Assembly (NCBI RefSeq): GCF_019565505.1
Contig: NZ_CP067378.1
Location: 868,001 to 932,000, forward strand
DNA: 64,000 bases
Direction of reading: 5' to 3'
From: Flavobacterium davisii
Lineage (GTDB): Bacteria; Bacteroidota; Bacteroidia; Flavobacteriales; Flavobacteriaceae
In this document: positions 1-64,000 of the stretch, piece by piece
How positions within the stretch are numbered: the first letter of the stretch is position 1
How the letters are laid out: the number at the start of each line of letters is the position of its first letter
Notes under the pieces: model-generated
Seen by the model: only the letters and a program-made list of their open reading frames with translations
What the model was told of the DNA's origin: nothing
The model's database searches: none
Translations under genes and position numbers: made by a program

Positions 1-319
1 GAAGTTCTCTAGCTACTGGACCGAAAACACGAGTTCCTCTCATCTCACCTGCTGCATTTAATAACACACAAGCATTATCATCGAAACGAATATAAGATCC
101 ATCAGCTCTTCTTACTTCTTTTTTGGTTCTAACAACCACTGCAGTTGAAACCGCACCTTTCTTAACGTTTCCGTTAGGAGTTGCATCTTTGATAGCTACT
201 ACAATTTTGTCACCAACTGAGGCGTAACGTCTTTTTGTTCCACCTAAAACACGGATAGTTAAAACTTCTTTAGCTCCCGTATTATCTGCTACTTTTAGTC
301 TTGATTCCTGTTGTACCAT
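1..319 (-). CDS. rplN: 50S ribosomal protein L14 (partial, C-terminus off window)
   Basis: Start codon at 319 reading leftward; about 106 codons are present, so roughly the last 16 residues of the usual 122 lie outside the left edge. The protein opens [17 protein letters not shown] and contains [15 protein letters not shown], both highly characteristic of L14, a primary 23S rRNA-binding protein near the subunit interface. It lies two bases downstream of rpsQ in the minus-strand S10/spc run, so it is translated with the other ribosomal genes. No frame problem is visible in the part present. Confidence 0.97.
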
Positions 320-321
320 AA

Positions 322-579
322 TTATTTCGCTCTTTCAATAATTTCAACTAATCTCCAACATTTAGATTTAGACAAAGGTCTTGTTTCCATGATCTTTACT
401 GTATCACCAATGTTACAGTCGTTTGTTTCGTCGTGTGCAACATATTTTTTAGTTTTTAACACGAACTTACCATATAATGGGTGTTTTACTCTTGTTACTT
501 GAGAAACAACAATAGACTTATCCATTTTGTTAGACGTAACTACACCGATTCTTTCTTTTCTTAAATTTCTTTTTTCCAT
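322..579 (-). CDS. rpsQ: 30S ribosomal protein S17
   Basis: 85 residues, the usual length for bacteroidal S17, opening [21 protein letters not shown]17 binds 16S rRNA early in small-subunit assembly. The OB-fold core ([13 protein letters not shown], then the HPLYGK loop and the GDTV turn) is intact. It lies 15 bases downstream of rpmC and 2 bases upstream of rplN, within a continuous minus-strand operon. A 63-codon frame on the opposite strand here is a shadow and is not annotated. Confidence 0.98.
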
Positions 580-594
580 CTTTTCAGCTGAATT

Positions 595-786
595 TTATTG
601 AAGCTCTCTTTTGCTTAATTCAGTTGCAATTCTTGCCACTGAACGTCTTAAACTTCTAATTTGAAGTGGATTCTCGATTGGAGAAATAGCATGAGCAATT
701 GTTAAGTCGGCATAGGTCTTTTTTAATTGAACTAGCTTTTCTTGTAACTCAGCTGCAGATAGATTTTTAATTTCTGACTGTTTCAT
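595..786 (-). CDS. rpmC: 50S ribosomal protein L29
   Basis: 63 residues, the family length, opening MKQSEIKNLSAAELQEKL, the conserved two-helix start of L29. The SPIENPLQIRSLRRSVARI stretch near residues 35-55 is the second helix. L29 sits at the polypeptide exit tunnel of the 50S subunit and contacts L23. It is placed between rplP (11 bases upstream) and rpsQ, the canonical order. Confidence 0.97.
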   Translation of the reverse strand: MKQSEIKNLSAAELQEKLVQLKKTYADLTIAHAISPIENPLQIRSLRRSVARIATELSKRELQ

Positions 787-797
787 AATTTTATATA

Positions 798-1223
798 TTA
801 TGCTTCGAAATCTCTAGCAACGACGAATTTAGTTTTTACTGGTAATTTTTGTGCTGCAAGACGTAAGGCCTCTTTTGCAACAGCTAGTGGCACACCACCT
901 ACCTCAAACATAATTCTTCCTGGTTTAACAACAGCAGCCCAGTATTCAACTGCACCTTTACCTTTACCCATACGTACTTCAAGAGGCTTCTTAGTGATAG
1001 GTTTGTCTGGGAAAATTTTGATCCATAATTGCCCTTCACGTTTCATAAAACGAGTTGCTGCAATACGAGCCGCTTCGATTTGGCGTGAAGTTAAGAAAGC
1101 ACCTGTTTCGTGAACAGATTTAATTCCAAACATTCCATTTGAAAGTTCGTGACCTCTATTAGAGTTCCCTTTCATTCTACCTTTCTGTACCTTACGGTAT
1201 TTTGTTCTTTTAGGCTGTAACAT
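798..1223 (-). CDS. rplP: 50S ribosomal protein L16
   Basis: 141 residues, opening [16 protein letters not shown], the universal L16 start; it has the [12 protein letters not shown] loop that approaches the peptidyl-transferase and A-site region. It lies 18 bases downstream of rpsC and 11 bases upstream of rpmC. The plus-strand CCTGG at 929-933 (codons for Pro-Gly) is intact here, unlike the sites in rpsC, rplB and rpsL. Confidence 0.98.
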
Positions 1224-1241
1224 TTTTCTTTAATTTAAAAA

Positions 1242-1984
1242 TTACTTTCTTTTACGAGCTCCTTGTTTACCGTTTGATTTTCCACCACGTGGAGCATCAC
1301 CACCTTTACCACCTTGTGCAGCTTTTTTATCCATACCTACAAGTGGAGAAAGATCTCTTTTACCGTAAACTTCACCTTTCATGATCCATACTTTAACACC
1401 CATTCTACCGTAAGTAGTGTGAGCCTCTGCTAAAGCATAATCGATGTCAGCTCTGAAAGTTGATAGAGGAATACGTCCTTCTTTGAAACTTTCTGAACGT
1501 GCCATTTCAGCACCGTTTAAACGACCAGAAATCATTACTTTGATACCTTCAGCATTCATTCTCATAGAAGCTGCAATAGCCATTTTGATTGCTCTTCTAT
1601 AAGAAATACGCCCTTCAATTTGACGACAAATACTATTAGCTACTAAATAAGCATCTAATTCAGGTCTTTTAATTTCAAAGATGTTGATTTGAACCTCTTT
1701 GTCAGTAATTTTCTTAAGTTCTTCTTTCAACTTGTCTACCTCTTGACCGCCTTTACCAATAATGATACCGGACGAGCCGTAGTGATAGTAACGGTTACAA
1801 GTTTTAAAGTTCTTTCAATAATTACTTTAGACACACTAGCTTTTGATAAACGAGCGTGGATATACTTTCTGATTTTGTAATCTTCAGCGATTTTATCACC
1901 GTAGTCATTACCACCATACCAGTTAGAATCCCATCCTCTGATGATACCAAGGCGATTTCCGATTGGATTAGTCTTTTGTCCCAT
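1242..1984 (-). CDS. rpsC: 30S ribosomal protein S3 (apparent 1-base frameshift)
   Basis: Start at 1984 ([17 protein letters not shown]). The frame is good through residue 72 (...TTARP), then one base is missing: plus strand reads GATACC|GGACG at 1764-1774, where the conserved [10 protein letters not shown] motif requires ACC-N-GG. Restoring one base between 1769 and 1770 gives the KH-domain motif [13 protein letters not shown] and a 247-residue protein, the right length, with the central and C-terminal S3 domains and a basic tail rich in Gly, Lys and Arg. S3 lines the mRNA entry site. As S3 is essential and single copy, the break is almost certainly a consensus error rather than a pseudogene. 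It lies 5 bases downstream of rplV. Confidence 0.96.
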
Positions 1985-1989
1985 CTTTA

Positions 1990-2400
1990 TTAATTGCTTT
2001 GTGTGTTATTAATTGATCCTAATACGATAGTTACGTGATTAGAACGTTTTCTAATTCTGTGTGCACGACCTTGTGGTGCTGGGCGTAATCTTTTTAACAT
2101 CATACCACCATCCACTCTGATCTCTTTTACGAATAAGCCTGCTTCAGCTACATTACCTTCACTATTTTTTTGCTCCCAGTTATTAATTGCGGATAATAAT
2201 AGTTTTTCTAATTTTCTTGAAGCTTCTTTTTGACTAAATCTTAATATATTTAGTGCATATTCTACTTTCTGACCTCTTACCAAGTCTGCTACTAAGCGCA
2301 TTTTTCTAGGTGAAGTAGGGCAGTTATTTAACTTAGCAAACGCGATAGACTTGTTAGCCTCTTTTCTTGCTTCTGCCGTTTCTCTTTTACGAACTCCCAT
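1990..2400 (-). CDS. rplV: 50S ribosomal protein L22
   Basis: 136 residues, opening [18 protein letters not shown]. The [20 protein letters not shown] segment and the C-terminal hairpin ([21 protein letters not shown]) that reaches into the exit tunnel are present; this hairpin is the macrolide-associated loop. Intact frame. It is 8 bases downstream of rpsS and 5 bases upstream of rpsC. Confidence 0.98.
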
Positions 2401-2408
2401 GTCTTCTT

Positions 2409-2687
2409 TTATTTTTTACCTTTATTTTTAGCTCCAGCGTGACCTCTAAAAGATCTAGTTGGTGAAAACTCACCTAACTTGTGTCCTACCATGTTTTCAG
2501 TAACATATACTGGAACAAATTGACGACCGTTGTGAACTGCGATTGTTTGTCCTACGAAATCTGGAGTAATCATTGAAGCTCTAGACCAAGTTTTAACAAC
2601 ATTCTTGTTTCCTGCCTCAGCATTCTCCAATACTTTCTTTTCTAACTTATAGTGTACGAAAGGTCCTTTTTTTAATGAACGTGCCAT
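2409..2687 (-). CDS. rpsS: 30S ribosomal protein S19
   Basis: 92 residues, opening [15 protein letters not shown], the universal S19 start, with the [14 protein letters not shown] and [16 protein letters not shown] motifs intact. S19 sits in the head of the 30S subunit with S13. It lies 6 bases downstream of rplB and 8 bases upstream of rplV. Confidence 0.98.
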
Positions 2688-2693
2688 ATCTTA

Positions 2694-3517
2694 TTATTTC
2701 TTTCTACGTTCTACAATATACTTGTTGCTCGGGTTTTGTTTAGAACGGGTTCTATAACCTTTAGCTGGTAAACCTTTTCTTGAACGTGGGTGACCTCCAG
2801 ACGAACGTCCTTCACCACCACCCATTGGGTGATCAACTGGGTTCATTGCTACTGGTCTTGTTCTTGGTCTTCTACCTAACCATCTTGATCTACCCGCTTT
2901 ACCAGAAACGATTAACTGGTGATCAGAGTTAGAAACTGCACCGATAGTTGCAGTACAAGTTAACAAGATCAATCTCGTTTCTCCAGAAGGCATTTTAATA
3001 GTAGCATATTTACCATCACGAGCCATTAACTGAGCAAATGTACCAGCCGAACGAGCGATAGTAGCACCTTGACCTCGACGTAACTCAATACAAGAAATTA
3101 CTGTTCCTAGAGGAATTTTGCTTAATGGCATAGTGTTCCCGATTTCTGGAACCACATCAGCACCTGAAATAACAGTTTGTCCTACTTTTAAACCATTTTG
3201 AGCAATGATATATCTTTTTTCACCATCAGCATAAGCTAATAACGCGATAAAAGCAGTTCTGTTTGGATCGTATTCGATTGATTTAACTGTAGCTGGAATT
3301 CCATCTTTAGTTCTTTTGAAATCGATGATACGATATCTTTGCTTGTGACCACCGCCTGTATAGCGCATAGTCATCTTTCCTTGACTATTTCTACCTCCAG
3401 ATGATTTTTTCGGTGCGATTAATGAACGCTCCGGCTTATCAGTTGTAATAGCGTCAAAACCATTAACAACTCTAAAACGCTGACCGGGGTAATAGGTTTT
3501 AATTTTCTTACTGACAT
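2694..3517 (-). CDS. rplB: 50S ribosomal protein L2 (apparent 1-base frameshift near N-terminus)
   Basis: True start is ATG at 3517 ([11 protein letters not shown]...), not the internal Met at 3374. After eleven residues the frame breaks: plus strand reads TGACC|GGGGT at 3481-3490 where codons for Pro-Gly-Gln (PGQRFRV) need ACC-N-GG. Adding one base between 3485 and 3486 joins the N-terminus to the long frame and gives 274 residues, the normal L2 length, including the [14 protein letters not shown] motif essential for peptidyl transfer and the basic C-terminus. The break is the same motif context as in rpsC and rpsL. It is 10 bases downstream of rplW. Confidence 0.96.
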
Positions 3518-3527
3518 CTTACTTTAC

Positions 3528-3815
3528 TTAGTTGTTGTAAAAATCAATTGTTTCTCCTTCTTTAACTTGTACGATTGCTTTTTTGTAAGCATTAGTTTTA
3601 CCAGCTATCATACCACTTTTTGTATATTTAGTAGTGCGATCTGGACGTACATTCATTGTATTAACATTAACAACAGTAACACCATAAGCAGCCTCAACAG
3701 CTTTCTTAATTTCTACTTTGTTTGCTTTTTTAGATACAACGAAACCAAAACGATTGAATACTTCACCGTCTTTAGTTACTTTTTCTGTAACGATAGGTTT
3801 TATAATAATACTCAT
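3528..3815 (-). CDS. rplW: 50S ribosomal protein L23
   Basis: 95 residues, opening MSIIIKPIVTEKVTKD, with the VNTMNVRPD segment typical of L23. L23 is at the exit tunnel and docks trigger factor and SRP. It is 6 bases downstream of rplD and 10 bases upstream of rplB. Two plus-strand frames of 60-88 codons in this stretch are shadows. Confidence 0.97.
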   Translation of the reverse strand: MSIIIKPIVTEKVTKDGEVFNRFGFVVSKKANKVEIKKAVEAAYGVTVVNVNTMNVRPDRTTKYTKSGMIAGKTNAYKKAIVQVKEGETIDFYNN

Positions 3816-3821
3816 GGCCTA

Positions 3822-4451
3822 TTATTTGCTTAAATTTTGTTCGATTCCTTCTAAAGATCCCTCTAAAAGAACTAAATTATTTGCGTTTAATATCGCATAA
3901 GTACTTAATTCTGAGTTAAGAACCACAGAAGATTTTTGTAAGTTACGAGATGATAAGTAAACATTTTTGTTTTCACCTCCCAAAACGAACAATGATTTTT
4001 TGTTTTCTAACCCTAACGCTTTTAAAACGTTAATAAAATTTTTAGTACTTGGAGCTTCGAAACCGAAGTCTTCTAATACGATTAAGTTAGATTCTTTCGC
4101 TTTTAAAGTTAAAGCTGATTTACGAGCTAAACGTTTTAAAGCTTTATTCAATTTAAAAGAATAATTTCTTGGTCTTGGACCGAAAACTGTCCCTCCTCCT
4201 TTAAACAATGGAGACTTAACACTTCCTGCACGAGCGGTACCTGTACCCTTTTGTTTTTTAATTTTACGAGTACTTCCAGTAACTTCTGCTCTTTCTTTTG
4301 CTTTATGTGTACCTTGACGTTGATTAGCCAAATATTGTTTCACATCTAAGTAAAGAGCATGGTTATTAGGCTCAATTGCGAAAACTGAATCAGAAAGCTG
4401 TACTTTTCTTCCAGTATCTTTTCCGTTGATATCTAATACTTTTACTTCCAT
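3822..4451 (-). CDS. rplD: 50S ribosomal protein L4
   Basis: 209 residues, opening [20 protein letters not shown]. It has the extended tunnel loop region (QGTHKAKERAEVTG...KKQKGTGTARAGS) and the FGPRPRNYSFKLN motif. In gammaproteobacteria L4 autoregulates the S10 operon; whether it does so here is unknown. The start at 4451 overlaps the rplC stop by one base. Confidence 0.97.
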   Translation of the reverse strand: MEVKVLDINGKDTGRKVQLSDSVFAIEPNNHALYLDVKQYLANQRQGTHKAKERAEVTGSTRKIKKQKGTGTARAGSVKSPLFKGGGTVFGPRPRNYSFKLNKALKRLARKSALTLKAKESNLIVLEDFGFEAPSTKNFINVLKALGLENKKSLFVLGGENKNVYLSSRNLQKSSVVLNSELSTYAILNANNLVLLEGSLEGIEQNLSK

Positions 4452-5068
4452 TACTTCTGAACGATTACATAAGAGTCTTTATGCCCGTGAATACATCCTT
4501 TAACAACAAGTAGGTTCTTTTCAGCTACTACTTTTAAAACTCTAAGATTTTGAACTTTAACATTGTCTCCACCCATTCTTCCTGCCATGCGCATTCCTTT
4601 GAATACTCTAGAAGGATAAGATGAAGCACCTACTGAACCTGGCGCTCTTAAACGGTTATGTTGACCGTGAGTAACTTGTCCAACACCACCAAAACCGTGA
4701 CGTTTTACAACCCCTTGAAAACCTTTACCTTTAGAAACACCTTGAACATCTACAAATTCACCTTCTGCGAATAAGTCTACAGTGATTACATCACCTAATT
4801 TGTGCTCATTTTCAAATCCTTGGAATTCAACAACTTTCTTTTTCGCAACCGTTCCAGCTTTTTTGAAGTGACCTTCAGCAGCTTTATTTGTGTGCTTTGC
4901 AGATTTGTCATCGAAACCAAGTTGAAGAGCCTCATACCCGTCAACCTCATTGGTTCTGACTTGGGTAACAACGCAAGGACCAACTTCAATAACAGTACAA
5001 GGGATGTTTTTCCCGTTCTCGTCGAAGATGCTAGTCATTCCGATTTTCTTTCCGATTAACCCAGACAT
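4451..5068 (-). CDS. rplC: 50S ribosomal protein L3
   Basis: 205 residues from ATG at 5068 ([19 protein letters not shown]). An upstream Met at 5131 in the same frame is rejected because it would add 21 residues absent from L3 and because a promoter lies inside that segment. The [30 protein letters not shown] region contains the Gln that is methylated in many L3 proteins. The plus-strand CCTGG near 4638 is intact. First gene after the 116-base gap that separates it from rpsJ. Confidence 0.97.
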
Positions 5069-5118
5069 ACTTAAATAATTAATTATTAATAATATATAAA
5101 ACTCTAATTTTGAGTGCG

Positions 5119-5160
5119 CAAAAGTAAGCATTATGTTTTGAATTTCAAAACATAATGCTT
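5119..5160 (-). promoter_or_regulatory. Promoter embedded in a perfect 17-bp palindrome upstream of rplC
   Basis: On the minus strand TTTG (5149-5146) is followed after 19 bases by TACTTTTG (5126-5119), a perfect match to the Bacteroidota TTTG-N19-TAnnTTTG promoter. The -33 element lies inside an exact inverted repeat at 5126-5160: two 17-base arms beginning AAGCATTATGTTTTGAA around a single central base. The element would give the L3-to-L14 genes their own transcription start separate from rpsL-rpsJ. The palindrome could be an operator, or a terminator for the rpsL transcript; the sequence alone does not decide. Confidence 0.7.
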
Positions 5161-5184
5161 AAATATTTTAATTTGAGTAATTTA

Positions 5185-5490
5185 TCACACTTTAATCTCA
5201 ACTTCTACTCCACTTGGAAGCTCTAATTTCATTAAAGCATCGATAGTTTTTGAAGATGAAGAATAGATGTCTAACAATCTTTTGTATGAACTAACTTCAA
5301 ATTGCTCTCTTGATTTTTTGTTTACGTGCGGAGAACGTAACACAGTGAAAATCTTTTTGTTAGTAGGTAATGGAATTGGACCCGTAACTACTGCACCTGT
5401 ACTTTTTACAGTTTTTACGATTTTTTCTGCTGATTTATCAACCAACATATGATCGTAAGATTTTAATTTTATTCTGATTTTTTGACTCAT
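5185..5490 (-). CDS. rpsJ: 30S ribosomal protein S10
   Basis: 101 residues, opening [18 protein letters not shown], with the [10 protein letters not shown] and [13 protein letters not shown] motifs; S10 is also the NusE antitermination factor. In this operon it follows fusA by 11 bases (S12-S7-EF-G-S10 order) rather than standing at the head of a separate S10 operon. A 116-base gap with a promoter and palindrome follows it. Confidence 0.98.
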
Positions 5491-5501
5491 TTTCTTAAAA
5501 A

Positions 5502-7646
5502 TTAAGCGTTACCTTTAGCTTTCTTAATTACTGCCTCTGAAATGTTAGATGGAGTTTCTTCGTAGTGAGAGAATTCCATAGTTGATGTAGCACGACCTGA
5601 AGATAAAGTTCTTAAAGTAGTTACATAACCAAACATTTCTGATAATGGAACGTTTGCTTTAATAGTCTTAGCACCGTTTCTATCACCCATATCATTTACT
5701 TGACCACGACGACGGTTTAAGTCACCTACGATATCACCCATGTTTTCTTCTGGAGTAATAACTTCAATTTTCATGATTGGTTCAAGGATTACAGCACCAG
5801 CAGCTTTAGCTACTTCTTTGTACCCTAACTTAGCAGCTAATTCGAAAGATAAAGCATCTGAATCCACCGCGTGGTATGAACCGTCTAATAAAGTTACTTT
5901 TAAGCTATCTACAACATATCCTGCTAAAGGACCTTGCTTCATAGCTTCTCTGAAACCTTTTTCAACAGCTGGGATATATTCCTTAGGAACGTTACCACCT
6001 TTTACTTCGTTAACAAACGTTAATCCTACAGTACCAGCTTCAGCAGGCTCTAAACGGAAAACGATATCACCGAATTTACCACGTCCACCCGATTGTTTTT
6101 TATAAACCTCACGGTGTTGTGCAGTTTTAGTGAAAGCTTCTTTGTATTCTACTTGAGGCTCACCTTGATCTACTTCAACCTTAAACTCACGTTTCATACG
6201 GTCAACTAAGATATCTAAGTGAAGCTCACCCATACCAGAAATAATCGTTTGACCAGAAGCCTCATCAGTTCTAACTGTAAACGTTGGATCTTCTTCAGCT
6301 AATTTAGCTAAAGCCATACCCATTTTATCTACGTCAGCCTTAGTTTTAGGCTCAATAGCGATACCGATTACCGGATCAGGGAATTTCATTGATTCAAGGA
6401 TGATAGGATTTTTCTCATCACACATTGTATCACCCGTCTTGATATCTTTAAAACCTACAGCAGCTCCAATATCACCAGCCTCGATATATTCGATTGGGTT
6501 TTGCTTGTTAGCGTGCATTTGGTAGATACGAGAAATACGCTCTTTGTTTCCTGAACGCGTGTTCAAGATATAAGAACCTGCATCTAAACGACCAGAATAA
6601 GCACGGAAGAAAGCTAAACGACCCACATAAGGATCCGTAGCAATTTTAAATGCTAAAGCCGCAAACGGCTCTTTTACATCTGGACGACGCAAGATTTTCT
6701 TTTGATCTTCTTCTAACAAATCAGCATCATCAGGATGAATACCTTCGATACCTTCTTTATCCAAAGGAGATGGCAAATATTTACAAACGGCATCTAACAT
6801 GAATTGAACTCCTTTGTTTTTGAATGATGATCCACATAACATAGGAATAATAGCCATATCAATTGTAGCCGCACGTAATGCCGTATTAATTTCTTCTTCA
6901 GTAATTGAATTCTCATCTTCCATATACTTATCTAGTAAGTTTTCATCGTAAGAAGCGATTTCTTCAATTAATATAGAACGGTATTGTTTTACCTCATCCA
7001 CCATATCAGCAGGAATATCGATAATATCAAAAGTAGCTCCTTGCGTTTCATCATGCCATACAATAGCTTGATTTTTCACTAAATCAACTACCCCTTTAAA
7101 ATCATTTTCCTCACCAATTGGCAAAGTAATAGCTACCGCATTAGAACGTAACATATCCTTAACTTGTTGACACACATTAAGGAAGTTAGAACCTTGACGA
7201 TCCATTTTGTTTACGAATCCCATACGAGGAACTCTGTACTGGTCAGCTAATCTCCAGTTCGTTTCAGATTGAGGTTCAACACCATCAACCGCAGAGAACA
7301 AGAATACTAAACCATCTAATACACGTAATGAACGGTTTACCTCTACTGTAAAGTCAACGTGACCTGGAGTATCGATAATATTGAAGTGGTAAGGCTTAGA
7401 ATCTGCAATGTTTTTTCCTTGTTCCGTTGGGAAATTCCAAGTACAAGTAGTAGCTGCCGAAGTAATAGTAATCCCTCTTTCTTGCTCCTGAGCCATCCAG
7501 TCCATAGTAGCAGCACCATCGTGCACCTCACCAATTTTGTGAGACTTACCTGTATAGAATAAGATACGCTCTGTAGTGGTCGTTTTACCTGCATCGATAT
7601 GAGCAGCAATACCAATATTTCTAGTATATTTTAAATCTCTTGCCAT
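5502..7646 (-). CDS. fusA: Translation elongation factor G
   Basis: 714 residues, full length. The GTPase motifs are intact: [12 protein letters not shown] (P-loop, residues 15-26), the switch [10 protein letters not shown] and the NKMDR specificity motif. The downstream domains II-V end in the [17 protein letters not shown] region typical of EF-G. It drives translocation of tRNA-mRNA. Codons for Pro-Gly in the DTPGH motif carry a plus-strand CCTGG that is intact. It lies 11 bases downstream of rpsG. Confidence 0.98.
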
Positions 7647-7657
7647 TTCTTTACGAA

Positions 7658-8134
7658 TTAAAATCTAAAGTGAGAGAATGCCTTATTAGCTTCCGCCATT
7701 TTATGAGTATCCATTCTTTTCTTAACAGCCGCCCCCTCTTCTTTAGCCGCAGCTAAAATTTCAGACGCTAAACGAGCCGCCATAGATTTCTCATTTCTTC
7801 TTCTAGCATAAAGAATCAACCATTTCATCGACATAGAAATTTTTCTATCTGGACGAATAGGCATTGGAATTTGAAAGGTAGCACCTCCTACACGACGAGA
7901 ACGAACTTCTACGTGAGGCATAACATTTGTTAAAGCGTCTTTCCAAATTTCTAATGATGTTTTTTCAGCATCTTGTTTTTTATTCTCAACGATTTCTAAA
8001 GCATCGTAGAATACTGCAAAAGCTGTCGATTTTTTACCATCCCACATTAAGTTATTCACGAAACGTGTAACTAATTGATCGTTAAATTTTGGATCTGGTA
8101 AAAGAGGTCTTTTTTTGGCCTGTCTTTTTCTCAT
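7658..8134 (-). CDS. rpsG: 30S ribosomal protein S7
   Basis: 158 residues, opening [20 protein letters not shown], with the [13 protein letters not shown] and [15 protein letters not shown] motifs; S7 nucleates assembly of the 30S head and contacts E-site tRNA. It ends SHFRF, typical of the bacteroidal proteins. Situated 11 bases upstream of fusA; separated from rpsL by a 112-base repeat-containing gap. Confidence 0.98.
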
Positions 8135-8153
8135 TTCTTTTTGTTACTTTTTT

Positions 8154-8240
8154 AAAGTTTAAAGTTTAAAGTTTAAGTTTAAGCATTTACGCCCTTGAGC
8201 CTATCACTATTCACTTATCACTAATCACTAATCACTTAAT
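8154..8240. repeat. Simple repeats between rpsL and rpsG
   Basis: Two short low-complexity tracts: about three copies of TAAAGTT(T) at 8154-8185 and a TCACTA-type tract (TCACTATTCACT, TCACTAATCACT) at 8203-8240. The second resembles the 14-base array at 40887-41096. The tracts lie inside the ribosomal operon and are transcribed; no ORF is supported. Confidence 0.7.
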
Positions 8241-8246
8241 TAAAAA

Positions 8247-8626
8247 TTACTTTTTATCTTTAGGGCGTTTAGCACCATATTTAGATCTTCTTTGTAAACG
8301 ACCGTTAACTCCGGCAGTATCCAAAGCACCACGTACGATGTGGTATCTAACTCCTGGTAAATCTTTTACCCTTCCACCTCTAACTAATACTATCGAGTGC
8401 TCTTGTAGATTGTGTCCTTCACCGGGATGTAAGCATTTACTTCATTACCATTAGTCAAACGCACACGCGCAACTTTACGCATTGCTGAGTTTGGCTTTTT
8501 AGGTGTAGTAGTATACACACGCGTACAAACCCCTCTTCTTTGAGGACAAGAATCTAAAGCAGCCGATTTACTCTTCTTAGTTAATTTGGCTCTTCCAGTT
8601 CTTACTAATTGTTGAATTGTTGGCAT
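8247..8626 (-). CDS. rpsL: 30S ribosomal protein S12 (apparent 1-base frameshift)
   Basis: Start at 8626 ([20 protein letters not shown]). Frame is good to the VNAYIP segment, then one base is missing: plus strand reads TTCACC|GGGAT at 8419-8428 where [14 protein letters not shown] requires ACC-N-GG. Restoring one base between 8423 and 8424 gives the [13 protein letters not shown] and DTAGVNGR motifs and a 126-residue protein ending KRPKDKK. The Lys at TTPKKPNSA, where streptomycin-resistance changes occur in other species, is present in wild-type form. First gene of the operon, with a promoter at 8680-8710. Confidence 0.96.
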
Positions 8627-8679
8627 AATTAATACTAAATTATTTACTTGTTTATAAAATCCCGCAATTTACGGGGTTG

Positions 8680-8710
8680 CAAATGTATGTATAAATTTTC
8701 AAAAAACAAA
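8680..8710 (-). promoter_or_regulatory. Promoter of the rpsL operon
   Basis: On the minus strand TTTG (8710-8707), 19-base spacer, TACATTTG (8687-8680): an exact fit to the Bacteroidota sigma-ABfr consensus TTTG-N19-TAnnTTTG. The start of transcription is expected about 50 bases before the rpsL ATG. The leader contains a small hairpin (CCCG arms at 8661-8676). Confidence 0.75.
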
Positions 8711-8796
8711 CTGTAAATTATTAATTTTCAGCACTCTTATTTTCTTACCTTTTAAAGTTCTTTTTTTACGTTAATTTTACCAAAAATCACAAACTT

Positions 8797-10443
8797 TTGA
8801 AACATCTCTTCTATTCCATTCTTTTTCTCATTTTACCTCACAAAAACTGGGGACAATATTTATTTTTAAAAATTGAAGGAAATTCAAACTATCAGAATAA
8901 AGTCTTAGATTCTATTTCTGTTTCCAAAAAACATATTAACTTAATTTCTCTTCAGAAAGAAATAAACAAATTATCCGAAACTATCTCTCAAAAAGGCTAT
9001 ATAGAACAAAAAATATTAATTAACAAAAAGATTAACGACAGCACACATCTTATCAAATACGAACTTGGAGATTGCATTAAAGAAATTCATATTTTTTTGG
9101 GCTCACACAAAATTTTATTAGAAAAAAACAAGACACCATCAAAATAGACTTCAAAAACATAAATAAACAACTTTCTGATTTCACCAAAACACTAGAAAAA
9201 AAAGGATTTTCTCTAACAGAAATAAGCCTCTCTAACATCAAAAGAAACAAACAAATTTTACTATCAGAAATCACTATTTGTAAAGATAGAAAAAGGACTA
9301 TAGATCAAATCAACATAAATGGTTATTCCAATTTCCCAAAAAACTTTTTACACAACATACTCATAGAGTATAAGAAAAAGACTTTTAACGAAACCCAATT
9401 AAAAAAAATTAATCGCGATTTTAAAAACCTTCCTTTTTGCAAGACCACAAAAGACGCTGAGATTCTTTTCAAGAAAGACTCAACAATAATTTACGTTTAC
9501 CTAGAAAAACAAAAAGAAATACGTTTGACGGATATATTGGCTTTAGCAATCAAAAAAACAACCTAAAATTGAATGGTTATTTAGACTTAAAATTATCAAA
9601 CGTTTTAAACTCAGGCGAAAAAGTCAATATATACTGGAAAAAAATGGAGAAAACCAAACTGCTTTTAACCTAAATATTGAAACTCCTTATATTTTCAAAA
9701 CACCATTAGCTTTAAAAGGGGAATTAAATATTTTTAAACAAGATACGACTTTTCAAAAAACAAAATCAGAAATAGAATTAGGTTACTTACTAAACTACAA
9801 AACGCGTTGTTACTTAGGCTATCAAGAAACCGAATCAAGTGATATCCAAAAATCAAATTCAGGAACTTTAATGGATTACCAGAATCACTTTTACACTTTA
9901 AGTTTTCAACATCTAAATCACAATTCCAACGAAACTCTATTTAGCGAAAAAACAAATCTTAGTTTTAAAATAGGAATAGGAAAAAGAAATAACAGCACCA
10001 CAAACATATCGCAATTTTTTACATTAACGGAGTTATCGCACTTATTCTACTTAAACAATCAAAACAGCTTATTCATTAAAAGTCAAAATTACTATCTAAA
10101 CAGCAATCACTACCTGACTAACGAATTATTTCGATTTGGAGGTATTAATTCAATCAGAGGTTTTAACGAAAATAGTTTGCAAACAAACTTTCTAACTTCA
10201 ATTATTTCAGAATACAGATACAAAATTAACAGTAATTTTTACCTACACAGCATTATAGATTATGCTTATAGCGAAGACACTACACTCAAAACAAAAAATA
10301 ACCTAAAAAGTCTTGGACTGGGCTTTTATTTAATTAACAAAACAAGCCTTATACATATACAATACAGCAATGGAACGACCAATAATCGAAATTTAGATTT
10401 TAAAAATTCTATTTTTCATATAAATATTTCTTTTATTTTATAA
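8797..10443 (+). CDS. Omp85/TamA-like outer-membrane beta-barrel protein (three homopolymer frameshifts)
   Basis: The frame breaks at three A-runs (9122-9128, around 9511-9519, and 9638-9644), each one base short; corrected, it gives about 549 residues. The N-terminal half carries POTRA-like segments (IHIFLGSH, IDQININGYSNFP), and the C-terminal half is a beta-barrel with the motif FRFGGINSIRGFNENS, in which the RGF triplet is a hallmark of Omp85 surface proteins. The start TTG at 8797 is uncertain; it gives a weak signal-like N-terminus. It is shorter than BamA and has fewer POTRA domains, so it is more like a TamA/ShlB-type accessory protein. Substrate unknown. It diverges from the rpsL operon and precedes the SusC gene. 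Confidence 0.72.
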
Positions 10444-10526
10444 AACCCTTTAAAAAAACAAATAAAAAAAAGAAATTTTAAAATTTATTTTACATATTTG
10501 CATGAACTAATCAATTAATTATTTTT

Positions 10527-13500
10527 ATGAGATCAAAATTTAAATGGATTTATACACTTCTAATAGTGTTGACGGTTCAGTTTTCTTTTGCACAAGAGAA
10601 AACGATTACAGGAGTGGTAACAGATGCTTCTGGACCATTGCCTGGGGTAAATGTTTTAGTGAAGGGTACACAACGAGGAGCTTCAACTGGTTTTGATGGA
10701 AAATATAATATCAAAGCAAAAGAAGGAGAGACTTTAATATTCTCATTTATGGGAATGAAAGAAATTTCAAAAGTTGTTGGAACTTCTGCTGTAATGAATA
10801 CAGTCATGCAAAATGACTCTAAAGTATTAGGGGAGGTAGTTGTAACTGCTCAGGGTATATCAAGAGAAAAAAAATCGTTAGGTTATTCAACTCAAAAACT
10901 TGATGCAGCAACAATTAATCAGGTTCCAACTAGTAATTTCATTAATAATTTATCTGGTAAAGTTGCTGGTTTGGAAATTAGAAACAATTCTAACTTCGGA
11001 GGCTCTAGTAATATTGTTCTAAGAGGAACAAAAAGCTTAACTGGTAACAACCAAGCTCTAATCATAATAGACGGAGTACCTGTAAACAATGCTAACTTAA
11101 ATGACGCAGATACAGCAAGCGGAAGACAAGGTTTTGATTTTGGTAATTCTGCTTCTGACATAGACCCTAATAACATTGAATCAATAAATGTGCTTAAAGG
11201 TACTTCAGCAACTGCTCTATACGGAAGTGAAGCAGCGAATGGGGCTATTATTATTACTACAAAAAAGGAAAGAAGAGAACAGCTTTAGGAATTAGTTTAA
11301 GTTCAACTCTATCCATTTCAAATGCAAATAAACAAACATTACCAACATATCAAAAAGAATATGGAGGAGGTTATGCAGGCGAAAACAGCAACTATACAGC
11401 TAATATTTTTGGCAACCCGAATGCGGTAGTAAGCTCTACAGGAGATGATGCTTCTTACGGAAACGCATTTAATCCTAATCAATTAGTATATCAATGGAAC
11501 TCGTTTGTAATAGGAAACCCTAATTACGGTAAAGCAACACCATGGGTTGCAGCTTCAAACGATCCCAATAGCTTTTTCAAAACAGCTTTTTCTACTGTTA
11601 ATAATATCAATTTTAATGGTGGAGATGAAAAATCTGCTTACAACTTCTCTTACACAAATAATAACGAAACAGGAATCTTACCAAACAGTACTTTAAACAA
11701 AAACTCCATTAATGGTAGTTTCACAAGAGATTTTACAAGTAAATTAAAATCAAACACTTTCATCACTTTTACAGATCAAAGCACAAAAGGTAGAAATGCT
11801 ACAGGCTATGGCGATAACATTATAACAGGATTTAGACAATGGTGGCCAGTTAACGTAGACGTTAAAGAATTAGAAAATGAATATTTCAGAACCAAACAAA
11901 ACGTTACTTGGAACCAAATAGATCCTACAAATGGCGATTTAAAACCTAACTTCTGGAATAATCCTTATTGGGATCGATATGAAAACTATGAAACTGACAC
12001 AAGAACAAGAGTTTTAACAGGGAGTAGTCTTAGCTATGATATTTCAAAAAATTTAAACATTTTAGGAAGAGCTACACTAGAATATTCATATGATAATCAA
12101 GAATTAAGAAAAGCAATAGGAAGTCATGCTGAAAATTTTGGTACAACAGGAGGTAATGCTTCTTCTGGCTATAGTATTTTTACAAGAGATTTTTTACAGC
12201 AAACTTATGATTTAATAGCTACTTATAAATTCAATTTAAGTAAAGATTTTGGTACAAGAATTTTAGGTGGTTATACATTTAAAAAAGCTAACTCAAGAAG
12301 TTTATTTGGATCAACAACAGGAGGTCTTGCTAAACCATATCTATACTCTTTACAAAACTCTAACGTATTCCTTGCTCCACTTCAATCAGAAATAAAATAC
12401 GAAAAAAGTGGAATTTACGCTCAAGGCACATTAGATTATAAGAAAATTATTTACTTAGAAGGAACTGTACGTCATGATGAAAGTACAGCTTTACTTGGAG
12501 CCGAAAATAAATATAATTATTTTTCTGTAGGGACAAGTTTAATATTATCAGAAGTAATCAAAAAGACTGGTTAAACCTAGCTAAACTAAGAGTTAATTAC
12601 GCAGAGGTAGGCAATGATTTGGCTTTTGGGAGATTAGGTTCACGTGCTTTCAACGGGATTATAGATGGAAATCCATTATTTGGAAATCCTTCAACTTATT
12701 ATGAACAAGGAAAATTAAAACCAGAAGTTCAAAAATCAATAGAAGCAGGTTTAGAACTAGGATTATACGATCGTTTAAACTTAGACTTATCAGTTTACAA
12801 AACCAACATAACCAACCAAATATTTAACGTACCGCAAACTGGAGCAACAGGTTTTACATCTGCGCGCGTTAATGCTGGAGAAATGGAAAACAAAGGTATT
12901 GAAGTAGCCTTATCTGGAAGTCCTATAAAAACTCAAAAATTTTCTTGGGAAATTGGTATCAACTGGTCAAAAAACATCAATACTGTTAAATCTTTAAATC
13001 AAGGAAGAGACAACTTACTCTTGGCAAACTTCCAAGGAGGAGTCTCTCTAAATGCAACTGTAGGTGAAGCTTATGGCACATTAAGAGGTACAGATTACGT
13101 ATATGACGCAAATGGAAACAAAGTTGTTGGATCAAACGGATTTTATTTGACACAAAATAACAAAGTACTTGGAACAATACAAGCTGACTGGATAGGTGGT
13201 TTAAATAACAAAATTCGCTATAATGATTTCTCTTTAAACTTCTTAATTGATGTAAAAAAAGGAGGCAATCTTTATTCATTAGATCAAGCTTACGGAAAAG
13301 AAACAGGAATATATCCTGAAACAACAGGATTAAATCATTTAGGAGTACCTGTCAGAGATGCAAACAAAGGAGGGGTAATATTACCTGGCGTTCTAGAAAA
13401 TGGGCAACCTAATAACATTGTAGTAGATGCTTCCTCATCAGGAGGAACTGCTTTTAGCACTGATACTAATCCTAATAAAGCTTATATTTATGATGCTTCA

Positions 13501-13737
13501 TATATCAAACTTAGAGAAGTTGGCTTGACATACAACTTACCTAATAAATATATTGAAAAATTAGATTTATCAAGTATTAGCTTTAGTTTATTAGGAAGCA
13601 ATTTGTGGATAATACATAAAAACACACCGTATAGTGATCCTGAAGCTGGTTCTTCTGCAGGAAATATCCAAGGATTTCAATCAGGTGTAATGCCTGCTAT
13701 TAAAACATATTCATTTAACATGAAAATTAACTTCTAA
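10527..13737 (+). CDS. SusC/RagA-type TonB-dependent outer-membrane transporter (two homopolymer frameshifts)
   Basis: About 1070 residues after restoring one A at 11261-11266 and one at 12560-12564. The signal peptide (MRSKFKWIYTLLIVLTVQFS...AQ) precedes a carboxypeptidase-regulatory-like domain (ITGVVTDASGPLPGVNVLVKG), the TonB box region (EVVVTAQG), the plug (VLRGTKSLTGNNQALIIIDGVP...SINVLKGTSATALYGSEAANGAI) and a large barrel. The barrel ends with an aromatic C-terminal strand (KTYSFNMKINF). It works with the SusD lipoprotein encoded 3 bases downstream to import oligosaccharides or peptides; the substrate cannot be read from the sequence because no degradative enzymes are adjacent. Confidence 0.93.
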
Positions 13738-13740
13738 GAA

Positions 13741-15216
13741 ATGAAAAAAACAATTATAAAATTAACAGCAATATCATCATTATTAGTAACAAGCTGTATC
13801 AGCGAAGACATAAAATTTAATGATGACACAAAAAAAGCTTATGATGTTTCTGCCGAATCATTACTAAGCAACTCTCAAAAAGGTATATCTGATCAATTAA
13901 CTTCCCCTAGTGTCAATGAAAATGTTTTTAGATATTTTTCACAATATTGGGCCGCTACGTTGTATACTGCTGAATCTCGATATAATCTAATCAATCGAAA
14001 CATTCCCGGTTTTCACTGGAATAACTTGTATAGAGATGTACTAGGCAACTTACAATCTGCAGAAGAAGTCATTCAAAATGAAATTAGACCAGATAGGATT
14101 TCAGCTACAGATTGGGCAAAAATTCAAACCAATAAAAAAGCCATAATTGAAATTTTAAAAATTTACACTTATCAGAATTTAGTTGACACTTTTGGAAATA
14201 TACCATACAGCGAATCATTAAAAAACCAAACTAATATTTTACCCAAATATGATGATGCTGCAACAATTTATTCTGATTTAATCGTTAGATTAAATAATGC
14301 TATCAGCAAATTAGATCTGCATTCTGAAAGTTTTAAAAGTGGTGATTTAATATACGCTGGAAACGTTGAAAAATGGTTAAAATTTGCAAATTCATTAAAA
14401 GTTAAATTAGGTATAAATCTAAGTGATTTCAATCCTGCTTTATCTAAACAAACAGTAGAAACAGCCGTAGCAGGAGGAATAATTACATCTAATACAGACA
14501 ATGCTCTTTTTAGATATTCTACATCTGCTCCTACTTATAATCCGATTTTTGACAATTTAGTAGCCAGCAATCGAAATGACTTTGTACCAGCAAAAACAAT
14601 TGTTGATTACATGAATTCCCTTAGTGATCCTAGAAGAGGTATTTTCTTTACCAAACTAGAAGGTGCTTATACTGGAGGTGTTTATGGCGCACAAAATGCT
14701 AATCCGTATGCAACATCTTACTCACATGTTGGAGATGCAATAAAAAAATCAGATGCTTTTGGTGTACTCGTTGACGCATCAGAAATAAACTTTTTATTAG
14801 CAGAAGCTGCTGAACGAGGTTATTCAGTTGGAAACAATGCTCAATATTACTACAATACTGCTATTACCTCATCCATGAACTATTGGAATATCCCATCAAA
14901 TGATATTAACAATTACTTGGCTCAACCCAACATTAATTATACAACTGCTAGTGGCAATTGGAAAGAAAAAATTGGAATGCAAGCTTGGATAGCAATGTAT
15001 AATAGAGGTTTTGAATCTTGGACTTTTTACAGAAGATTAGATTATCCTATTTTAAAAGCTCCTACAAAAGCGGTAGCAGCAGCTGACAAAAAAGTTCCAG
15101 TCAGATATACTTATCCGATATCAGAATCAACCATAAATGGATCAAATTACACAGCAGCAGCAGAAGCTATTGGAGGTGATAAATTATATACTAAGATTTT
15201 CTGGGATAAAAATTAA
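13741..15216 (+). CDS. SusD/RagB-family surface lipoprotein
   Basis: 491 residues with a lipoprotein signal (LLVTSC, lipidated Cys at residue 19). The sequence fits the SusD-like TPR fold: an early segment with YWAATLYTAESRYN, and a C-terminal region with MQAWIAMYNRGFESWTFYRR, typical of SusD-like_2 proteins whose partner is a SusC transporter. It starts 3 bases after the SusC stop, so the two are co-transcribed. It binds the substrate at the cell surface and caps the SusC barrel. A strong terminator follows at 15234-15270. Confidence 0.93.
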   Translation: MKKTIIKLTAISSLLVTSCISEDIKFNDDTKKAYDVSAESLLSNSQKGISDQLTSPSVNENVFRYFSQYWAATLYTAESRYNLINRNIPGFHWNNLYRDVLGNLQSAEEVIQNEIRPDRISATDWAKIQTNKKAIIEILKIYTYQNLVDTFGNIPYSESLKNQTNILPKYDDAATIYSDLIVRLNNAISKLDLHSESFKSGDLIYAGNVEKWLKFANSLKVKLGINLSDFNPALSKQTVETAVAGGIITSNTDNALFRYSTSAPTYNPIFDNLVASNRNDFVPAKTIVDYMNSLSDPRRGIFFTKLEGAYTGGVYGAQNANPYATSYSHVGDAIKKSDAFGVLVDASEINFLLAEAAERGYSVGNNAQYYYNTAITSSMNYWNIPSNDINNYLAQPNINYTTASGNWKEKIGMQAWIAMYNRGFESWTFYRRLDYPILKAPTKAVAAADKKVPVRYTYPISESTINGSNYTAAAEAIGGDKLYTKIFWDKN

Positions 15217-15233
15217 AACTTTTAATCTATAAT

Positions 15234-15270
15234 AAAATCCATCAAATTTAGAATTTGATGGATTTTTTTT
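15234..15270 (+). terminator. Intrinsic terminator after the SusC-SusD pair
   Basis: A perfect 15-base stem (arm AAAATCCATCAAATT at 15234-15248, complement at 15252-15266) with a 3-base loop, followed by a run of T through 15270. It lies between the SusD stop and the rlmB start. Confidence 0.9.
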
Positions 15271-15281
15271 ATCTTTACCCC

Positions 15282-16021
15282 ATGGAAAAAGATAACCAAA
15301 TTTTCGGAATTAGAGCCGTTTTAGAAGCTATTCAAGCAAAAAAGAAATCGATAAAGTCTTTATACAAAAAGACGCACAAGGAGAGTTAATGCAAGAATTA
15401 CTTAAAGCTTTTAAAAAAAACAATATTAATTTCAGTTATGTTCCCGTTGAAAAATTAAATCGTTTAACTTCTAATAATCACCAAGGCGTTGTTGCCACCA
15501 TTGCCCCTATTTCTTTTGTTAGCTTAGAAAATTTGGTAGAAAGAGTAACAGAAAATAAAAAAACTCCTCTTTTTCTAATCTTAGACCAATTAAGCGATGC
15601 TCGTAACTTTGGTGCTATTATACGAACTGCAGAATGCACTGGCGTAGATGGCATTATTGTTCAAAAACAAGGTTCTGCTCCTGTAAATGGCGACACCGTA
15701 AAAACATCTGCTGGTGCTGTTTTCAATATTCCTATTTGCAAAGTTGATCATATTAAGGATGCTGTCTTCTACCTTCAAGGTTCTGGTATCAAAACAGTAG
15801 CGGCTACCGAAAAAACTAATAATAATATTTACGATATTGACTTAAAAGAACCACTTGCAATTATTATGGGAAGCGAGGATAAAGGAGTTAACCCCTCTGT
15901 TCTAAAAATTATTGATGAAAAAGCTAAATTACCTATGTTTGGCACCATCTCTTCATTGAACGTTTCTGTAGCATGTGGTGCTTTCTTATATGAAACAGTA
16001 AGACAAAGACAGGAAATCTAA
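15282..16021 (+). CDS. rlmB: 23S rRNA (guanosine-2'-O-)-methyltransferase RlmB, SpoU/TrmH family (one homopolymer frameshift)
   Basis: True start ATG at 15282 (MEKDNQIFGIRAVLEAIQA). One A is missing in 15338-15343; corrected length is 246 residues. The N-terminal substrate-binding domain is followed by the SPOUT methyltransferase domain with its three motifs: LDQLSDARNFGAIIRTAEC (motif 1), IIMGSEDKGV (motif 2) and LNVSVACGAFLYE (motif 3), which together form the knotted SAM site. It 2'-O-methylates a guanosine of 23S rRNA; assignment to RlmB rather than another TrmH paralog rests on overall length and N-terminal domain. A terminator follows. Confidence 0.9.
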
Positions 16022-16066
16022 GATATTCATTATCTAGGACTCCCCTATTTAAAAGTTTTATCTAAA

Positions 16067-16835
16067 TTATAAATCATTGCCTGATGTTTCATCAGGCTTT
16101 TTTATTTCATAAATAACAGGAAGATTTGAAATGAAATAAATCCATTTTTCTAATTCTATCTGACGCATTTTAGAACTCGAAATAAAATTACCTTCCTCAT
16201 CAAAATGCTTCATAAAAGGATCTTTTTAAAATCATAATTTTGTTCTTGCCAATCGTATATCACAGGTTTTTGATATATTGGTGTATCATATAACCAGCTA
16301 AAAAACAATCCTACTACAAAACCTGATAAATGAGCTTCCCATGAAATATGTTCTTCTGCACTTGGAAATATATACCAAATCATACCTCCATACAATAAAA
16401 TAACAGTAAAAGATAACGCTACCAAACGATAATAACGCGTTTGAATTCCTTTAAAAAAAATAAAAGAAGCCAAAACATACACTAAACCACTAGCTCCTAT
16501 ATGATAACTTTCTCTTCCTATCATCCACGTTCCTATACCTGATAACAAAATCCCATAAAACAATATTTTAAGTGAATATTCTCTATAAAAAAAACGTAAA
16601 CTAGCTAACAAAAATAATAATGGTAATGAATTATTAAACAAATGTCCTATATCACCATGCAAAAAGGACTAAAAAAAACGCCTTTTATTCCTGATAACAC
16701 TCTTGGATAAATCCCATAAACTGTAAAACTAATCTTAAATTGTTGCTCGACCCAAAAAACAATCCAAAGACATAAAACAAAATATAAAGGCAATAATATT
16801 ACAGATGGTGTAAATTTAAATTCATTTTCTTTCAT
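16067..16835 (-). CDS. Rhomboid-family intramembrane serine protease (two homopolymer frameshifts)
   Basis: Start at 16835 (MKENEFKFTPSVILLPLYF). One base is missing in each of the runs at 16661-16665 and 16223-16227. Corrected length is 256 residues with about six membrane segments. The HGDIGHLFNNS motif (after TM1), the catalytic serine in GASGLVY and the catalytic histidine in EAHLSGFVVG form the rhomboid dyad. After the membrane core the second correction adds a cytoplasmic tail (KDPFMKHFDEEGNFIS...) of about 50 residues ending at 16067; similar DPFM-type tails are common in flavobacterial rhomboids. Its 3' end overlaps the rlmB terminator hairpin. Substrate unknown. Confidence 0.87.
16079..16103 (+). 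terminator. Intrinsic terminator of rlmB
   Basis: Perfect 8-base stem GCCTGATG/CATCAGGC with a 3-base loop (16079-16097) followed by six T. It overlaps the corrected 3' end of the convergent rhomboid gene, so the same bases also encode the last residues of that protein. Confidence 0.85.
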
Positions 16836-17035
16836 TTGTATAAAATTTATTTTTCAACGGTAATACATAATATTACCTATTTAAGTATAGAGGTTATTAT
16901 AAAACCATCATTAATAGCAATCTTAATATTGTTAAATTTGTAATTCGAAACAAAAATCATTCAACATTTAATATCAAAAAAAGATCCAAAACTGTTTTAA
17001 TGATTTTTTGTCAGAAATAATTAATTTTACTCCCT

Positions 17036-18314
17036 ATGGAAATACCACTAGCAGAAAGAATACGCCCCAAATCATTAGAAGAATATATTAGTCAATCTCA
17101 TTTGGTTGGCAATCAAGGCTCTTTGACTCATCAAATAAAAAATGGTATTATTCCTTCTCTTATTTTATGGGGACCTCCGAGTACAGGAAAAACCACTTTA
17201 GCACAAATTATTGCCCAAAGTAGTAATCGTCCCTTTTATGAATTAAGTGCCATAAACTCGGGAGTAAAAGAAATACGAGATGTTATAGATAAAGCAAAAC
17301 AAAGTAATGGTTTATTTACCTCCAGAAATCCCATATTATTCATTGATGAGATCCATCGTTTTAGCAAATCACAACAAGATTCTTTACTTGGAGCTGTAGA
17401 AAAAGGATGGGTAACACTCATTGGCGCAACTACTGAAAATCCCAGTTTTGAAGTAATCCCTGCTCTTTTGTCACGTTGTCAGGTATATATACTAAACGCT
17501 TTTAACAAAGAAGATTTAGATAATTTACTCCAACGTGCTTTGGTAACCGACACAATCTTAACGAAGAAAAACATCATTTTAAAGGAAACAGAAGCTCTTT
17601 TAAAACTTTCCGGTGGTGACGGAAGAAAACTCCTTAATACATTTGAATTAGTCATTAATGCTTCTGATGAATCGCCTATTGAAATCACCAATAAAAAAGT
17701 AATGCAATTAGTTCAAAAGAATACTATTTTATATGATAAAACAGGAGAACAACATTATGATATAGTTTCTGCTTTTATAAAATCTATAAGAGGAAGTGAT
17801 CCTAACGGGGCTGTATATTGGTTAGCAAGAATGATTGAAGGAGGTGAAGATGTTAAATTTATTGCAAGACGTATGCTAATTTTAGCTAGTGAAGACATTG
17901 GCAATGCTAATCCAACTGCATTAATTATGGCTAATAATACATTTCAAGCAGTTACTACTATTGGATATCCAGAAAGTCGAATCATATTAAGTCAATGTGC
18001 CATTTATCTAGCTTCCTCAGCAAAAAGTAACGCTAGTTACATAGCTATAGGTAAAGCGCAACAAATAGTAAAACAAACTGGTAATTTACCAGTTCCTCTA
18101 CATCTAAGAAACGCTCCTACTAAACTCATGAAGGAATTAGGATATGGGGAAGAATATAAATATTCACACGATTACACGAATAATTTTTCAGAACAGGAAT
18201 ATTTACCACACGAAATTAGTGAAACTAAATTTTTTGAACGTCGGTGAAAATGTTAGGGAACGTGAACTTCGTCAATTTTTAAAAAACAGATGGAAAAACA
18301 AATATGATTATTAA
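17036..18314 (+). CDS. rarA: Replication-associated recombination protein A (RarA/MgsA), C-terminal frame break at a CCNGG site
   Basis: AAA+ ATPase of the clamp-loader-like family that acts at stalled replication forks. Walker A is GPPSTGKTT (residues 44-52), Walker B is ILFIDEIHRF, followed by the sensor motif GATTENPSF. The uncorrected frame stops at 18247, but the family-typical tail (ENVRERELRQFLKNRWKNKYDY) lies in another frame ending at 18314. The break is at 18237-18244, where AACGTCGG stands in place of the expected codons for Glu-Pro-Gly (CCNGG). Replacing this restores 425 residues, the usual length. Divergent from the rhomboid gene across a 200-base gap. Confidence 0.93.
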
Positions 18315-18372
18315 AAATGAATTATTTTATTTCATTACTATTTATTCTTATCTTTATTATACCGCTTCCTAA

Positions 18373-18415
18373 AAGGAGAAACATCATACACCTATCATGA
18401 GTGAAGTTTCTCCTT
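18373..18415. terminator. Terminator-like hairpin between convergent genes
   Basis: Ten-base arms AAGGAGAAAC (18373-18382) and GTTTCTCCTT (18406-18415) with a 23-base loop, located between the convergent rarA and the minus-strand gene ending at 18456. The T-tract is weak on both sides, so function is less sure. Confidence 0.55.
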
Positions 18416-18455
18416 ATTATTTAATCCTTGAATAAAAATAATTTCTTACTCTTTT

Positions 18456-19166
18456 TTAAAAATTAATATCTAACCTATCTGAATTAACTTTTCCTTCTTC
18501 TAAATATTCAAAAAACCAAGTATTATCCTTTTTAACTACCATACCATTACGATTTTTAAACGAAGTTAAAAAAACGAAAGGTGTAGACGTTTTATATAAA
18601 ACTAAATTCTCTCCTGTTATTTTATCAATTAATTCATAAGAAAGTTCTGTTTTTACCGTAACTATTTTTGTTTCAGTAATTTCTTCTTTATTCATTTCTT
18701 TTAACTTGGCTTGAATAATTTCATCATCAAAACTTTTGCCTGAAAATTTATAATTCGCTTTGTTAAAAGAACCTAAAGATTGAATGGTCGCTAAATTATA
18801 TCCCGTAGCAACATCCTTTTCTCTACTTTCTCCTAAATCTGTTGTAAATAAAATATTTCCCTTACAGTCTTTAAACTCAAATTTAATCTTTGTTGAAAAA
18901 ATCGTATTTTCCTCAACTCCATTTATAAAAAGTTTATCGCAATTATAATCTAAAAAGTCTTCTGGCAATTTTTCATTAGATAGATACGCTTCAATACCTT
19001 TTTGTTTTAAATACATCTTAACGGTTGTGTTGATTCGATATTGATTATCTTCATTTTGAAAGGAAAACTTTGATGGTATTAATGCTATTTTATAGTCATT
19101 TAAAGACTGTCCTAAACTGGTTAATGAAAACAAGCTCATTAACCCCATAATTAATTTCTTATTCAT
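18456..19166 (-). CDS. Exported protein of unknown function
   Basis: 236 residues with a signal peptide (MNKKLIMGLMSLFSLTSLGQ, cleavage after SLGQ likely). I do not recognise the family with certainty. The mature part looks like a periplasmic protein with repeated beta strands, including DYKIALIPSKFSF near the start, similar in flavour to flavobacterial conserved hypotheticals linked to cell-envelope stress. It starts 2 bases downstream of the HAD phosphatase gene, so the two are co-transcribed on the minus strand. Confidence 0.75.
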   Translation of the reverse strand: MNKKLIMGLMSLFSLTSLGQSLNDYKIALIPSKFSFQNEDNQYRINTTVKMYLKQKGIEAYLSNEKLPEDFLDYNCDKLFINGVEENTIFSTKIKFEFKDCKGNILFTTDLGESREKDVATGYNLATIQSLGSFNKANYKFSGKSFDDEIIQAKLKEMNKEEITETKIVTVKTELSYELIDKITGENLVLYKTSTPFVFLTSFKNRNGMVVKKDNTWFFEYLEEGKVNSDRLDINF

Positions 19167-19168
19167 TT

Positions 19169-19858
19169 TTAAAATATATTTTTTAATTCAGTTAAGGTAT
19201 TAATCTGACTGATTTCCTTTTCGACCTGTTGACAATTTGGATTAAAAAAAATAGCTTCAATACCAAAACTTAGAGCACCTTTAACATCTGCTTCTATACA
19301 ATCTCCTATCATAATACTTTCTCTTTTTGTAGCTTTTGCTTTATCTAACGCGTATTGATAAATCATCTTATGCGGTTTTTTTACACCTGCTAATTCTGAA
19401 TTAGTAATTGTGTTAAAAAAAGGGTATAGATTTGAATTGTGCATTTTCTTTAACTGTACATCCGCAAATCCATTTGTTATAATATGCAAACTATATTTTG
19501 AATAAAGATATTGAAGTACTTCAATACATCCTTCTATTAAATAATTATTGTTAGATAACTGATTCATATAATCTTCCGAAATTTTATCAATCATTTGATC
19601 TGAAATCAATATTTCTAATTTATCAAAGGTTTCTTTTAATCTTCTATAACGCAATTCTTTATGGGTTATCGTATCTACTTGATACAATTTCCAACATTCT
19701 TGATTGATTGGATTATATATTTTCATAAAATCATGAATATATAATGCTGGAAATAAAGATTTTAAAATTACTTCAAATGTTTTTTCTGAATTTCGATCAA
19801 AATCCCAAAGAGTATGATCTAAATCAAAAAATATATGCTGGATATGATTGTATTTCAA
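19169..19858 (-). CDS. HAD-superfamily hydrolase, YjjG-like noncanonical pyrimidine nucleotidase
   Basis: 229 residues. Motif I is FFDLDHTLWDF with the nucleophile and acid Asp pair; motif II is IITNGF; motif III Lys is in GVKKPHKMIY; motif IV is MIGDCIEADVKGA. The insertion after motif I is the helical C1 cap of YjjG-type enzymes, which dephosphorylate non-canonical pyrimidine nucleotides and protect against mutagenic analogues. Length matches the family. Exact substrate not shown by sequence. Confidence 0.85.
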   Translation of the reverse strand: MKYNHIQHIFFDLDHTLWDFDRNSEKTFEVILKSLFPALYIHDFMKIYNPINQECWKLYQVDTITHKELRYRRLKETFDKLEILISDQMIDKISEDYMNQLSNNNYLIEGCIEVLQYLYSKYSLHIITNGFADVQLKKMHNSNLYPFFNTITNSELAGVKKPHKMIYQYALDKAKATKRESIMIGDCIEADVKGALSFGIEAIFFNPNCQQVEKEISQINTLTELKNIF

Positions 19859-19961
19859 AATTATAATCGTTTTTTATAAATACTTATAGTAATTAATGAT
19901 TCTTTCTTTAGCCCATTAAAAATGTTGATTTATTAAATTGCTCATAAAAGAAAATACTTCT

Positions 19962-20439
19962 TCATTCTCCTTTCAATATCACTACATCCACTAAATTATA
20001 CATCCAATTATCAACATCTGTTTCATTTATTTTAAGTGTTCCAGATATCGTTACATATTGATCTGTACGAAGCTTCTTTTTGGCTTCTTTAAATTTTAAA
20101 CCTGCAATCGTTTCAGGACCTGCTTTTCCACAAAAAAAAACAAGAGGCAAACACATTTTTACTGATTGCATAATTAATATTATCAATTGGTACGATAAAT
20201 CCTGAAATAATGATTTTCTTATTATTTCTCATTTTAATTTCAGGACTGATTACTGGATAATCAATCATACCGTAATCTTTATGCTGCTTTTTAATGAATT
20301 TAATATACCCTAATTTTTTCCAAGTCAAGGTATCATTCGATATCGCTATTCTTTGAAAAACTTTCTTTTTTTCTATCTTTTTATTAAAACTCACGAAGGT
20401 AAAACTTACCAAAGTGATAAATATAATCCATCTACGCAT
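19962..20439 (-). CDS. Exported DUF3299-like protein with CxxC motif (one homopolymer insertion)
   Basis: Start at 20439 (MRRWIIFITLVSFTFVSF), a signal peptide or anchor. The run of nine A at 20132-20140 has one extra base; after correction the protein is about 158 residues and contains FASCFFCGKAGPETI, the CxxC-type motif seen in small DUF3299-like proteins that accompany LolD-type ABC systems, then a beta-rich OB-like tail (VTISGTLKINETDVDN). The first 8 bases overlap the end of the ABC permease gene, so it belongs to that operon. In Vibrio a DUF3299 protein is part of the zinc-linked Zrg system; that parallel is inference. Confidence 0.65.
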
Positions 20440-21631
20440 TTGCTAATATTTTTGATAAATTCATTTTGTAGGCTTTAAGTGCTGGAATTAAAGCAGAAAT
20501 TATACCTAACAATAAAATCATTAGTAACAAAATACTTTCTTTTTCCCAAATAATTTCAAAAGTATTAAATCTTATTTTAAAATCTTCCTCTGAAAATTGA
20601 GAAATCATTTCCAAGGCAAATCTACCAATTATGGTTCCAAAACAAAAGCCAACTAAACATAAAAGTAGGCTTTCTAATAAAACTAACAACATTAACTGTT
20701 TTCTTGTTGCTCCTTGCAAGCGTAATAAAGCAAACTCATATCTACGTTCTTTCAGTCTATTATAAAGTACTATAAAAATACTAAGCCCTGAAATTGTCAT
20801 AATACCATATCCTAAATAAGATAATGTTTTAATTCCAACTCCAAAGAGAGTAAATAATCTATTAATCTCAATTGCAGGAGAAACGGCTTGCATTTTTGTA
20901 TTGGATGTAATCAACCGTGGCCATGTCATAATAGCCATCTTATTTCTGAGTTTTAACAACACCGAGGTAATTTCTCTAGATTCATTATGATGGTGGTCTT
21001 CTTTTAGTTCATGGTTTGATTCATCATGTACACTCCAAATACTTTTAATAGAGCACACTATTAGATTGTCAATCATTTTACCAGTAGGCTTTAATAGTCC
21101 CACAACTTTAAAAGGTTTTGTTTCATGTTTTTCCCCTTCTTTTGCATCACCATGTACACTATAAAAATTTTGTCCTATTTTTAAATTCATTTTTTGGGCA
21201 ACAACAGAACCTATAACGACCTCAAAATCCTTTAAAAAAATTTCCCCTTGAATTATTTCAGCATCAAACTTTTTCAAATAATCTATACTAGTTCCTACAA
21301 TCTTATAACCTCTATAATTATCTCCAAAAGCCAACGGAATTGCTTTTTTTACAAAGGAGTGCTGCATCCATACTTTAGCCGAATCATAATTTATATTCCC
21401 TGTAGGGGTATCTATTTGATAAACCGAAGACAAAACTAATTGCAAAGGACTACCTTGAGCCCCTAAAACCAAATCTACATGATCTGCATTAGATGAAAAT
21501 TGTTCCTCAAACTGTTTTTCTAATAATATTAAAAGAGTTATAATTGCCACACTACTAGCCAAAAGCACAACACTTAAAAAAGTATTTAAAGGCTTAAACC
21601 AAATATTTCGCCAAGCTAATTTTACTATCAT
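20432..21631 (-). CDS. ABC transporter permease, FtsX/MacB-type, with His-rich loop
   Basis: 399 residues. One N-terminal membrane segment (residues 17-38), a large periplasmic domain, then three C-terminal segments from about residue 270 that form the FtsX core (LKERRYEFALLRLQGATRKQL cytoplasmic turn). The periplasmic domain opens with DLVLGAQGSPLQLVLSSVYQ and holds a histidine-rich segment (HDESNHELKEDHHHNES) that could bind metal. It overlaps the ATPase gene by 4 bases. It is of the MacB/LolC class but lacks the full MacB domain. Substrate unproven; zinc or another transition metal is a hypothesis. Confidence 0.85.
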   Translation of the reverse strand: MIVKLAWRNIWFKPLNTFLSVVLLASSVAIITLLILLEKQFEEQFSSNADHVDLVLGAQGSPLQLVLSSVYQIDTPTGNINYDSAKVWMQHSFVKKAIPLAFGDNYRGYKIVGTSIDYLKKFDAEIIQGEIFLKDFEVVIGSVVAQKMNLKIGQNFYSVHGDAKEGEKHETKPFKVVGLLKPTGKMIDNLIVCSIKSIWSVHDESNHELKEDHHHNESREITSVLLKLRNKMAIMTWPRLITSNTKMQAVSPAIEINRLFTLFGVGIKTLSYLGYGIMTISGLSIFIVLYNRLKERRYEFALLRLQGATRKQLMLLVLLESLLLCLVGFCFGTIIGRFALEMISQFSEEDFKIRFNTFEIIWEKESILLLMILLLGIISALIPALKAYKMNLSKILANA

Positions 21632-22257
21632 ATCAATCGAATTTGATTTTGAAAACGTTCTTTTAAACGTACATCATGTGTTACTACAATCATAGCTGTT
21701 TGATACTCTTTAGCAATACTTTCTAATAGACTGGCCACTATCATTGTATTTTCATCATCCAAACTTGAAGTAGGCTCGTCTGCCAAAACTACTTTAGGTC
21801 TGTTTATTAGAGCTCTTGCAATAGACACTCGTTGTTGTTGTCCTATACTCAATTCATACGTTTTTTTATAAATATAATCTTCTAAACCTAAATATTTCAA
21901 AATTTCCTTAGCTCTAATAATATCCGTTTTTCCCTTTCCAAAATAGGAAGCCGTCAATACATTTTCTAATACATTAAAGGATTCTATAAAATAATTTTGT
22001 TGCAAAACAACACCTATATATTTCCCTCTAAAACGATCCCTTTCCCTTTCACTTAGAGATTGTAAAGCATAATTATCAATCAAAATTTCACCTGACCGAG
22101 GGAGTAACATTCCTCCTAATAAATGCAATAAAGTGGTTTTACCAACTCCTGAATTTCCTGTTAGTAATAATACTTGAGAAGCTAAACAAGTAAAATCAGG
22201 AAATTGAAATATTTTATGATCAGAATAACTATACTCTAACGCTTTAATTTGTATCAT
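21628..22257 (-). CDS. ABC transporter ATP-binding protein (LolD/MacB-type)
   Basis: 209 residues. Walker A is LTGNSGVGKTTLLHLL (residues 32-47), Q-loop near VVLQQNYF, ABC signature LSIGQQQRVSIARAL, Walker B VVLADEPTSSLD and the switch His in VVTHD. It overlaps the permease start by 4 bases and is adjacent to radC (0-base gap). It energises the FtsX-type permease encoded downstream. The set has no dedicated solute-binding protein in this window. Confidence 0.93.
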   Translation of the reverse strand: MIQIKALEYSYSDHKIFQFPDFTCLASQVLLLTGNSGVGKTTLLHLLGGMLLPRSGEILIDNYALQSLSERERDRFRGKYIGVVLQQNYFIESFNVLENVLTASYFGKGKTDIIRAKEILKYLGLEDYIYKKTYELSIGQQQRVSIARALINRPKVVLADEPTSSLDDENTMIVASLLESIAKEYQTAMIVVTHDVRLKERFQNQIRLI

Positions 22258-22941
22258 TTATAACAAGTTTTCATCAGCAAAGCTAAAATACGCCTTTTCT
22301 GTTATTATCAAATGATCTAATACTAAAATATCCAAATGCTTTCCTGCTTCTATCAACTTTTTTGTTAGTTGTATATCAGCATCACTGGGTTTTAGTTTCC
22401 CTGATGGATGATTATGAATTAGAATAATACCTGTAGCAAAGTAATCAAATGCTAATTTATAAACTAACCGAGTATCTACAATGGTTCCTGTAATACCGCC
22501 TTTGCTAATTTGTGTTTTATAAATTAATTTATTAGAGTTATTTAAAAATAGCACCCAAAATTCTTCGTGTGGCAATTCCCCTATTAAGGGATGCATTAAA
22601 AAATAAACTTGTGAACTCGTTGTTATTTTAAAAAATTCTCTTACTTCTTCTTCTTTCCGCCTACGTCCTAACTCTAAAGCGGCAGCTATAGACAATGCCT
22701 TTGCTTCTCCAACTCCTTTAAACTCCCTAAGCTGTTGGATAGATAACTTCCCTAATTGATGAAGGTTATTGTTTGTGGAAGCTAAAATGCGTCTACATAA
22801 TTGTACTGCACTTTCATTACGAGATCCTGAACCTATAAGAATAGCAAGTAGTTCGGAATCAGATAGTGTCATTTTCCCTTTTGTCAAGAATTTTTCACGT
22901 GGGCGATCATCTTTGGCCCATTTTTTAATTGGTGTATACAT
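22258..22941 (-). CDS. radC: RadC-family JAMM-domain protein
   Basis: 227 residues. An N-terminal helix-hairpin-helix region (residues 60-105, including LREFKGVGEAKALSIAAALELGRR) precedes a JAB/MPN domain with the zinc motif HNHPSGKLKPSDAD. Although named for DNA repair, RadC proteins have no firmly established role; the metal site suggests a hydrolase. First gene of the minus-strand run radC-ATPase-permease-DUF3299-like. Confidence 0.93.
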   Translation of the reverse strand: MYTPIKKWAKDDRPREKFLTKGKMTLSDSELLAILIGSGSRNESAVQLCRRILASTNNNLHQLGKLSIQQLREFKGVGEAKALSIAAALELGRRRKEEEVREFFKITTSSQVYFLMHPLIGELPHEEFWVLFLNNSNKLIYKTQISKGGITGTIVDTRLVYKLAFDYFATGIILIHNHPSGKLKPSDADIQLTKKLIEAGKHLDILVLDHLIITEKAYFSFADENLL

Positions 22942-23009
22942 AATTGATTGGCTTTTAACAACTTACAATTTACAGCTTTTTTAAAAAAATCACCCAAAAA
23001 ATATTTATT

Positions 23010-23028
23010 TTTATTTATTCTAAATAAA
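23010..23028. promoter_or_regulatory. Perfect palindrome TTTATTTA-N3-TAAATAAA upstream of TonB receptor
   Basis: An exact inverted repeat with 8-base arms and a 3-base centre (TTC), ending just before the -33 TTTG of the receptor promoter. The same arms recur perfectly at 27767-27785 upstream of the siderophore operon and imperfectly at 23069-23087. Probably an operator for an iron-responsive repressor such as Fur; the regulator's identity is inferred. Confidence 0.65.
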
Positions 23029-23060
23029 TTTGGTTATCAAACTTTTTATAGATTACTTTG
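23029..23060 (+). promoter_or_regulatory. Promoter of the siderophore-receptor gene
   Basis: TTTG at 23029-23032, a 20-base spacer and TTACTTTG at 23053-23060, one mismatch from TAnnTTTG. The 11-base core ATTACTTTGTC recurs exactly at the promoter of the siderophore operon (27748-27758). The element lies between two copies of the putative iron box. Confidence 0.65.
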
Positions 23061-23068
23061 TCATTATT

Positions 23069-23087
23069 TTTAATAAATCTAAATAAA
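23069..23087. promoter_or_regulatory. Second, imperfect iron-box-like palindrome
   Basis: TTTAATAA-ATC-TAAATAAA: right arm perfect, left arm 6 of 8, placed immediately before the ATG at 23089. Its position between the predicted transcription start and the start codon matches the perfect copy at 27767-27785. Confidence 0.5.
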
Positions 23088-23088
23088 T

Positions 23089-25193
23089 ATGAATAAGTCT
23101 ATTTTTATTATTCTATTAACCACGATGTCTATACATCTATACGGACAAAAAAAGAGAATCAAAAGAGATTCTATTAATAGTTTAAAAGAAATTTCGGTAT
23201 CTGGAACTGCAAACAAATTTGCCTCTAATAAGGTTTCAAGTAGTTTAAGATTGAAAACAGAAATTGCTAAAATCCCTCAAAATATTCAAATCGTAACAAA
23301 TGAACTCTTAAAAAGTCAAAACATTACCACGATGATGGAAAATGTAACACGTAACATAAGCGGAGCTCAAATGAACGAACATTTTGGTAATTACGCTAAT
23401 ATCAACATGAGAGGATTTAAACTTCCTTCATTTAGAAATGGTATGAACATAGATATCGGATATGGTCCGTTGGCAACCGACTTATCAATGGTAGAAAACA
23501 TTGAATTTGTAAAAGGACCATCTGGATTTATGACTTCAGCAGGAGCTCCAAGTGGTATTTATAATGTAGTAACTAAAAAGCCAACTAAAAGATCAATCAA
23601 TGAAATAGGTTTTTCAGGTGGAAGTTTTAATTTTTACAGAGGAAATTTAGATTCTGGCGGAGCATTAACCGAAAATGGCAAACTACAATATCGTTTTAAT
23701 GCTATGTATCAATTTTCAGAAACTAATAGGCAATTTGAAAACAATTCAAGATACAGTATTGTTCCTTCTCTTAAATATGAATTTAATGATAATACGTCCT
23801 TGACAACAGAATTCACTTATCAAAAAGCAAAACAAATGTTAAGTGCATCATACGTATTTGCTCCCGTAGAAAAGGGATTAGGTAGCTTAGACAGGGACAT
23901 TTCTCATATAGATCAAAACTACCCTAGCTCTGATATAGAAGAAGTTAATTTATTTGTAGATTTTAACCATAACTTTAGTAGTAAATGGTCTATCAATACT
24001 CAATATATGATTATGCAATATAACCAATTGGGATATACAAATTGGGTTTATGGCATACATCCTTCAGGATATACTCAAAGAATGCTTAATAATTTTGATA
24101 CAAAAGCATTAAATGAATTAGCCGTGTATATATAAATGGGGAAATATCTTTTTTAGGCACAACTCATAAATTATTAACAGGTATTGATTATAAAAAACTC
24201 AACAGTAAATACGACTGGTCCCACACCGCTACTTATGATGTAATTCCTTTCAATCTTTTCCAACCTGTTTATGGCAAAGCAGTCTATCCTGTATTTAACA
24301 GAGAGTCGGGATTAACAAATATTGGTAGTGGAACTGAATATACTTCTATCTATGCACAAGATGAAATATGGTTTCTAAAGGATCGTCTTAGAGTAACTCT
24401 GGCAGGACGTTATTTTAATGGAAAAACCAATGATGATTATAAAAATAGTGTTACCATAAAAAGAATAAGTCCAAGGGTCGGAATAAGTTTTGATATTACT
24501 AAAAACTTTAGCATATATTCCCAATATGACAATTCAATTATACCTAATTACGGTACAAATAAAGAAGGCAAATTATTTGATCCAGAATATGCTAATAATA
24601 TTGAAACAGGATTAAAAAAATCTTTTTTAAGAGACAAATTAAAAACAACATTATCTGTTTATCAAATTACAAAAAGAATGTATTAGTAGCTGACCCTAAT
24701 GATATTCTTAACAAATTACAATTGGGTAAAGTACGATCAGAAGGGGTAGAATTTGACATTCAAGGTCAATTATCACCTGAGTTAAATATTGTTTTAAATT
24801 ATGCCTTCACAGAAGTAAAAACAATTGAAGACATAAATCCATTAAATATTGGTAAAAGAATTGAAGGCCATTCTAAACATACAACCAATGGTTGGATTAA
24901 CTACAATTTTAAAGAGGATTCTTTTTTAAAAGGTTTTGGAACTATGTTAGGATATCAATATTTGATAGACCGTTCTACATCTAATTGGGGAGTAGACAAC
25001 AAAACTATATTACCTGATTATTTAAGATTAGATGCTGGCATTAATTGGAGATATAAAGGATTAAATTTAGCATTAAATGTAAATAATTTATTAAATAAAT
25101 ATCTTTATTCTGGAGGAATAGCTGGAACTGTTGCTTACTGGCAAAGTGAACCCGGGTAGAAACTGGAGAACTATGCTAACCTATAAATTTTAA
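23089..25193 (+). CDS. TonB-dependent siderophore receptor (three frameshifts)
   Basis: About 701 residues after correction at about 24131 (one base missing), 24671-24675 (one A missing) and 25151-25156 (one extra base in CCCGGG, where Pro-Gly codons CCNGG are expected). Signal peptide MNKSIFIILLTTMSIHLYGQ; then a TonB-box-like EISVSG; plug domain with NIQIVTNELLKSQ, IPQ, INMRGFKLPS and VEFVKGPSG-type strand; and a barrel ending in NWRTMLTYKF. It belongs to the FhuA/FecA-like class of ferric siderophore receptors. Two putative iron boxes precede it and a PepSY gene follows, consistent with uptake of the hydroxamate made by the operon at 27788-38188. Confidence 0.92.
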
Positions 25194-25251
25194 AATTTTC
25201 AAAAGCTTTAAGAAATATCAACATAAGTTTCTTAAAGCTTTATTAAATAAA

Positions 25252-26373
25252 ATGAAAATAAAAGACATTAAACAAAAAGCGCGAAAAATACATCTTTGGC
25301 TGGGGTTAACCTCAGGTCTCATTGTTTTCATAGTAGCCATTACAGGTGCTCTATATACATTTAAAGAAGAAATTCAAACATGGAATCAAGAACATCCTGT
25401 AATTAAAACACAAAACAAACCACTGCTAGTACCTACCGTACTAAAAAATATAGCTAAAAAAAAATTTCCTAATAAAGAATTACATGCTATAAAATATAAT
25501 GGAAATGATAAAGCGGTTGAAATCATATTCTATAAAAACGCTCCTAACTATCATATTACCTTATATTTAAATCCTTATAGCGGTAAAATCATTAAAATAA
25601 GTGATCTTAATACTGGTTTTTTCCATTTCATATTTGAAGGTCACATGTATTTATGGTTGCCACATTCTATTGGTCAAATTGTAGTTGCAACAGCCACGTT
25701 AGTATTCTTATTTATGATTATCACAGGCCTTGTACTTTGGTTACCTAAAAGAAGTAAAGAAATAAAAAAAAGGATATGGTTTCAATGGAAAGAAGGAATA
25801 AAATGGAAAAGAAAAAATTTTGATTTACACAATATAATAGGTCTCTATACTTCTCTATTTGCCTTAATTTTTATTATTACAGGATTAGTTTGGGGATTTC
25901 CTTTGCTTGGCTATTTGTACTACAAAGCAGTTGGAGGAGAAAAATCAATGATTTATCAAGAACCTTTATCTTCTTATAAAAAGATTAAGACTAAAAACAA
26001 TTTGTTTCCTATAGACAACGCTTGGTTCATTATGAAATCAGAGTATCCAAAAGCTAAATCAATTGAAATTCATCCTCCAACAAATGACAGTACTTCTATA
26101 GCTTGTAATTCAAATCCAGACGACTATACTCTTTGGAAAACAGATTATCGCTATTTTGATCAGTATACTCTGGAAGAAAAAAAAGTTGACCATTTATGGA
26201 GTCAATTTAAAGATGCTGATAATGCAGATAAACTCCTACGTATGAATTATGATATACATACAGGTGCTATTGCTGGATTAGCAGGGAAAATTTTTGCTTT
26301 TTTAATAAGTCTTTTAATAGCATCATTACCTATTACTGGTATATTAATTTGGTGGGGACGTAAAAACAAATAA
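25252..26373 (+). CDS. PepSY-associated transmembrane protein (siderophore-iron reductase-like)
   Basis: 373 residues with about four membrane segments (residues 16-40, 135-160, 195-225 and 340-365). The first is preceded by ARKIHLWLGLTSGLIVFIVAITGALYTFKEE, an opening typical of PepSY_TM proteins; conserved His residues in HLWLG, FHFIFEGHMYLWLPHSIG and DLHNIIG could ligate haem. Proteins of this type next to TonB receptors are thought to reduce or release iron from ferric siderophores in the inner membrane. It begins 58 bases after the receptor stop; co-transcription is likely. Confidence 0.85.
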   Translation: MKIKDIKQKARKIHLWLGLTSGLIVFIVAITGALYTFKEEIQTWNQEHPVIKTQNKPLLVPTVLKNIAKKKFPNKELHAIKYNGNDKAVEIIFYKNAPNYHITLYLNPYSGKIIKISDLNTGFFHFIFEGHMYLWLPHSIGQIVVATATLVFLFMIITGLVLWLPKRSKEIKKRIWFQWKEGIKWKRKNFDLHNIIGLYTSLFALIFIITGLVWGFPLLGYLYYKAVGGEKSMIYQEPLSSYKKIKTKNNLFPIDNAWFIMKSEYPKAKSIEIHPPTNDSTSIACNSNPDDYTLWKTDYRYFDQYTLEEKKVDHLWSQFKDADNADKLLRMNYDIHTGAIAGLAGKIFAFLISLLIASLPITGILIWWGRKNK

Positions 26374-26375
26374 TT

Positions 26376-26723
26376 ATGTGTTGCAACTATTCAATCGTTA
26401 ACAAAACAAACAATGGTATGCTTATCTTTTTAAGAGGTTGCCAAAAATATCAACTAACTTTTAACAATTTAAACTTTAGCATGTCTACTGAAGAATTAAA
26501 TGCTTTTTATAAATATTTAAGAAGAATGAACCCCGTATATTGGGAAAAAGAATATGAATATTCCGTGTACGAAAAAAAGATTCCTATTCCAACACTTCAA
26601 GATAATTTTATTATTATGATCAATAGAGTAGAATTATTTGAATTACAAATTTTAACAAAACCGAATAAAACTCAAATTTTTAAAATAGTTGAAAATCAAA
26701 TTTTATCTATCAATTGGAATTAA
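26376..26723 (+). CDS. Small cytosolic protein, DUF6686-like
   Basis: 115 residues, 2 bases after the PepSY gene. It opens MCCNYSIVNKTNNGMLIFL and contains NNLNFSMSTEELNAFYKYL and KKIPIPTLQDNF, a pattern I associate with small Bacteroidota proteins that occur next to iron-uptake genes. No signal peptide. The vicinal Cys at residues 2-3 could ligate metal. Function unknown. Confidence 0.7.
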   Translation: MCCNYSIVNKTNNGMLIFLRGCQKYQLTFNNLNFSMSTEELNAFYKYLRRMNPVYWEKEYEYSVYEKKIPIPTLQDNFIIMINRVELFELQILTKPNKTQIFKIVENQILSINWN

Positions 26724-26758
26724 GTATTTTATAAACAGACTATAAACTTCTTTAATGT

Positions 26759-27373
26759 TTGAAAACAACCGCTATACTAGATTCTCCAACACTATTCAGA
26801 AAGGCATTGAATTCTTTTATGCTCAAATTATTAATTAAATCTAAAAATTATGAACTAGATACTTTTTATCAACTAGAAAACTTATTACAAAAAACAACAA
26901 TAAACTACCTTTTTTTTGATCCTACTAATTTTAATGAAGATTTACTGAATCAAATTATTAATCTAAAAAAAGAAAATAAAATCCTAAAACTCATTATCAT
27001 AACATCTAACGAAACTTATATTAGAAATAATTTAGGACTAGAGTCCAAGATTCTAACCTTTATTGATTCTATTATTAGTAAAGATTGTTCTGAATCTCAA
27101 ATCATTGAATTATTTCATTATATTGACAAAAATGAATTCTTTTTCCCTTCAAAAAGTATTTTCAAACAAATTGATTTCAATTTAACGAAACAAGAACGTT
27201 GCATTTTAAAAATGCTTACGGAAGGTAAGAGTAATGAACAAATTTCAAATGACCTTTGTATCAGTATTCATACTTTTCGCACACATAGAAAAAATATCAT
27301 GAAGAAAGTAGGCGTTAACACCACTACTGATCTAATTTTATATAGCCTAAAAAACAATATTACAAATAACTAA
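26759..27373 (+). CDS. LuxR-type transcription regulator with degenerate receiver
   Basis: 204 residues from a TTG start at 26759. The N-terminal half resembles a receiver fold (strand-helix pattern, with LIIITSNE near residue 80) but lacks the standard acidic phosphorylation pocket: the position after the third strand is FFDPTN. The C-terminal half is a LuxR/GerE HTH (LTKQERCILKMLTEGKSNEQISNDLCISIHTFRTHRKNIMKKVGV). No sensor kinase is adjacent. It lies between the receptor operon and the siderophore operon and could control either. The start is not well fixed. Confidence 0.8.
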   Translation: MKTTAILDSPTLFRKALNSFMLKLLIKSKNYELDTFYQLENLLQKTTINYLFFDPTNFNEDLLNQIINLKKENKILKLIIITSNETYIRNNLGLESKILTFIDSIISKDCSESQIIELFHYIDKNEFFFPSKSIFKQIDFNLTKQERCILKMLTEGKSNEQISNDLCISIHTFRTHRKNIMKKVGVNTTTDLILYSLKNNITNN

Positions 27374-27397
27374 AAAATAGAACTATCTATTTTTAAC

Positions 27398-27430
27398 TAA
27401 AGCCTTCTTAATATAAATAAGAGGGCTTTA
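27398..27430 (+). terminator. Hairpin after the LuxR-type gene
   Basis: Arms TAAAGCCTTCTTA (27398-27410) and TAAGAGGGCTTTA (27418-27430) pair with a single G-T wobble around a 7-base loop, 24 bases after the gene stop. The remaining intergenic sequence to 27720 is AT-rich and holds no gene. Confidence 0.75.
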
Positions 27431-27724
27431 GTCATTTATAATAAAAACAATATCTAAAAGAGAAAACAAATGATCAACCTTATCTATTTTTTGCTCTTAC
27501 TTATTTCGTTCTAAACTCGCTTTTTTAGTAGAAATGAAAAATTGTGATCTTTTAAAACAACCTAATTAAAGACAAAAAATGATGTATTTTTTAAAATTCA
27601 AAGTCTTTTATATTTATGATCAATTTCTATCGCATAATATGGTTTAAATCATAAAGTTTAAAAATACCCAATATAAGGTATTTCAATACCATTATAATAT
27701 TAAAAAAAAGCCCCTATTTATGGT

Positions 27725-27785
27725 ATTGATTAATCCAATTTGTAAGTATTACTTTGTCTTGTAATTTTTATTTAATCTAAATAAA
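27725..27785 (+). promoter_or_regulatory. Promoter and perfect palindromic operator of the siderophore operon
   Basis: ATTG (27725-27728, one mismatch from TTTG), a 20-base spacer and TTACTTTG (27749-27756) form the promoter. The perfect palindrome TTTATTTA-ATC-TAAATAAA at 27767-27785 ends 2 bases before the start codon at 27788. Both the promoter core and the palindrome match the receptor promoter at 23010-23087, so the two transcripts are probably co-regulated by iron. Confidence 0.65.
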
Positions 27786-27787
27786 TC

Positions 27788-29325
27788 ATGAGCGAAGTGG
27801 TTTCAACTATCAAAACTAAACCTAAAGAAGAAAATAAACACTTGTTAAACAATGACATACATATATTTTCTGATAAAAAAAAAGAACTTAAGCCTTTACA
27901 AAAAAAGTATGAAAAGGGCTATAAAACAAATTATTAAGAATAATGAAAAAGAACAACTCCTTATACAGGAAAAAGCATTTCGTCATTACATCATTTAATA
28001 AGTCAAATAGATCTATATGATAACGAAAATGGTTTACCTTTAAAAGAGGTATTAAACGAAATTCAAAAAATATACCTTGATGACTGTATTCTTTTTCATC
28101 ATCCAAAATATGTTGCACATCTAAACTGTCCGATCCTTACTCCTACCCTTGTAGCTGAAGCCTTCATTTCTTCTTTAAATTCTTCTATGGATACTTGGGA
28201 TCAAAGTACAGGAGGTACTTACATTGAATTAAAACTAATTGAATGGACGCTTCAACTATTAAATTATCCTAAAAATGGGGAAGGTATTTTTACAAGTGGA
28301 GGTACTCAATCCAATTTAATGGGCCTTTTATTAGCTAGAGATCATTATATCAAAACAAGATATAATATAAATCCTGTTATGGAAGGTTTACCAGCAGAAG
28401 CCTCAAAATTTAAGGTACTTTGCTCTGAAGTAAGTCATTTTAGTTTAAAAAGAATCTTAGTTTATTAGGATTAGGCCAAAATGCTGTAATTCAAGTTCCT
28501 GTTGATAAAAATTTTAAAATGAATATCAACGAACTCAAAAACAAAATAGCTCAATTAAAAGCTAATGGTGATATTCCTATAGCCATTGTTGGAACAGCAG
28601 GCACCACTGATTTTGGCTCTATAGATCCATTAGTAGAAATAGCTGCTATAGCCAAAGAAAACGATATTTGGTTTCATGTGGATGCAGCTTATGGAGGTGG
28701 TTTACTAATAAGTGATATTCATAAAAACAAATTAAAAGGAATTGAATTTTCTGATTCTGTTACGATAGATTATCATAAAACCTTTTATCAACCAGTGAGT
28801 TCTAGTGGTTTTTTTATGCGAGACAAATCATTTGTTGATTATATAAAATACCATGCTGACTATCTAAATTCTAAAGAACAAGAAGATGAAGGTATTCCCA
28901 ATATGGTAAAAAAATCAATCCAAACAACCAGACGATTTGATGCCCTTAAACTATGGTTTACTCTTCGTTGTATAGGGGTAAAAGGATTAAGTTCTTACTT
29001 AGAAACTTCTATCGAAAATGCGCTTTATACAGCTCATATATTAAAAAACAGAAATGATTTTGAAATCATTCATCAACCCGAAATTAGCGCAATTGTTTTT
29101 AGATATACTCCTTTTGAAGACAAATACAATTCTTATTGTAATCTAAACTCTTATATAAGAAAAGCCATTTTTAATGAAGGTAAGGCTATCATAACAAGCA
29201 CAAAAGTAAACGAAAAGGTTTTCTTAAAATTCACGCTTTTAAATCCTTTAACAACTACAAATGACATTGATGAAATAATTGATTTAATCATCTATCACGG
29301 TCAACAATATTCAATTAAAAATTAA
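27788..29325 (+). CDS. PLP-dependent group II decarboxylase, DesA/BibA-like lysine decarboxylase (three frameshifts)
   Basis: About 512 residues after removing one A from the run at 27875-27883 and adding one base at 27978-27980 and one A at 28447-28451. The PLP-enzyme motifs are present: GGTQSNLMGLLLARD, HVDAAYGGGL (the Asp that holds the pyridine nitrogen) and DYHKTFYQPVSS, with the Schiff-base Lys. It belongs to the aromatic/diaminobutyrate decarboxylase family. With the hydroxylase and NIS synthetases downstream, it should make cadaverine from lysine, as DesA does in the desferrioxamine pathway. Diaminobutyrate or another basic amino acid is also possible. First gene of the operon. Confidence 0.85.
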
Positions 29326-29331
29326 AACTTT

Positions 29332-30656
29332 ATGGAAAATAATAAGATATATGACTTCATTGCAATTGGCGTAGGTCCATTTAATCTTGGATTAGCTTGT
29401 TTAACTAATCCTATTAAAGAATTAAATGGTTTGTTTTTTGATAAGAATGACACATTTGATTGGCATCCGGTATGTTATTACAGGACACTACTTTACAAAT
29501 TCCTTTTCTAGCTGATTTAGTTACACTAGCTGACCCTACAAGCTCTTTTAGTTTTTTAAACTATATTAAAGAAAAAGGAAAAATTTATTCTTTCTACATT
29601 CGTGAAAATTTCTTACTACTACGTAATGAATACAATCAATACTGCCAATGGGCTATAAGTAAACTCTCTAATGTTCATTTTGGCAAAGAGGTTACAACAA
29701 TAGATTATAATGAACAAGAAAAGATTTATTTAGTTACCGTACAAGATACAAAAAGTAAAAAAGTAAATGTTTACGCTTGTCGCAAACTTGTTTTAGGTAC
29801 AGGAACGACTCCTTATATTCCTAAATCATGTAATTCACTCAAAAACAAGGCCATTCACTCTTCAGAATACTTAACTAATAAAGAACAACTTCAATCCAAA
29901 AAATCTATAACTGTTTTAGGAAGCGGTCAGAGCGCAGCAGAAGTTTTTAATGACCTATTGCAGGAAATAGACATTCATGGCTATCAACTTAACTGGATTA
30001 CACGTTCTCCTCGTTTTTTCCCGATGGATTACAGTAAATTAACGCTTGAAATGACCTCTCCTGAGTATGTTGATTATTTTTATAATTTACCAGAAGCCAA
30101 ACGAGATCATTTAATTCATAATCAAAAAGAATTATACAAAGGAATCAACAAAGATTTAATAGGTAGCATTTTTGATACTATATATTACAAAAAAGTCCTT
30201 CATCCTATTGATGTAAATTTAAGAACAAATGCCGCTTGCATTAATTCAACATATAATGAAATTACTCAAAATTTTGAATTAGAACTACATCACGTTGAAC
30301 AAGACGAACACTTTAAACATACTACTGAGGCTTTAGTACTAGCAACTGGATATTCTAGCACAATTCCTTCTTTTATCCAAGACATTAACCACCGAATTAA
30401 CTGGGATAACAAAGGGCGTTATGCAACGAATCGCAACTATACAATTGATATAGAAAGTTCTGAAATTTTTGTTCAAAATGCAGAGCTACACACACATGGT
30501 TTTGTAACTCCTGACTTAGGAATGGCTTGTTATAGAAACTCTTATATCATTAAAGAAATGGTAGGTAAAGAAATTTATCCTATTGAAAAACAAATTGCTT
30601 TCCAACAATTTGGTATTACCGAAACGGAAAAACAAAAATCAAACCTAAAAGCATAA
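29332..30656 (+). CDS. Flavin-dependent diamine/lysine N-hydroxylase, DesB/IucD-like (one frameshift at CCNGG)
   Basis: True start ATG at 29332 (MENNKIYDFIAIGVGPFNLG), giving 441 residues after one base is restored between 29468 and 29469, where CATCC|GGT stands for the conserved FDWHPGMLL. The FAD motif GVGPFNLGLA (residues 14-23), NADPH motif VLGSGQSAAEVF and the C-terminal LATGYSS motif define the SidA/IucD/PvdA N-hydroxylase family. It would hydroxylate cadaverine (or lysine) for hydroxamate formation. It starts 6 bases after the decarboxylase and overlaps the next gene by 1 base. Confidence 0.92.
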
Positions 30657-31740
30657 TGGGATTCACAAACAATAGAATTGCTGCAATAGATTTTACTAGA
30701 GGTATAAGTGTTTTCTTTTTAATTATTGTGCATACCATGCTCATATACGGAACACTCGAAACTCAAACAGAAACAACGATAGGTCAAATTATTATTTGGC
30801 TAGGACGTGGAGCTGCTATGTACCTTATTGCTATGGGAATATCATTTACATTTTCCAGAAGACAATCCTTTTATACCATCATTAAAAGAGCCTTCTATCT
30901 ATTATTTATAGGATATTCATTAAATTTTGTAAAATTCATAATCCCCGAATTTATATTCGGTGGATTACCTTATCGTTTTTTAAATGCTTATCATTTAAAA
31001 ACACAATCCCTTGAAACTTCACTATTTTTTTTAGGCCTTGGAGACATCTTGCAATTGGCAGGAATAAGTTTGTTATTAATAGCTTTTATAAATCAAATAT
31101 CAAATAATAAATGGCTATACTTTCTTTTAGGACTCTCTATTATGATCCTATCTAAGGAGCTAAGTGGGTTTAAAACAAACATCATAGGATTAGAATATAT
31201 ATGCCATTTATTCTTTAGTAATCAGTACAATGTTTATTTTCCCGTATTCCCTTGGAGTGCCTTTATTTTTATGGGGGTCTTTTTGGGTAAACAATTAAAA
31301 GAAATCAATAATGATACTCAAATCTTCTTTAAGAACTTGGCATTACAGAGTTTGGGACTAATTGTACTAGGTCTTTCACTTGTTCTTACAAATTATAAAT
31401 ATCATTTTGGTGATTATTATCATTTAGGTCCTGGAGGAAGTATTATTCTACTAGGAATTATGATGCTCTGCTTTTGGATAGCAAATCAATTAGTTAAACT
31501 CTTTAATCCTAACTCCCCTTTTTTAATATTATAATCTATCTAAGTAAAAATACTACTAGTATTTATTTTATTCAATGGACCTTAATTAACTGGGGTATGT
31601 ATGTTTTCGGATTTTGGAGCTTGCATCAGTGGAGTGTTTTAGCATTAATAGTTTTGTTTACAGTACTAACCCTTATAACAAATATTCTATATAGAAAATT
31701 AAAATTACTAAGAATTATTTCATTTGAAAATAATCTATAA
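30656..31740 (+). CDS. Polytopic membrane protein, DUF1624/HGSNAT-like acyltransferase (one frameshift)
   Basis: About 361 residues with roughly ten membrane segments after adding one T in 31519-31524. The N-terminal motif RIAAIDFTRGISVFFLIIVH is typical of DUF1624 (heparan-glucosaminide N-acetyltransferase-like) and related DUF418 proteins. These move acyl groups across a membrane in some members. It overlaps the hydroxylase stop by one base and ends 11 bases before the fused synthetase gene, so it is a true member of the siderophore operon. It could acylate the siderophore or help export it; neither is proven. Confidence 0.7.
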
Positions 31741-31751
31741 ACACTTAAAAA

Positions 31752-34169
31752 ATGAAAAAAAACAGCACCAATATAGCATCAGAAATTGTCTTTTCTACCT
31801 TAATAAAAGGATTAGGAACCATCGATTTTATACCTCTCAATATCCAAACTCATATTCCTATTATCCACGATTGGGTAAACAGGGAGTATGCGCAATATTG
31901 GGGCATGATAGGTAAAAGTTGTAATGAAATAAAAAACGAATATGAAAAAATCATACAACATTCTGAGGTTTTTTTAGGACAAGTAAATGGCGAAATTTCC
32001 TTTCTTTTAGAAAAATACAATCCAAAAAATGATCCCATTTCTGATTATTATAAAGTAAAAGATCATGATTGCGGTATTCATGTAATTGTAGCTCCTACAA
32101 ACAATCCTATTCATCAATTTACTTGGAATATCTTTACCTCAATAATGAAATTTGTTTTTTCAGATCTTACTATTGAAAGAATCGTAGTAGAACCCGATAT
32201 TCGAAACGAAAAAATGTTTAAAATATGCCATCGAATTGGTTTCAAAGATGACAAAATAGTAGAATTACCTCACAAAACGGCTCGTTTATCTTTTTGTACA
32301 AGAAGACAATTTATTAAAAAAATAGATTCAGAAAACACTATTACATTAAATTTATCCGAAGTATTTTCGCAAATAAAAAATCCTGAAATAGCCACTAGCC
32401 ATATAAACGAAGATACTTGGGGACTGGCTAATAAATTATTGGTAAAAAAAGCTATTAGTGAGTTTTCCCACGAAAGCATCTTTACTCCTACTCTTATTAG
32501 TAAAGAAAACGAAGAAGACATTTATCAAATCATTAGTGACAATAGTGAAGTATCATATTCCTTTAAAGCAAAAAAGCTAGCACTTAACCACTGGTTAATT
32601 AATGAAAATTCTATCATTAAAAACTACAATCCCGAAGAAAAAATAGACGCTGTTTTATTTTTCAATGAGTACAAGAACACCATAGGGATATCCGATGAAT
32701 TATTTCCTTCCTATATAGAAGAAATAATTAGTACGTTACAAAGCAGTATGTCTAAATTAAAGAAAGATAATTTAAATTCACATCAACTAGTATACGCTGA
32801 TTTCCAAACCATTGAACAATCTATGAATGAAGGTCACCCCGGTTTTGTTGCTAATAATGGAAGAATAGGATTCAATAGTACCGATTATAAGACTTATACT
32901 CCTGAAACAGGAAATCCTTTTCAACTCGTATGGTTAGCAGGTAAAAAAGACCGAACAGTTTATGCAGGCACACAAGAACTCGATTATGACACTCTAATTC
33001 GTCAGGAATTGGGAGATGAAACCATTGAAATATTCAACATCATGATCAAAGAACAAGGAAAAAATCCTTCTGATTATTTCTTTATGCCAACCCATCCTTG
33101 GCAATGGTTTAATAAACTTGCTATTATTTTTTCTCCCGAAATAGCTCAAGGAAATCTAATCTGTTTAGGTTATGGAACAGACTATCATCAAGCTCAACAA
33201 TCTATTCGAACTCTTTTTAATATAAGCCATCCCCAAAAATTATATACAAAAACCTCTTTATCTATTTTAAACATGGGATTCATGCGAGGACTTCCTGTGT
33301 ATTATTTAGGTAGTGCCCCTGAAATGGCAAAATGGCTAGAAGATTTACTAAAAAAAGACCATTATCTACAACAAGTTCGATTTGGTATGCTTGGCGAAGT
33401 AGCATCTATTAGTTACATTAATCCTTATTTTGAGAGCTATGGAAAACATAATCCATACAACAAAATGATTGCCTCACTATGGCGTGAAAGCCCTGTAAAG
33501 TACCTTCAAAAAGGAGAACAATTAATGACTATGGCGGCATTATTACACATAGATAAAGAAGGAAATGCTTTTTTAACCGAAATGATTAAAGCATCAAAAA
33601 TGACCACCGACAAATGGTTAAAATCTTATTTCTCTATTTATCTCACCCCTCTTCTTCATTGTTTTTATGAATATGATTTAGTGTTTATGCCACATGGCGA
33701 AAACTTAATTTTAGGATTAAAAGATCACGTTCCTGTACGTTCATTTATGAAAGATATTACAGAAGAAGCCGTTATTCTGAATCCAGAAATTAAGCTCCCT
33801 ACAAATTTAGAAAGAATGTATGCAGAAGTACCAGAAGACGTAAAACTACTTTCGATCTTTATCGATGTTTTTGATGGTTTCTTCCGTTTTATGTCAGCCA
33901 TTTTAGTATCTCAAATACAGTACGACGAAAATCGCTTTTGGGAGTTAGTAGCCGAAAGTATTCAAGAATACCAACAAACACAACCTCACTTAGAAACAAA
34001 ATTTGAAAAATATGATTTATTTACTGCTGATTTTGAATTGTCTTGTTTAAACAGATTACAACTAAACAATAATAAAACTATGATAGATCTAGATGATCCC
34101 GTTGCTTTATTACAATTCCAAGGTAAAATTTCTAACCCTATTGCTCCGTACAAAAAAGTAATAGCTTAA
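31752..34169 (+). CDS. Fused GNAT acyltransferase - IucA/IucC NIS synthetase (BibC-like)
   Basis: 805 residues in one intact frame. Residues 10-190 form an AlcB/DesC-like siderophore acyltransferase (DWVNREYAQYWGM, CGIHVIVAP, VVEPDIRNEK). Residues 210-800 form an NIS synthetase with the ATP-binding EGHPGFVANNGRIGF, HPWQW, KTSLSILNMGFMRG and the metal-binding MPHGENLIL. In the bisucaberin pathway BibC has the same fusion: the first domain succinylates N-hydroxycadaverine and the second condenses the product. It starts 12 bases after the membrane-protein gene. Predicted product: a hydroxamate oligomer of the bisucaberin/desferrioxamine kind. Confidence 0.93.
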   Translation: MKKNSTNIASEIVFSTLIKGLGTIDFIPLNIQTHIPIIHDWVNREYAQYWGMIGKSCNEIKNEYEKIIQHSEVFLGQVNGEISFLLEKYNPKNDPISDYYKVKDHDCGIHVIVAPTNNPIHQFTWNIFTSIMKFVFSDLTIERIVVEPDIRNEKMFKICHRIGFKDDKIVELPHKTARLSFCTRRQFIKKIDSENTITLNLSEVFSQIKNPEIATSHINEDTWGLANKLLVKKAISEFSHESIFTPTLISKENEEDIYQIISDNSEVSYSFKAKKLALNHWLINENSIIKNYNPEEKIDAVLFFNEYKNTIGISDELFPSYIEEIISTLQSSMSKLKKDNLNSHQLVYADFQTIEQSMNEGHPGFVANNGRIGFNSTDYKTYTPETGNPFQLVWLAGKKDRTVYAGTQELDYDTLIRQELGDETIEIFNIMIKEQGKNPSDYFFMPTHPWQWFNKLAIIFSPEIAQGNLICLGYGTDYHQAQQSIRTLFNISHPQKLYTKTSLSILNMGFMRGLPVYYLGSAPEMAKWLEDLLKKDHYLQQVRFGMLGEVASISYINPYFESYGKHNPYNKMIASLWRESPVKYLQKGEQLMTMAALLHIDKEGNAFLTEMIKASKMTTDKWLKSYFSIYLTPLLHCFYEYDLVFMPHGENLILGLKDHVPVRSFMKDITEEAVILNPEIKLPTNLERMYAEVPEDVKLLSIFIDVFDGFFRFMSAILVSQIQYDENRFWELVAESIQEYQQTQPHLETKFEKYDLFTADFELSCLNRLQLNNNKTMIDLDDPVALLQFQGKISNPIAPYKKVIA

Positions 34170-34181
34170 ATCTAAGAAAGT

Positions 34182-34778
34182 ATGAACAGTACACAGCAAT
34201 CCAATCAAAATATAGAAAACCAAATCTGTTTTAGTAAAAAAATAGAGTCTATAGGTTTTTTTGAACTGAGAAAATTTAACCTAACCCAAGATTTACCTAT
34301 AATTTATCAATGGGTTCAAAAAGAATATGCTATCTATTGGGGTATGATGGGTTTACAATACAATGAAGTAAAAACCATTTATCAAAAACTAGTAGAAAAC
34401 ACTCATATCTATATTGGGTTATTTCAAGGAAAAATAGCTTTTTTATTAGAATGCTATGATCCTCAAGAAGATATCATTAAAGAACATTATGAAGTAAAAA
34501 AAGGAGATATAGGCATGCATATTTTGGTTGCCCCTCCAGACAAAAAAATAAATGGTTTTACTTGGCAAATTTTCAAATTTATATTAGACTTTATTTTTAG
34601 CAATTCAACCATTAATCGTGTAGTGGTAGAACCTGATGCAAAAAATGAAAAAATACATATTTTAAACGAAAAAGCAGGGTTTGTTTTTCAAAAATTCATT
34701 GACTTACCACATAAAAAAGCACGATTAGAATTTTGCACAAGACAGCAGTACTACCATGCCATTATGAACAGTAACTAA
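34182..34778 (+). CDS. Stand-alone siderophore acyltransferase (GNAT, AlcB/DesC-like)
   Basis: 198 residues, related to the N-terminal domain of the preceding fused protein: QWVQKEYAIYWGMMG, GMHILVAPP, RVVVEPDAKNEK and LPHKKARLEFCTRQQ match in order. It acylates an N-hydroxylated amine with an acyl-CoA. It begins 12 bases after the fused gene. A second copy suggests either a different acyl donor or redundancy. The gene is followed by a 206-base gap with a large hairpin before the second synthetase. Confidence 0.9.
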   Translation: MNSTQQSNQNIENQICFSKKIESIGFFELRKFNLTQDLPIIYQWVQKEYAIYWGMMGLQYNEVKTIYQKLVENTHIYIGLFQGKIAFLLECYDPQEDIIKEHYEVKKGDIGMHILVAPPDKKINGFTWQIFKFILDFIFSNSTINRVVVEPDAKNEKIHILNEKAGFVFQKFIDLPHKKARLEFCTRQQYYHAIMNSN

Positions 34779-34838
34779 CATTCGATTTTCTAAAATAAGG
34801 CTGTCTGATAAACCGTAAATGAACGTCTAGTTTAGCCG

Positions 34839-34895
34839 TTCGACGATTGGAGAAATTACATTATTAATATTATGTAATTTCTTCCAGTAGTCGAA
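34839..34895. repeat. Long imperfect hairpin inside the siderophore operon
   Basis: The arms TTCGAC...GAAATTACAT and ATGTAATTTC...GTCGAA pair for over 20 bases (core perfect arms 34852-34861 and 34872-34881) around a 10-base AT loop. No T-tract follows on the plus strand, so it is not a standard terminator. It may be a small inverted-repeat insertion, an mRNA processing site or a partial attenuator between two groups of siderophore genes. Confidence 0.6.
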
Positions 34896-34984
34896 ATAAC
34901 CAGATCCCCCTTCTTTTCGTCCCCTTTCAATACTAACCTTCCATTTTTAACTTTTTAATACAGCTCTTTGTAAAATACTATTTT

Positions 34985-36795
34985 ATGGATACAAAAACAT
35001 CTACTGCTCCTATTCTTGCAGAAAATATAAAACATCTAAAATTAGCCCATTGGGAAAAAGCTAACAGACTTCTTACCCGAAAAGCTATTTCAGAATTTTC
35101 ACATGAAACACTTATTAGCCCAATTTATAATGAAAAAATAAATAAATACCAACTAAATACAATAGATAAACAGTACACGTATACCTTTCCTGCGCATATA
35201 AAAGCTCTTAATAACTGGCATATTCCTTATGAAAGTATTATAAAAGAAGATACTAACGGTAATACAATTCCTCTATGTCTCATTAGCTTTATTCTTGAAT
35301 TTAAAGACCTCCTTGAAATTCCAACTGATTTACTTCCTACCTATCTAGAAGAAATTAATGCGACTCTTTATAGCACTACTTATAAAATTTCAAAGGAAAA
35401 ATTCAGCGCAAATGAACTTCCTCATACAGATTATCAAACTATTGAACACAGTGTTACCGAAGGACATCCTTGCTTTTTAGCAAATAGCGGAAAAAATGGT
35501 TTTAGTAGTCTTGATTTTATTTTATTTTCACCAGAAGCCAATAGTCCTATTCAATTATTATGGGTGGCAGGTCATAAAAGTAGTGCTCAATTTTCTTGTA
35601 TTGATTCTCTCAGTTATGACTTATTAATCAAAACGGAATTAGATAACGAAACTCAAATTATATTTCAAAAAGTACTAGAAACCGAAAAAGTAGATCCTAA
35701 CGAATACCTTTGGTTTCCTGTACATCCATGGCAATGGGATAATAAACTGACCTTGATTTTTACTCATGATATTGCCCAAAAAAAATTAATTCCTTTAGGA
35801 TTTGCCCCTGACAAACACTCGGCTCAACAATCTATACGTACTTTTTATAATCTTTCTAATACAAGCAAACATTTTACAAAAACGGCTTTATCTGTAATTA
35901 ACATGGGATTTATGCGAGGTCTTTCTCCTTATTACATGGAAAGTACTCCCGTTATTACTACTTGGTTAGAAAATCTTGTACAAACAGATCCTTTTTACAA
36001 TCCAAAGGTTTTACCGTTTTAGGAGAAGTAGCCACTTTAGGATATCGTAATATTTTATGGGAAAATCTTGGCAAAACCATTCCACATAACAAAATGTTAG
36101 CTACGCTTTGGAGAGAAAGCCCTGCTACAAAACTTCAAAAAGATGAAGATTGTTTTACCATGGCTGCATTACTTCATTTAGACTATCAAGGCCAACCTTT
36201 TATTAAACATCTTATTGAATCCTCTAAAATCAATTCAAAACAATGGATTGATCAATATCTACAAGCCTATTTAATTCCTCTCATTCACTGTTTTTATACC
36301 CATGAACTAGTATTTATGCCACATGGAGAAAATCTTATTCTAGTAATAAAAGACCATATTATTGAACGTGTTTTAATAAAAGACATTACAGAAGAAATCA
36401 TGCTCTTTAATCATACAATCTCCTTACCAGAAAAAGCAGAAAGAATACGTATGAATTTACCAGACAATTTAAAAATATTGAGTATTCAAAATGACATTTT
36501 CCAACACTTCTTTCGCTTTCTATCGGCTATTTTAGATCAATATAATATTTTAAGTGAGCATGATTTTTGGAAAAGTGTTGGAACTTCTATTGCTGAATAT
36601 CAGCTACAAAATCCTCAACTTAAGGAATCTTTTATACAACATGACATATTTAGCAAAACATTTGACTCTTGTTGTTTAAATCGTTTACAACTTAAAAACA
36701 ATAAGCAAATGTTAGATCTAGCTGATCCAGCTTCTAGTTTACAATTTGTAGGAACATTAGAAAATCCCATTCATCAATATAAACCTGTATGGTAA
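34985..36795 (+). CDS. Second IucA/IucC-family NIS synthetase (one frameshift)
   Basis: 603 residues after adding one A in 36004-36006. Motifs: EGHPCFLANSGKNGFSS, HPWQWDN, KTALSVINMGFMRG, GEVATLG, LWRESPA and MPHGENLIL, in the same order as in the fused synthetase, to which it is clearly related but divergent. It condenses a carboxylate with an amine or hydroxylamine using ATP. Two synthetases in one operon suggest stepwise assembly, for example chain extension by one and cyclisation or citrate attachment by the other; that division is inference. Its end overlaps the MATE gene by 7 bases. Confidence 0.92.
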
Positions 36796-38188
36796 AAACT
36801 ATTAAAGCAAAATTAAAATTTCTTCAGCATCATGATATTGTTGATTTTAATTCTATTGGACTTAAAGAAGGAATCTGGTTATTAGCTATCCCTATGATTT
36901 TAGAGTTAATCCTTGAATCAGTCTTTTCTTTGGTAGATTTGTACTTCGTAGGGCATTTGCCAGATAGTCATTTAGCCATTCAAATTATAGGTTTTACAGA
37001 ATCTATCAACACTATAATATATTCAATAGCGGTAGGTTTTAGCGTAGCTGTTACTGCTCTAATTTCTATTTCTATTGGTGAAAAAAAATAGAAAAAACAG
37101 GAAAAATTATCATGCAAGCATTAATCATCTCTTGTTTACTTTCTTTAATAATTAGTATACTAGGTTATTTTTATGCTATTGATATTTTTGCTTCTTTAAA
37201 TGTTTCTCAAAAGGCTATTGCTTATGGTATAAGTTATCCTAAAATTATCTTCAGCAATAGTATTTTTATACTCTTATTGTTTTTAATTAATGGAATATTT
37301 CGAGGTATAGGTAATCCTTTACTCGCTATGAAAAGTCTTTGGATAGCAAATGGTTTTAATCTCATATTATGCCCTTTACTCATAAATGGCTGGGGAATTT
37401 TTCCTGCTATGGGGATTGAGGGAGCAGCTTGGGCAACAGTCAGCGGTAGAGCAATAGGCGTTTTTTATCAATTATATTCTATTTTCAGAATCCGAAAATC
37501 TATAGGTTTTCAAAAGAACGGTATACAATTTCACTACCCTATCATAAGATCTATTACTTCTATTGCTATACCCGGTATATTACAATATGTATTAGCCTCT
37601 TTAAGTTGGATTTATTTAGCTCAATTAATTGCTAAAAGTGGTGGCGAATATGGCTCAGCAGGTTTTCAGATAGCGGTTAGAGTTATGATGTTTTTTATAC
37701 TCCCTATTTGGGGTTTAAGTAATGCTGTTGCCACTCTTACAGGTCAATATTTAGGAGCCCAACATAGTATAAGAGTAAAAGTGTTAACTAAAATTGTACT
37801 TAAATATACTATTATACTTTGCTTAGGAATTACACTAATCAATATTTTTTTTGCAGAAGGTATTAGCTTATTTTTCACTAATGACATACAAACTATAGCA
37901 CAAGCAAAGGAATCTATGAAAATTATCAGTTTAGGTTATATCTCCTATGGAATTTCAATGATTTTAAATAATTTATTTAATGGTGCAGGTAATACAAAAA
38001 TCCCTACAATCGTTAATTTTATTGGATTTTGGATTTTTCAGATACCGCTTGCGTATTATCTAATTGATATACAAAAAAGTAATTATTTTTATGTTATTGG
38101 ATTGATTCCTATTACCGAAACAATACTTTGCTTGCTTTATAGTGCCTTGTGGAAAAATTTAGCAAATAGCATAACAACACAGGATTGA
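36789..38188 (+). CDS. MATE-family efflux transporter (one frameshift), probable siderophore exporter
   Basis: 466 residues after adding one A in 37081-37087. About twelve membrane segments; the N-terminal half carries LLAIPMILELILESVFSLVDLYFVG, and the loop region with GIFRGIGNPLLAMK is typical of MATE/DinF transporters. Start ATG at 36789 lies inside the last codons of the NIS synthetase gene, evidence of translational coupling. By position it should export the siderophore or its intermediates across the inner membrane. Last gene of the operon. Confidence 0.9.
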
Positions 38189-38251
38189 TTTGTAAAAGAA
38201 ACTTGCGTTATTATTTATTAAAGCGACCGTCTGAAAAGTGACCTAATACCA

Positions 38252-38459
38252 TTTAACCCAGATTACGCATTAGACCCGAGCCTAGCGAATAGACGAAGTA
38301 AATCTATTCCAGTTTATTTTTCTTCCAATTCAAGCACGTACTCAAATTTTAATCATCAAAATAGTTCATTATTTTTTCTTCTAAAATTTTCCGTGAGCAC
38401 TTGAATTTATTGAAAAATTTTGTTTCACAACCAAGTCTAATGTGGAATCTGGGTTTAAA
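38252..38459. repeat. Structured non-coding element with imperfect terminal inverted repeats
   Basis: Left end (38252-38275: TTTAACCCAGATTACGC then ATTAGAC) and right end (38435-38459: GTCTAATGTGG then AATCTGGGTTTAAA) are inverted copies differing at two or three positions. Inside lie further nested pairs: GAATAGA/TCTATTC near 38290-38312 and AATTCAAG.../...CTTGAATT. No coding frame. This looks like a MITE or other small foldback element. A related end (AAATCTGGGTTTAAAA) is at 59156-59171. Confidence 0.65.
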
Positions 38460-38513
38460 ATTTGAATTTTCTTTTTAAAAATAGTACCTCTACAAAAACA
38501 ACAAAAATGAGTG

Positions 38514-38620
38514 TTCGTTCTCGATGCGCTTCGCGCTCGAACTAGCGGTGATTTCAATTATAGACTCAACCCTCTGTTCGAGTTCTTTTTAAAATAAAAA
38601 AAAGCGTATCGAGAACTTCC
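38514..38620. repeat. Inverted-repeat pair flanking about 70 bases
   Basis: GTTCTCGATGCGCTT at about 38514-38528 and AAGCGTATCGAGAAC at about 38602-38616 are inverse copies with one mismatch. Inside is a short GC-richer tract with GCTTCGCGC. No gene. Part of the repeat cluster between the siderophore operon and mpl. Confidence 0.55.
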
Positions 38621-39093
38621 TTTTTAATCCAGCATATTTTAAGTTTAAATGGTATTATTTTATGAAATGTTTCTAATTGTGATTCTTTTTTTTGATATTG
38701 ATTATGTGACACCTCCTTACGTAGTGACAAACAAGAGACTAAAAATAGAACCAAAAAGGTTCTTCATTGAACCAAAAAGGTTCTTCTTTGAACCAAAAAG
38801 GTTCTTCGTTGAACCAAAAAGGTTCTTCGTTGAACCAAAAAGGGTCTTCGTTGAACCAAAAAGAGTCTTCTTTGAACCAAAAAGGGTCTTCATTGAACCA
38901 AAAAGGTTCTTCGTTGAACCAAAAAGGTTCTTCGTTGAACCAAAAAGAGTCTTCTTTGAACCAAAAAAACTAATCTATGGAACTTTTATGCTTAGGAGCA
39001 ATAAAATATAATAATACAGAACATCAAGGATTTAATACCATTTAAACTTTGAATTTTCTTTTTAACCCAGTATATTTTAAGTTAAAAGGCATA
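38613..39093. repeat. Direct and inverted repeats bracketing the 21-bp array
   Basis: A 43-base sequence at 38613-38655 (GAACTTCCTTTTTAATCC...) recurs with about 10 changes at 39051-39093. In addition GTTTAAATGGTATTA (38643-38657) is the exact inverse of TAATACCATTTAAAC at 39033-39047, and TAATACCATTTAAC is found again at 38244-38257. The array thus sits inside a duplicated, partly inverted frame, as in a small composite mobile element. Apart from these repeats, 38189-39226 holds no gene that I can support. Confidence 0.55.
38748..38968. repeat. 21-bp tandem repeat array (about 10.5 copies), each with an internal palindrome
   Basis: Units of 21 bases start GAACCAAAAAGGTTC and end with TTCNTT. 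Ten full and one partial copy. Variation is limited to two places: GGTTC/GGGTC/GAGTC in the right arm and CATT/CTTT/CGTT at the end. Unvaried units can fold as a 5-base stem with an A5 loop. The array is a multiple of three and is therefore open in several frames (7-residue repeats), but no start signal or codon constraint supports a protein. Confidence 0.9.
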
Positions 39094-39226
39094 CCCTCTC
39101 CTTTCGATCAGAAGGAGAAATCACACAATACAAATTATGAAATTCCTCCTTTTATCGGAATGAATAAACTAAATGTTTTTTTTAATTTTTGAAATAATGT
39201 CTTAAAAAGATTGATTTTGTGATTTA

Positions 39227-40588
39227 TTACTGAATCAATCCTTTAACCTCATCAAAGTTTAATCCGCCATAGTTTCCAGAACTCATCAAAAGCAAAGCGG
39301 AATCATTAAGCTGCTGGCTAAATAAATAATTTTTAAAATCCATTGGATTGGTATAAATAATCAAATCATCACGTTTAAAAGACTGTGCTATTTGATCATA
39401 CGTTACTTCTTCTAATTTTTTTATTTTTACTGCATCTGGTGAATAAAATACAACCGCTATATCGGCTGCATCTAAAGCGCCTTCGTACTGTTTTAAGAAT
39501 TCAGCATTCAAACTACTATAGGTATGTAATTCTAAACAGGCTATTAATTTACGGTTAGGATATTGTGCTTTTACAGCTTTTGTTGTGGCTGACACTTTAC
39601 TTGGTGAATGGGCAAAATCTTTATAAGCTACTTTGTCTTTGGATTCTGCTATTTTTTCTAAGCGTTTAGACGCTCCTTTAAAGGAGGCTATCGCCTCATA
39701 AAACGCTACTTCATCTACTCCCATACATTGACAAACCCATTTAGCTCCTGCTAAGTTATTTAAATTATGGGCTCCAAAAATTTCTATAGGCATTTCACCT
39801 TCTGGAGTATTCAATAAAGTTATACCATTTTCTACTGTATATTCTGGAGTAGAATAAGGTATCTTACGAATTGGATTTTCTGCCTTTTCAGCTACTTCTT
39901 TTACTTCTAAATCATTTTCATTATAGATTAAAATCCCTCCATTAGTAATCTTTTTTATAAAAATATCAAATTGATTCACATAATTTTCATAAGTTGGAAA
40001 TACATTAATATGATCCCAAGCTATACCTGAAATTAGTGCAATATTAGGGTTATATAAATGAAATTTTGGACGTAAATCAATAGGAGATGTTAGATATTCA
40101 TCTCCTTCTAAAACGATAAATTCATTTTCTTCTGTTAAATGCACCATGGTATCAAATCCTTCTAAAAGAGCTCCTACCATATAATCTACCTTAATATTAT
40201 GATAATTCATTACGTGTAAAATCATAGAGGTAATGGTAGTTTTTCCATGGCTCCCTCCTATTACAACACGTGTTTTATTTTTAGATTGTTCATATAAAAA
40301 CTCTGGGTAAGAATATATTTTCAATCCTAATTCTTGCGCTTTTAATAATTCTGGGTTATCCGCTTTAGCATGCATTCCTAAAATAACGGCCTGTATATCT
40401 GCTGTAATTTTTTCAGGAAACCATCCTAATTCAACGGGTAATAATCCTTTGGCCTCTAATCGTGATTTAGAGGGTTCAAAAATAGCATCATCACTACCTG
40501 TTACTTGGTATCCTTTATTATGTAAAGCTAATGCTAAATTGTGCATGGCTGCACCACCTATGGCTATAAAGTGTGTTCTCATCTGCAA
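39227..40588 (-). CDS. mpl: UDP-N-acetylmuramate:L-alanyl-gamma-D-glutamyl-meso-DAP ligase (Mpl), peptidoglycan recycling
   Basis: 453 residues in an intact frame. The N-terminal GGAAMHNLALALHNKGYQVTGSD is the Mur-ligase UDP-binding domain; IGGSHGKTTITSMILHV is the ATP P-loop; ISGIAWDHINVF and the C-terminal domain (YKDFAHSPSKVSATTKAV) follow. The SHGKTT and DHINVF variants are typical of Mpl rather than MurC. It reattaches recycled tripeptide to UDP-MurNAc. It stands alone on the minus strand, bordered on both sides by tandem-repeat DNA. Confidence 0.92.
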   Translation of the reverse strand: MQMRTHFIAIGGAAMHNLALALHNKGYQVTGSDDAIFEPSKSRLEAKGLLPVELGWFPEKITADIQAVILGMHAKADNPELLKAQELGLKIYSYPEFLYEQSKNKTRVVIGGSHGKTTITSMILHVMNYHNIKVDYMVGALLEGFDTMVHLTEENEFIVLEGDEYLTSPIDLRPKFHLYNPNIALISGIAWDHINVFPTYENYVNQFDIFIKKITNGGILIYNENDLEVKEVAEKAENPIRKIPYSTPEYTVENGITLLNTPEGEMPIEIFGAHNLNNLAGAKWVCQCMGVDEVAFYEAIASFKGASKRLEKIAESKDKVAYKDFAHSPSKVSATTKAVKAQYPNRKLIACLELHTYSSLNAEFLKQYEGALDAADIAVVFYSPDAVKIKKLEEVTYDQIAQSFKRDDLIIYTNPMDFKNYLFSQQLNDSALLLMSSGNYGGLNFDEVKGLIQ

Positions 40589-40886
40589 GTATGAAGGTTA
40601 ACGGTTTAAAACTCTACTTTAATAAGTCTTAACCTATTTTTGTTCAAATATAAGGTATCAGTTTTTCATTCGAAATAGGAATCGTTAAATTATATTTGAA
40701 AAATAGGGCTTGCTTTTTTATAAAAAAATCTAAAAAAAATAAAAACTTGATCTATGATTTCTTCTTAATCGCAAATTATGTGGTAGAAATTTATTCCAAA
40801 CAAAGAAGAACTCTAAATCTAAGAAGCGTACTTTTTTATTAAATTAGGCTGTCTTAAAAGTTCACAATTTTGTCATTTATTGCTTC

Positions 40887-41096
40887 TTCACTATTCCCTC
40901 TTCACTATTCCCTCTTCACTATTCACTATTCCCTCTTCACTATTCCCTCTTCACTATTCCCTCTTCACTATTCCCTCTTCACTATTCCCTCTTCACTATT
41001 GCCTCTCCACTATTACCTCTTCACTATTACCTCTTCACTATTACCTCTTCACTATTACCTCTTCACTATTACCTCTTCACTATTACCTCTTCACTA
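40887..41096. repeat. 14-bp tandem repeat array (about 15 copies)
   Basis: Units of CTATTCCCTCTTCA in the left part and CTATTACCTCTTCA in the right part, with one unit carrying an internal CACTATT duplication. The two-block variant order suggests expansion by slippage from each end. No gene. A related TCACTA tract lies in the ribosomal operon at 8203-8240. Likely length-variable between strains. Confidence 0.9.
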
Positions 41097-41100
41097 ATGT

Positions 41101-41490
41101 CTGTGTTTTTTAATCTCTAACGCATAATCAGTATTACATTTTAAAAACTATGTGTTACGCTCTTTATGGGGTTGGGATGACAAGGGCGTCAAATTATTTA
41201 TTCTTCAACAATCCCCGCTAGTTTGTCACTCCGACAAAGGAAGGTGTCGCATTATTTATATGATGGGCCCTCGTTCCTATTCTATGAATAAAAAAAGCCT
41301 CCACTATTTTATTTTCTTCGATTCCTTATCAATTAAAATGAGATTGATTTTCTACACAATAACACAAATATCAAAATAATAATAAATAAAAAGTACAAAA
41401 ATTGATAAGAATATTTAAATTTGACAAAACAACCAAATGTTTAACAAAATATTTTTAAACATTGAAAACTAACTAAAAAACAGATTTATA
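41101..41490. other. Non-coding upstream region of the effector array
   Basis: About 390 bases with no convincing gene. It holds GGGATGACAAGG at 41171 and TTTGTCACTCCGACAAAGGAAGG near 41221 in a broken form, fragments of the kind of CATTCCGACGAAGGA intergenic repeat common in Bacteroidota. The last 90 bases are AT-rich and should contain the promoter of the first effector gene, but no clear TTTG/TAnnTTTG pair was found. Confidence 0.4.
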
Positions 41491-44066
41491 ATGAAAAAAG
41501 GGATATCTGTAATATCAGGCGTAACCTCGCCCACAGTAGGCGAAAAAATGACCTACCACATATCCGAATGGTACCCCAATACCCCCTTATCCGAAAGAGA
41601 AAAAGCCAACGTTACTTGGGAACTATTCAAAAAAAGAAGCGATGGAAGATTTACCACCACCCATGTTAAGAAAAAAGGAGACAGCAGTTTTACCTTTGGC
41701 GAATCTTCGGCAGGAGAAACCTATCGATTAGAAGCCTATTTATACCAACCCGAAGGAGGCGGATTAATCATAACCCCCAAAGCCAGCAGAATCCCCAAAA
41801 TATGCAAAGTAGACCTAACCTATGTAGACGATAGTAAAGGAAGTGTTTTTAGTTTTACAGAAAAACTACGAGCCAAAGCGCATTGTGTAAATATGTTTAA
41901 CAAAGAAATTTTATTTACCTTATGGGAAGACGACGCAAAAGGCAGCGGACACAATGCCTCTAACAAACTCATTGATACAAAGAAGGCAAAAGTAGATCTA
42001 TATGGTAATGTTGTAGTAGACTTTATGCTAACCAAAGCCTTGATGAAGAAAGCCATGCAAGGAGAAGCAGATATACGAGAACTAGAGTTTTATGTAACAG
42101 TAGAATATTACAGAAATAAAAAGCACACAACAGCAAACGTAGATATACAAAATCCATTACCTACAGAAAATACCCCTCCTTCTCAGTCTACGGGAATAAA
42201 AAAAGCCAAAGGTTCTCCAGCTGAAGAAAAACCGAAAAGCAAGAAAGAGGAAAGTGGCTTATTAACCCCTATTTCCGAAACCTTAGGTGAAATATGGGAT
42301 TGGGTAGAAACTCAAGGAACTGCCCTAAGAGACAAACCCCACACCATTGAAATCCCGGAGGGAAAAAGCCCCGCTATTGTGGGGAAAACGAAGAGTGAGA
42401 AGGCTTCCACTACAGGTACAAGCTGTGGTGAAAGATATTGCCTTAAAAAAGGAGATAAAAGTGAACTCATACGAGAAATTAATATTCGTTTAGCGGGTTT
42501 TGGTGGAAATGTCCCGACTGATGAATTTACAGACCGCACCGAAAAAATGATTAAACAGTTTCAACGGGATTATATGAAAGTTCCTGAGACGGGTAAGGTT
42601 TGTGGTAATGTATTGTTAGCGATAGATCAATTTCAAGTTAAATATAATTTTGATTTTTCTTCATTAAAGTGTAAATGTGGTAAATGCTCTGGTTTTGGAG
42701 ATAATAGTAATAAAGAAAAATATTTAAAAGGTAATTTAGAAGCTCATCATCGATACGAATATCCCGGTATTCATAGATCATTATTATGGTCATTGAGATC
42801 TGTACTTTTTTATTTGGAGAAAGAGGGTAAATATACTTTCGATAAAATTAGTTCAGGTTATAGATGTAGAAATCATGAAGAATATCTGAAAAAACCTACA
42901 ACTAATCATATGGGCAAAGCATTAGATTTACATTTTAATAAAAATGGAGCTAGGACTAGAATTGTTTCTGATATTGAAAAAATAAGGAGCGATATTTTTA
43001 ATAAATATTTGGGAGCAAAATGGGATTGGAAAAATGAAAAAGATATTTTCTACTTAGAATCTACATCAGTAGGAGCAACTACATGGATTCATTACGATGT
43101 TAGAGAATTTACTCCAACAAAATATCTTTTAGATAAATATTTTGCAAAAACGCTCAATGATTTTAATGGAAAAGGAATTGTTCAGTTAGCTAAAGAGCTT
43201 GGTTTTCAAAATACTTGTAATTGTATCGCAACATTGGAAACAGCAACTCCTAAAAATGAAACTAAAAAGGAAGGATGCTTTTGTGGTAGAGACTTTACTA
43301 CCGAAGACCTTGTTTCACTGGGTATAAGTAAAAAAATGCAGATAAATTTTTAGAATCAATTAATTCAACTTTGCAAAATTATAATATTAACAGTTGTAAA
43401 AGAAAACTGCATTTCTTAGCACAAGTTCGCCATGAATCAGGAGAATTTGTTTATCAAGAAGAAATTGCTTCAGGTAGCGCTTATGAAGGAAGAGAAGATT
43501 TAGGAAATACAGAAAAAGGTGATGGTATAAAATTCAAAGGAAGAGGTTTAATACAAATAACAGGTAGAAAGAATTATACTAATTATGGTAGTTATAAAGG
43601 TGAAAATTTTACTACTACTCCAAACAATAAGAAATTAGGAGAATTACCATATTGTGTTGATTCAGCTGGTTGGTATTGGAGTAAAAATCTTTCTATCGAT
43701 TTGAATGACTATGCTGATAAAGATGATATTATTTATATCACATATAGAATTAATGGTGGCTATAATGGGTATTTAGACGATAGAAAACCTAAATTAATTG
43801 AGATGATAAAATCAATCAATTGTGAAAAGACTAAATTTGAAAATTATGATTCATATTCTATTAAAAAAAGTAAATCATGGGATGCATACGACGCAGTTTA
43901 TAAATACGCAAAATTAAATACATCTGAATCCAAAGAATCCTATAAAAGATTTTTAGAATTAACGGATGATTATCTTACATGGAATTCAATGAAAGGTAAT
44001 GTAAATAAGAAAAAAAGAGAAAATATGGAAAACAAAAGAAAAATTGCCAATGAAAAAGTTAAGTAA
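41491..44066 (+). CDS. Cassette 1: multidomain peptidoglycan hydrolase effector (M15 peptidase + GH19), one frameshift
   Basis: 858 residues after adding one A in 43330-43336. No signal peptide. Residues 1-100 are a beta-rich N-terminal domain (MTYHISEWYPNTPLS...). Residues 143-301 are the block shared with the other cassettes (LWEDDAKGSGHNASNK to IPEGKSPAIVGKTK). Then: PG-binding domain at about 310-375 (KKGDKSELIREINIRL...MIKQFQRDY); M15-like zinc peptidase at about 395-550 (SSGYRCRNHEEY, HMGKALDLHF, WIHYDVREF); Cys motif CFCGRDFTTEDL; GH19-like lysozyme/chitinase at about 625-790 (AQVRHESGEF, FKGRGLIQITGRKNY). So it joins a peptide-cutting and a sugar-cutting enzyme. Delivered by an unknown, probably contact-dependent, route. 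An exported small protein overlaps its 3' end. Confidence 0.82.
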
Positions 44067-44476
44067 AAAATTAGTGTTTAGTTCAATAATTTTAGTAATC
44101 TTCTTGTCTTTGACAAGTTTTAAAGATGAAAAACGAATTGAAAAAAATGGTTTACTATTATTTCTAAAACCATTAAGCAAGAAATTATAGGAACATATAT
44201 TTTGAAATCTTGTGAAAATTCAAGATTTCAAATAAAAATTGAAAAAAATCAGGGATTTATTCATTTTTAATTTACGATAAAAATAAAATAATTTCAAAAG
44301 GAAAAGTAAAGAAACAAACAATTGAAGGTTCAACTTATTTGACATTTGGAAAAATAGAAGGACTATATGAAGACGATAAAATTCAAATACAGAATTATGG
44401 AAATTCTATGAACGAATATATTCATTTTACTCAGTGTCAAGAAAAATATTTATCTTTTGTAAAATCACAACAATGA
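44050..44476 (+). CDS. Small exported protein, candidate immunity protein for cassette 1 (two frameshifts)
   Basis: Start ATG at 44050, overlapping the effector 3' end by 17 bases. About 142 residues after adding one A in 44141-44147 and one T in 44255-44257. The N-terminus (MKKLSKKLVFSSIILVIFLS) is a signal peptide or anchor; the mature part is small and beta-rich (EIIGTYILKSCENSRFQI, KGKVKKQTIEGSTYLTFG), ending CQEKYLSFVKSQQ. I do not recognise the family. Overlap with a toxin-like gene and periplasmic targeting make an immunity role likely. Its TGA overlaps the next ATG. Confidence 0.6.
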
Positions 44477-45090
44477 AATTTCTAAAGCAAACTTTTAAAA
44501 CAATAACATTAATTTCTTTTATATTTTTATCAAATTGTAAAAAGAACGAAACAAATAATAATGAAGCTATAATACCTACGGCCGATACAGTTTCAATATT
44601 ACCATCAAAAATAGCTACTCAAAAAGATTCCATTGAAACACCAAATGAAAACAAAGAGTGTTTTAAAAAATCTGAATTAGAACTTCCGTACAATCAGAAA
44701 ATTGATGTAAGAAAAATTAATTACGAAACCTGTGAATGTAAAATAGAAGGTATTGATGAATTACTATGTGACAGTCCAAATTTACGTTATATAGCACTTC
44801 CAAATTTTGAAAATAAAAAAGTTATATTAATACCTATGGATTGTGGAGACTTTAACTATAGATTCTACATGGCTACAATTTTTGAAAACAAACTTCTTGA
44901 TAAGCTTTATGTCGAAGGAGAATGGTATGAACCCGGTGATGAAACTTATAAAGAATTGACCCATTTTTCAATTGATAAAAATTACAAAATCACCATAACT
45001 AAAAAAAATCTTGATAATGAGAAAATCACAGCAACAGAATTAACAAACTATAAAATTGATTCTAGCGGAATTTTTTTAAAATCAAAGTAG
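44473..45090 (+). CDS. Lipoprotein downstream of cassette 1, candidate immunity protein
   Basis: True start ATG at 44473 (an earlier in-frame Met at 44434 lies within the preceding gene). 205 residues with a lipoprotein signal ending FLSNC (Cys at about residue 22). The mature part has conserved Cys (CECKIEGIDELLC, MDCGDFNYRFY), a beta-rich second half and no recognisable domain. ATGA overlap with 44050-44476 shows translational coupling in one operon with the effector. Confidence 0.7.
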   Translation: MKFLKQTFKTITLISFIFLSNCKKNETNNNEAIIPTADTVSILPSKIATQKDSIETPNENKECFKKSELELPYNQKIDVRKINYETCECKIEGIDELLCDSPNLRYIALPNFENKKVILIPMDCGDFNYRFYMATIFENKLLDKLYVEGEWYEPGDETYKELTHFSIDKNYKITITKKNLDNEKITATELTNYKIDSSGIFLKSK

Positions 45091-45124
45091 GAATTTATTT
45101 TTAATTCAAACATTTATTAACTAA

Positions 45125-46045
45125 ATGCTAATGCAAAATCTGATTTTATTTATTGCGCTATTCACATTTTCGATAAGCTGTAAAAAAGGAGAGAATCTGA
45201 ATGATGATTTAGATCAAAAAACACAAAGAGATTCAACAAAACTAGTTCATAAAAACCAAAACAATCAAAAGGTAGTTTCGGATTGTGGACAGCTCATCTA
45301 TGACATTGTTTCATCAACCAATTTAATTAAAGATTATAAAAATTATTTTACAAGGATAGAAAGTAACGATGGTCAAAAAATTAAAATCCAAGTTTATGTT
45401 GAGAATGATATTTCTGAAGACCCTAAAAACAAACAAATAGTAGAAAGCACCATTGCTTGGCTTGAATTATATCCAAATGATAAAAAATTACAAAACATAA
45501 CCTCAGATCCTGAAAATCCAACGGAAGTAAAATTCAATAATGTTTTTTTAAATGATGCTTTTTTTAAGAATTGTGAAATAGAACAAAGTAACAATAATCA
45601 GAACTCATCTAAATTAGCTCTTCTACCTTTTGATTACTCCGATTATTATAAGAAGTGTATTTTTGAACCTGAAGAAACTTATTGTAAAGAACATTTCCAA
45701 GTTGAAATGTTGAATACTAATAAAATTTTGACAAACATTTTATCTACAAATAAATATAAACTTCCCAGTAGCTATAGTTATTTGACAAAGATTGGAGAAA
45801 TTCAGCCAACTGTTTTGTATTTTGACGAATCAGATGATTTATCAACCATTGATTTAATAACTATAAAAGATAATAAGATTATATCTAGTTTAAAAATATC
45901 TTCTAACGAAAACAATATGTTATTAGATTTCATTATCCAGAAAGATTATTCTATAGAACTATTTAAACATAAAAATTTACTGGAAAAAAGAATTCTATTT
46001 AAAAAATACAAAATTGATTCTAATGGAATAATAAATTCAAAATAA
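45125..46045 (+). CDS. Lipoprotein, member of a paralogous family in this locus
   Basis: 306 residues with a lipoprotein signal (LFTFSISC). It shares an arrangement with the protein at 55012-55884: a DCGQLIYDI-type opening, a central LPFDYSDYYKKC...YCKEHFQ (LPFDFEEMTKLC...KCKEKYP in the other) and a C-terminal KKYKIDSNGI (EKYQVKKDGTI). So the two are paralogs placed after different effector cassettes. ATG at 45131 (residue 3) is an alternative start. Candidate immunity protein; unproven. Confidence 0.7.
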   Translation: MLMQNLILFIALFTFSISCKKGENLNDDLDQKTQRDSTKLVHKNQNNQKVVSDCGQLIYDIVSSTNLIKDYKNYFTRIESNDGQKIKIQVYVENDISEDPKNKQIVESTIAWLELYPNDKKLQNITSDPENPTEVKFNNVFLNDAFFKNCEIEQSNNNQNSSKLALLPFDYSDYYKKCIFEPEETYCKEHFQVEMLNTNKILTNILSTNKYKLPSSYSYLTKIGEIQPTVLYFDESDDLSTIDLITIKDNKIISSLKISSNENNMLLDFIIQKDYSIELFKHKNLLEKRILFKKYKIDSNGIINSK

Positions 46046-46278
46046 AATTTAAGTTAGTAAAAATAATTTTTACCACAGTTTTATTCCTTTTTCTATTTAG
46101 TTGTAAAGAAAACACACCAAACAATGAAAAAGATATAAATAAAAGTATTGTAAATGAAAGCATTACATCTAACAATTCTATCTTATCGAACGAAACAACC
46201 ACAAATTCTAATAAATCTTTTACTATAGATTGTGATTCTGGTTGTGCTATGATATATAACGAGGCATATCTGATATAA
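46042..46278 (+). pseudogene. Truncated lipoprotein gene (remnant)
   Basis: A frame reading IKFKLVKIIFTTVLFLFLFSCKEN... has a lipoprotein signal with no proper start (ATA where ATG would stand at 46042) and stops after about 78 residues at DSGCAMIYNEAYLI. The end resembles the DCGQLIYDI segment of the neighbouring paralog, after which the sequence jumps to a terminator hairpin and cassette 2. It looks like an immunity-type lipoprotein cut by recombination. Confidence 0.55.
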
Positions 46279-46281
46279 AAG

Positions 46282-46305
46282 AAGGGAAATGTTGCCATTT
46301 CCCTT
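46282..46305 (+). terminator. Hairpin at the cassette 1/cassette 2 boundary
   Basis: Perfect 10-base stem AAGGGAAATG/CATTTCCCTT with loop TTGC, right after the truncated lipoprotein gene. There is no long T-run, so efficiency is unclear. The right arm abuts the 46303 junction that is shared with cassette 4. Confidence 0.55.
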
Positions 46306-46410
46306 GCCTCACTTATATATAACCCAAAAAACAAGACAAGGATTTGTACAAAAAAAGGAAGAAATATTACAAAACAAAAATATGCAACAGTAAACGTAGA
46401 AATAAAAAAC

Positions 46411-48076
46411 CAAAGGTTCTCCAGCTGAAGAAAAACCAAAAAGCAAGAAAGAGGAAAGTGGCTTATTAAACCCTATTTCCGAAACCTTAGGTGAAATATG
46501 GGATTGGGTAGAAACCCAAGGAACCGCCCTAAGAGACAAACCCCACACCATTGAAATCCCGGAGGGAAAAAGCCCCGCTATTGTGGGGAAAACGAAAGTG
46601 AAGCATCCGAAAAACAATACAGAAACTAATTGTATCTGTAAACAGTATGATTTAATATGGGGTAATAAAGTAAATTGTGATTTTAGGAAAAAAGTGGTTC
46701 AAATTTGCGCAGAATTATGGGGAGAAAGCAAAAAAATTGAAATGGCTAATGGGTTAATGGCGGTGATGTATGTAGGGACAAGAAAAACATTTAAAGCGAA
46801 TCAACTTGAAGGTTACAATTCATTAATTCCAAAAGAGGATATGGAAATTAAGCATTTCAGAAAAGATGGTAAAAGAAAATCTTCGAGAGCAATTGGATTA
46901 ATACAATTTACACAAGACGCCTTAGTTGCATTGGGAGAATATAAAAGCAATAAAAATTTATCTATTGAAGAACGTTTTGATGAACTAAATCGCGTTAAAC
47001 TTAAATTCGCAAAAATGTCAGAATTAGTTCAACTTGATTGTGTGAAGAAATATTTTGAACTTGGAGATGCGTATAAAAATTTTAAAACCGCAGAAGATAT
47101 ATATTTACATGTTTTTGCTCCTAAAGGGGTAGGAAAAGGGGATGATTTTGTTCTTTATAGAGAGGGAACAGATGAATATGATTCAAACATAAGTATTGAT
47201 ACCGAAAACAATAATGATGGTAAAATACAAAGGAAAGAAATTTTAGGAAGGTACAAATCTAGTTTTAGCAAAGGTCAATCAAGCAAGGAAAACGATTTTT
47301 CTTGTAAACCAACTCCAACAGTTAAAACTGACTCTAAAGGCATTACAACCTATCATATTTTTAGAGAAGGAAGGATAGAAAAGCAAATACCAAAGCAAAT
47401 AAAATCTGGTTATGAAAAAAAATATAGATACGTTTACCATGATGAGAACGGAACAGAACATGAAATCTGCATTTTTGATTTTATTACTGCTGGAGCTTGG
47501 GAAAAAGGGAAAAAAACTAAAACCAAAACTGGAGTATGGGAGAAAAGATTTGCCGAGGGTAAAACAAGATATTTCAAAAAAGGCAACGGAACAGTTGAAC
47601 TACTAAAAATGAAATTACCTTTAAATTACACAAAAGGAAAGGTAAAAATTAAACTAGCTGACAATACTTCAAGAGAATATGTAAATCCTAAAGTTTTTGC
47701 ATCCATTATTGGAGCGTTAGCTGAATGTGCATATGATGATGTACAAATGAATGGATTTACAACTTCAGATGGCACTGGAGCACCAAGTGTATCCCATATA
47801 AATGGTACAGCTGGAGACTTCAGGTATTTAAGAAAAGACAAAAAACTTATTGGCTTAGAAATAAATAATGACCCAACGAAATTAGATATAACAAGACAAG
47901 AAAAATTTATTGATGCATTAGTAAAGTTTGGTTATTCTACTTTCTTAAGTTATAATATAACCCTAAATGGCAAAAAATTCATTCTTAAAAAATGTACTCC
48001 ATTAGAAGGTCATCACAATCATATACATTTAAATAAAGCAGGTTATAATCCTAAATATAAAGAAACAAAAGAATAA
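46411..48076 (+). CDS. Cassette 2: 5'-truncated effector, lysozyme/SLT + M15/MepA-like peptidase
   Basis: The shared block is present only from 46411 to 46596 (KGSPAEEKPKSKKEESG to GKTK), then an intact 490-residue frame to 48076. The first catalytic domain (ELWGESKKIEMANGLMAVMY, SSRAIGLIQFT, LVQLDCVKKYF) looks like a lysozyme or SLT transglycosylase; a linker with EF-hand-like spacing follows (DTENNNDGKIQRKE); the C-terminus (SHINGTAGDFRY, EGHHNHIHL) has the zinc-ligand pattern of M15/MepA-like peptidases. The N-terminal domain and start are missing; GTG at 46583 is the only nearby start. Probably a silent cassette, usable after recombination. Confidence 0.7.
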
Positions 48077-48080
48077 TACT

Positions 48081-48782
48081 ATGAAAAGTAAAAAAATAAT
48101 TAGTGTAATTATACTAACAATGATATTTTCTTGCAAAGAAAATAATGAAGAAGTCAGTGCTGTAAAACTCAAAACAGATTCAATAAAGTCAATAAATACA
48201 GAAGTAAAAGAGAACCAAAAAAATCCAGTCATTAAAGATAAACTATTATATTCAAATAATAATATTGAAGTTTATCAAGAAAACACAACTAGAGGAGATG
48301 GAGTAATAGAGCTCTCTTTTGAAAGCGAATTGAAAATATATAATTTGGACAAAACTTTATTTGGTACTATTTTAAACCAAGATGATTTAGGATATGATTT
48401 TAAACTTCCAAGAAAAATTGTTGCTAGATATATAGTTCCTGATTTTGAACAATTTGAATTTGATGCAGAAAATCCTGATAAGACAGGCGAGTTTATAACA
48501 ATTTTCATAAATAAAGAACCTAAAAGTATAAAGAAAGTAGATGTTGATTATGGTTTTATTTCATGGAATGAATATATTATGAAATCAAATTTTAAATATT
48601 TTGATGACAATTCAAATATTTTTAAAGTATTAAAAATAATTGATGCTAACACTGTATTGGCAAAAACAATAAACATTGAAGATTGTGGCGGTGAAAAAAT
48701 CACTTCAAAAGATAAGATTGAAAAAGAGATAAAATGGAGAAATAATAAGATAATGAATGTTGAATTTTATAATTGTGATTAA
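48081..48782 (+). CDS. Lipoprotein, candidate immunity protein for cassette 2
   Basis: 233 residues, starting 4 bases after the cassette 2 stop. Lipoprotein signal MKSKKIISVIILTMIFSC. The mature part (RGDGVIELSFESELKIYNLD, IVARYIVPDFEQF, FINKEPKSIKKVDVDYGFISWNEY) is paralogous to the protein encoded next. No known domain. Co-directional with and tightly linked to the hydrolase cassette. Confidence 0.7.
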   Translation: MKSKKIISVIILTMIFSCKENNEEVSAVKLKTDSIKSINTEVKENQKNPVIKDKLLYSNNNIEVYQENTTRGDGVIELSFESELKIYNLDKTLFGTILNQDDLGYDFKLPRKIVARYIVPDFEQFEFDAENPDKTGEFITIFINKEPKSIKKVDVDYGFISWNEYIMKSNFKYFDDNSNIFKVLKIIDANTVLAKTINIEDCGGEKITSKDKIEKEIKWRNNKIMNVEFYNCD

Positions 48783-48783
48783 T

Positions 48784-49374
48784 ATGAAGTTAATTTATTC
48801 AGATAGCATAATTGAATCTTATTCTGAAAATAAAATTAATGGTGACGGTGTAATTGATCTTTTTCTGAATGAAAATGAACCTCTAATAATTTATAATCTT
48901 GATGGTTCAGAATATGAAATATTCAAATTATTAGAAGACACTTATACAATGATGTATAATAGTGACAAAATAATAGCTAGGAGATTCGTGCCTAATCATG
49001 ATTTTTTCTATACTCTATTTGATTGTAATCAATTTAATGAAGAAGATGAATTTATCTTTATTTATATAAATAACGAACAAAAAAAAATAAAACAGTGTGA
49101 ATATGATTTTACTTTTCAACCTTGGTCAGAATTCATTTCAAATGAATATATAGGCATTTTACCTAATAATCCATTAATAGTAAAATCAGATAATAATTTT
49201 TATAAAAGTTCTGACTCCATAAACGAAGTCTTTAAAGTTGAAAAAATTGAAGGTGATACTATGTGGTTAAAGAGTACTTCTACAGGTTGCTGTGGCTCCA
49301 ATAAAGAGCTGGAAGGATTTGTTAAATGGAAAGAAGGGAATAGACTATTAATCGACTTAAATATATTTGACTAA
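48784..49374 (+). CDS. Paralog of the preceding protein without a lipoprotein signal
   Basis: About 196 residues from ATG 48784, one base after the upstream stop (an in-frame Met at 48757 would overlap the upstream gene). NGDGVIDLFLNENEPLIIYNLDG, IIARRFVPNHDFF and YINNEQKKIKQCEYDF match the 48081 protein in order. No signal peptide, so it would stay in the cytoplasm, unless it is mis-started. Tandem duplication of an immunity-type gene with loss of the signal is the simplest reading. Confidence 0.65.
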   Translation: MKLIYSDSIIESYSENKINGDGVIDLFLNENEPLIIYNLDGSEYEIFKLLEDTYTMMYNSDKIIARRFVPNHDFFYTLFDCNQFNEEDEFIFIYINNEQKKIKQCEYDFTFQPWSEFISNEYIGILPNNPLIVKSDNNFYKSSDSINEVFKVEKIEGDTMWLKSTSTGCCGSNKELEGFVKWKEGNRLLIDLNIFD

Positions 49375-49376
49375 TT

Positions 49377-49751
49377 ATGAAATTATTTTTATTAAAATTT
49401 TTACTATTATTTTCTTTCTACTTTCAAGAGAATAATATATTAACCGGTAGATATGAAATTACTACAGAAGTTATTAGTAAAAAAAAGAATCTAAAACTTA
49501 CTTATTATCTATCATTTCGATCTCAAAAAATGATTGTCAGTATAAAATCAAATGACGTTATCGATTATTGGTGTGAAGGAGTCTATGAATTAAAAAAGAA
49601 GGGTGAAATATTTCAAGGTATAGGACCTTGTTCTGATGAGAGCCACGACAATGATATCTTTATAAAAAAAGTCGAAAATAAGGTTTTTATAAAATCTAAA
49701 ACATTCGTAAATAAAAATTGGTTAGAAATAAAAAAATTTGAAAGAAAGTAG
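49377..49751 (+). CDS. Small exported protein of unknown function
   Basis: 124 residues with a signal-like N-terminus (MKLFLLKFLLLFSFYFQ). The mature part is beta-rich (LTGRYEITTEVIS, YYLSFRSQKMIVSI) with two Cys (YWCEGVYELK, GPCSDES). I do not recognise it. It starts 2 bases after the preceding gene and precedes cassette 3, so it is part of the immunity-like cluster. Confidence 0.6.
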   Translation: MKLFLLKFLLLFSFYFQENNILTGRYEITTEVISKKKNLKLTYYLSFRSQKMIVSIKSNDVIDYWCEGVYELKKKGEIFQGIGPCSDESHDNDIFIKKVENKVFIKSKTFVNKNWLEIKKFERK

Positions 49752-49835
49752 TTTCATATAGCTTAATAATACGTTCCTTGACAAACTAAAAACTAAAAAG
49801 CAATAGGAGGAATATCTGAAATAAAGGCGGATAAA

Positions 49836-52078
49836 ATGGTCACGTTTTATGTAAAACACTGGTATACAAAAACACCAAAGAAAGATAAGCATTTATTAAA
49901 ATGGGATTTGTACCAAATAAAAAATGAGGAATACAAAAAACTAAAAACCTTCAAAGAAGGGAAACTACAATTTTCTGAAAAAGAAATAGGCGGCAAATAC
50001 ATTGTTGCAGGCTATTTATATGAGCCAGAACTTAACAATGCTAGTGCTATGAAAATTAACGTTGTTCCTACTGAAAAAATACAAATCTTAAGTGTAGAAG
50101 TTCTAGATGCTAACGGACAAAAAATAACAAAACCCCTAGCCTACGGACAAAAAATAAAAGTAAATGTTCGTACTACAGTATTACAAGGAGCTAAATTAAA
50201 CATAGACCTTATGGGAAGACGACGCAAAAGGCAGCGGACACAATGCCTCTAACAAACTCATCGATACAAAGAAGGCAAAAGTAGATTTATATGGTAATGT
50301 TGTAGTAGACTTTATGCTAACCAAAGCCTTGATGAAGAAAGCCATGCAAGGTGAAACAGATATACGAGAACTAGAGTTTTATGTAACAGTAGAATATTAC
50401 AAAAATAAAAAGCACACAACAGCAAACGTAGATATACAAAATCCATTACCTACAGAAAATACCCCCCCTTCTCAGTCTACGGGAATAAAAAAAGCCAAAG
50501 GTTCTCCAGCTGAAGAAAAACCAAAAAGCAAGAAAGAGGAAAGTGGCTTATTAAACCCTATTTCCGAAACCTTAGGCGAAATATGGGATTGGGTAGAAAC
50601 CCAAGGAACTGCCCTAAGAGACAAACCCCACACCATTGAAATCCCGGAGGGAAAAAGCCCCACTATTGTGGGGAAAACGAAGGAAGTGAAAAAAGAGGAA
50701 AAGAAAACCACAGGTAAATGTCCTAATTGTGACAAGGACATAACCGTAGCTGAACTTAGACAAATTTTCGAGCATGCAGATTTAACAACTTTAACTAAAG
50801 TCGCTGCTACCTATAATAAATATATGAAAGAGCTTGGTATGAATACTTGTTGGAACAAAGCTCATTTCTTTGCCCAAGCACGTATAGAATCTGGAGCTAG
50901 TTTGCATGTAAGTGGTGGTGAAAACTTTAATTGGTATTGGGAAAGTTTAATTACCACTTTTAGTGCATTTCAGACAGCAGAAGGCAAAGAAAAAGCAAAA
51001 CTATGGGGTAGAACGATTAAAGACAGAAGAGACCCAAAATGTGTAGATGTATCACAAGAAAATCAAAAGAAGATTGCAAATTACGCCTATTCACCACCAG
51101 CTGAAATAGCAAAAGAACTTGAAAACACACAACCTAATGACGGATGGAATTTTAGAGGTAAAGGATTATTGCAACTCACAGGTAGAAACGCATATACCTA
51201 TGCTAACACCTATACCAAAAAAGAGGGTGCTAACATTATCATAAATCCAGATTTAGTGGTAAGCGATGTTTCAATAGCTGTTTTATCATCTATGGCATTT
51301 TGGAAATGGAAAAACCTTAATACTATATCAAATCTCACTAAAGATGTCATTAAAAAAATCTGTTCAAAAGTAGGAAAAAACACACCTATTAAAGATGAGA
51401 ACAATCATAATTCTACTAATCATATTGAGAAAAAGAAGATGTTTGATAAAACAACATCAAAAGTGTTTAAGATTGATGAATGTAAATTAGGTGATGCAGA
51501 AAATGTGAGTAATGACAAAGGAACTGTTATCGTAATTTCAGGCAAAGGCAGTAAATATATATCCAATTGGGTTGTTTACAAAACAAGAGTATATCAAAAT
51601 ATGTCATTAGATACATATAAAAAACTTAACAATACTAACAAGCTTCCTAATCCTGAATATGTTACATACTTGTCTAGAGATGCTCATGGCGATAAAGCAA
51701 AGTATGGAAAACATTCTGAATTAAGATACGGTACTGCAAATGAAACACCTCCGGTGAATATTATCTTATTCCTGCCGTTTCAGGTCAGACATATAAAATG
51801 TATCTTAGTTCAGACGGTAAATCTCCATTTATTAATGGCATACACGGTAGTAGAGGGGTGTCGCAATTCATCAATATAGTCCAAAATTTGCTATAGGCTG
51901 TCTTACTACTGTTAGCGGAAATGATACTAGCTTAGTTAATAAATTATTTGATTTCCTTACAGATCTTCCTTTAAAAGATGATAGACCCGTCAGAATTATT
52001 TTAGAGGAAAGACAAGTAAAAGAAGAGATATGGTCAAATCCTAATGTTGGGACAAAAAAATGGACTGGAATTTTATAA
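49836..52078 (+). CDS. Cassette 3: effector with GH19 + L,D-transpeptidase-like domain (three frame breaks)
   Basis: About 747 residues after correction. N-terminal domain (MVTFYVKHWYTKTPKKDKH) is homologous to residues 15-95 of cassette 1; coding-like sequence extends upstream to 49800 but no start is seen there. At 50205 the frame breaks exactly where the shared block begins (50206-50682, same length as 41917-42393). After GKTK: Cys motif CPNCDKDITVAEL, then GH19 (FFAQARIESGASL, FRGKGLLQLTGRNAY). After one base is restored at 51752/51753 (CCNGG site) and one near 51858, the C-terminus reads ETPPGEYYLIP...GIHGSR..VAIHQYSPKFAIGCLTT, a Tlde1/YkuD-like fold with catalytic-type His and Cys. No signal peptide. 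Confidence 0.7.
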
Positions 52079-52104
52079 TTCAATATATCAATAAATTTTT
52101 CTAT

Positions 52105-53229
52105 ATGCAAATAATTAAATTTTTACCATTATTGATTATTCTAAATTCTTGCAATAATCAAACTAAAAAAGAAAATCAAATGGAAAGTAGTCAAAACAAA
52201 GAGAAAATAACTTCTCCTTATAATCAATTCAGCGAAGGAGAAATGCAAATAAATTATGATACTTTTATAAAAGACAATATTGACAAGATAACAACTGAGA
52301 TTAATAATAAAGGATATAAAATTCCTGATAAAGAACTTTTTAATGAGAAAACAAAGTTTTTTTACAACATTGACATAGAAAATTATACTAATGTTATTGC
52401 GTTACAAAAAAGTCTCATTTCTGAAGTTATAATTCAAGATAAAAAAATAATTTATATAGAAGGAGAACAAGAAGAATTTGATGGTAATTTACTTTACAAT
52501 TATAATAACTTTATAATTTACGATAATAAAATCTCCTTCGAATGGTTAAAAAATAACCGAAGTGATTTATTATCCACTTTGGTAAAAACATATGGATTTG
52601 ACAAAAATGATGATGTTTTAAAGTTTGTTTTTAACAAGGTAGATTTTAAAAGTAAAAGTGATGTGGCTGATTTAATTTTTGATAATCAAAATCAAAAAAG
52701 ATCTATACGCTCAAATATGTTAAAAAAAATTAGAGAAATAGTTTATAACGGAAAAATCGTAACAAGTTTTTCAGACTCATTTGAAGGTGATTTATATAGT
52801 ACAATACCAGATTTAATAGAAAGAATAGATAATCAACCAACTTCATATGATAAAAAAGATTATATTATTGCATCATTGATGAATGAATGCACTTTATCAG
52901 GACAAACAGATTTTCTAGTAACCTATTTTACACAAAAGCCAGATTATTTAAAGTCTCTTAAAAGCCAGAATTTTTTTAATTTTAAAAAGCTTGAAGAATA
53001 TGTAAATAATATTTATGATAGTGATGAATCATTGAAATTCATTATTTCTGATAAAGATGGTTACACAAACTTAAGAAAAGAGAAAAATAAAAATTCAGAA
53101 ATTATTTCAAAGTTAAACAATGGTACCGAAGTATTCATTCTAGACAAAAGTGATAATGACTGGTGGCTTATTGAAACTTTGACAGAGGAAAAAGGTTATG
53201 TACACAAATCAAGAATTGTATCAAAATAA
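52105..53229 (+). CDS. SH3-domain lipoprotein, candidate immunity protein for cassette 3
   Basis: 374 residues from ATG 52105 (MQIIKFLPLLIILNSC); an in-frame Met at 52060 lies within cassette 3. Lipidated Cys at residue 16. The C-terminal 55 residues (YTNLRKEKNKNSEIISKL...GYVHKSRIVSK) form a bacterial SH3 domain, which often binds peptidoglycan peptides. It starts 26 bases after the cassette 3 stop. An immunity protein that shields or occupies the peptidoglycan target is conceivable. Confidence 0.75.
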   Translation: MQIIKFLPLLIILNSCNNQTKKENQMESSQNKEKITSPYNQFSEGEMQINYDTFIKDNIDKITTEINNKGYKIPDKELFNEKTKFFYNIDIENYTNVIALQKSLISEVIIQDKKIIYIEGEQEEFDGNLLYNYNNFIIYDNKISFEWLKNNRSDLLSTLVKTYGFDKNDDVLKFVFNKVDFKSKSDVADLIFDNQNQKRSIRSNMLKKIREIVYNGKIVTSFSDSFEGDLYSTIPDLIERIDNQPTSYDKKDYIIASLMNECTLSGQTDFLVTYFTQKPDYLKSLKSQNFFNFKKLEEYVNNIYDSDESLKFIISDKDGYTNLRKEKNKNSEIISKLNNGTEVFILDKSDNDWWLIETLTEEKGYVHKSRIVSK

Positions 53230-53248
53230 ATAAGAGGCTGTCCTTTTT

Positions 53249-53456
53249 TGCACTGCCCCCAAAAAGTTAGATACTATTTGGGGGTATTTTTATGGAAAGA
53301 AAAGTCAAGTATGATTACGCATTCAAACTTCGCTGTGTAAAAGAAGTTTTAAAAAAACATCAAGCAATAACTATTGTAGCAAAAGAAAATAACATAGGGA
53401 AAACCAGTCTTAAAGATTGGATTAGTCGCTATCAAGAATTTGGCAATAAAGGTCTC
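53249..53456 (+). mobile_element. Truncated IS3-family element (left end and OrfA N-terminus)
   Basis: The left end TGCACTGCCCCCAAAAAG resembles IS150-group termini. The frame from 53292 (MERKVKYDYAFKLRCVKEVL...TSLKDWISRYQEFGNKGLL) is the helix-turn-helix N-terminus of an IS3-family OrfA transposase. It ends at about 53456, where the sequence switches to the junction sequence shared with cassette 2. OrfB and the right end are absent, so it is a dead remnant placed exactly at the 5' edge of cassette 4. Confidence 0.8.
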
Positions 53457-53562
53457 TTGCCCCACTTATATATAACCCAAAAAACAAGACAAGGATTTGT
53501 ACAAAAAAAGGAAGTAATATTACAAAATAAAAATACGCAACAGTAAACGTAGAAATAAAAAA

Positions 53563-55008
53563 GCCAAAGGTTCTCCAGCTGAAGAAAAACCAAAAAGCAA
53601 GAAAGAGGAAAGTGACTTATTAAACCCTATTTCCGAAACCTTAGGTGAAATATGGGATTGGGTAGAAACCCTAGGAACCGCCCTAAGAGACAAACCCCAC
53701 ACCATTGAAATCCCGGAGGGAAAAAGCCCCGCTATTGTGGGGAAAACGAAGAGTGAGAAGGCTTCCACTACAGGTACAAGCTGTGGTGAAAGATATTGCC
53801 TTAGAAAAGGAGATAAAAGTGAACTCATACGAGAAATTAATATTCGTTTAGCGGGTTTTGGTGGAAATGTCCCGACTGATGAATTTACAGACCGCACCGA
53901 AAAAATGATTAAACAGTTTCAACGGGATTATATGAAAGTTACTGAGACGGGTAAGGTTTGTGGTAATGTACTGAGGGCGATTGATGATTTTTCAATAAAA
54001 TTTGATATTGGAACTACATTTTGGAATCAATTAAAATGTAGCTGTAAGACCAAAGGTCAGGAGACAACCTCTAAACTAAGAAAAATAAAAGAAAAAAATA
54101 AATGTAATGGTTTTGGAGATCATACTGGAAAAGGCACTTATAAAGACACACCTCATGTTGAAGCGAATCATAATTATGAATATCCGGTATACATAGAAGC
54201 TTACTATTTGGAATAAAGGCGTTAAAATTTTATTTTAGTAAACAAACAACTTACACTATTGATTTAATATCTTCAGGATATAGATGTCGTTTCAAAAATT
54301 ATAACACAACAAATCATCAAGGAAAAGCAATTGATATTCAGTTTAGTAAAGATTCTGACCCAATCAGATATGAAAAAAAAGTAACTTACCAATATTAAGA
54401 GATATAAGAAATGAATTTTATATAAAATATTTGGGAGCTCAAAAAAATTGGCCAGACGATGATAAATTTTCTATAGAGCCAATTGATTTACTTTATGATA
54501 AAAAAGGGAATGTTAGATATGATCATACATTTAGCTGGATACATATTGATGTAAGAGAATTTAAAGCTATTTATTTTGAGAATAAATACTTTTGTAAAGA
54601 TTCCAACGGACTAAATGGGAAAAATATAATGATTTTAGCTCAAGAGTTAGGTTTTAAAAACACATGTGACTGTTTTTCTTCATTCACAACAAATAAACCT
54701 CAAGTGAACAATTCAAATTGTACAATATATAAAGTATTTGAAAAAGAGCGATATGAATTTTACGATGAATTTGGGAGTACAGCCATAAATACAGTAAAAA
54801 ATATTGGGAAGTCAAATAAATTTAAAGGCTTATATATGGTCGCTCAAAGACGTCAAGAAAATGGCTTTAATAAAGAAGTTCCAAACAACAATCCAATGTA
54901 GTGCGTGACTATCAAAAATGGCTGGAGTGCAAACTTAAATGCCAGTCATATTCATCAAAAATTGAAGAATTCAAAAAAGACATTGAATTATTAAATAAGT
55001 TAAAATAA
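53563..55008 (+). CDS. Cassette 4: 5'-truncated effector with PG-binding + M15-like peptidase (several frame breaks)
   Basis: The shared block starts at 53563 and includes the PG-binding domain; 53737-53970 is almost base-identical to cassette 1. The frame must be mended at 54185/54186 (CCNGG site; EYPGIHRSLL expected), at 54373-54380 (one A) and near 54898. The result reads SSGYRCRFKNYNTTNHQGKAIDIQF and WIHIDVREF, an M15-type zinc peptidase like cassette 1, then a different Cys-containing C-terminus (NNSNCTIYKVFEKE...WLECKLKCQSYSSKIEEF) of unknown role. No N-terminal domain; an IS3 remnant stands in its place. Probably a silent cassette or pseudogene. Confidence 0.65.
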
Positions 55009-55011
55009 AAT

Positions 55012-55884
55012 ATGAAAAAACTATTTATCCTAAGTTCATTTTTACTTCTTTTCATAAACTGCAAAAAGACGGAAAAGAAAAACCAAAGCAATATTAATAA
55101 AGTTTCCGTTTCAAATAATTGCAATTTAAATCAAGTACAAAATGAAATCTTAGGTTTAGATGAAATTGTAAAACAAAATCATTTTATTGATTCAATATCT
55201 AATCATAAAAAAGGCATATCCCTAATATCTGATAGTTTAATTGTAGAAAATAAAACATTTTATCAAATTAAAGCTGGTTATAATTCAGATGTTAGATTTG
55301 AAACATACTTTACTTTTAATGTTGAAAAAGGGAATTGCGAAAATATAAAAGTATTAGAACCTGTAGAAGGAAATATGATTTCATTATCTGAATGGAGAGA
55401 GTTAAATAAATCTGAAAACAACATTCAAAATAATACAATGAGTGCTTCGGAAATGGTAAATCTTCCTTTTGATTTTGAAGAAATGACTAAATTATGCGGG
55501 AACAATGAAAAAAAGTGCAAAGAAAAATATCCATTTTTGGAGGGTAATGAATTAGATAACATAAAAAGGTTGATTTCAGAAAATTCAGAAGATAGTCCTG
55601 ATAAAATTTTTAAAATCAACAATGGAAATTTAGACTTTAAAAACTACATATATTGCATCTATGGTGATTCTGATTCACAAACATTAATATCTGTAAGAAA
55701 TGACAAAATAATTTCAAGTGCATCTATTGGTTACGCTATGCCTGACAATGAGAGTTATCAATCTTTTATTTTTGAAAAAGATTTATCTATAATTATTTAT
55801 GATATTAAATATAACACATTTACAAAAAAAATATTAGAAAAATATCAAGTAAAAAAAGATGGCACAATACTTAAGCTTAAATAA
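55012..55884 (+). CDS. Lipoprotein, candidate immunity protein for cassette 4
   Basis: 290 residues, 3 bases after the cassette 4 stop. Lipoprotein signal MKKLFILSSFLLLFINC. Paralogous to the lipoprotein at 45125-46045: LPFDFEEMTKLCGNNEKKCKEKYP, VRNDKIISSASIG and EKYQVKKDGTI occupy the same order. Intact frame, in contrast to the degraded cassette it follows, which suggests the lipoprotein is still selected for. Confidence 0.72.
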   Translation: MKKLFILSSFLLLFINCKKTEKKNQSNINKVSVSNNCNLNQVQNEILGLDEIVKQNHFIDSISNHKKGISLISDSLIVENKTFYQIKAGYNSDVRFETYFTFNVEKGNCENIKVLEPVEGNMISLSEWRELNKSENNIQNNTMSASEMVNLPFDFEEMTKLCGNNEKKCKEKYPFLEGNELDNIKRLISENSEDSPDKIFKINNGNLDFKNYIYCIYGDSDSQTLISVRNDKIISSASIGYAMPDNESYQSFIFEKDLSIIIYDIKYNTFTKKILEKYQVKKDGTILKLK

Positions 55885-55886
55885 GA

Positions 55887-56572
55887 TTATTTCTTAAAAT
55901 CATTTTTCAATTGTTCTGCCTTTTTATAATCTTTAATTTTATTTACATATAAATCATATAATTTTTCAAACGTTATCTTAGAATGTCCTAATTGATACGC
56001 TTTTTTTAACCAAAACTCGGCTGATTTATAAGCATCAAACTGAACGGCAATGTATCCTTGTGCTAAATAACCGTCTACTGGGGAAAAAGAGATTAAGTCT
56101 TTAGCATATTCACTTGCTTTTTCTTGTCCTCCTCCTAAAAATTTAGGCAATTCACAGTATAGTATAATTAATGCCCAGTGAGCTCCTATATGTTTAGGTT
56201 CTATAGTTAACGTTTTTATAAAAGCTTCTTCTATTGTTCCTATCATAGTAAATGCTTTTAACTTATTGGAATTTTTGGCTTTCATGGCTAATGCACTTCC
56301 GTATTTAAACCAATTATCTGCTTTTTGGGGTTCTAACGTGACTAATTCTTCTCCATAACGTACCATGTAATCCCAATTTTGATAATAAAACGCTATTTCG
56401 CCTAATTTTGTAATTGCTTCTATATTTTTAGAATCTGTCTTAAGTATATTTTCAAAAAGGGATTTGGCTTGTAAATACTTTTTTTGTTTATATAATTCCA
56501 ATGCTTGCTCTAACGGTTGTTGAGCATTCAATGAACAGCAAAAAAGAATAATAGTATTTGAAATATCTTCAT
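55887..56572 (-). CDS. Exported TPR-repeat protein (one frameshift in the signal peptide)
   Basis: With one T restored in the run at 56540-56545 (A on the plus strand), the start becomes ATG 56572 and the N-terminus MKIFQILLFFFCCSLNAQQP, a good signal peptide; this is preferred over the upstream Met at 56624. The 228-residue protein has about four TPR units (AKSLFENILKTDSKNIEAITKLGEIAFYYQNWD, LEPQKADNWFKYGSALA, IEPKHIGAHWALIILY, SPVDGYLAQGYIAVQF). A periplasmic scaffold role is likely. It is convergent with the last immunity-like lipoprotein. Confidence 0.8.
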
Positions 56573-56624
56573 TTATATACATTTTATTGATCATGAGTCG
56601 CCACATTAAATTACTTCTATTCAT

Positions 56625-56875
56625 TAAGATAGGTAAACAATTATTTTAACTCCAATTAAGTGTTAGATCCAGATGAAGTAAACGGGCTAAGCAAATTTAT
56701 AACAAATAAAAATGATTTTGAATCTAAAAAAGTATACTCTTTTTATTTTTAATCAAAATTCTGTATTGAACTCTAACGAATTGAATTGGCTTCGCCAATC
56801 TATTCAACTTTATTTTTCTTCAAAATAAAGTCTAATAGGGAATTTGAGTTGAAAATATAACAATATTGTAAATAA
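56625..56875. other. Non-coding structured intergenic region
   Basis: AT-rich with no gene. It contains hairpins ATTGGCTTCGCCAAT near 56790-56804 and CTTTATTTTTCTTCAAAATAAAG at about 56809-56831. The layout (a TCTATTC segment followed by TTTATTTTTCTTC) resembles part of the element at 38252-38459, suggesting a diverged copy. Confidence 0.45.
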
Positions 56876-56905
56876 AAAAGTCGAACTTCAAGAAGTTCGA
56901 CTTTT
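56876..56905. terminator. Bidirectional intrinsic terminator
   Basis: Arms AAAAGTCGAACTTC (56876-56889) and GAAGTTCGACTTTT (56892-56905) pair perfectly around a 2-base loop, with A-rich and T-rich ends on the two sides. It lies 31 bases after the stop of the S46 peptidase gene on the minus strand. Confidence 0.88.
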
Positions 56906-56935
56906 CTGGTTAGATAATTATTTTATCTAAATTTA

Positions 56936-59086
56936 TTATTTTACTAATGTCATTTCATCCACAATATGTTTCGCTCCTGAGAAATTCTCGATTACCCATA
57001 AAACATAACGAATATCACAATTAATAGTTCTTTGTAATTTTTTATCAAAGATTACATCACCTGCCATAGCTTCAATATTACCGTCAAAAGCTAAACCGAT
57101 TAACTCTCCTTTACCATTTAGTACTGGCGAACCTGAATTACCTCCTGTAATATCATTATCAGATAAGAAATTTACGTGTAAAGTTCCGTCTTTATCAGCA
57201 TAACGACCGAATTCTTTATTTTTATCCATATCTAGAATACGAGTTGGTAAATCGAATTCAGCATCTCCTTTTTTATATTTTTTTACTTGTCCTGTTAAGG
57301 TCGTATAATTGTTAATAATGGCATCATTTCGTTTATCGGCTGGTAATGCACGTACTTTTCCATACGTTAAACGCAAAGTTGAATTAGCATCTGGATATTT
57401 TATCTCTCCAATTTGTGAATCACGTAATCCTTGTACTAATTTACGGAATGCCACACCAAAATCGTTTTGTGCTTTAGCAATAGCATCTGATTTAGACGCA
57501 TAGTGTGTTAACATATCGTTTGACAACGTATATAATGGGTCGTTAGTCAATACTGATTCTGTTGGTAAATCTAGGAAAGCTTTGATTCTTTCTTTAGAAG
57601 TGAAGATACTTAATTCGAAAGCTGCATTTACATACTTAGCAAAATCACCGTTGTACTCTTTGCTAATTTTTTCTACAGCTGGAGCAATTGCATAACCAAC
57701 CGATTTTGTTGCATATAATTTTAATTGAGCTGTTAAGATATCTTTTTCAGCAGGAATATGCACTTCTTTGTATAATTCCTCAGTCATTTCTAAAATAGCA
57801 GGAGCCATTCGAGCACGTTTAGTAGCATCTGCTTTTGCATAAGCTTCTAATTGTTTTCCAATAGATCTACCGATAGATGCAAAGTTAGACGTACGGAACA
57901 TTTGCATCATATAGTTATCATGACGCGATTTTTCATTCGTCATTTTGTAGAAATTGTTGATAGTTTCAACAACATTCCCGTATTGCGCTTTGTTTTCAGC
58001 TTTGTTTGCCCAAGCATTGAATTTAGCTTCTTGAGCCGCTTTGGTTTTGGCAGTACCAAATTTAGTCAAAGCATCAATCATACCTTGACGGTTTTTCCAG
58101 TAGTTAGCAGTCGAAGCAAATTTAGAAGCATATACTAAATTCAAAGCATCGCTTTGGTTCATATATTTCTTCATATTATCCATACCTACCTTAGCTCCTT
58201 CAACCCAAGCTGGATAAGCAAATTTTACATTTTGTTCAATTCCTCCAGCTGGCATCCAACGATTTGTACGACCCGGGTATCCTAAAATCATTGCAAAATC
58301 ACCTTCTTTAACACCACCTAAATTTACTGGTAAATAGTGTTTTGGTTTTAAAGGGATATTATTTTCAGCATATTCGGCTGGATTTCCGTTAGCATCTCCA
58401 TATACGCGAAACATTGAAAAATCAGCTGTATGACGAGGCCACTCCCAGTTGTCTGTATCACCACCAAATTTACCTAAGCTTTCAGGAGGTGTACCTACTA
58501 AACGAACATCTTTATAATCCTGATAAACGAAATAGTAGTATTCATTTCCTTGAAAAAAAGGACGTACAGATACAACGTATTTTCCTCCTTCATTATTTTC
58601 TTTTTCAATTTTAGCAATTTCTATATTAATCGCTTTTTCACGTTCCATTTCCGTCATTTTATCATTTACAACGGATAAAACTCTTTTTGTACAGTCATCC
58701 ATACGAACAAAAAAGCGGACAAATAAATTAGAAGGTTTTAATTCTTCTTTTTTAGATCTAGCCCAGAAACCATTTTTTAAGTAATTTTTTTCAGAAGAGG
58801 ATAATTCAGCAATAGCATCATATCCACAATGGTGGTTTGTTAACACCAAACCTTCTTTAGAAATCATTTCTGCTGTACAACCTCCGTTAAACTGAACAAT
58901 AGCATTTTTTAAGCTATTATTATTGATACTGTAAATTTCTTCAGAAGTTAACTGAAGTCCCATTTTTTGCATATCGCGGTGGTTTAAACGTTCTATAAAC
59001 ATTAAGAACCACATCCCTTCATCAGCTTTTACACTTGCTGGCACAAGCATAATTGCAGTAATTAGAGATAGAACTAATTTTTTCAT
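56936..59086 (-). CDS. S46-family dipeptidyl-peptidase (DPP7-like)
   Basis: 716 residues with a signal peptide (MKKLVLSLITAIMLVPASVKA). The chymotrypsin-fold catalytic His is in LTNHHCGYDAI (about residue 87), the Asp in the FGGDTDNWEWPRHTADF region, and the Ser in ITGGNSGSPVLNGKG (about residue 650). Then follows LAFDGNIEAM: a Gly at this position is typical of DPP7 (hydrophobic P1), while DPP11 has Arg. S46 enzymes liberate dipeptides in the periplasm of amino-acid-fermenting or asaccharolytic Bacteroidota. Length is the family norm. Intact frame. Confidence 0.93.
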   Translation of the reverse strand: MKKLVLSLITAIMLVPASVKADEGMWFLMFIERLNHRDMQKMGLQLTSEEIYSINNNSLKNAIVQFNGGCTAEMISKEGLVLTNHHCGYDAIAELSSSEKNYLKNGFWARSKKEELKPSNLFVRFFVRMDDCTKRVLSVVNDKMTEMEREKAINIEIAKIEKENNEGGKYVVSVRPFFQGNEYYYFVYQDYKDVRLVGTPPESLGKFGGDTDNWEWPRHTADFSMFRVYGDANGNPAEYAENNIPLKPKHYLPVNLGGVKEGDFAMILGYPGRTNRWMPAGGIEQNVKFAYPAWVEGAKVGMDNMKKYMNQSDALNLVYASKFASTANYWKNRQGMIDALTKFGTAKTKAAQEAKFNAWANKAENKAQYGNVVETINNFYKMTNEKSRHDNYMMQMFRTSNFASIGRSIGKQLEAYAKADATKRARMAPAILEMTEELYKEVHIPAEKDILTAQLKLYATKSVGYAIAPAVEKISKEYNGDFAKYVNAAFELSIFTSKERIKAFLDLPTESVLTNDPLYTLSNDMLTHYASKSDAIAKAQNDFGVAFRKLVQGLRDSQIGEIKYPDANSTLRLTYGKVRALPADKRNDAIINNYTTLTGQVKKYKKGDAEFDLPTRILDMDKNKEFGRYADKDGTLHVNFLSDNDITGGNSGSPVLNGKGELIGLAFDGNIEAMAGDVIFDKKLQRTINCDIRYVLWVIENFSGAKHIVDEMTLVK

Positions 59087-59172
59087 AATATTAATTATAA
59101 TCTTTTCGTTGCGAATATAAAGGATATTTTTAAGAATAAATCAATACTTTTTTGAAATCTGGGTTTAAAACA

Positions 59173-59202
59173 AATCAGGCTTGAAAAATTTCAAGCCTGA
59201 TT
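59173..59202 (-). terminator. Terminator of the T9SS surface-protein gene
   Basis: Perfect 14-base stem AATCAGGCTTGAAA/TTTCAAGCCTGATT with a 2-base loop, 10 bases downstream of the stop at 59212 on the minus strand; the minus-strand sequence after it is T-rich. Confidence 0.88.
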
Positions 59203-59211
59203 CCAAAAAAA

Positions 59212-62200
59212 TTATTTAACTAATATTTTGTAAACTGAATTTTCTGTCTGATATTTTTCTAGATTAATATAATACATTCCATTTTTCATATTGGTTGGTA
59301 AATAAATTTTCTTAGCGGTTTTATCAAATTTCAATTCGAATCGTTGACCAATAGTATTAACTAAAACAATTGTTTTTATTTCCTCATAATTTTCACATTC
59401 TAAATTAATTATTTCTTCATTTTGTGAAATATAAGTTGGATATACTTTACATTTTTCGTTAGTACTAATTGGTTGATTTAGATCTAATCTGGCCGATGCT
59501 GTTGTAATAGGACTATCTCCAGCATAACATGGGATATAAATTCGAGTAACGTATGTTCTGCCATCTCTCATTTTTAATGTGGAAGTTACATTCCCTCTCT
59601 TATTAAAAAGGCAATTCATTAAAAGGGTGCTTCTACTTTCTATTATTCCATCTGTTTCACCGGAGATAATAGGTTCTTGCATAATTTTGATCTGGGAATC
59701 CCATTTGATCCCAACTCCAAGTTACTTCTGATACATCTTTTCCTTTAACTACTTCACCATTGTTGTATTTCCACAAAAACTGATGAAAGCCCGGCCAATT
59801 ATAGCTATAATCATAAATTAAATATGGGATTTCTCTTTTTTGTATTGTATATTCCTGAGAAGAAGTTTCAATCCATGCTCCTGATATACATTGGTAACTG
59901 GCTACTAATTTTATTTTATCACCATTAGCCCACTCAGATCCTTTTAGGGTATAACTAGATCTCCCATATCCTTCATAAACTCGCGCCCCGTTTTTTGTCC
60001 AGTAATAGTAAAAATTACTTGTTCCTCCTATTAAGTTAGCATTTAATGTTGTTGAATCGCCAGAGCCATACAGTGTACGAAATCCTGATATTCCAACTGA
60101 ACTTGGCGAGGTATTCTCTTCTATAATATAATTTTGAGAAGATGTTTCAATCCAAGAACCTGACAAACATTGATAACTCGCTACTACTCTTATATTATCT
60201 CCATTTGACCACTCTGATCCTTTTAGAGTATACGTAGATCTTCCATATCCTTCATAAACTCGTATATCATTTTTAGTCCAGTAGTAATAAAAGTTAGCAG
60301 ATCCTCCTGTAAGATTAGCTCTTAAAAGTAGCTCTTCTGAACTACATAATGAACGTAATCCTACAATTGTAACAGAACTTGGTGAAGTATATTTATTTAA
60401 TGTGTATTCTTGTGAGGTCGTTTCAATCCAATTACCTGATGCGCATTGATAACTTACTACCATTTTTAATTTATCACCATTACTCCATTGATTACCTTGT
60501 AATATATAGGCTGATTTATCATATCCTTCTGACACACGTGTGCCATTTTTAGTCCAGTAATAATAAAATCTTCCTGAACCGCCTGTCACATTAGCTGATA
60601 AAGAAATATTTTCTGAATCACAAAATGCTCTTAAACCATTTACTGCAACAATACTTGGTGATTGATTTTTAACAATGGTGTATTCTTGTGAGGATGTTTC
60701 AATCCAATTACCTGATGCGCATTGATAACTCACAACCATTTTTAATTTATCGCCATTACTCCATTGGTTTCCTTGTAAGGTATAGGTCGATTTATCATAT
60801 CCTTCTGATACTCGTGTGCCATTTTTTGTCCAATAATAAAAAAATCTTCCTGAACCTCCTGTTGTATTAGCAGATAAAGAAATAGCATCTGAATCACAAA
60901 AAGGTATTAATCCTGAAATAGCAATTGAACTTGGCGAACTGTTTTTTACTATTGTTGATTCTTGTGAATATAGGTTAGCCCATGATCCTCCTATACGAGT
61001 TAAATAATCTACTTGTAACTTTAATTTATCACCATGAGACCAGCCTGTATTATCTACTGTATAAATTGATTTATCAAATCCTTCTGTAATACGTTGACCA
61101 TTTTTATACCATATATAATATAATCTATCACATCCTACTCCTCCTACTACATTTGCAGATATTCGATACGAAGTTTCACAACCGCTTAGAGTTCCTAATC
61201 CTGAGATAGTGATAGCGGTAGGGGCTGTTCGTTCATCTATTGTATATTCTGGAGATAGGACATCTACCCAATTACCTGCTACACATTGGTAAGCTATACC
61301 TACTCGCAATTTATCGCCATTAGACCATTGAGTTCCTTGTAGTGTGTAGGTTGCACGATCATAACCTTCATAAACTCGCGTTCCGTTTTTAATCCAATAA
61401 TAGTAATAACGTCCTGTACCTCCTGTTAGTGTCAAACTCAAATTCAAGCTATCACTATCTAAAAGAGGATTTAAACCATTTACGACTAATGAACTTGGTG
61501 AAGTATATTTGTCTATCGTATACTCTTGTGATGCGGTTTCTATCCAATTTCCAGACAAACATTGATAACTCACAACCAATTTTAGTTTATCACCATTAGT
61601 CCATTGGTTTCCTTGTAAATTATAGGTAGACTTATCATATCCTTCTGATACACGTGTGCCATTTTTAGTCCAATAATAAAAAAATCTTCCTGAACCTCCT
61701 GTTACATTAGCCGATAAAGAAATAGAATCTGAATTACAAAATGCTCTTAAACCGTTTACTGCAACTGTATTTGGTGAACTGTTTTTATAAATAGTGATGT
61801 TTTTTCTTGGGCTGGCACAATTATTTCGTACAAATTCAACACTAAGAACATCTCCATTATTCCAATTATTAGATTGCAAATTAAAATCTTTACTGGTTTC
61901 CTGAGTAATTACATTATTTCTATACCATCTTATTTGATCTCCTTGATCAAAACCTGAAGTTGTAACAGAAGATTGTTCATTTGAACAAAACTGTATTGTT
62001 TCATTATTTACTATAGGGGTACTCGGAATATTCGATATCGTTATTGGTAAATCATAGGTAATAATTCCATCAAAAAAACCTGTTGCACACTGAACTTGAA
62101 CTAATACTTTTAGTTTATCACCATGAGTCCAATCATTTCTATTTAATCTATAATTTCTCTTATCATATCCTTCAGCAATGCGAGCATCATTTTTTAACCA

Positions 62201-64000
62201 TACATAATAAAACGATCCGTTTCCTCCTTCTGTCGTAACATTCAAATCAAGTCCTGATTCACAACTTCCTAAAGTTCTCAAACCATTTACAAAAATACTT
62301 GACGGACGAATATTTTTATTTATGGTATATTCTTGCGATGCGGTTTCTATCCAATTTCCAGACAAACATTGGTAACTCACAATCATTTTTAGTTTATCAC
62401 CATTATCCCATTGGTTACCTTGTAACGTATAAGTCGAATTTTCGTATCCTTCGGATACACGCGTTCCATTTTTAGTCCAATAATAAAAGAATTTCCCTGA
62501 ACCTCCTGTTACATTAGCCGATAAAGAAATAGAATCTGAATTACAGAATGTCCTTAATCCATTTACTGCAACAACGCTTGGCGATTGATTTTTAATAACT
62601 AAATACTCTTGTGAAAATACATCTTTCCACATTCCATTAGCACATTGGTATGTAACCACTGCTTTTAATTTATCTCCAGAAGAGCACTCATTACCTTTTA
62701 AGACATATTGTAATGCGTTATCCGATGATACTTTTACTCCATTTTTAGTCCAATAATAATATAAATTACCTGATCCTCCTGTTGTACTCATAGATAAATT
62801 AATAGTTTCTGAGTCACAAATAGGTTTTAACCCTGTCACTATAACGGAACTTGGCGAACTGTTTTTTACTATTGTTGATTCTTGTGAATATAGGTTAGCC
62901 CATGATCCTCCTATACGAGTTAAATAATCTACTTGTAACTTTAATTTATCACCATGAGACCAATTTGTATTATCTACCGTATAATTTATCTTATCAAATC
63001 CTTCGGTAACACGCTGACCATTTTTATACCATATATAGTATAAACGATCTAAACCTACTCCTCCTATTGTGTTTGCGGATACACGATAGGAAGTTTCACA
63101 TTCACTTAATATGCCTAGTCCATTAATAGAAGTAGTTGTTGGATAGCTACGTTTATCTATTGTATATTCTGGAGATAGGACATCTACCCAATTACCTGCT
63201 ACACATTGGTAAGCTATACCTACTCGCAATTTATCGCCATTAGACCATTGAGCTCCTTGTAGTGTGTAGGTTGCACGATCATAACCTTCATAAACTCGCG
63301 TTCCATTTTTAATCCAATAATAGTAATAACGTCCTGTACCTCCTGTTAGTGTCAAACTCAAATTTAAGCTATCACTATCTAAAAGAGGATTTAAACCATT
63401 TACGACTAATGAACTTGGTGAAGTATATTTGTCTATCGTATACTCTTGTGATGCGGTTTCTATCCAATTTCCAGACAAACATTGATAACTCACAACCAAT
63501 TTTAGTTTATCACCATTAGTCCATTGGTTTCCTTGTAAATTATAGGTAGACTTATCATATCCTTCTGATACACGTGTGCCATTTTTAGTCCAATAATAAA
63601 AAAATCTTCCTGAACCTCCTGTTACATTAGCCGATAAAGAAATAGAATCTGAATTACAAAATGCTCTTAAACCGTTTACTGCAACTGTATTTGGTGAACT
63701 GTTTTTAAGAACGGTATGTTCTTGTGAAAAAAATTCTATTCGAGTACCGGATGCGCATTCATAAGATACTGAAGCTTTAATACGATCTCCATTTGACCAT
63801 TCTCTAGGAATCAAGGCAAAAGCCGACATATCTGTACCTTCTACTAATTTAACACCATTTTTATACCATTTATATATAAATGTTCCACTACCTCCTGTAA
63901 TATTCATACTTAAAGTTAAATTATCATCATTAGAACAGAAAGAACGTAATCCGCTAATCGTTATATCTGAAGGTGGAGTTTGTTTTTCTATTACTATTGA
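59212..64000 (-). CDS. Giant repetitive T9SS-exported surface protein (5' end off window; one frameshift)
   Basis: The coding sequence enters at the right edge and runs to 59212; the Met at 63907 is internal. One T is missing in 59685-59688 (plus strand), which splits the repeats from the C-terminus. About 15 Ig-like repeats of about 91 residues, each with a TGGSG...YYYWTKNGTRV core, a NGDKLK segment and usually a Cys pair that could form a disulphide. Repeat 8 is divergent (NIPSTPIVNNETIQFCS). The last 75 residues (VYPTYISQNEEIINLEC...LPTNMKNGMYYINL...VYKILVK) are a type A T9SS sorting domain. Probably an adhesin or matrix protein. Repeats 2-5 and 9-12 form a 1920-base block duplication. Confidence 0.9.

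Follow-up and report, generated by a model that had tools for sequence, protein, structure and literature searches.

The siderophore locus described here raises the question of why a bacterium should keep two acyltransferase/synthetase pairs in a single operon. For a related locus, a 2018 study left the persistence of both pairs unexplained (PMC6164419). The locus is in Flavobacterium davisii, a member of the columnaris group; among named species, F. columnare and F. covae are nearest to it. Note that "the window" refers to the whole 64,000-nucleotide stretch of DNA analysed.

Gene content of the locus

From receptor gene to MATE gene, the window contains 11 collinear genes (Table 1). A first-pass annotation, made from the window alone, read positions 27788-38188 as an operon for a hydroxamate siderophore in which the acyltransferase/synthetase pair occurs twice, once fused and once split. 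The Pfam domains expected of such an operon are in place. Similarly, the second, stand-alone acyltransferase and second NIS synthetase were found after the fused gene, and a MATE gene closes the operon. The proposed gene order requires one amendment. All genes listed are present, but gene E, between the hydroxylase and the fused gene, had been omitted.

Table 1. Genes of the siderophore locus in the window.
Feature	Position	Strand	Basis of assignment
TonB-dependent siderophore receptor, three frames	23083..25159	+	homology to whole 703-aa F. columnare copy
PepSY-type membrane protein, unbroken	25252..26373	+	name by look of sequence
Conserved protein without assigned function, 115 aa	26376..26723	+	homology
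LuxR-type helix-turn-helix regulator	26759..27373	+	F. columnare copy: response-regulator models, below cut-offs
A, PLP-dependent decarboxylase, frame-broken	27788..29325	+	PF00282 in both main pieces
B, lysine/ornithine-type N-hydroxylase, frame-broken	29332..30656	+	PF13434, E 5.8e-105
E, HGSNAT-fold membrane protein, frame-broken	30656..31737	+	PF07786
CD1, fused acyltransferase and NIS synthetase, 805 aa, whole	31752..34169	+	PF13523, PF04183 and PF06276
C1 part of CD1	about 31752-32365	+	
D1 part of CD1	about 32382-34166	+	
C2, stand-alone GNAT acyltransferase, 198 aa, whole	34182..34778	+	PF13523
D2, second IucA/IucC-FhuF synthetase, frame-broken	34985..36795	+	PF04183 and PF06276 across two frames
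MATE transporter, presumed exporter, frame-broken	36789..38188	+	PF01554

The F. columnare copies of the receptor and MATE proteins match TIGR01783 and TIGR00797, respectively, above cut-off. In F. columnare NBRC 100251 (locus L051), D2 is a whole 606-aa frame. A structure predicted for CD1 reached a mean pLDDT of 62.7 and plays no part in what follows. An NCBIfam search with the PepSY-type protein returned no match. Genome-wide, PF04183 has three matches, all inside the CD1 and D2 genes, and the same search found no further IucA/IucC gene elsewhere.

Relationship to known siderophore clusters

The arrangement is already published, as bsb of Tenacibaculum mesophilum in 2018 and tbs of T. maritimum in 2017. 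As in those clusters, decarboxylase and N-hydroxylase genes come first, then fused CD1, then a second C and a second D. The locus is almost certainly the columnaris-group version of this bsb/tbs (bisucaberin B-type) siderophore cluster. The first-pass annotation had instead named bib as the match. With the same fused-plus-split pairs, bsb/tbs is nearer in gene arrangement. The enzyme classes of bib, dfo/des and alc are those of the window, and DfoC is also a fused acyltransferase-synthetase. However, these clusters have a single C and a single D, and macrocyclic products (PMC6164419).

The bsb cluster shares A, B, fused CD1, and separate C2 and D2, with reported identities of 44% for the C parts and 50% for the D parts (PMC6164419). 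In bsb, however, B and CD1 flank an MFS gene; in the window, that place belongs to E, and D2 is followed by a MATE gene. None of the six ORFs in the bsb report is E, whereas the Tenacibaculum loci compared here carry E downstream. According to its published description, tbs (MARIT_0169-0174) has duplicated and fused CD genes, as in the window, but an exporter of MFS type (PMC5561996). In F. columnare MS-FC-4, the sidL locus serves siderophore synthesis, export and uptake with 11 genes, as many as here (PMC9618737). Judged by the number and kind of genes, our locus is probably sidL. Once sidL is deleted, 50 uM deferiprone is enough to halt growth, against 728 uM before, a sharp fall in iron-chelator tolerance (PMC9618737). 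In the open-licence literature, we found no structure for the F. columnare siderophore.

The two pairs have diverged and the fused pair is the more conserved

For comparison, we used the best 80 of 508 relatives, with about 23 kb of DNA per locus at most. Since the query began with the window's own protein, this set leans to the present cluster type. Two pairs occur in 76 of the 80 loci; three have a single pair and one is cut by a contig end. Pair statistics omit broken or truncated loci (L052, L104 and L124), the single-pair loci (L125, L126 and L128), L050, and the window's broken D2. Pair order is reversed in L123 and L127, and was swapped by hand.

The proposal that the pairs have diverged from each other holds across this set. 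Within a locus, the two acyltransferases share 43.4% identity on average (75 loci, counting the window) and the two synthetases 50.6% (74 loci). We built a D tree from 77 of 155 retained D domains (41 chosen sources) with three PDB enzymes, and a C tree from 77 of 159 C domains with two known enzymes. All 37 D1 rows form one clade (support 100), which excludes DesD, DfoC, AlcC and the synthetases of the three single-pair loci. The 37 C1 rows likewise form one clade (support 98). The synthetase phylogeny suggested as a check, here with DesD, DfoC and AlcC as the known enzymes, sets D1 apart from these three; the D2 rows form no supported clade. The root of the D tree is L050, which sits on a very long branch and is unreliable, so we claim the D1 clade alone, and not the order of duplication.

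Between loci, D1 is more similar than D2 in 2699 of 2701 locus pairs. Against F. columnare, dN/dS is 0.053 for CD1 and 0.049 for its D1 part. A D1-type module is present in all 76 two-pair loci, and among complete loci of the best 80 of 508 no D1-clade module was found without a second pair. C1 and D1 carry fixed changes at sites on which their partner is in accord with the known enzymes; D2 likewise has fixed changes of its own. The acyltransferase domain of DfoC is nearer to C2 than to C1 in 74 of 75 loci. Overall, the synthetases are about equally near to known enzymes, with D2 closer than D1 to DesD, DfoC and AlcC in 37, 45 and 19 of 74 loci, respectively. The second pair is split in 57 of the 76 two-pair loci and fused in 19, the two states being interleaved on the tree. 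In 10 of 56 split loci, a single stop codon, in the same frame, lies between C2 and D2. Judged from these sequences, the C1-D1 pair looks conserved and not redundant. Since it forms one clade, is more conserved than its partner, and was not seen without a second pair in this set, D1 is probably not a dead enzyme.

A membrane protein of HGSNAT fold in the locus

The gene missed by the first-pass annotation encodes E; all 21 copies checked have the HGSNAT_cat domain (PF07786). The modelled structure of E from F. columnare resembles human HGSNAT (Z 20.0-23.4), and HGSNAT and GWT1 acyltransferases score far above transporters. With Foldseek alone, the best E-value is 2.7e-3. Human HGSNAT and E have the fold and Pfam domain in common, but identity is 15% over about 300 residues. 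By domain and modelled fold, E is of the HGSNAT family and a putative acyltransferase. Our search for papers tying this family to siderophore clusters, a weak one confined to open-licence literature, found none.

Within the best 80 of 508 relatives, E is in 74 loci, including 73 of the 76 with two pairs. In the DNA compared, about 23 kb per locus at most, E was not found in L124 (contig end), L126, L128, or the two-pair loci L074, L120 and L127. In a survey of 397 Flavobacteriaceae genomes, with up to 5 candidates scored in each, E was confined to the 5 genomes carrying the fused gene. In all 21 Flavobacterium loci (L051-L071), E sits between B and CD1, a place taken by an MFS gene in other clusters; no MFS match was found in these loci or in the window's cluster. 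In 52 marine-type loci, MFS and E genes occur together. A MATE gene scores above a 150-bit threshold in 13 of the 21 Flavobacterium loci, with a weaker match in L057. We treat the exporter as a variable part, not essential to the bsb/tbs type.

A possible division of labour and its rivals

We favour a mixed-acyl or longer linear hydroxamate as the product, which was among the options of the first-pass annotation. A would decarboxylate lysine, probably yielding cadaverine, and B would N-hydroxylate the resulting diamine. C2 would succinylate the hydroxylamine and D2, as for BsbD2, would couple units to a linear, uncyclised dimer. Meanwhile, C1, in the fused protein, would produce a hydroxamate whose acyl group is a different one, acetyl or longer. 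D1 would couple the amine of this product to the dimer at its free carboxylate, generating a linear acyl-desferrioxamine B-like trimer. E may then acylate the amine that is still free, and the outcome would be linear acyl-desferrioxamines like those of T. maritimum. The MATE protein would export the siderophore, and the upstream TonB receptor re-import it. Work by others on relatives has demonstrated the activity of D2, a siderophore function for the locus, and the acyl-desferrioxamines of T. maritimum. What C1, D1, E and MATE do, and which product the source organism makes, we infer. As a whole, this division of labour is tentative, and we rate its chance as somewhat short of even. Applied to the cluster type, it describes a two-stage line: D2 makes the dimer, C1-D1 is a terminator that replaces macrocyclisation, and the HGSNAT-fold enzyme N-acylates the other end. 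This generalisation is possible but doubtful.

Alternatively, the pairs could be active in parallel, each making its own chain (for example, a dimer and a succinyl-only trimer) with no hand-over, and E could be transporter-like or accessory. The presence of two complete pairs with differing fixed residues fits this reading, as does the occupation by E of the MFS position in Flavobacterium. However, the D1-type module was not found alone in the set compared, MFS and E coexist in marine-type loci, and the E model is by far nearer to acyltransferases than to transporters. We consider parallel action rather unlikely.

A further reading is that bisucaberin B is the sole product, with D2 doing all coupling and D1 inactive, or nearly so. 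Fujita et al. reported that D2 of T. mesophilum, alone, produced linear bisucaberin B at 16.1 mg/L in E. coli; the BsbD1 part gave nothing detectable, and co-expression lowered bisucaberin B (PMC6164419). The same report presents T. mesophilum as an exclusive bisucaberin B producer, and the sufficiency of one C/D set was argued, and partly tested, there. Even so, BsbD1 was assayed apart from its C1 domain, and succinyl substrate was the only kind supplied (PMC6164419). Furthermore, T. maritimum, with the same pairs, is reported to yield linear acyl-desferrioxamines, some with an N-acetylated terminal cadaverine, and no detected bisucaberin B. Retention of D1 in every two-pair locus, as the more conserved synthetase and under strong purifying selection, also argues against inactivity. 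We consider bisucaberin B unlikely to be the only product.

Frame breaks and a citrate cap

The frame breaks in this assembly count against the division of labour that we favour. In the window, they affect 6 of the 11 genes of the locus, including 5 of the 7 in 27788-38188 (decarboxylase, hydroxylase, the HGSNAT-like gene, D2 and MATE); only CD1 and C2 are intact in that interval. The locus might be decaying in the source strain, with no product made. Consistent with this, the EF-G gene and three flanking window genes common to F. columnare are unbroken, which, albeit in a small sample, points against sequencing error. However, every gene of the locus is unbroken in F. columnare NBRC 100251. 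All 12 frame-changing differences counted are single-base, and 6 fall in runs of at least 4 equal bases. Split genes also occur elsewhere in the source genome (GAPDH-like and MltG-like, named by eye), for which completeness is 86.99%. The locus is also broken in F. covae CP067379, at partly different genes. Finally, the frames that remain give dN/dS values of 0.03-0.14 (MATE, a misframed row, was left out). Sequencing error is the likelier, though not proven, cause of the breaks; decay we regard as improbable.

A citrate-capped, aerobactin-like hydroxamate, also raised by the first-pass annotation, is very improbable: both synthetases have the IucA/IucC domain, but D1 and D2 (the latter as the F. 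columnare copy) are nearer to DesD, DfoC and AlcC (582-648 bits) than to AsbB or the aerobactin synthase IucC (211-233 bits for IucC), the genome has no IucA-type partner, closer IucC match or further PF04183 gene, and all along the locus the genes are those of a desferrioxamine-type cluster.

Implications

The persistence of two pairs is now a directly testable question, given a fused module that is conserved, was not found by itself in the set compared, and is inherited together with a gene resembling membrane acyltransferases. The two-stage reading, if true, would account for the apparent inactivity of BsbD1 in an assay that lacked its C1 domain and acyl substrate. It would also account for the acyl-desferrioxamines of T. 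maritimum, a species in which bisucaberin B had been expected. Should the division of labour hold, it would show how a DesD-type pathway can turn from ring products to a family of linear siderophores with capped ends, in bacteria that include fish pathogens.

Gene content of the siderophore locus

The first-pass annotation described a siderophore operon with a decarboxylase (A), an N-hydroxylase (B), a fused acyltransferase-synthetase (CD1, with domains C1 and D1), a second, separate acyltransferase (C2) and synthetase (D2), and a MATE transporter. All of these genes are present and the two pairs are real. However, the description missed gene E, encoding an HGSNAT-fold membrane protein, and the arrangement was already known. 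Packing is tight from A to the MATE gene; the sole larger gap, of around 200 bases, is 5' of D2.

Features of the siderophore locus and its upstream genes
Feature	Position	Strand	Basis
A decarboxylase, B N-hydroxylase, CD1, C2, D2, MATE transporter	27788-38188	+	gene calls and domain search
E, membrane protein between B and CD1	30656-31737	+	HGSNAT_cat domain (PF07786) over cut-off
TonB-dependent siderophore receptor, two more genes, LuxR-type regulator	23083-27373		upstream of A; collinear in F. columnare

The F. columnare sidL locus is reported to comprise 11 genes, in around 14 kb, for synthesis, export and a receptor (PMC9618737). The window likewise contains 11 collinear genes, the first being the receptor gene and the last the MATE gene. 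Since gene number and content agree, we infer that this locus is sidL. According to the same report, growth of a sidL deletion mutant was stopped by 50 uM deferiprone, compared with 728 uM for the wild type. The literature searched gave no structure for the F. columnare siderophore.

Beyond the operon, around 15 kb of the window (approximately 40737-55879) has no equivalent in F. columnare or F. covae at the site bounded by the same flanks, reflecting either insertion in the window or loss in both relatives. None of seven proteins from this stretch reached the cut-off in a Pfam scan; an eighth has an SH3_3 domain.

Two pairs and gene E across relatives

The fused-plus-split arrangement is already published. 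The bsb cluster of Tenacibaculum mesophilum is described as A, B, an MFS gene, CD1, C2 and D2 (PMC6164419), and the same duplication and fusion were described in 2017 for T. maritimum tbs (PMC5561996). A survey of 2,680 genomes is reported to list 167 bisucaberin B-like clusters and to name Flavobacterium as one of the genera in which such siderophore clusters abound.

We scanned named genomes and classified the loci of the best 80 of 508 relatives ourselves. Two pairs occur in 76 of these 80 loci, one fused and one split in 57 and both fused in 19; three have a single pair (L125, L126 and L128), and L124 is cut by a contig end. E was found in 74 of the 80; of the 76 loci with two pairs, 73 have it. 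In all 21 Flavobacterium loci (L051-L071), E lies between B and CD1, with no MFS match. In 52 other loci, an MFS gene precedes CD1 and E follows it (in L125, E follows the single pair). The arrangement in L123 differs from both layouts. In an even sample of 397 Flavobacteriaceae genomes, E orthologues (E <= 1e-20) occur in five, the same five that carry fused CD1. In two further genomes the fused query matched only an unfused synthetase, and E was not found.

Where the second pair is also fused (19 of the 80, including L073, L077, L082, L110, L115, L122 and L130), the two fused proteins are side by side in tandem. These loci include one from Glaciecola (L122) and one from Reichenbachiella (L110). 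Since both D1 and D2 of these two group together in the tree, transfer between phyla is suggested. Separately, a nitroreductase-like gene lies between D2 and E in 18 of the 80 loci, all in L072-L130 and none in L051-L071. As a guess, it might bear on hydroxamic-acid-ended tenacibactins.

The fused pair is distinct from the second pair

In the D tree (80 rows), the 37 D1 sequences together make up a single clade with support of 100, which excludes DesD, DfoC, AlcC and the single-pair synthetases. Similarly, all 37 C1 rows form one clade in the C tree (79 rows; support 98). For loci from the best 80 of 508 relatives, D1 shows the greater between-locus likeness of the two D domains in 2699 of 2701 pairs, and C1 that of the two C domains in 2126 of 2775. 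No complete locus among them has a D1-clade module alone.

Taken as a whole, D1 resembles DesD, DfoC and AlcC about as closely as D2 does, which marks neither as the classical enzyme. D1 has fixed changes at sites where D2, DesD, DfoC and AlcC agree, several at D-domain positions 306-316 (P for S, L for M, A for T and M for I). In C1, fixed changes fall at positions 156-160, at which C2 matches DfoC, and the DfoC acyltransferase domain is closer to C2 than to C1 in 74 of 75 loci. D2 also has fixed changes of its own, for example at 360 and 555. Judged from these sequences, D1 appears not to be a relic. The pattern is the one expected of two specialised pairs, though it does not tell what each is specialised for.

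E resembles an amine acetyltransferase

The F. columnare E protein, modelled with AlphaFold (21 sequences, mean pLDDT 88.3), matched human HGSNAT with a VIA Z of 20.0-23.4 over around 300 residues. The next matches were the acyltransferase GWT1 (Z 15.8-17.5) and then other chains (no more than 5.1). Foldseek alone also ranked HGSNAT top, only at E 2.7e-3. HGSNAT acetylates an amine with acetyl-CoA. Hence, the modelled E would be a putative enzyme for acylating a linear siderophore at its free amine. A second, weaker E relative is encoded elsewhere in the window's genome (G000:C1:2628183-2629079), outside any siderophore cluster and beside a gene for a 381-residue protein of unknown function.

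Broken reading frames

DNA identity between the window and F. covae is 90.0% over the biosynthetic genes and 86.8% over the upstream genes; for F. columnare it is 84.5-86.9%. On this basis, we regard the window's genome as belonging to the columnaris group, in which it would be a third member. In its assembly, the frames of A, B, E, D2, MATE and the receptor are broken, while CD1 and C2 are whole. All are whole in F. columnare NBRC 100251. Over the 11 genes we counted 12 frame-changing differences, all single-base, with six inside homopolymer runs of four bases or more. One sits in a whole-frame gene and is probably an alignment effect. Remaining frames have dN/dS of 0.03-0.14 against F. columnare. 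GAPDH-like and MltG-like genes (named by eye) are also split in another stretch of this genome, for which completeness is estimated at 86.99%. Whole genes, namely three flanking genes in the window and EF-G, point the other way. Sequencing error is the likelier cause, short of proof. The same locus in F. covae CP067379.1 (1135-16442) has many frame breaks too, partly in other genes; hence, pseudogene counts for columnaris-group assemblies may be inflated.

A possible division of labour

The T. maritimum siderophores are described as linear, with N-hydroxy-N-acyl-cadaverine at one end and succinyl-cadaverine units; in one family, the terminal cadaverine is N-acetylated. Such products call for the transfer of both a succinyl and a second acyl group, for two kinds of coupling reaction and for acetylation of the terminus. 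Together, C2, C1, D2, D1 and E could supply just these activities.

The counter-reading is that bisucaberin B is the only product, as reported for T. mesophilum, where BsbD2 alone gave bisucaberin B in E. coli and the BsbD1 part gave nothing (PMC6164419). In that report, the BsbD1 part was severed from its C1 domain and given only succinyl-hydroxamate; the division of labour above would explain the negative result. For T. maritimum, bisucaberin B is reported as not detected. The earlier suggestion of a mixed-acyl or longer product is reasonable; a citrate cap is not supported. What this analysis adds is the E gene, the exchange of exporter in Flavobacterium, and evidence for the fused pair as conserved and specialised.
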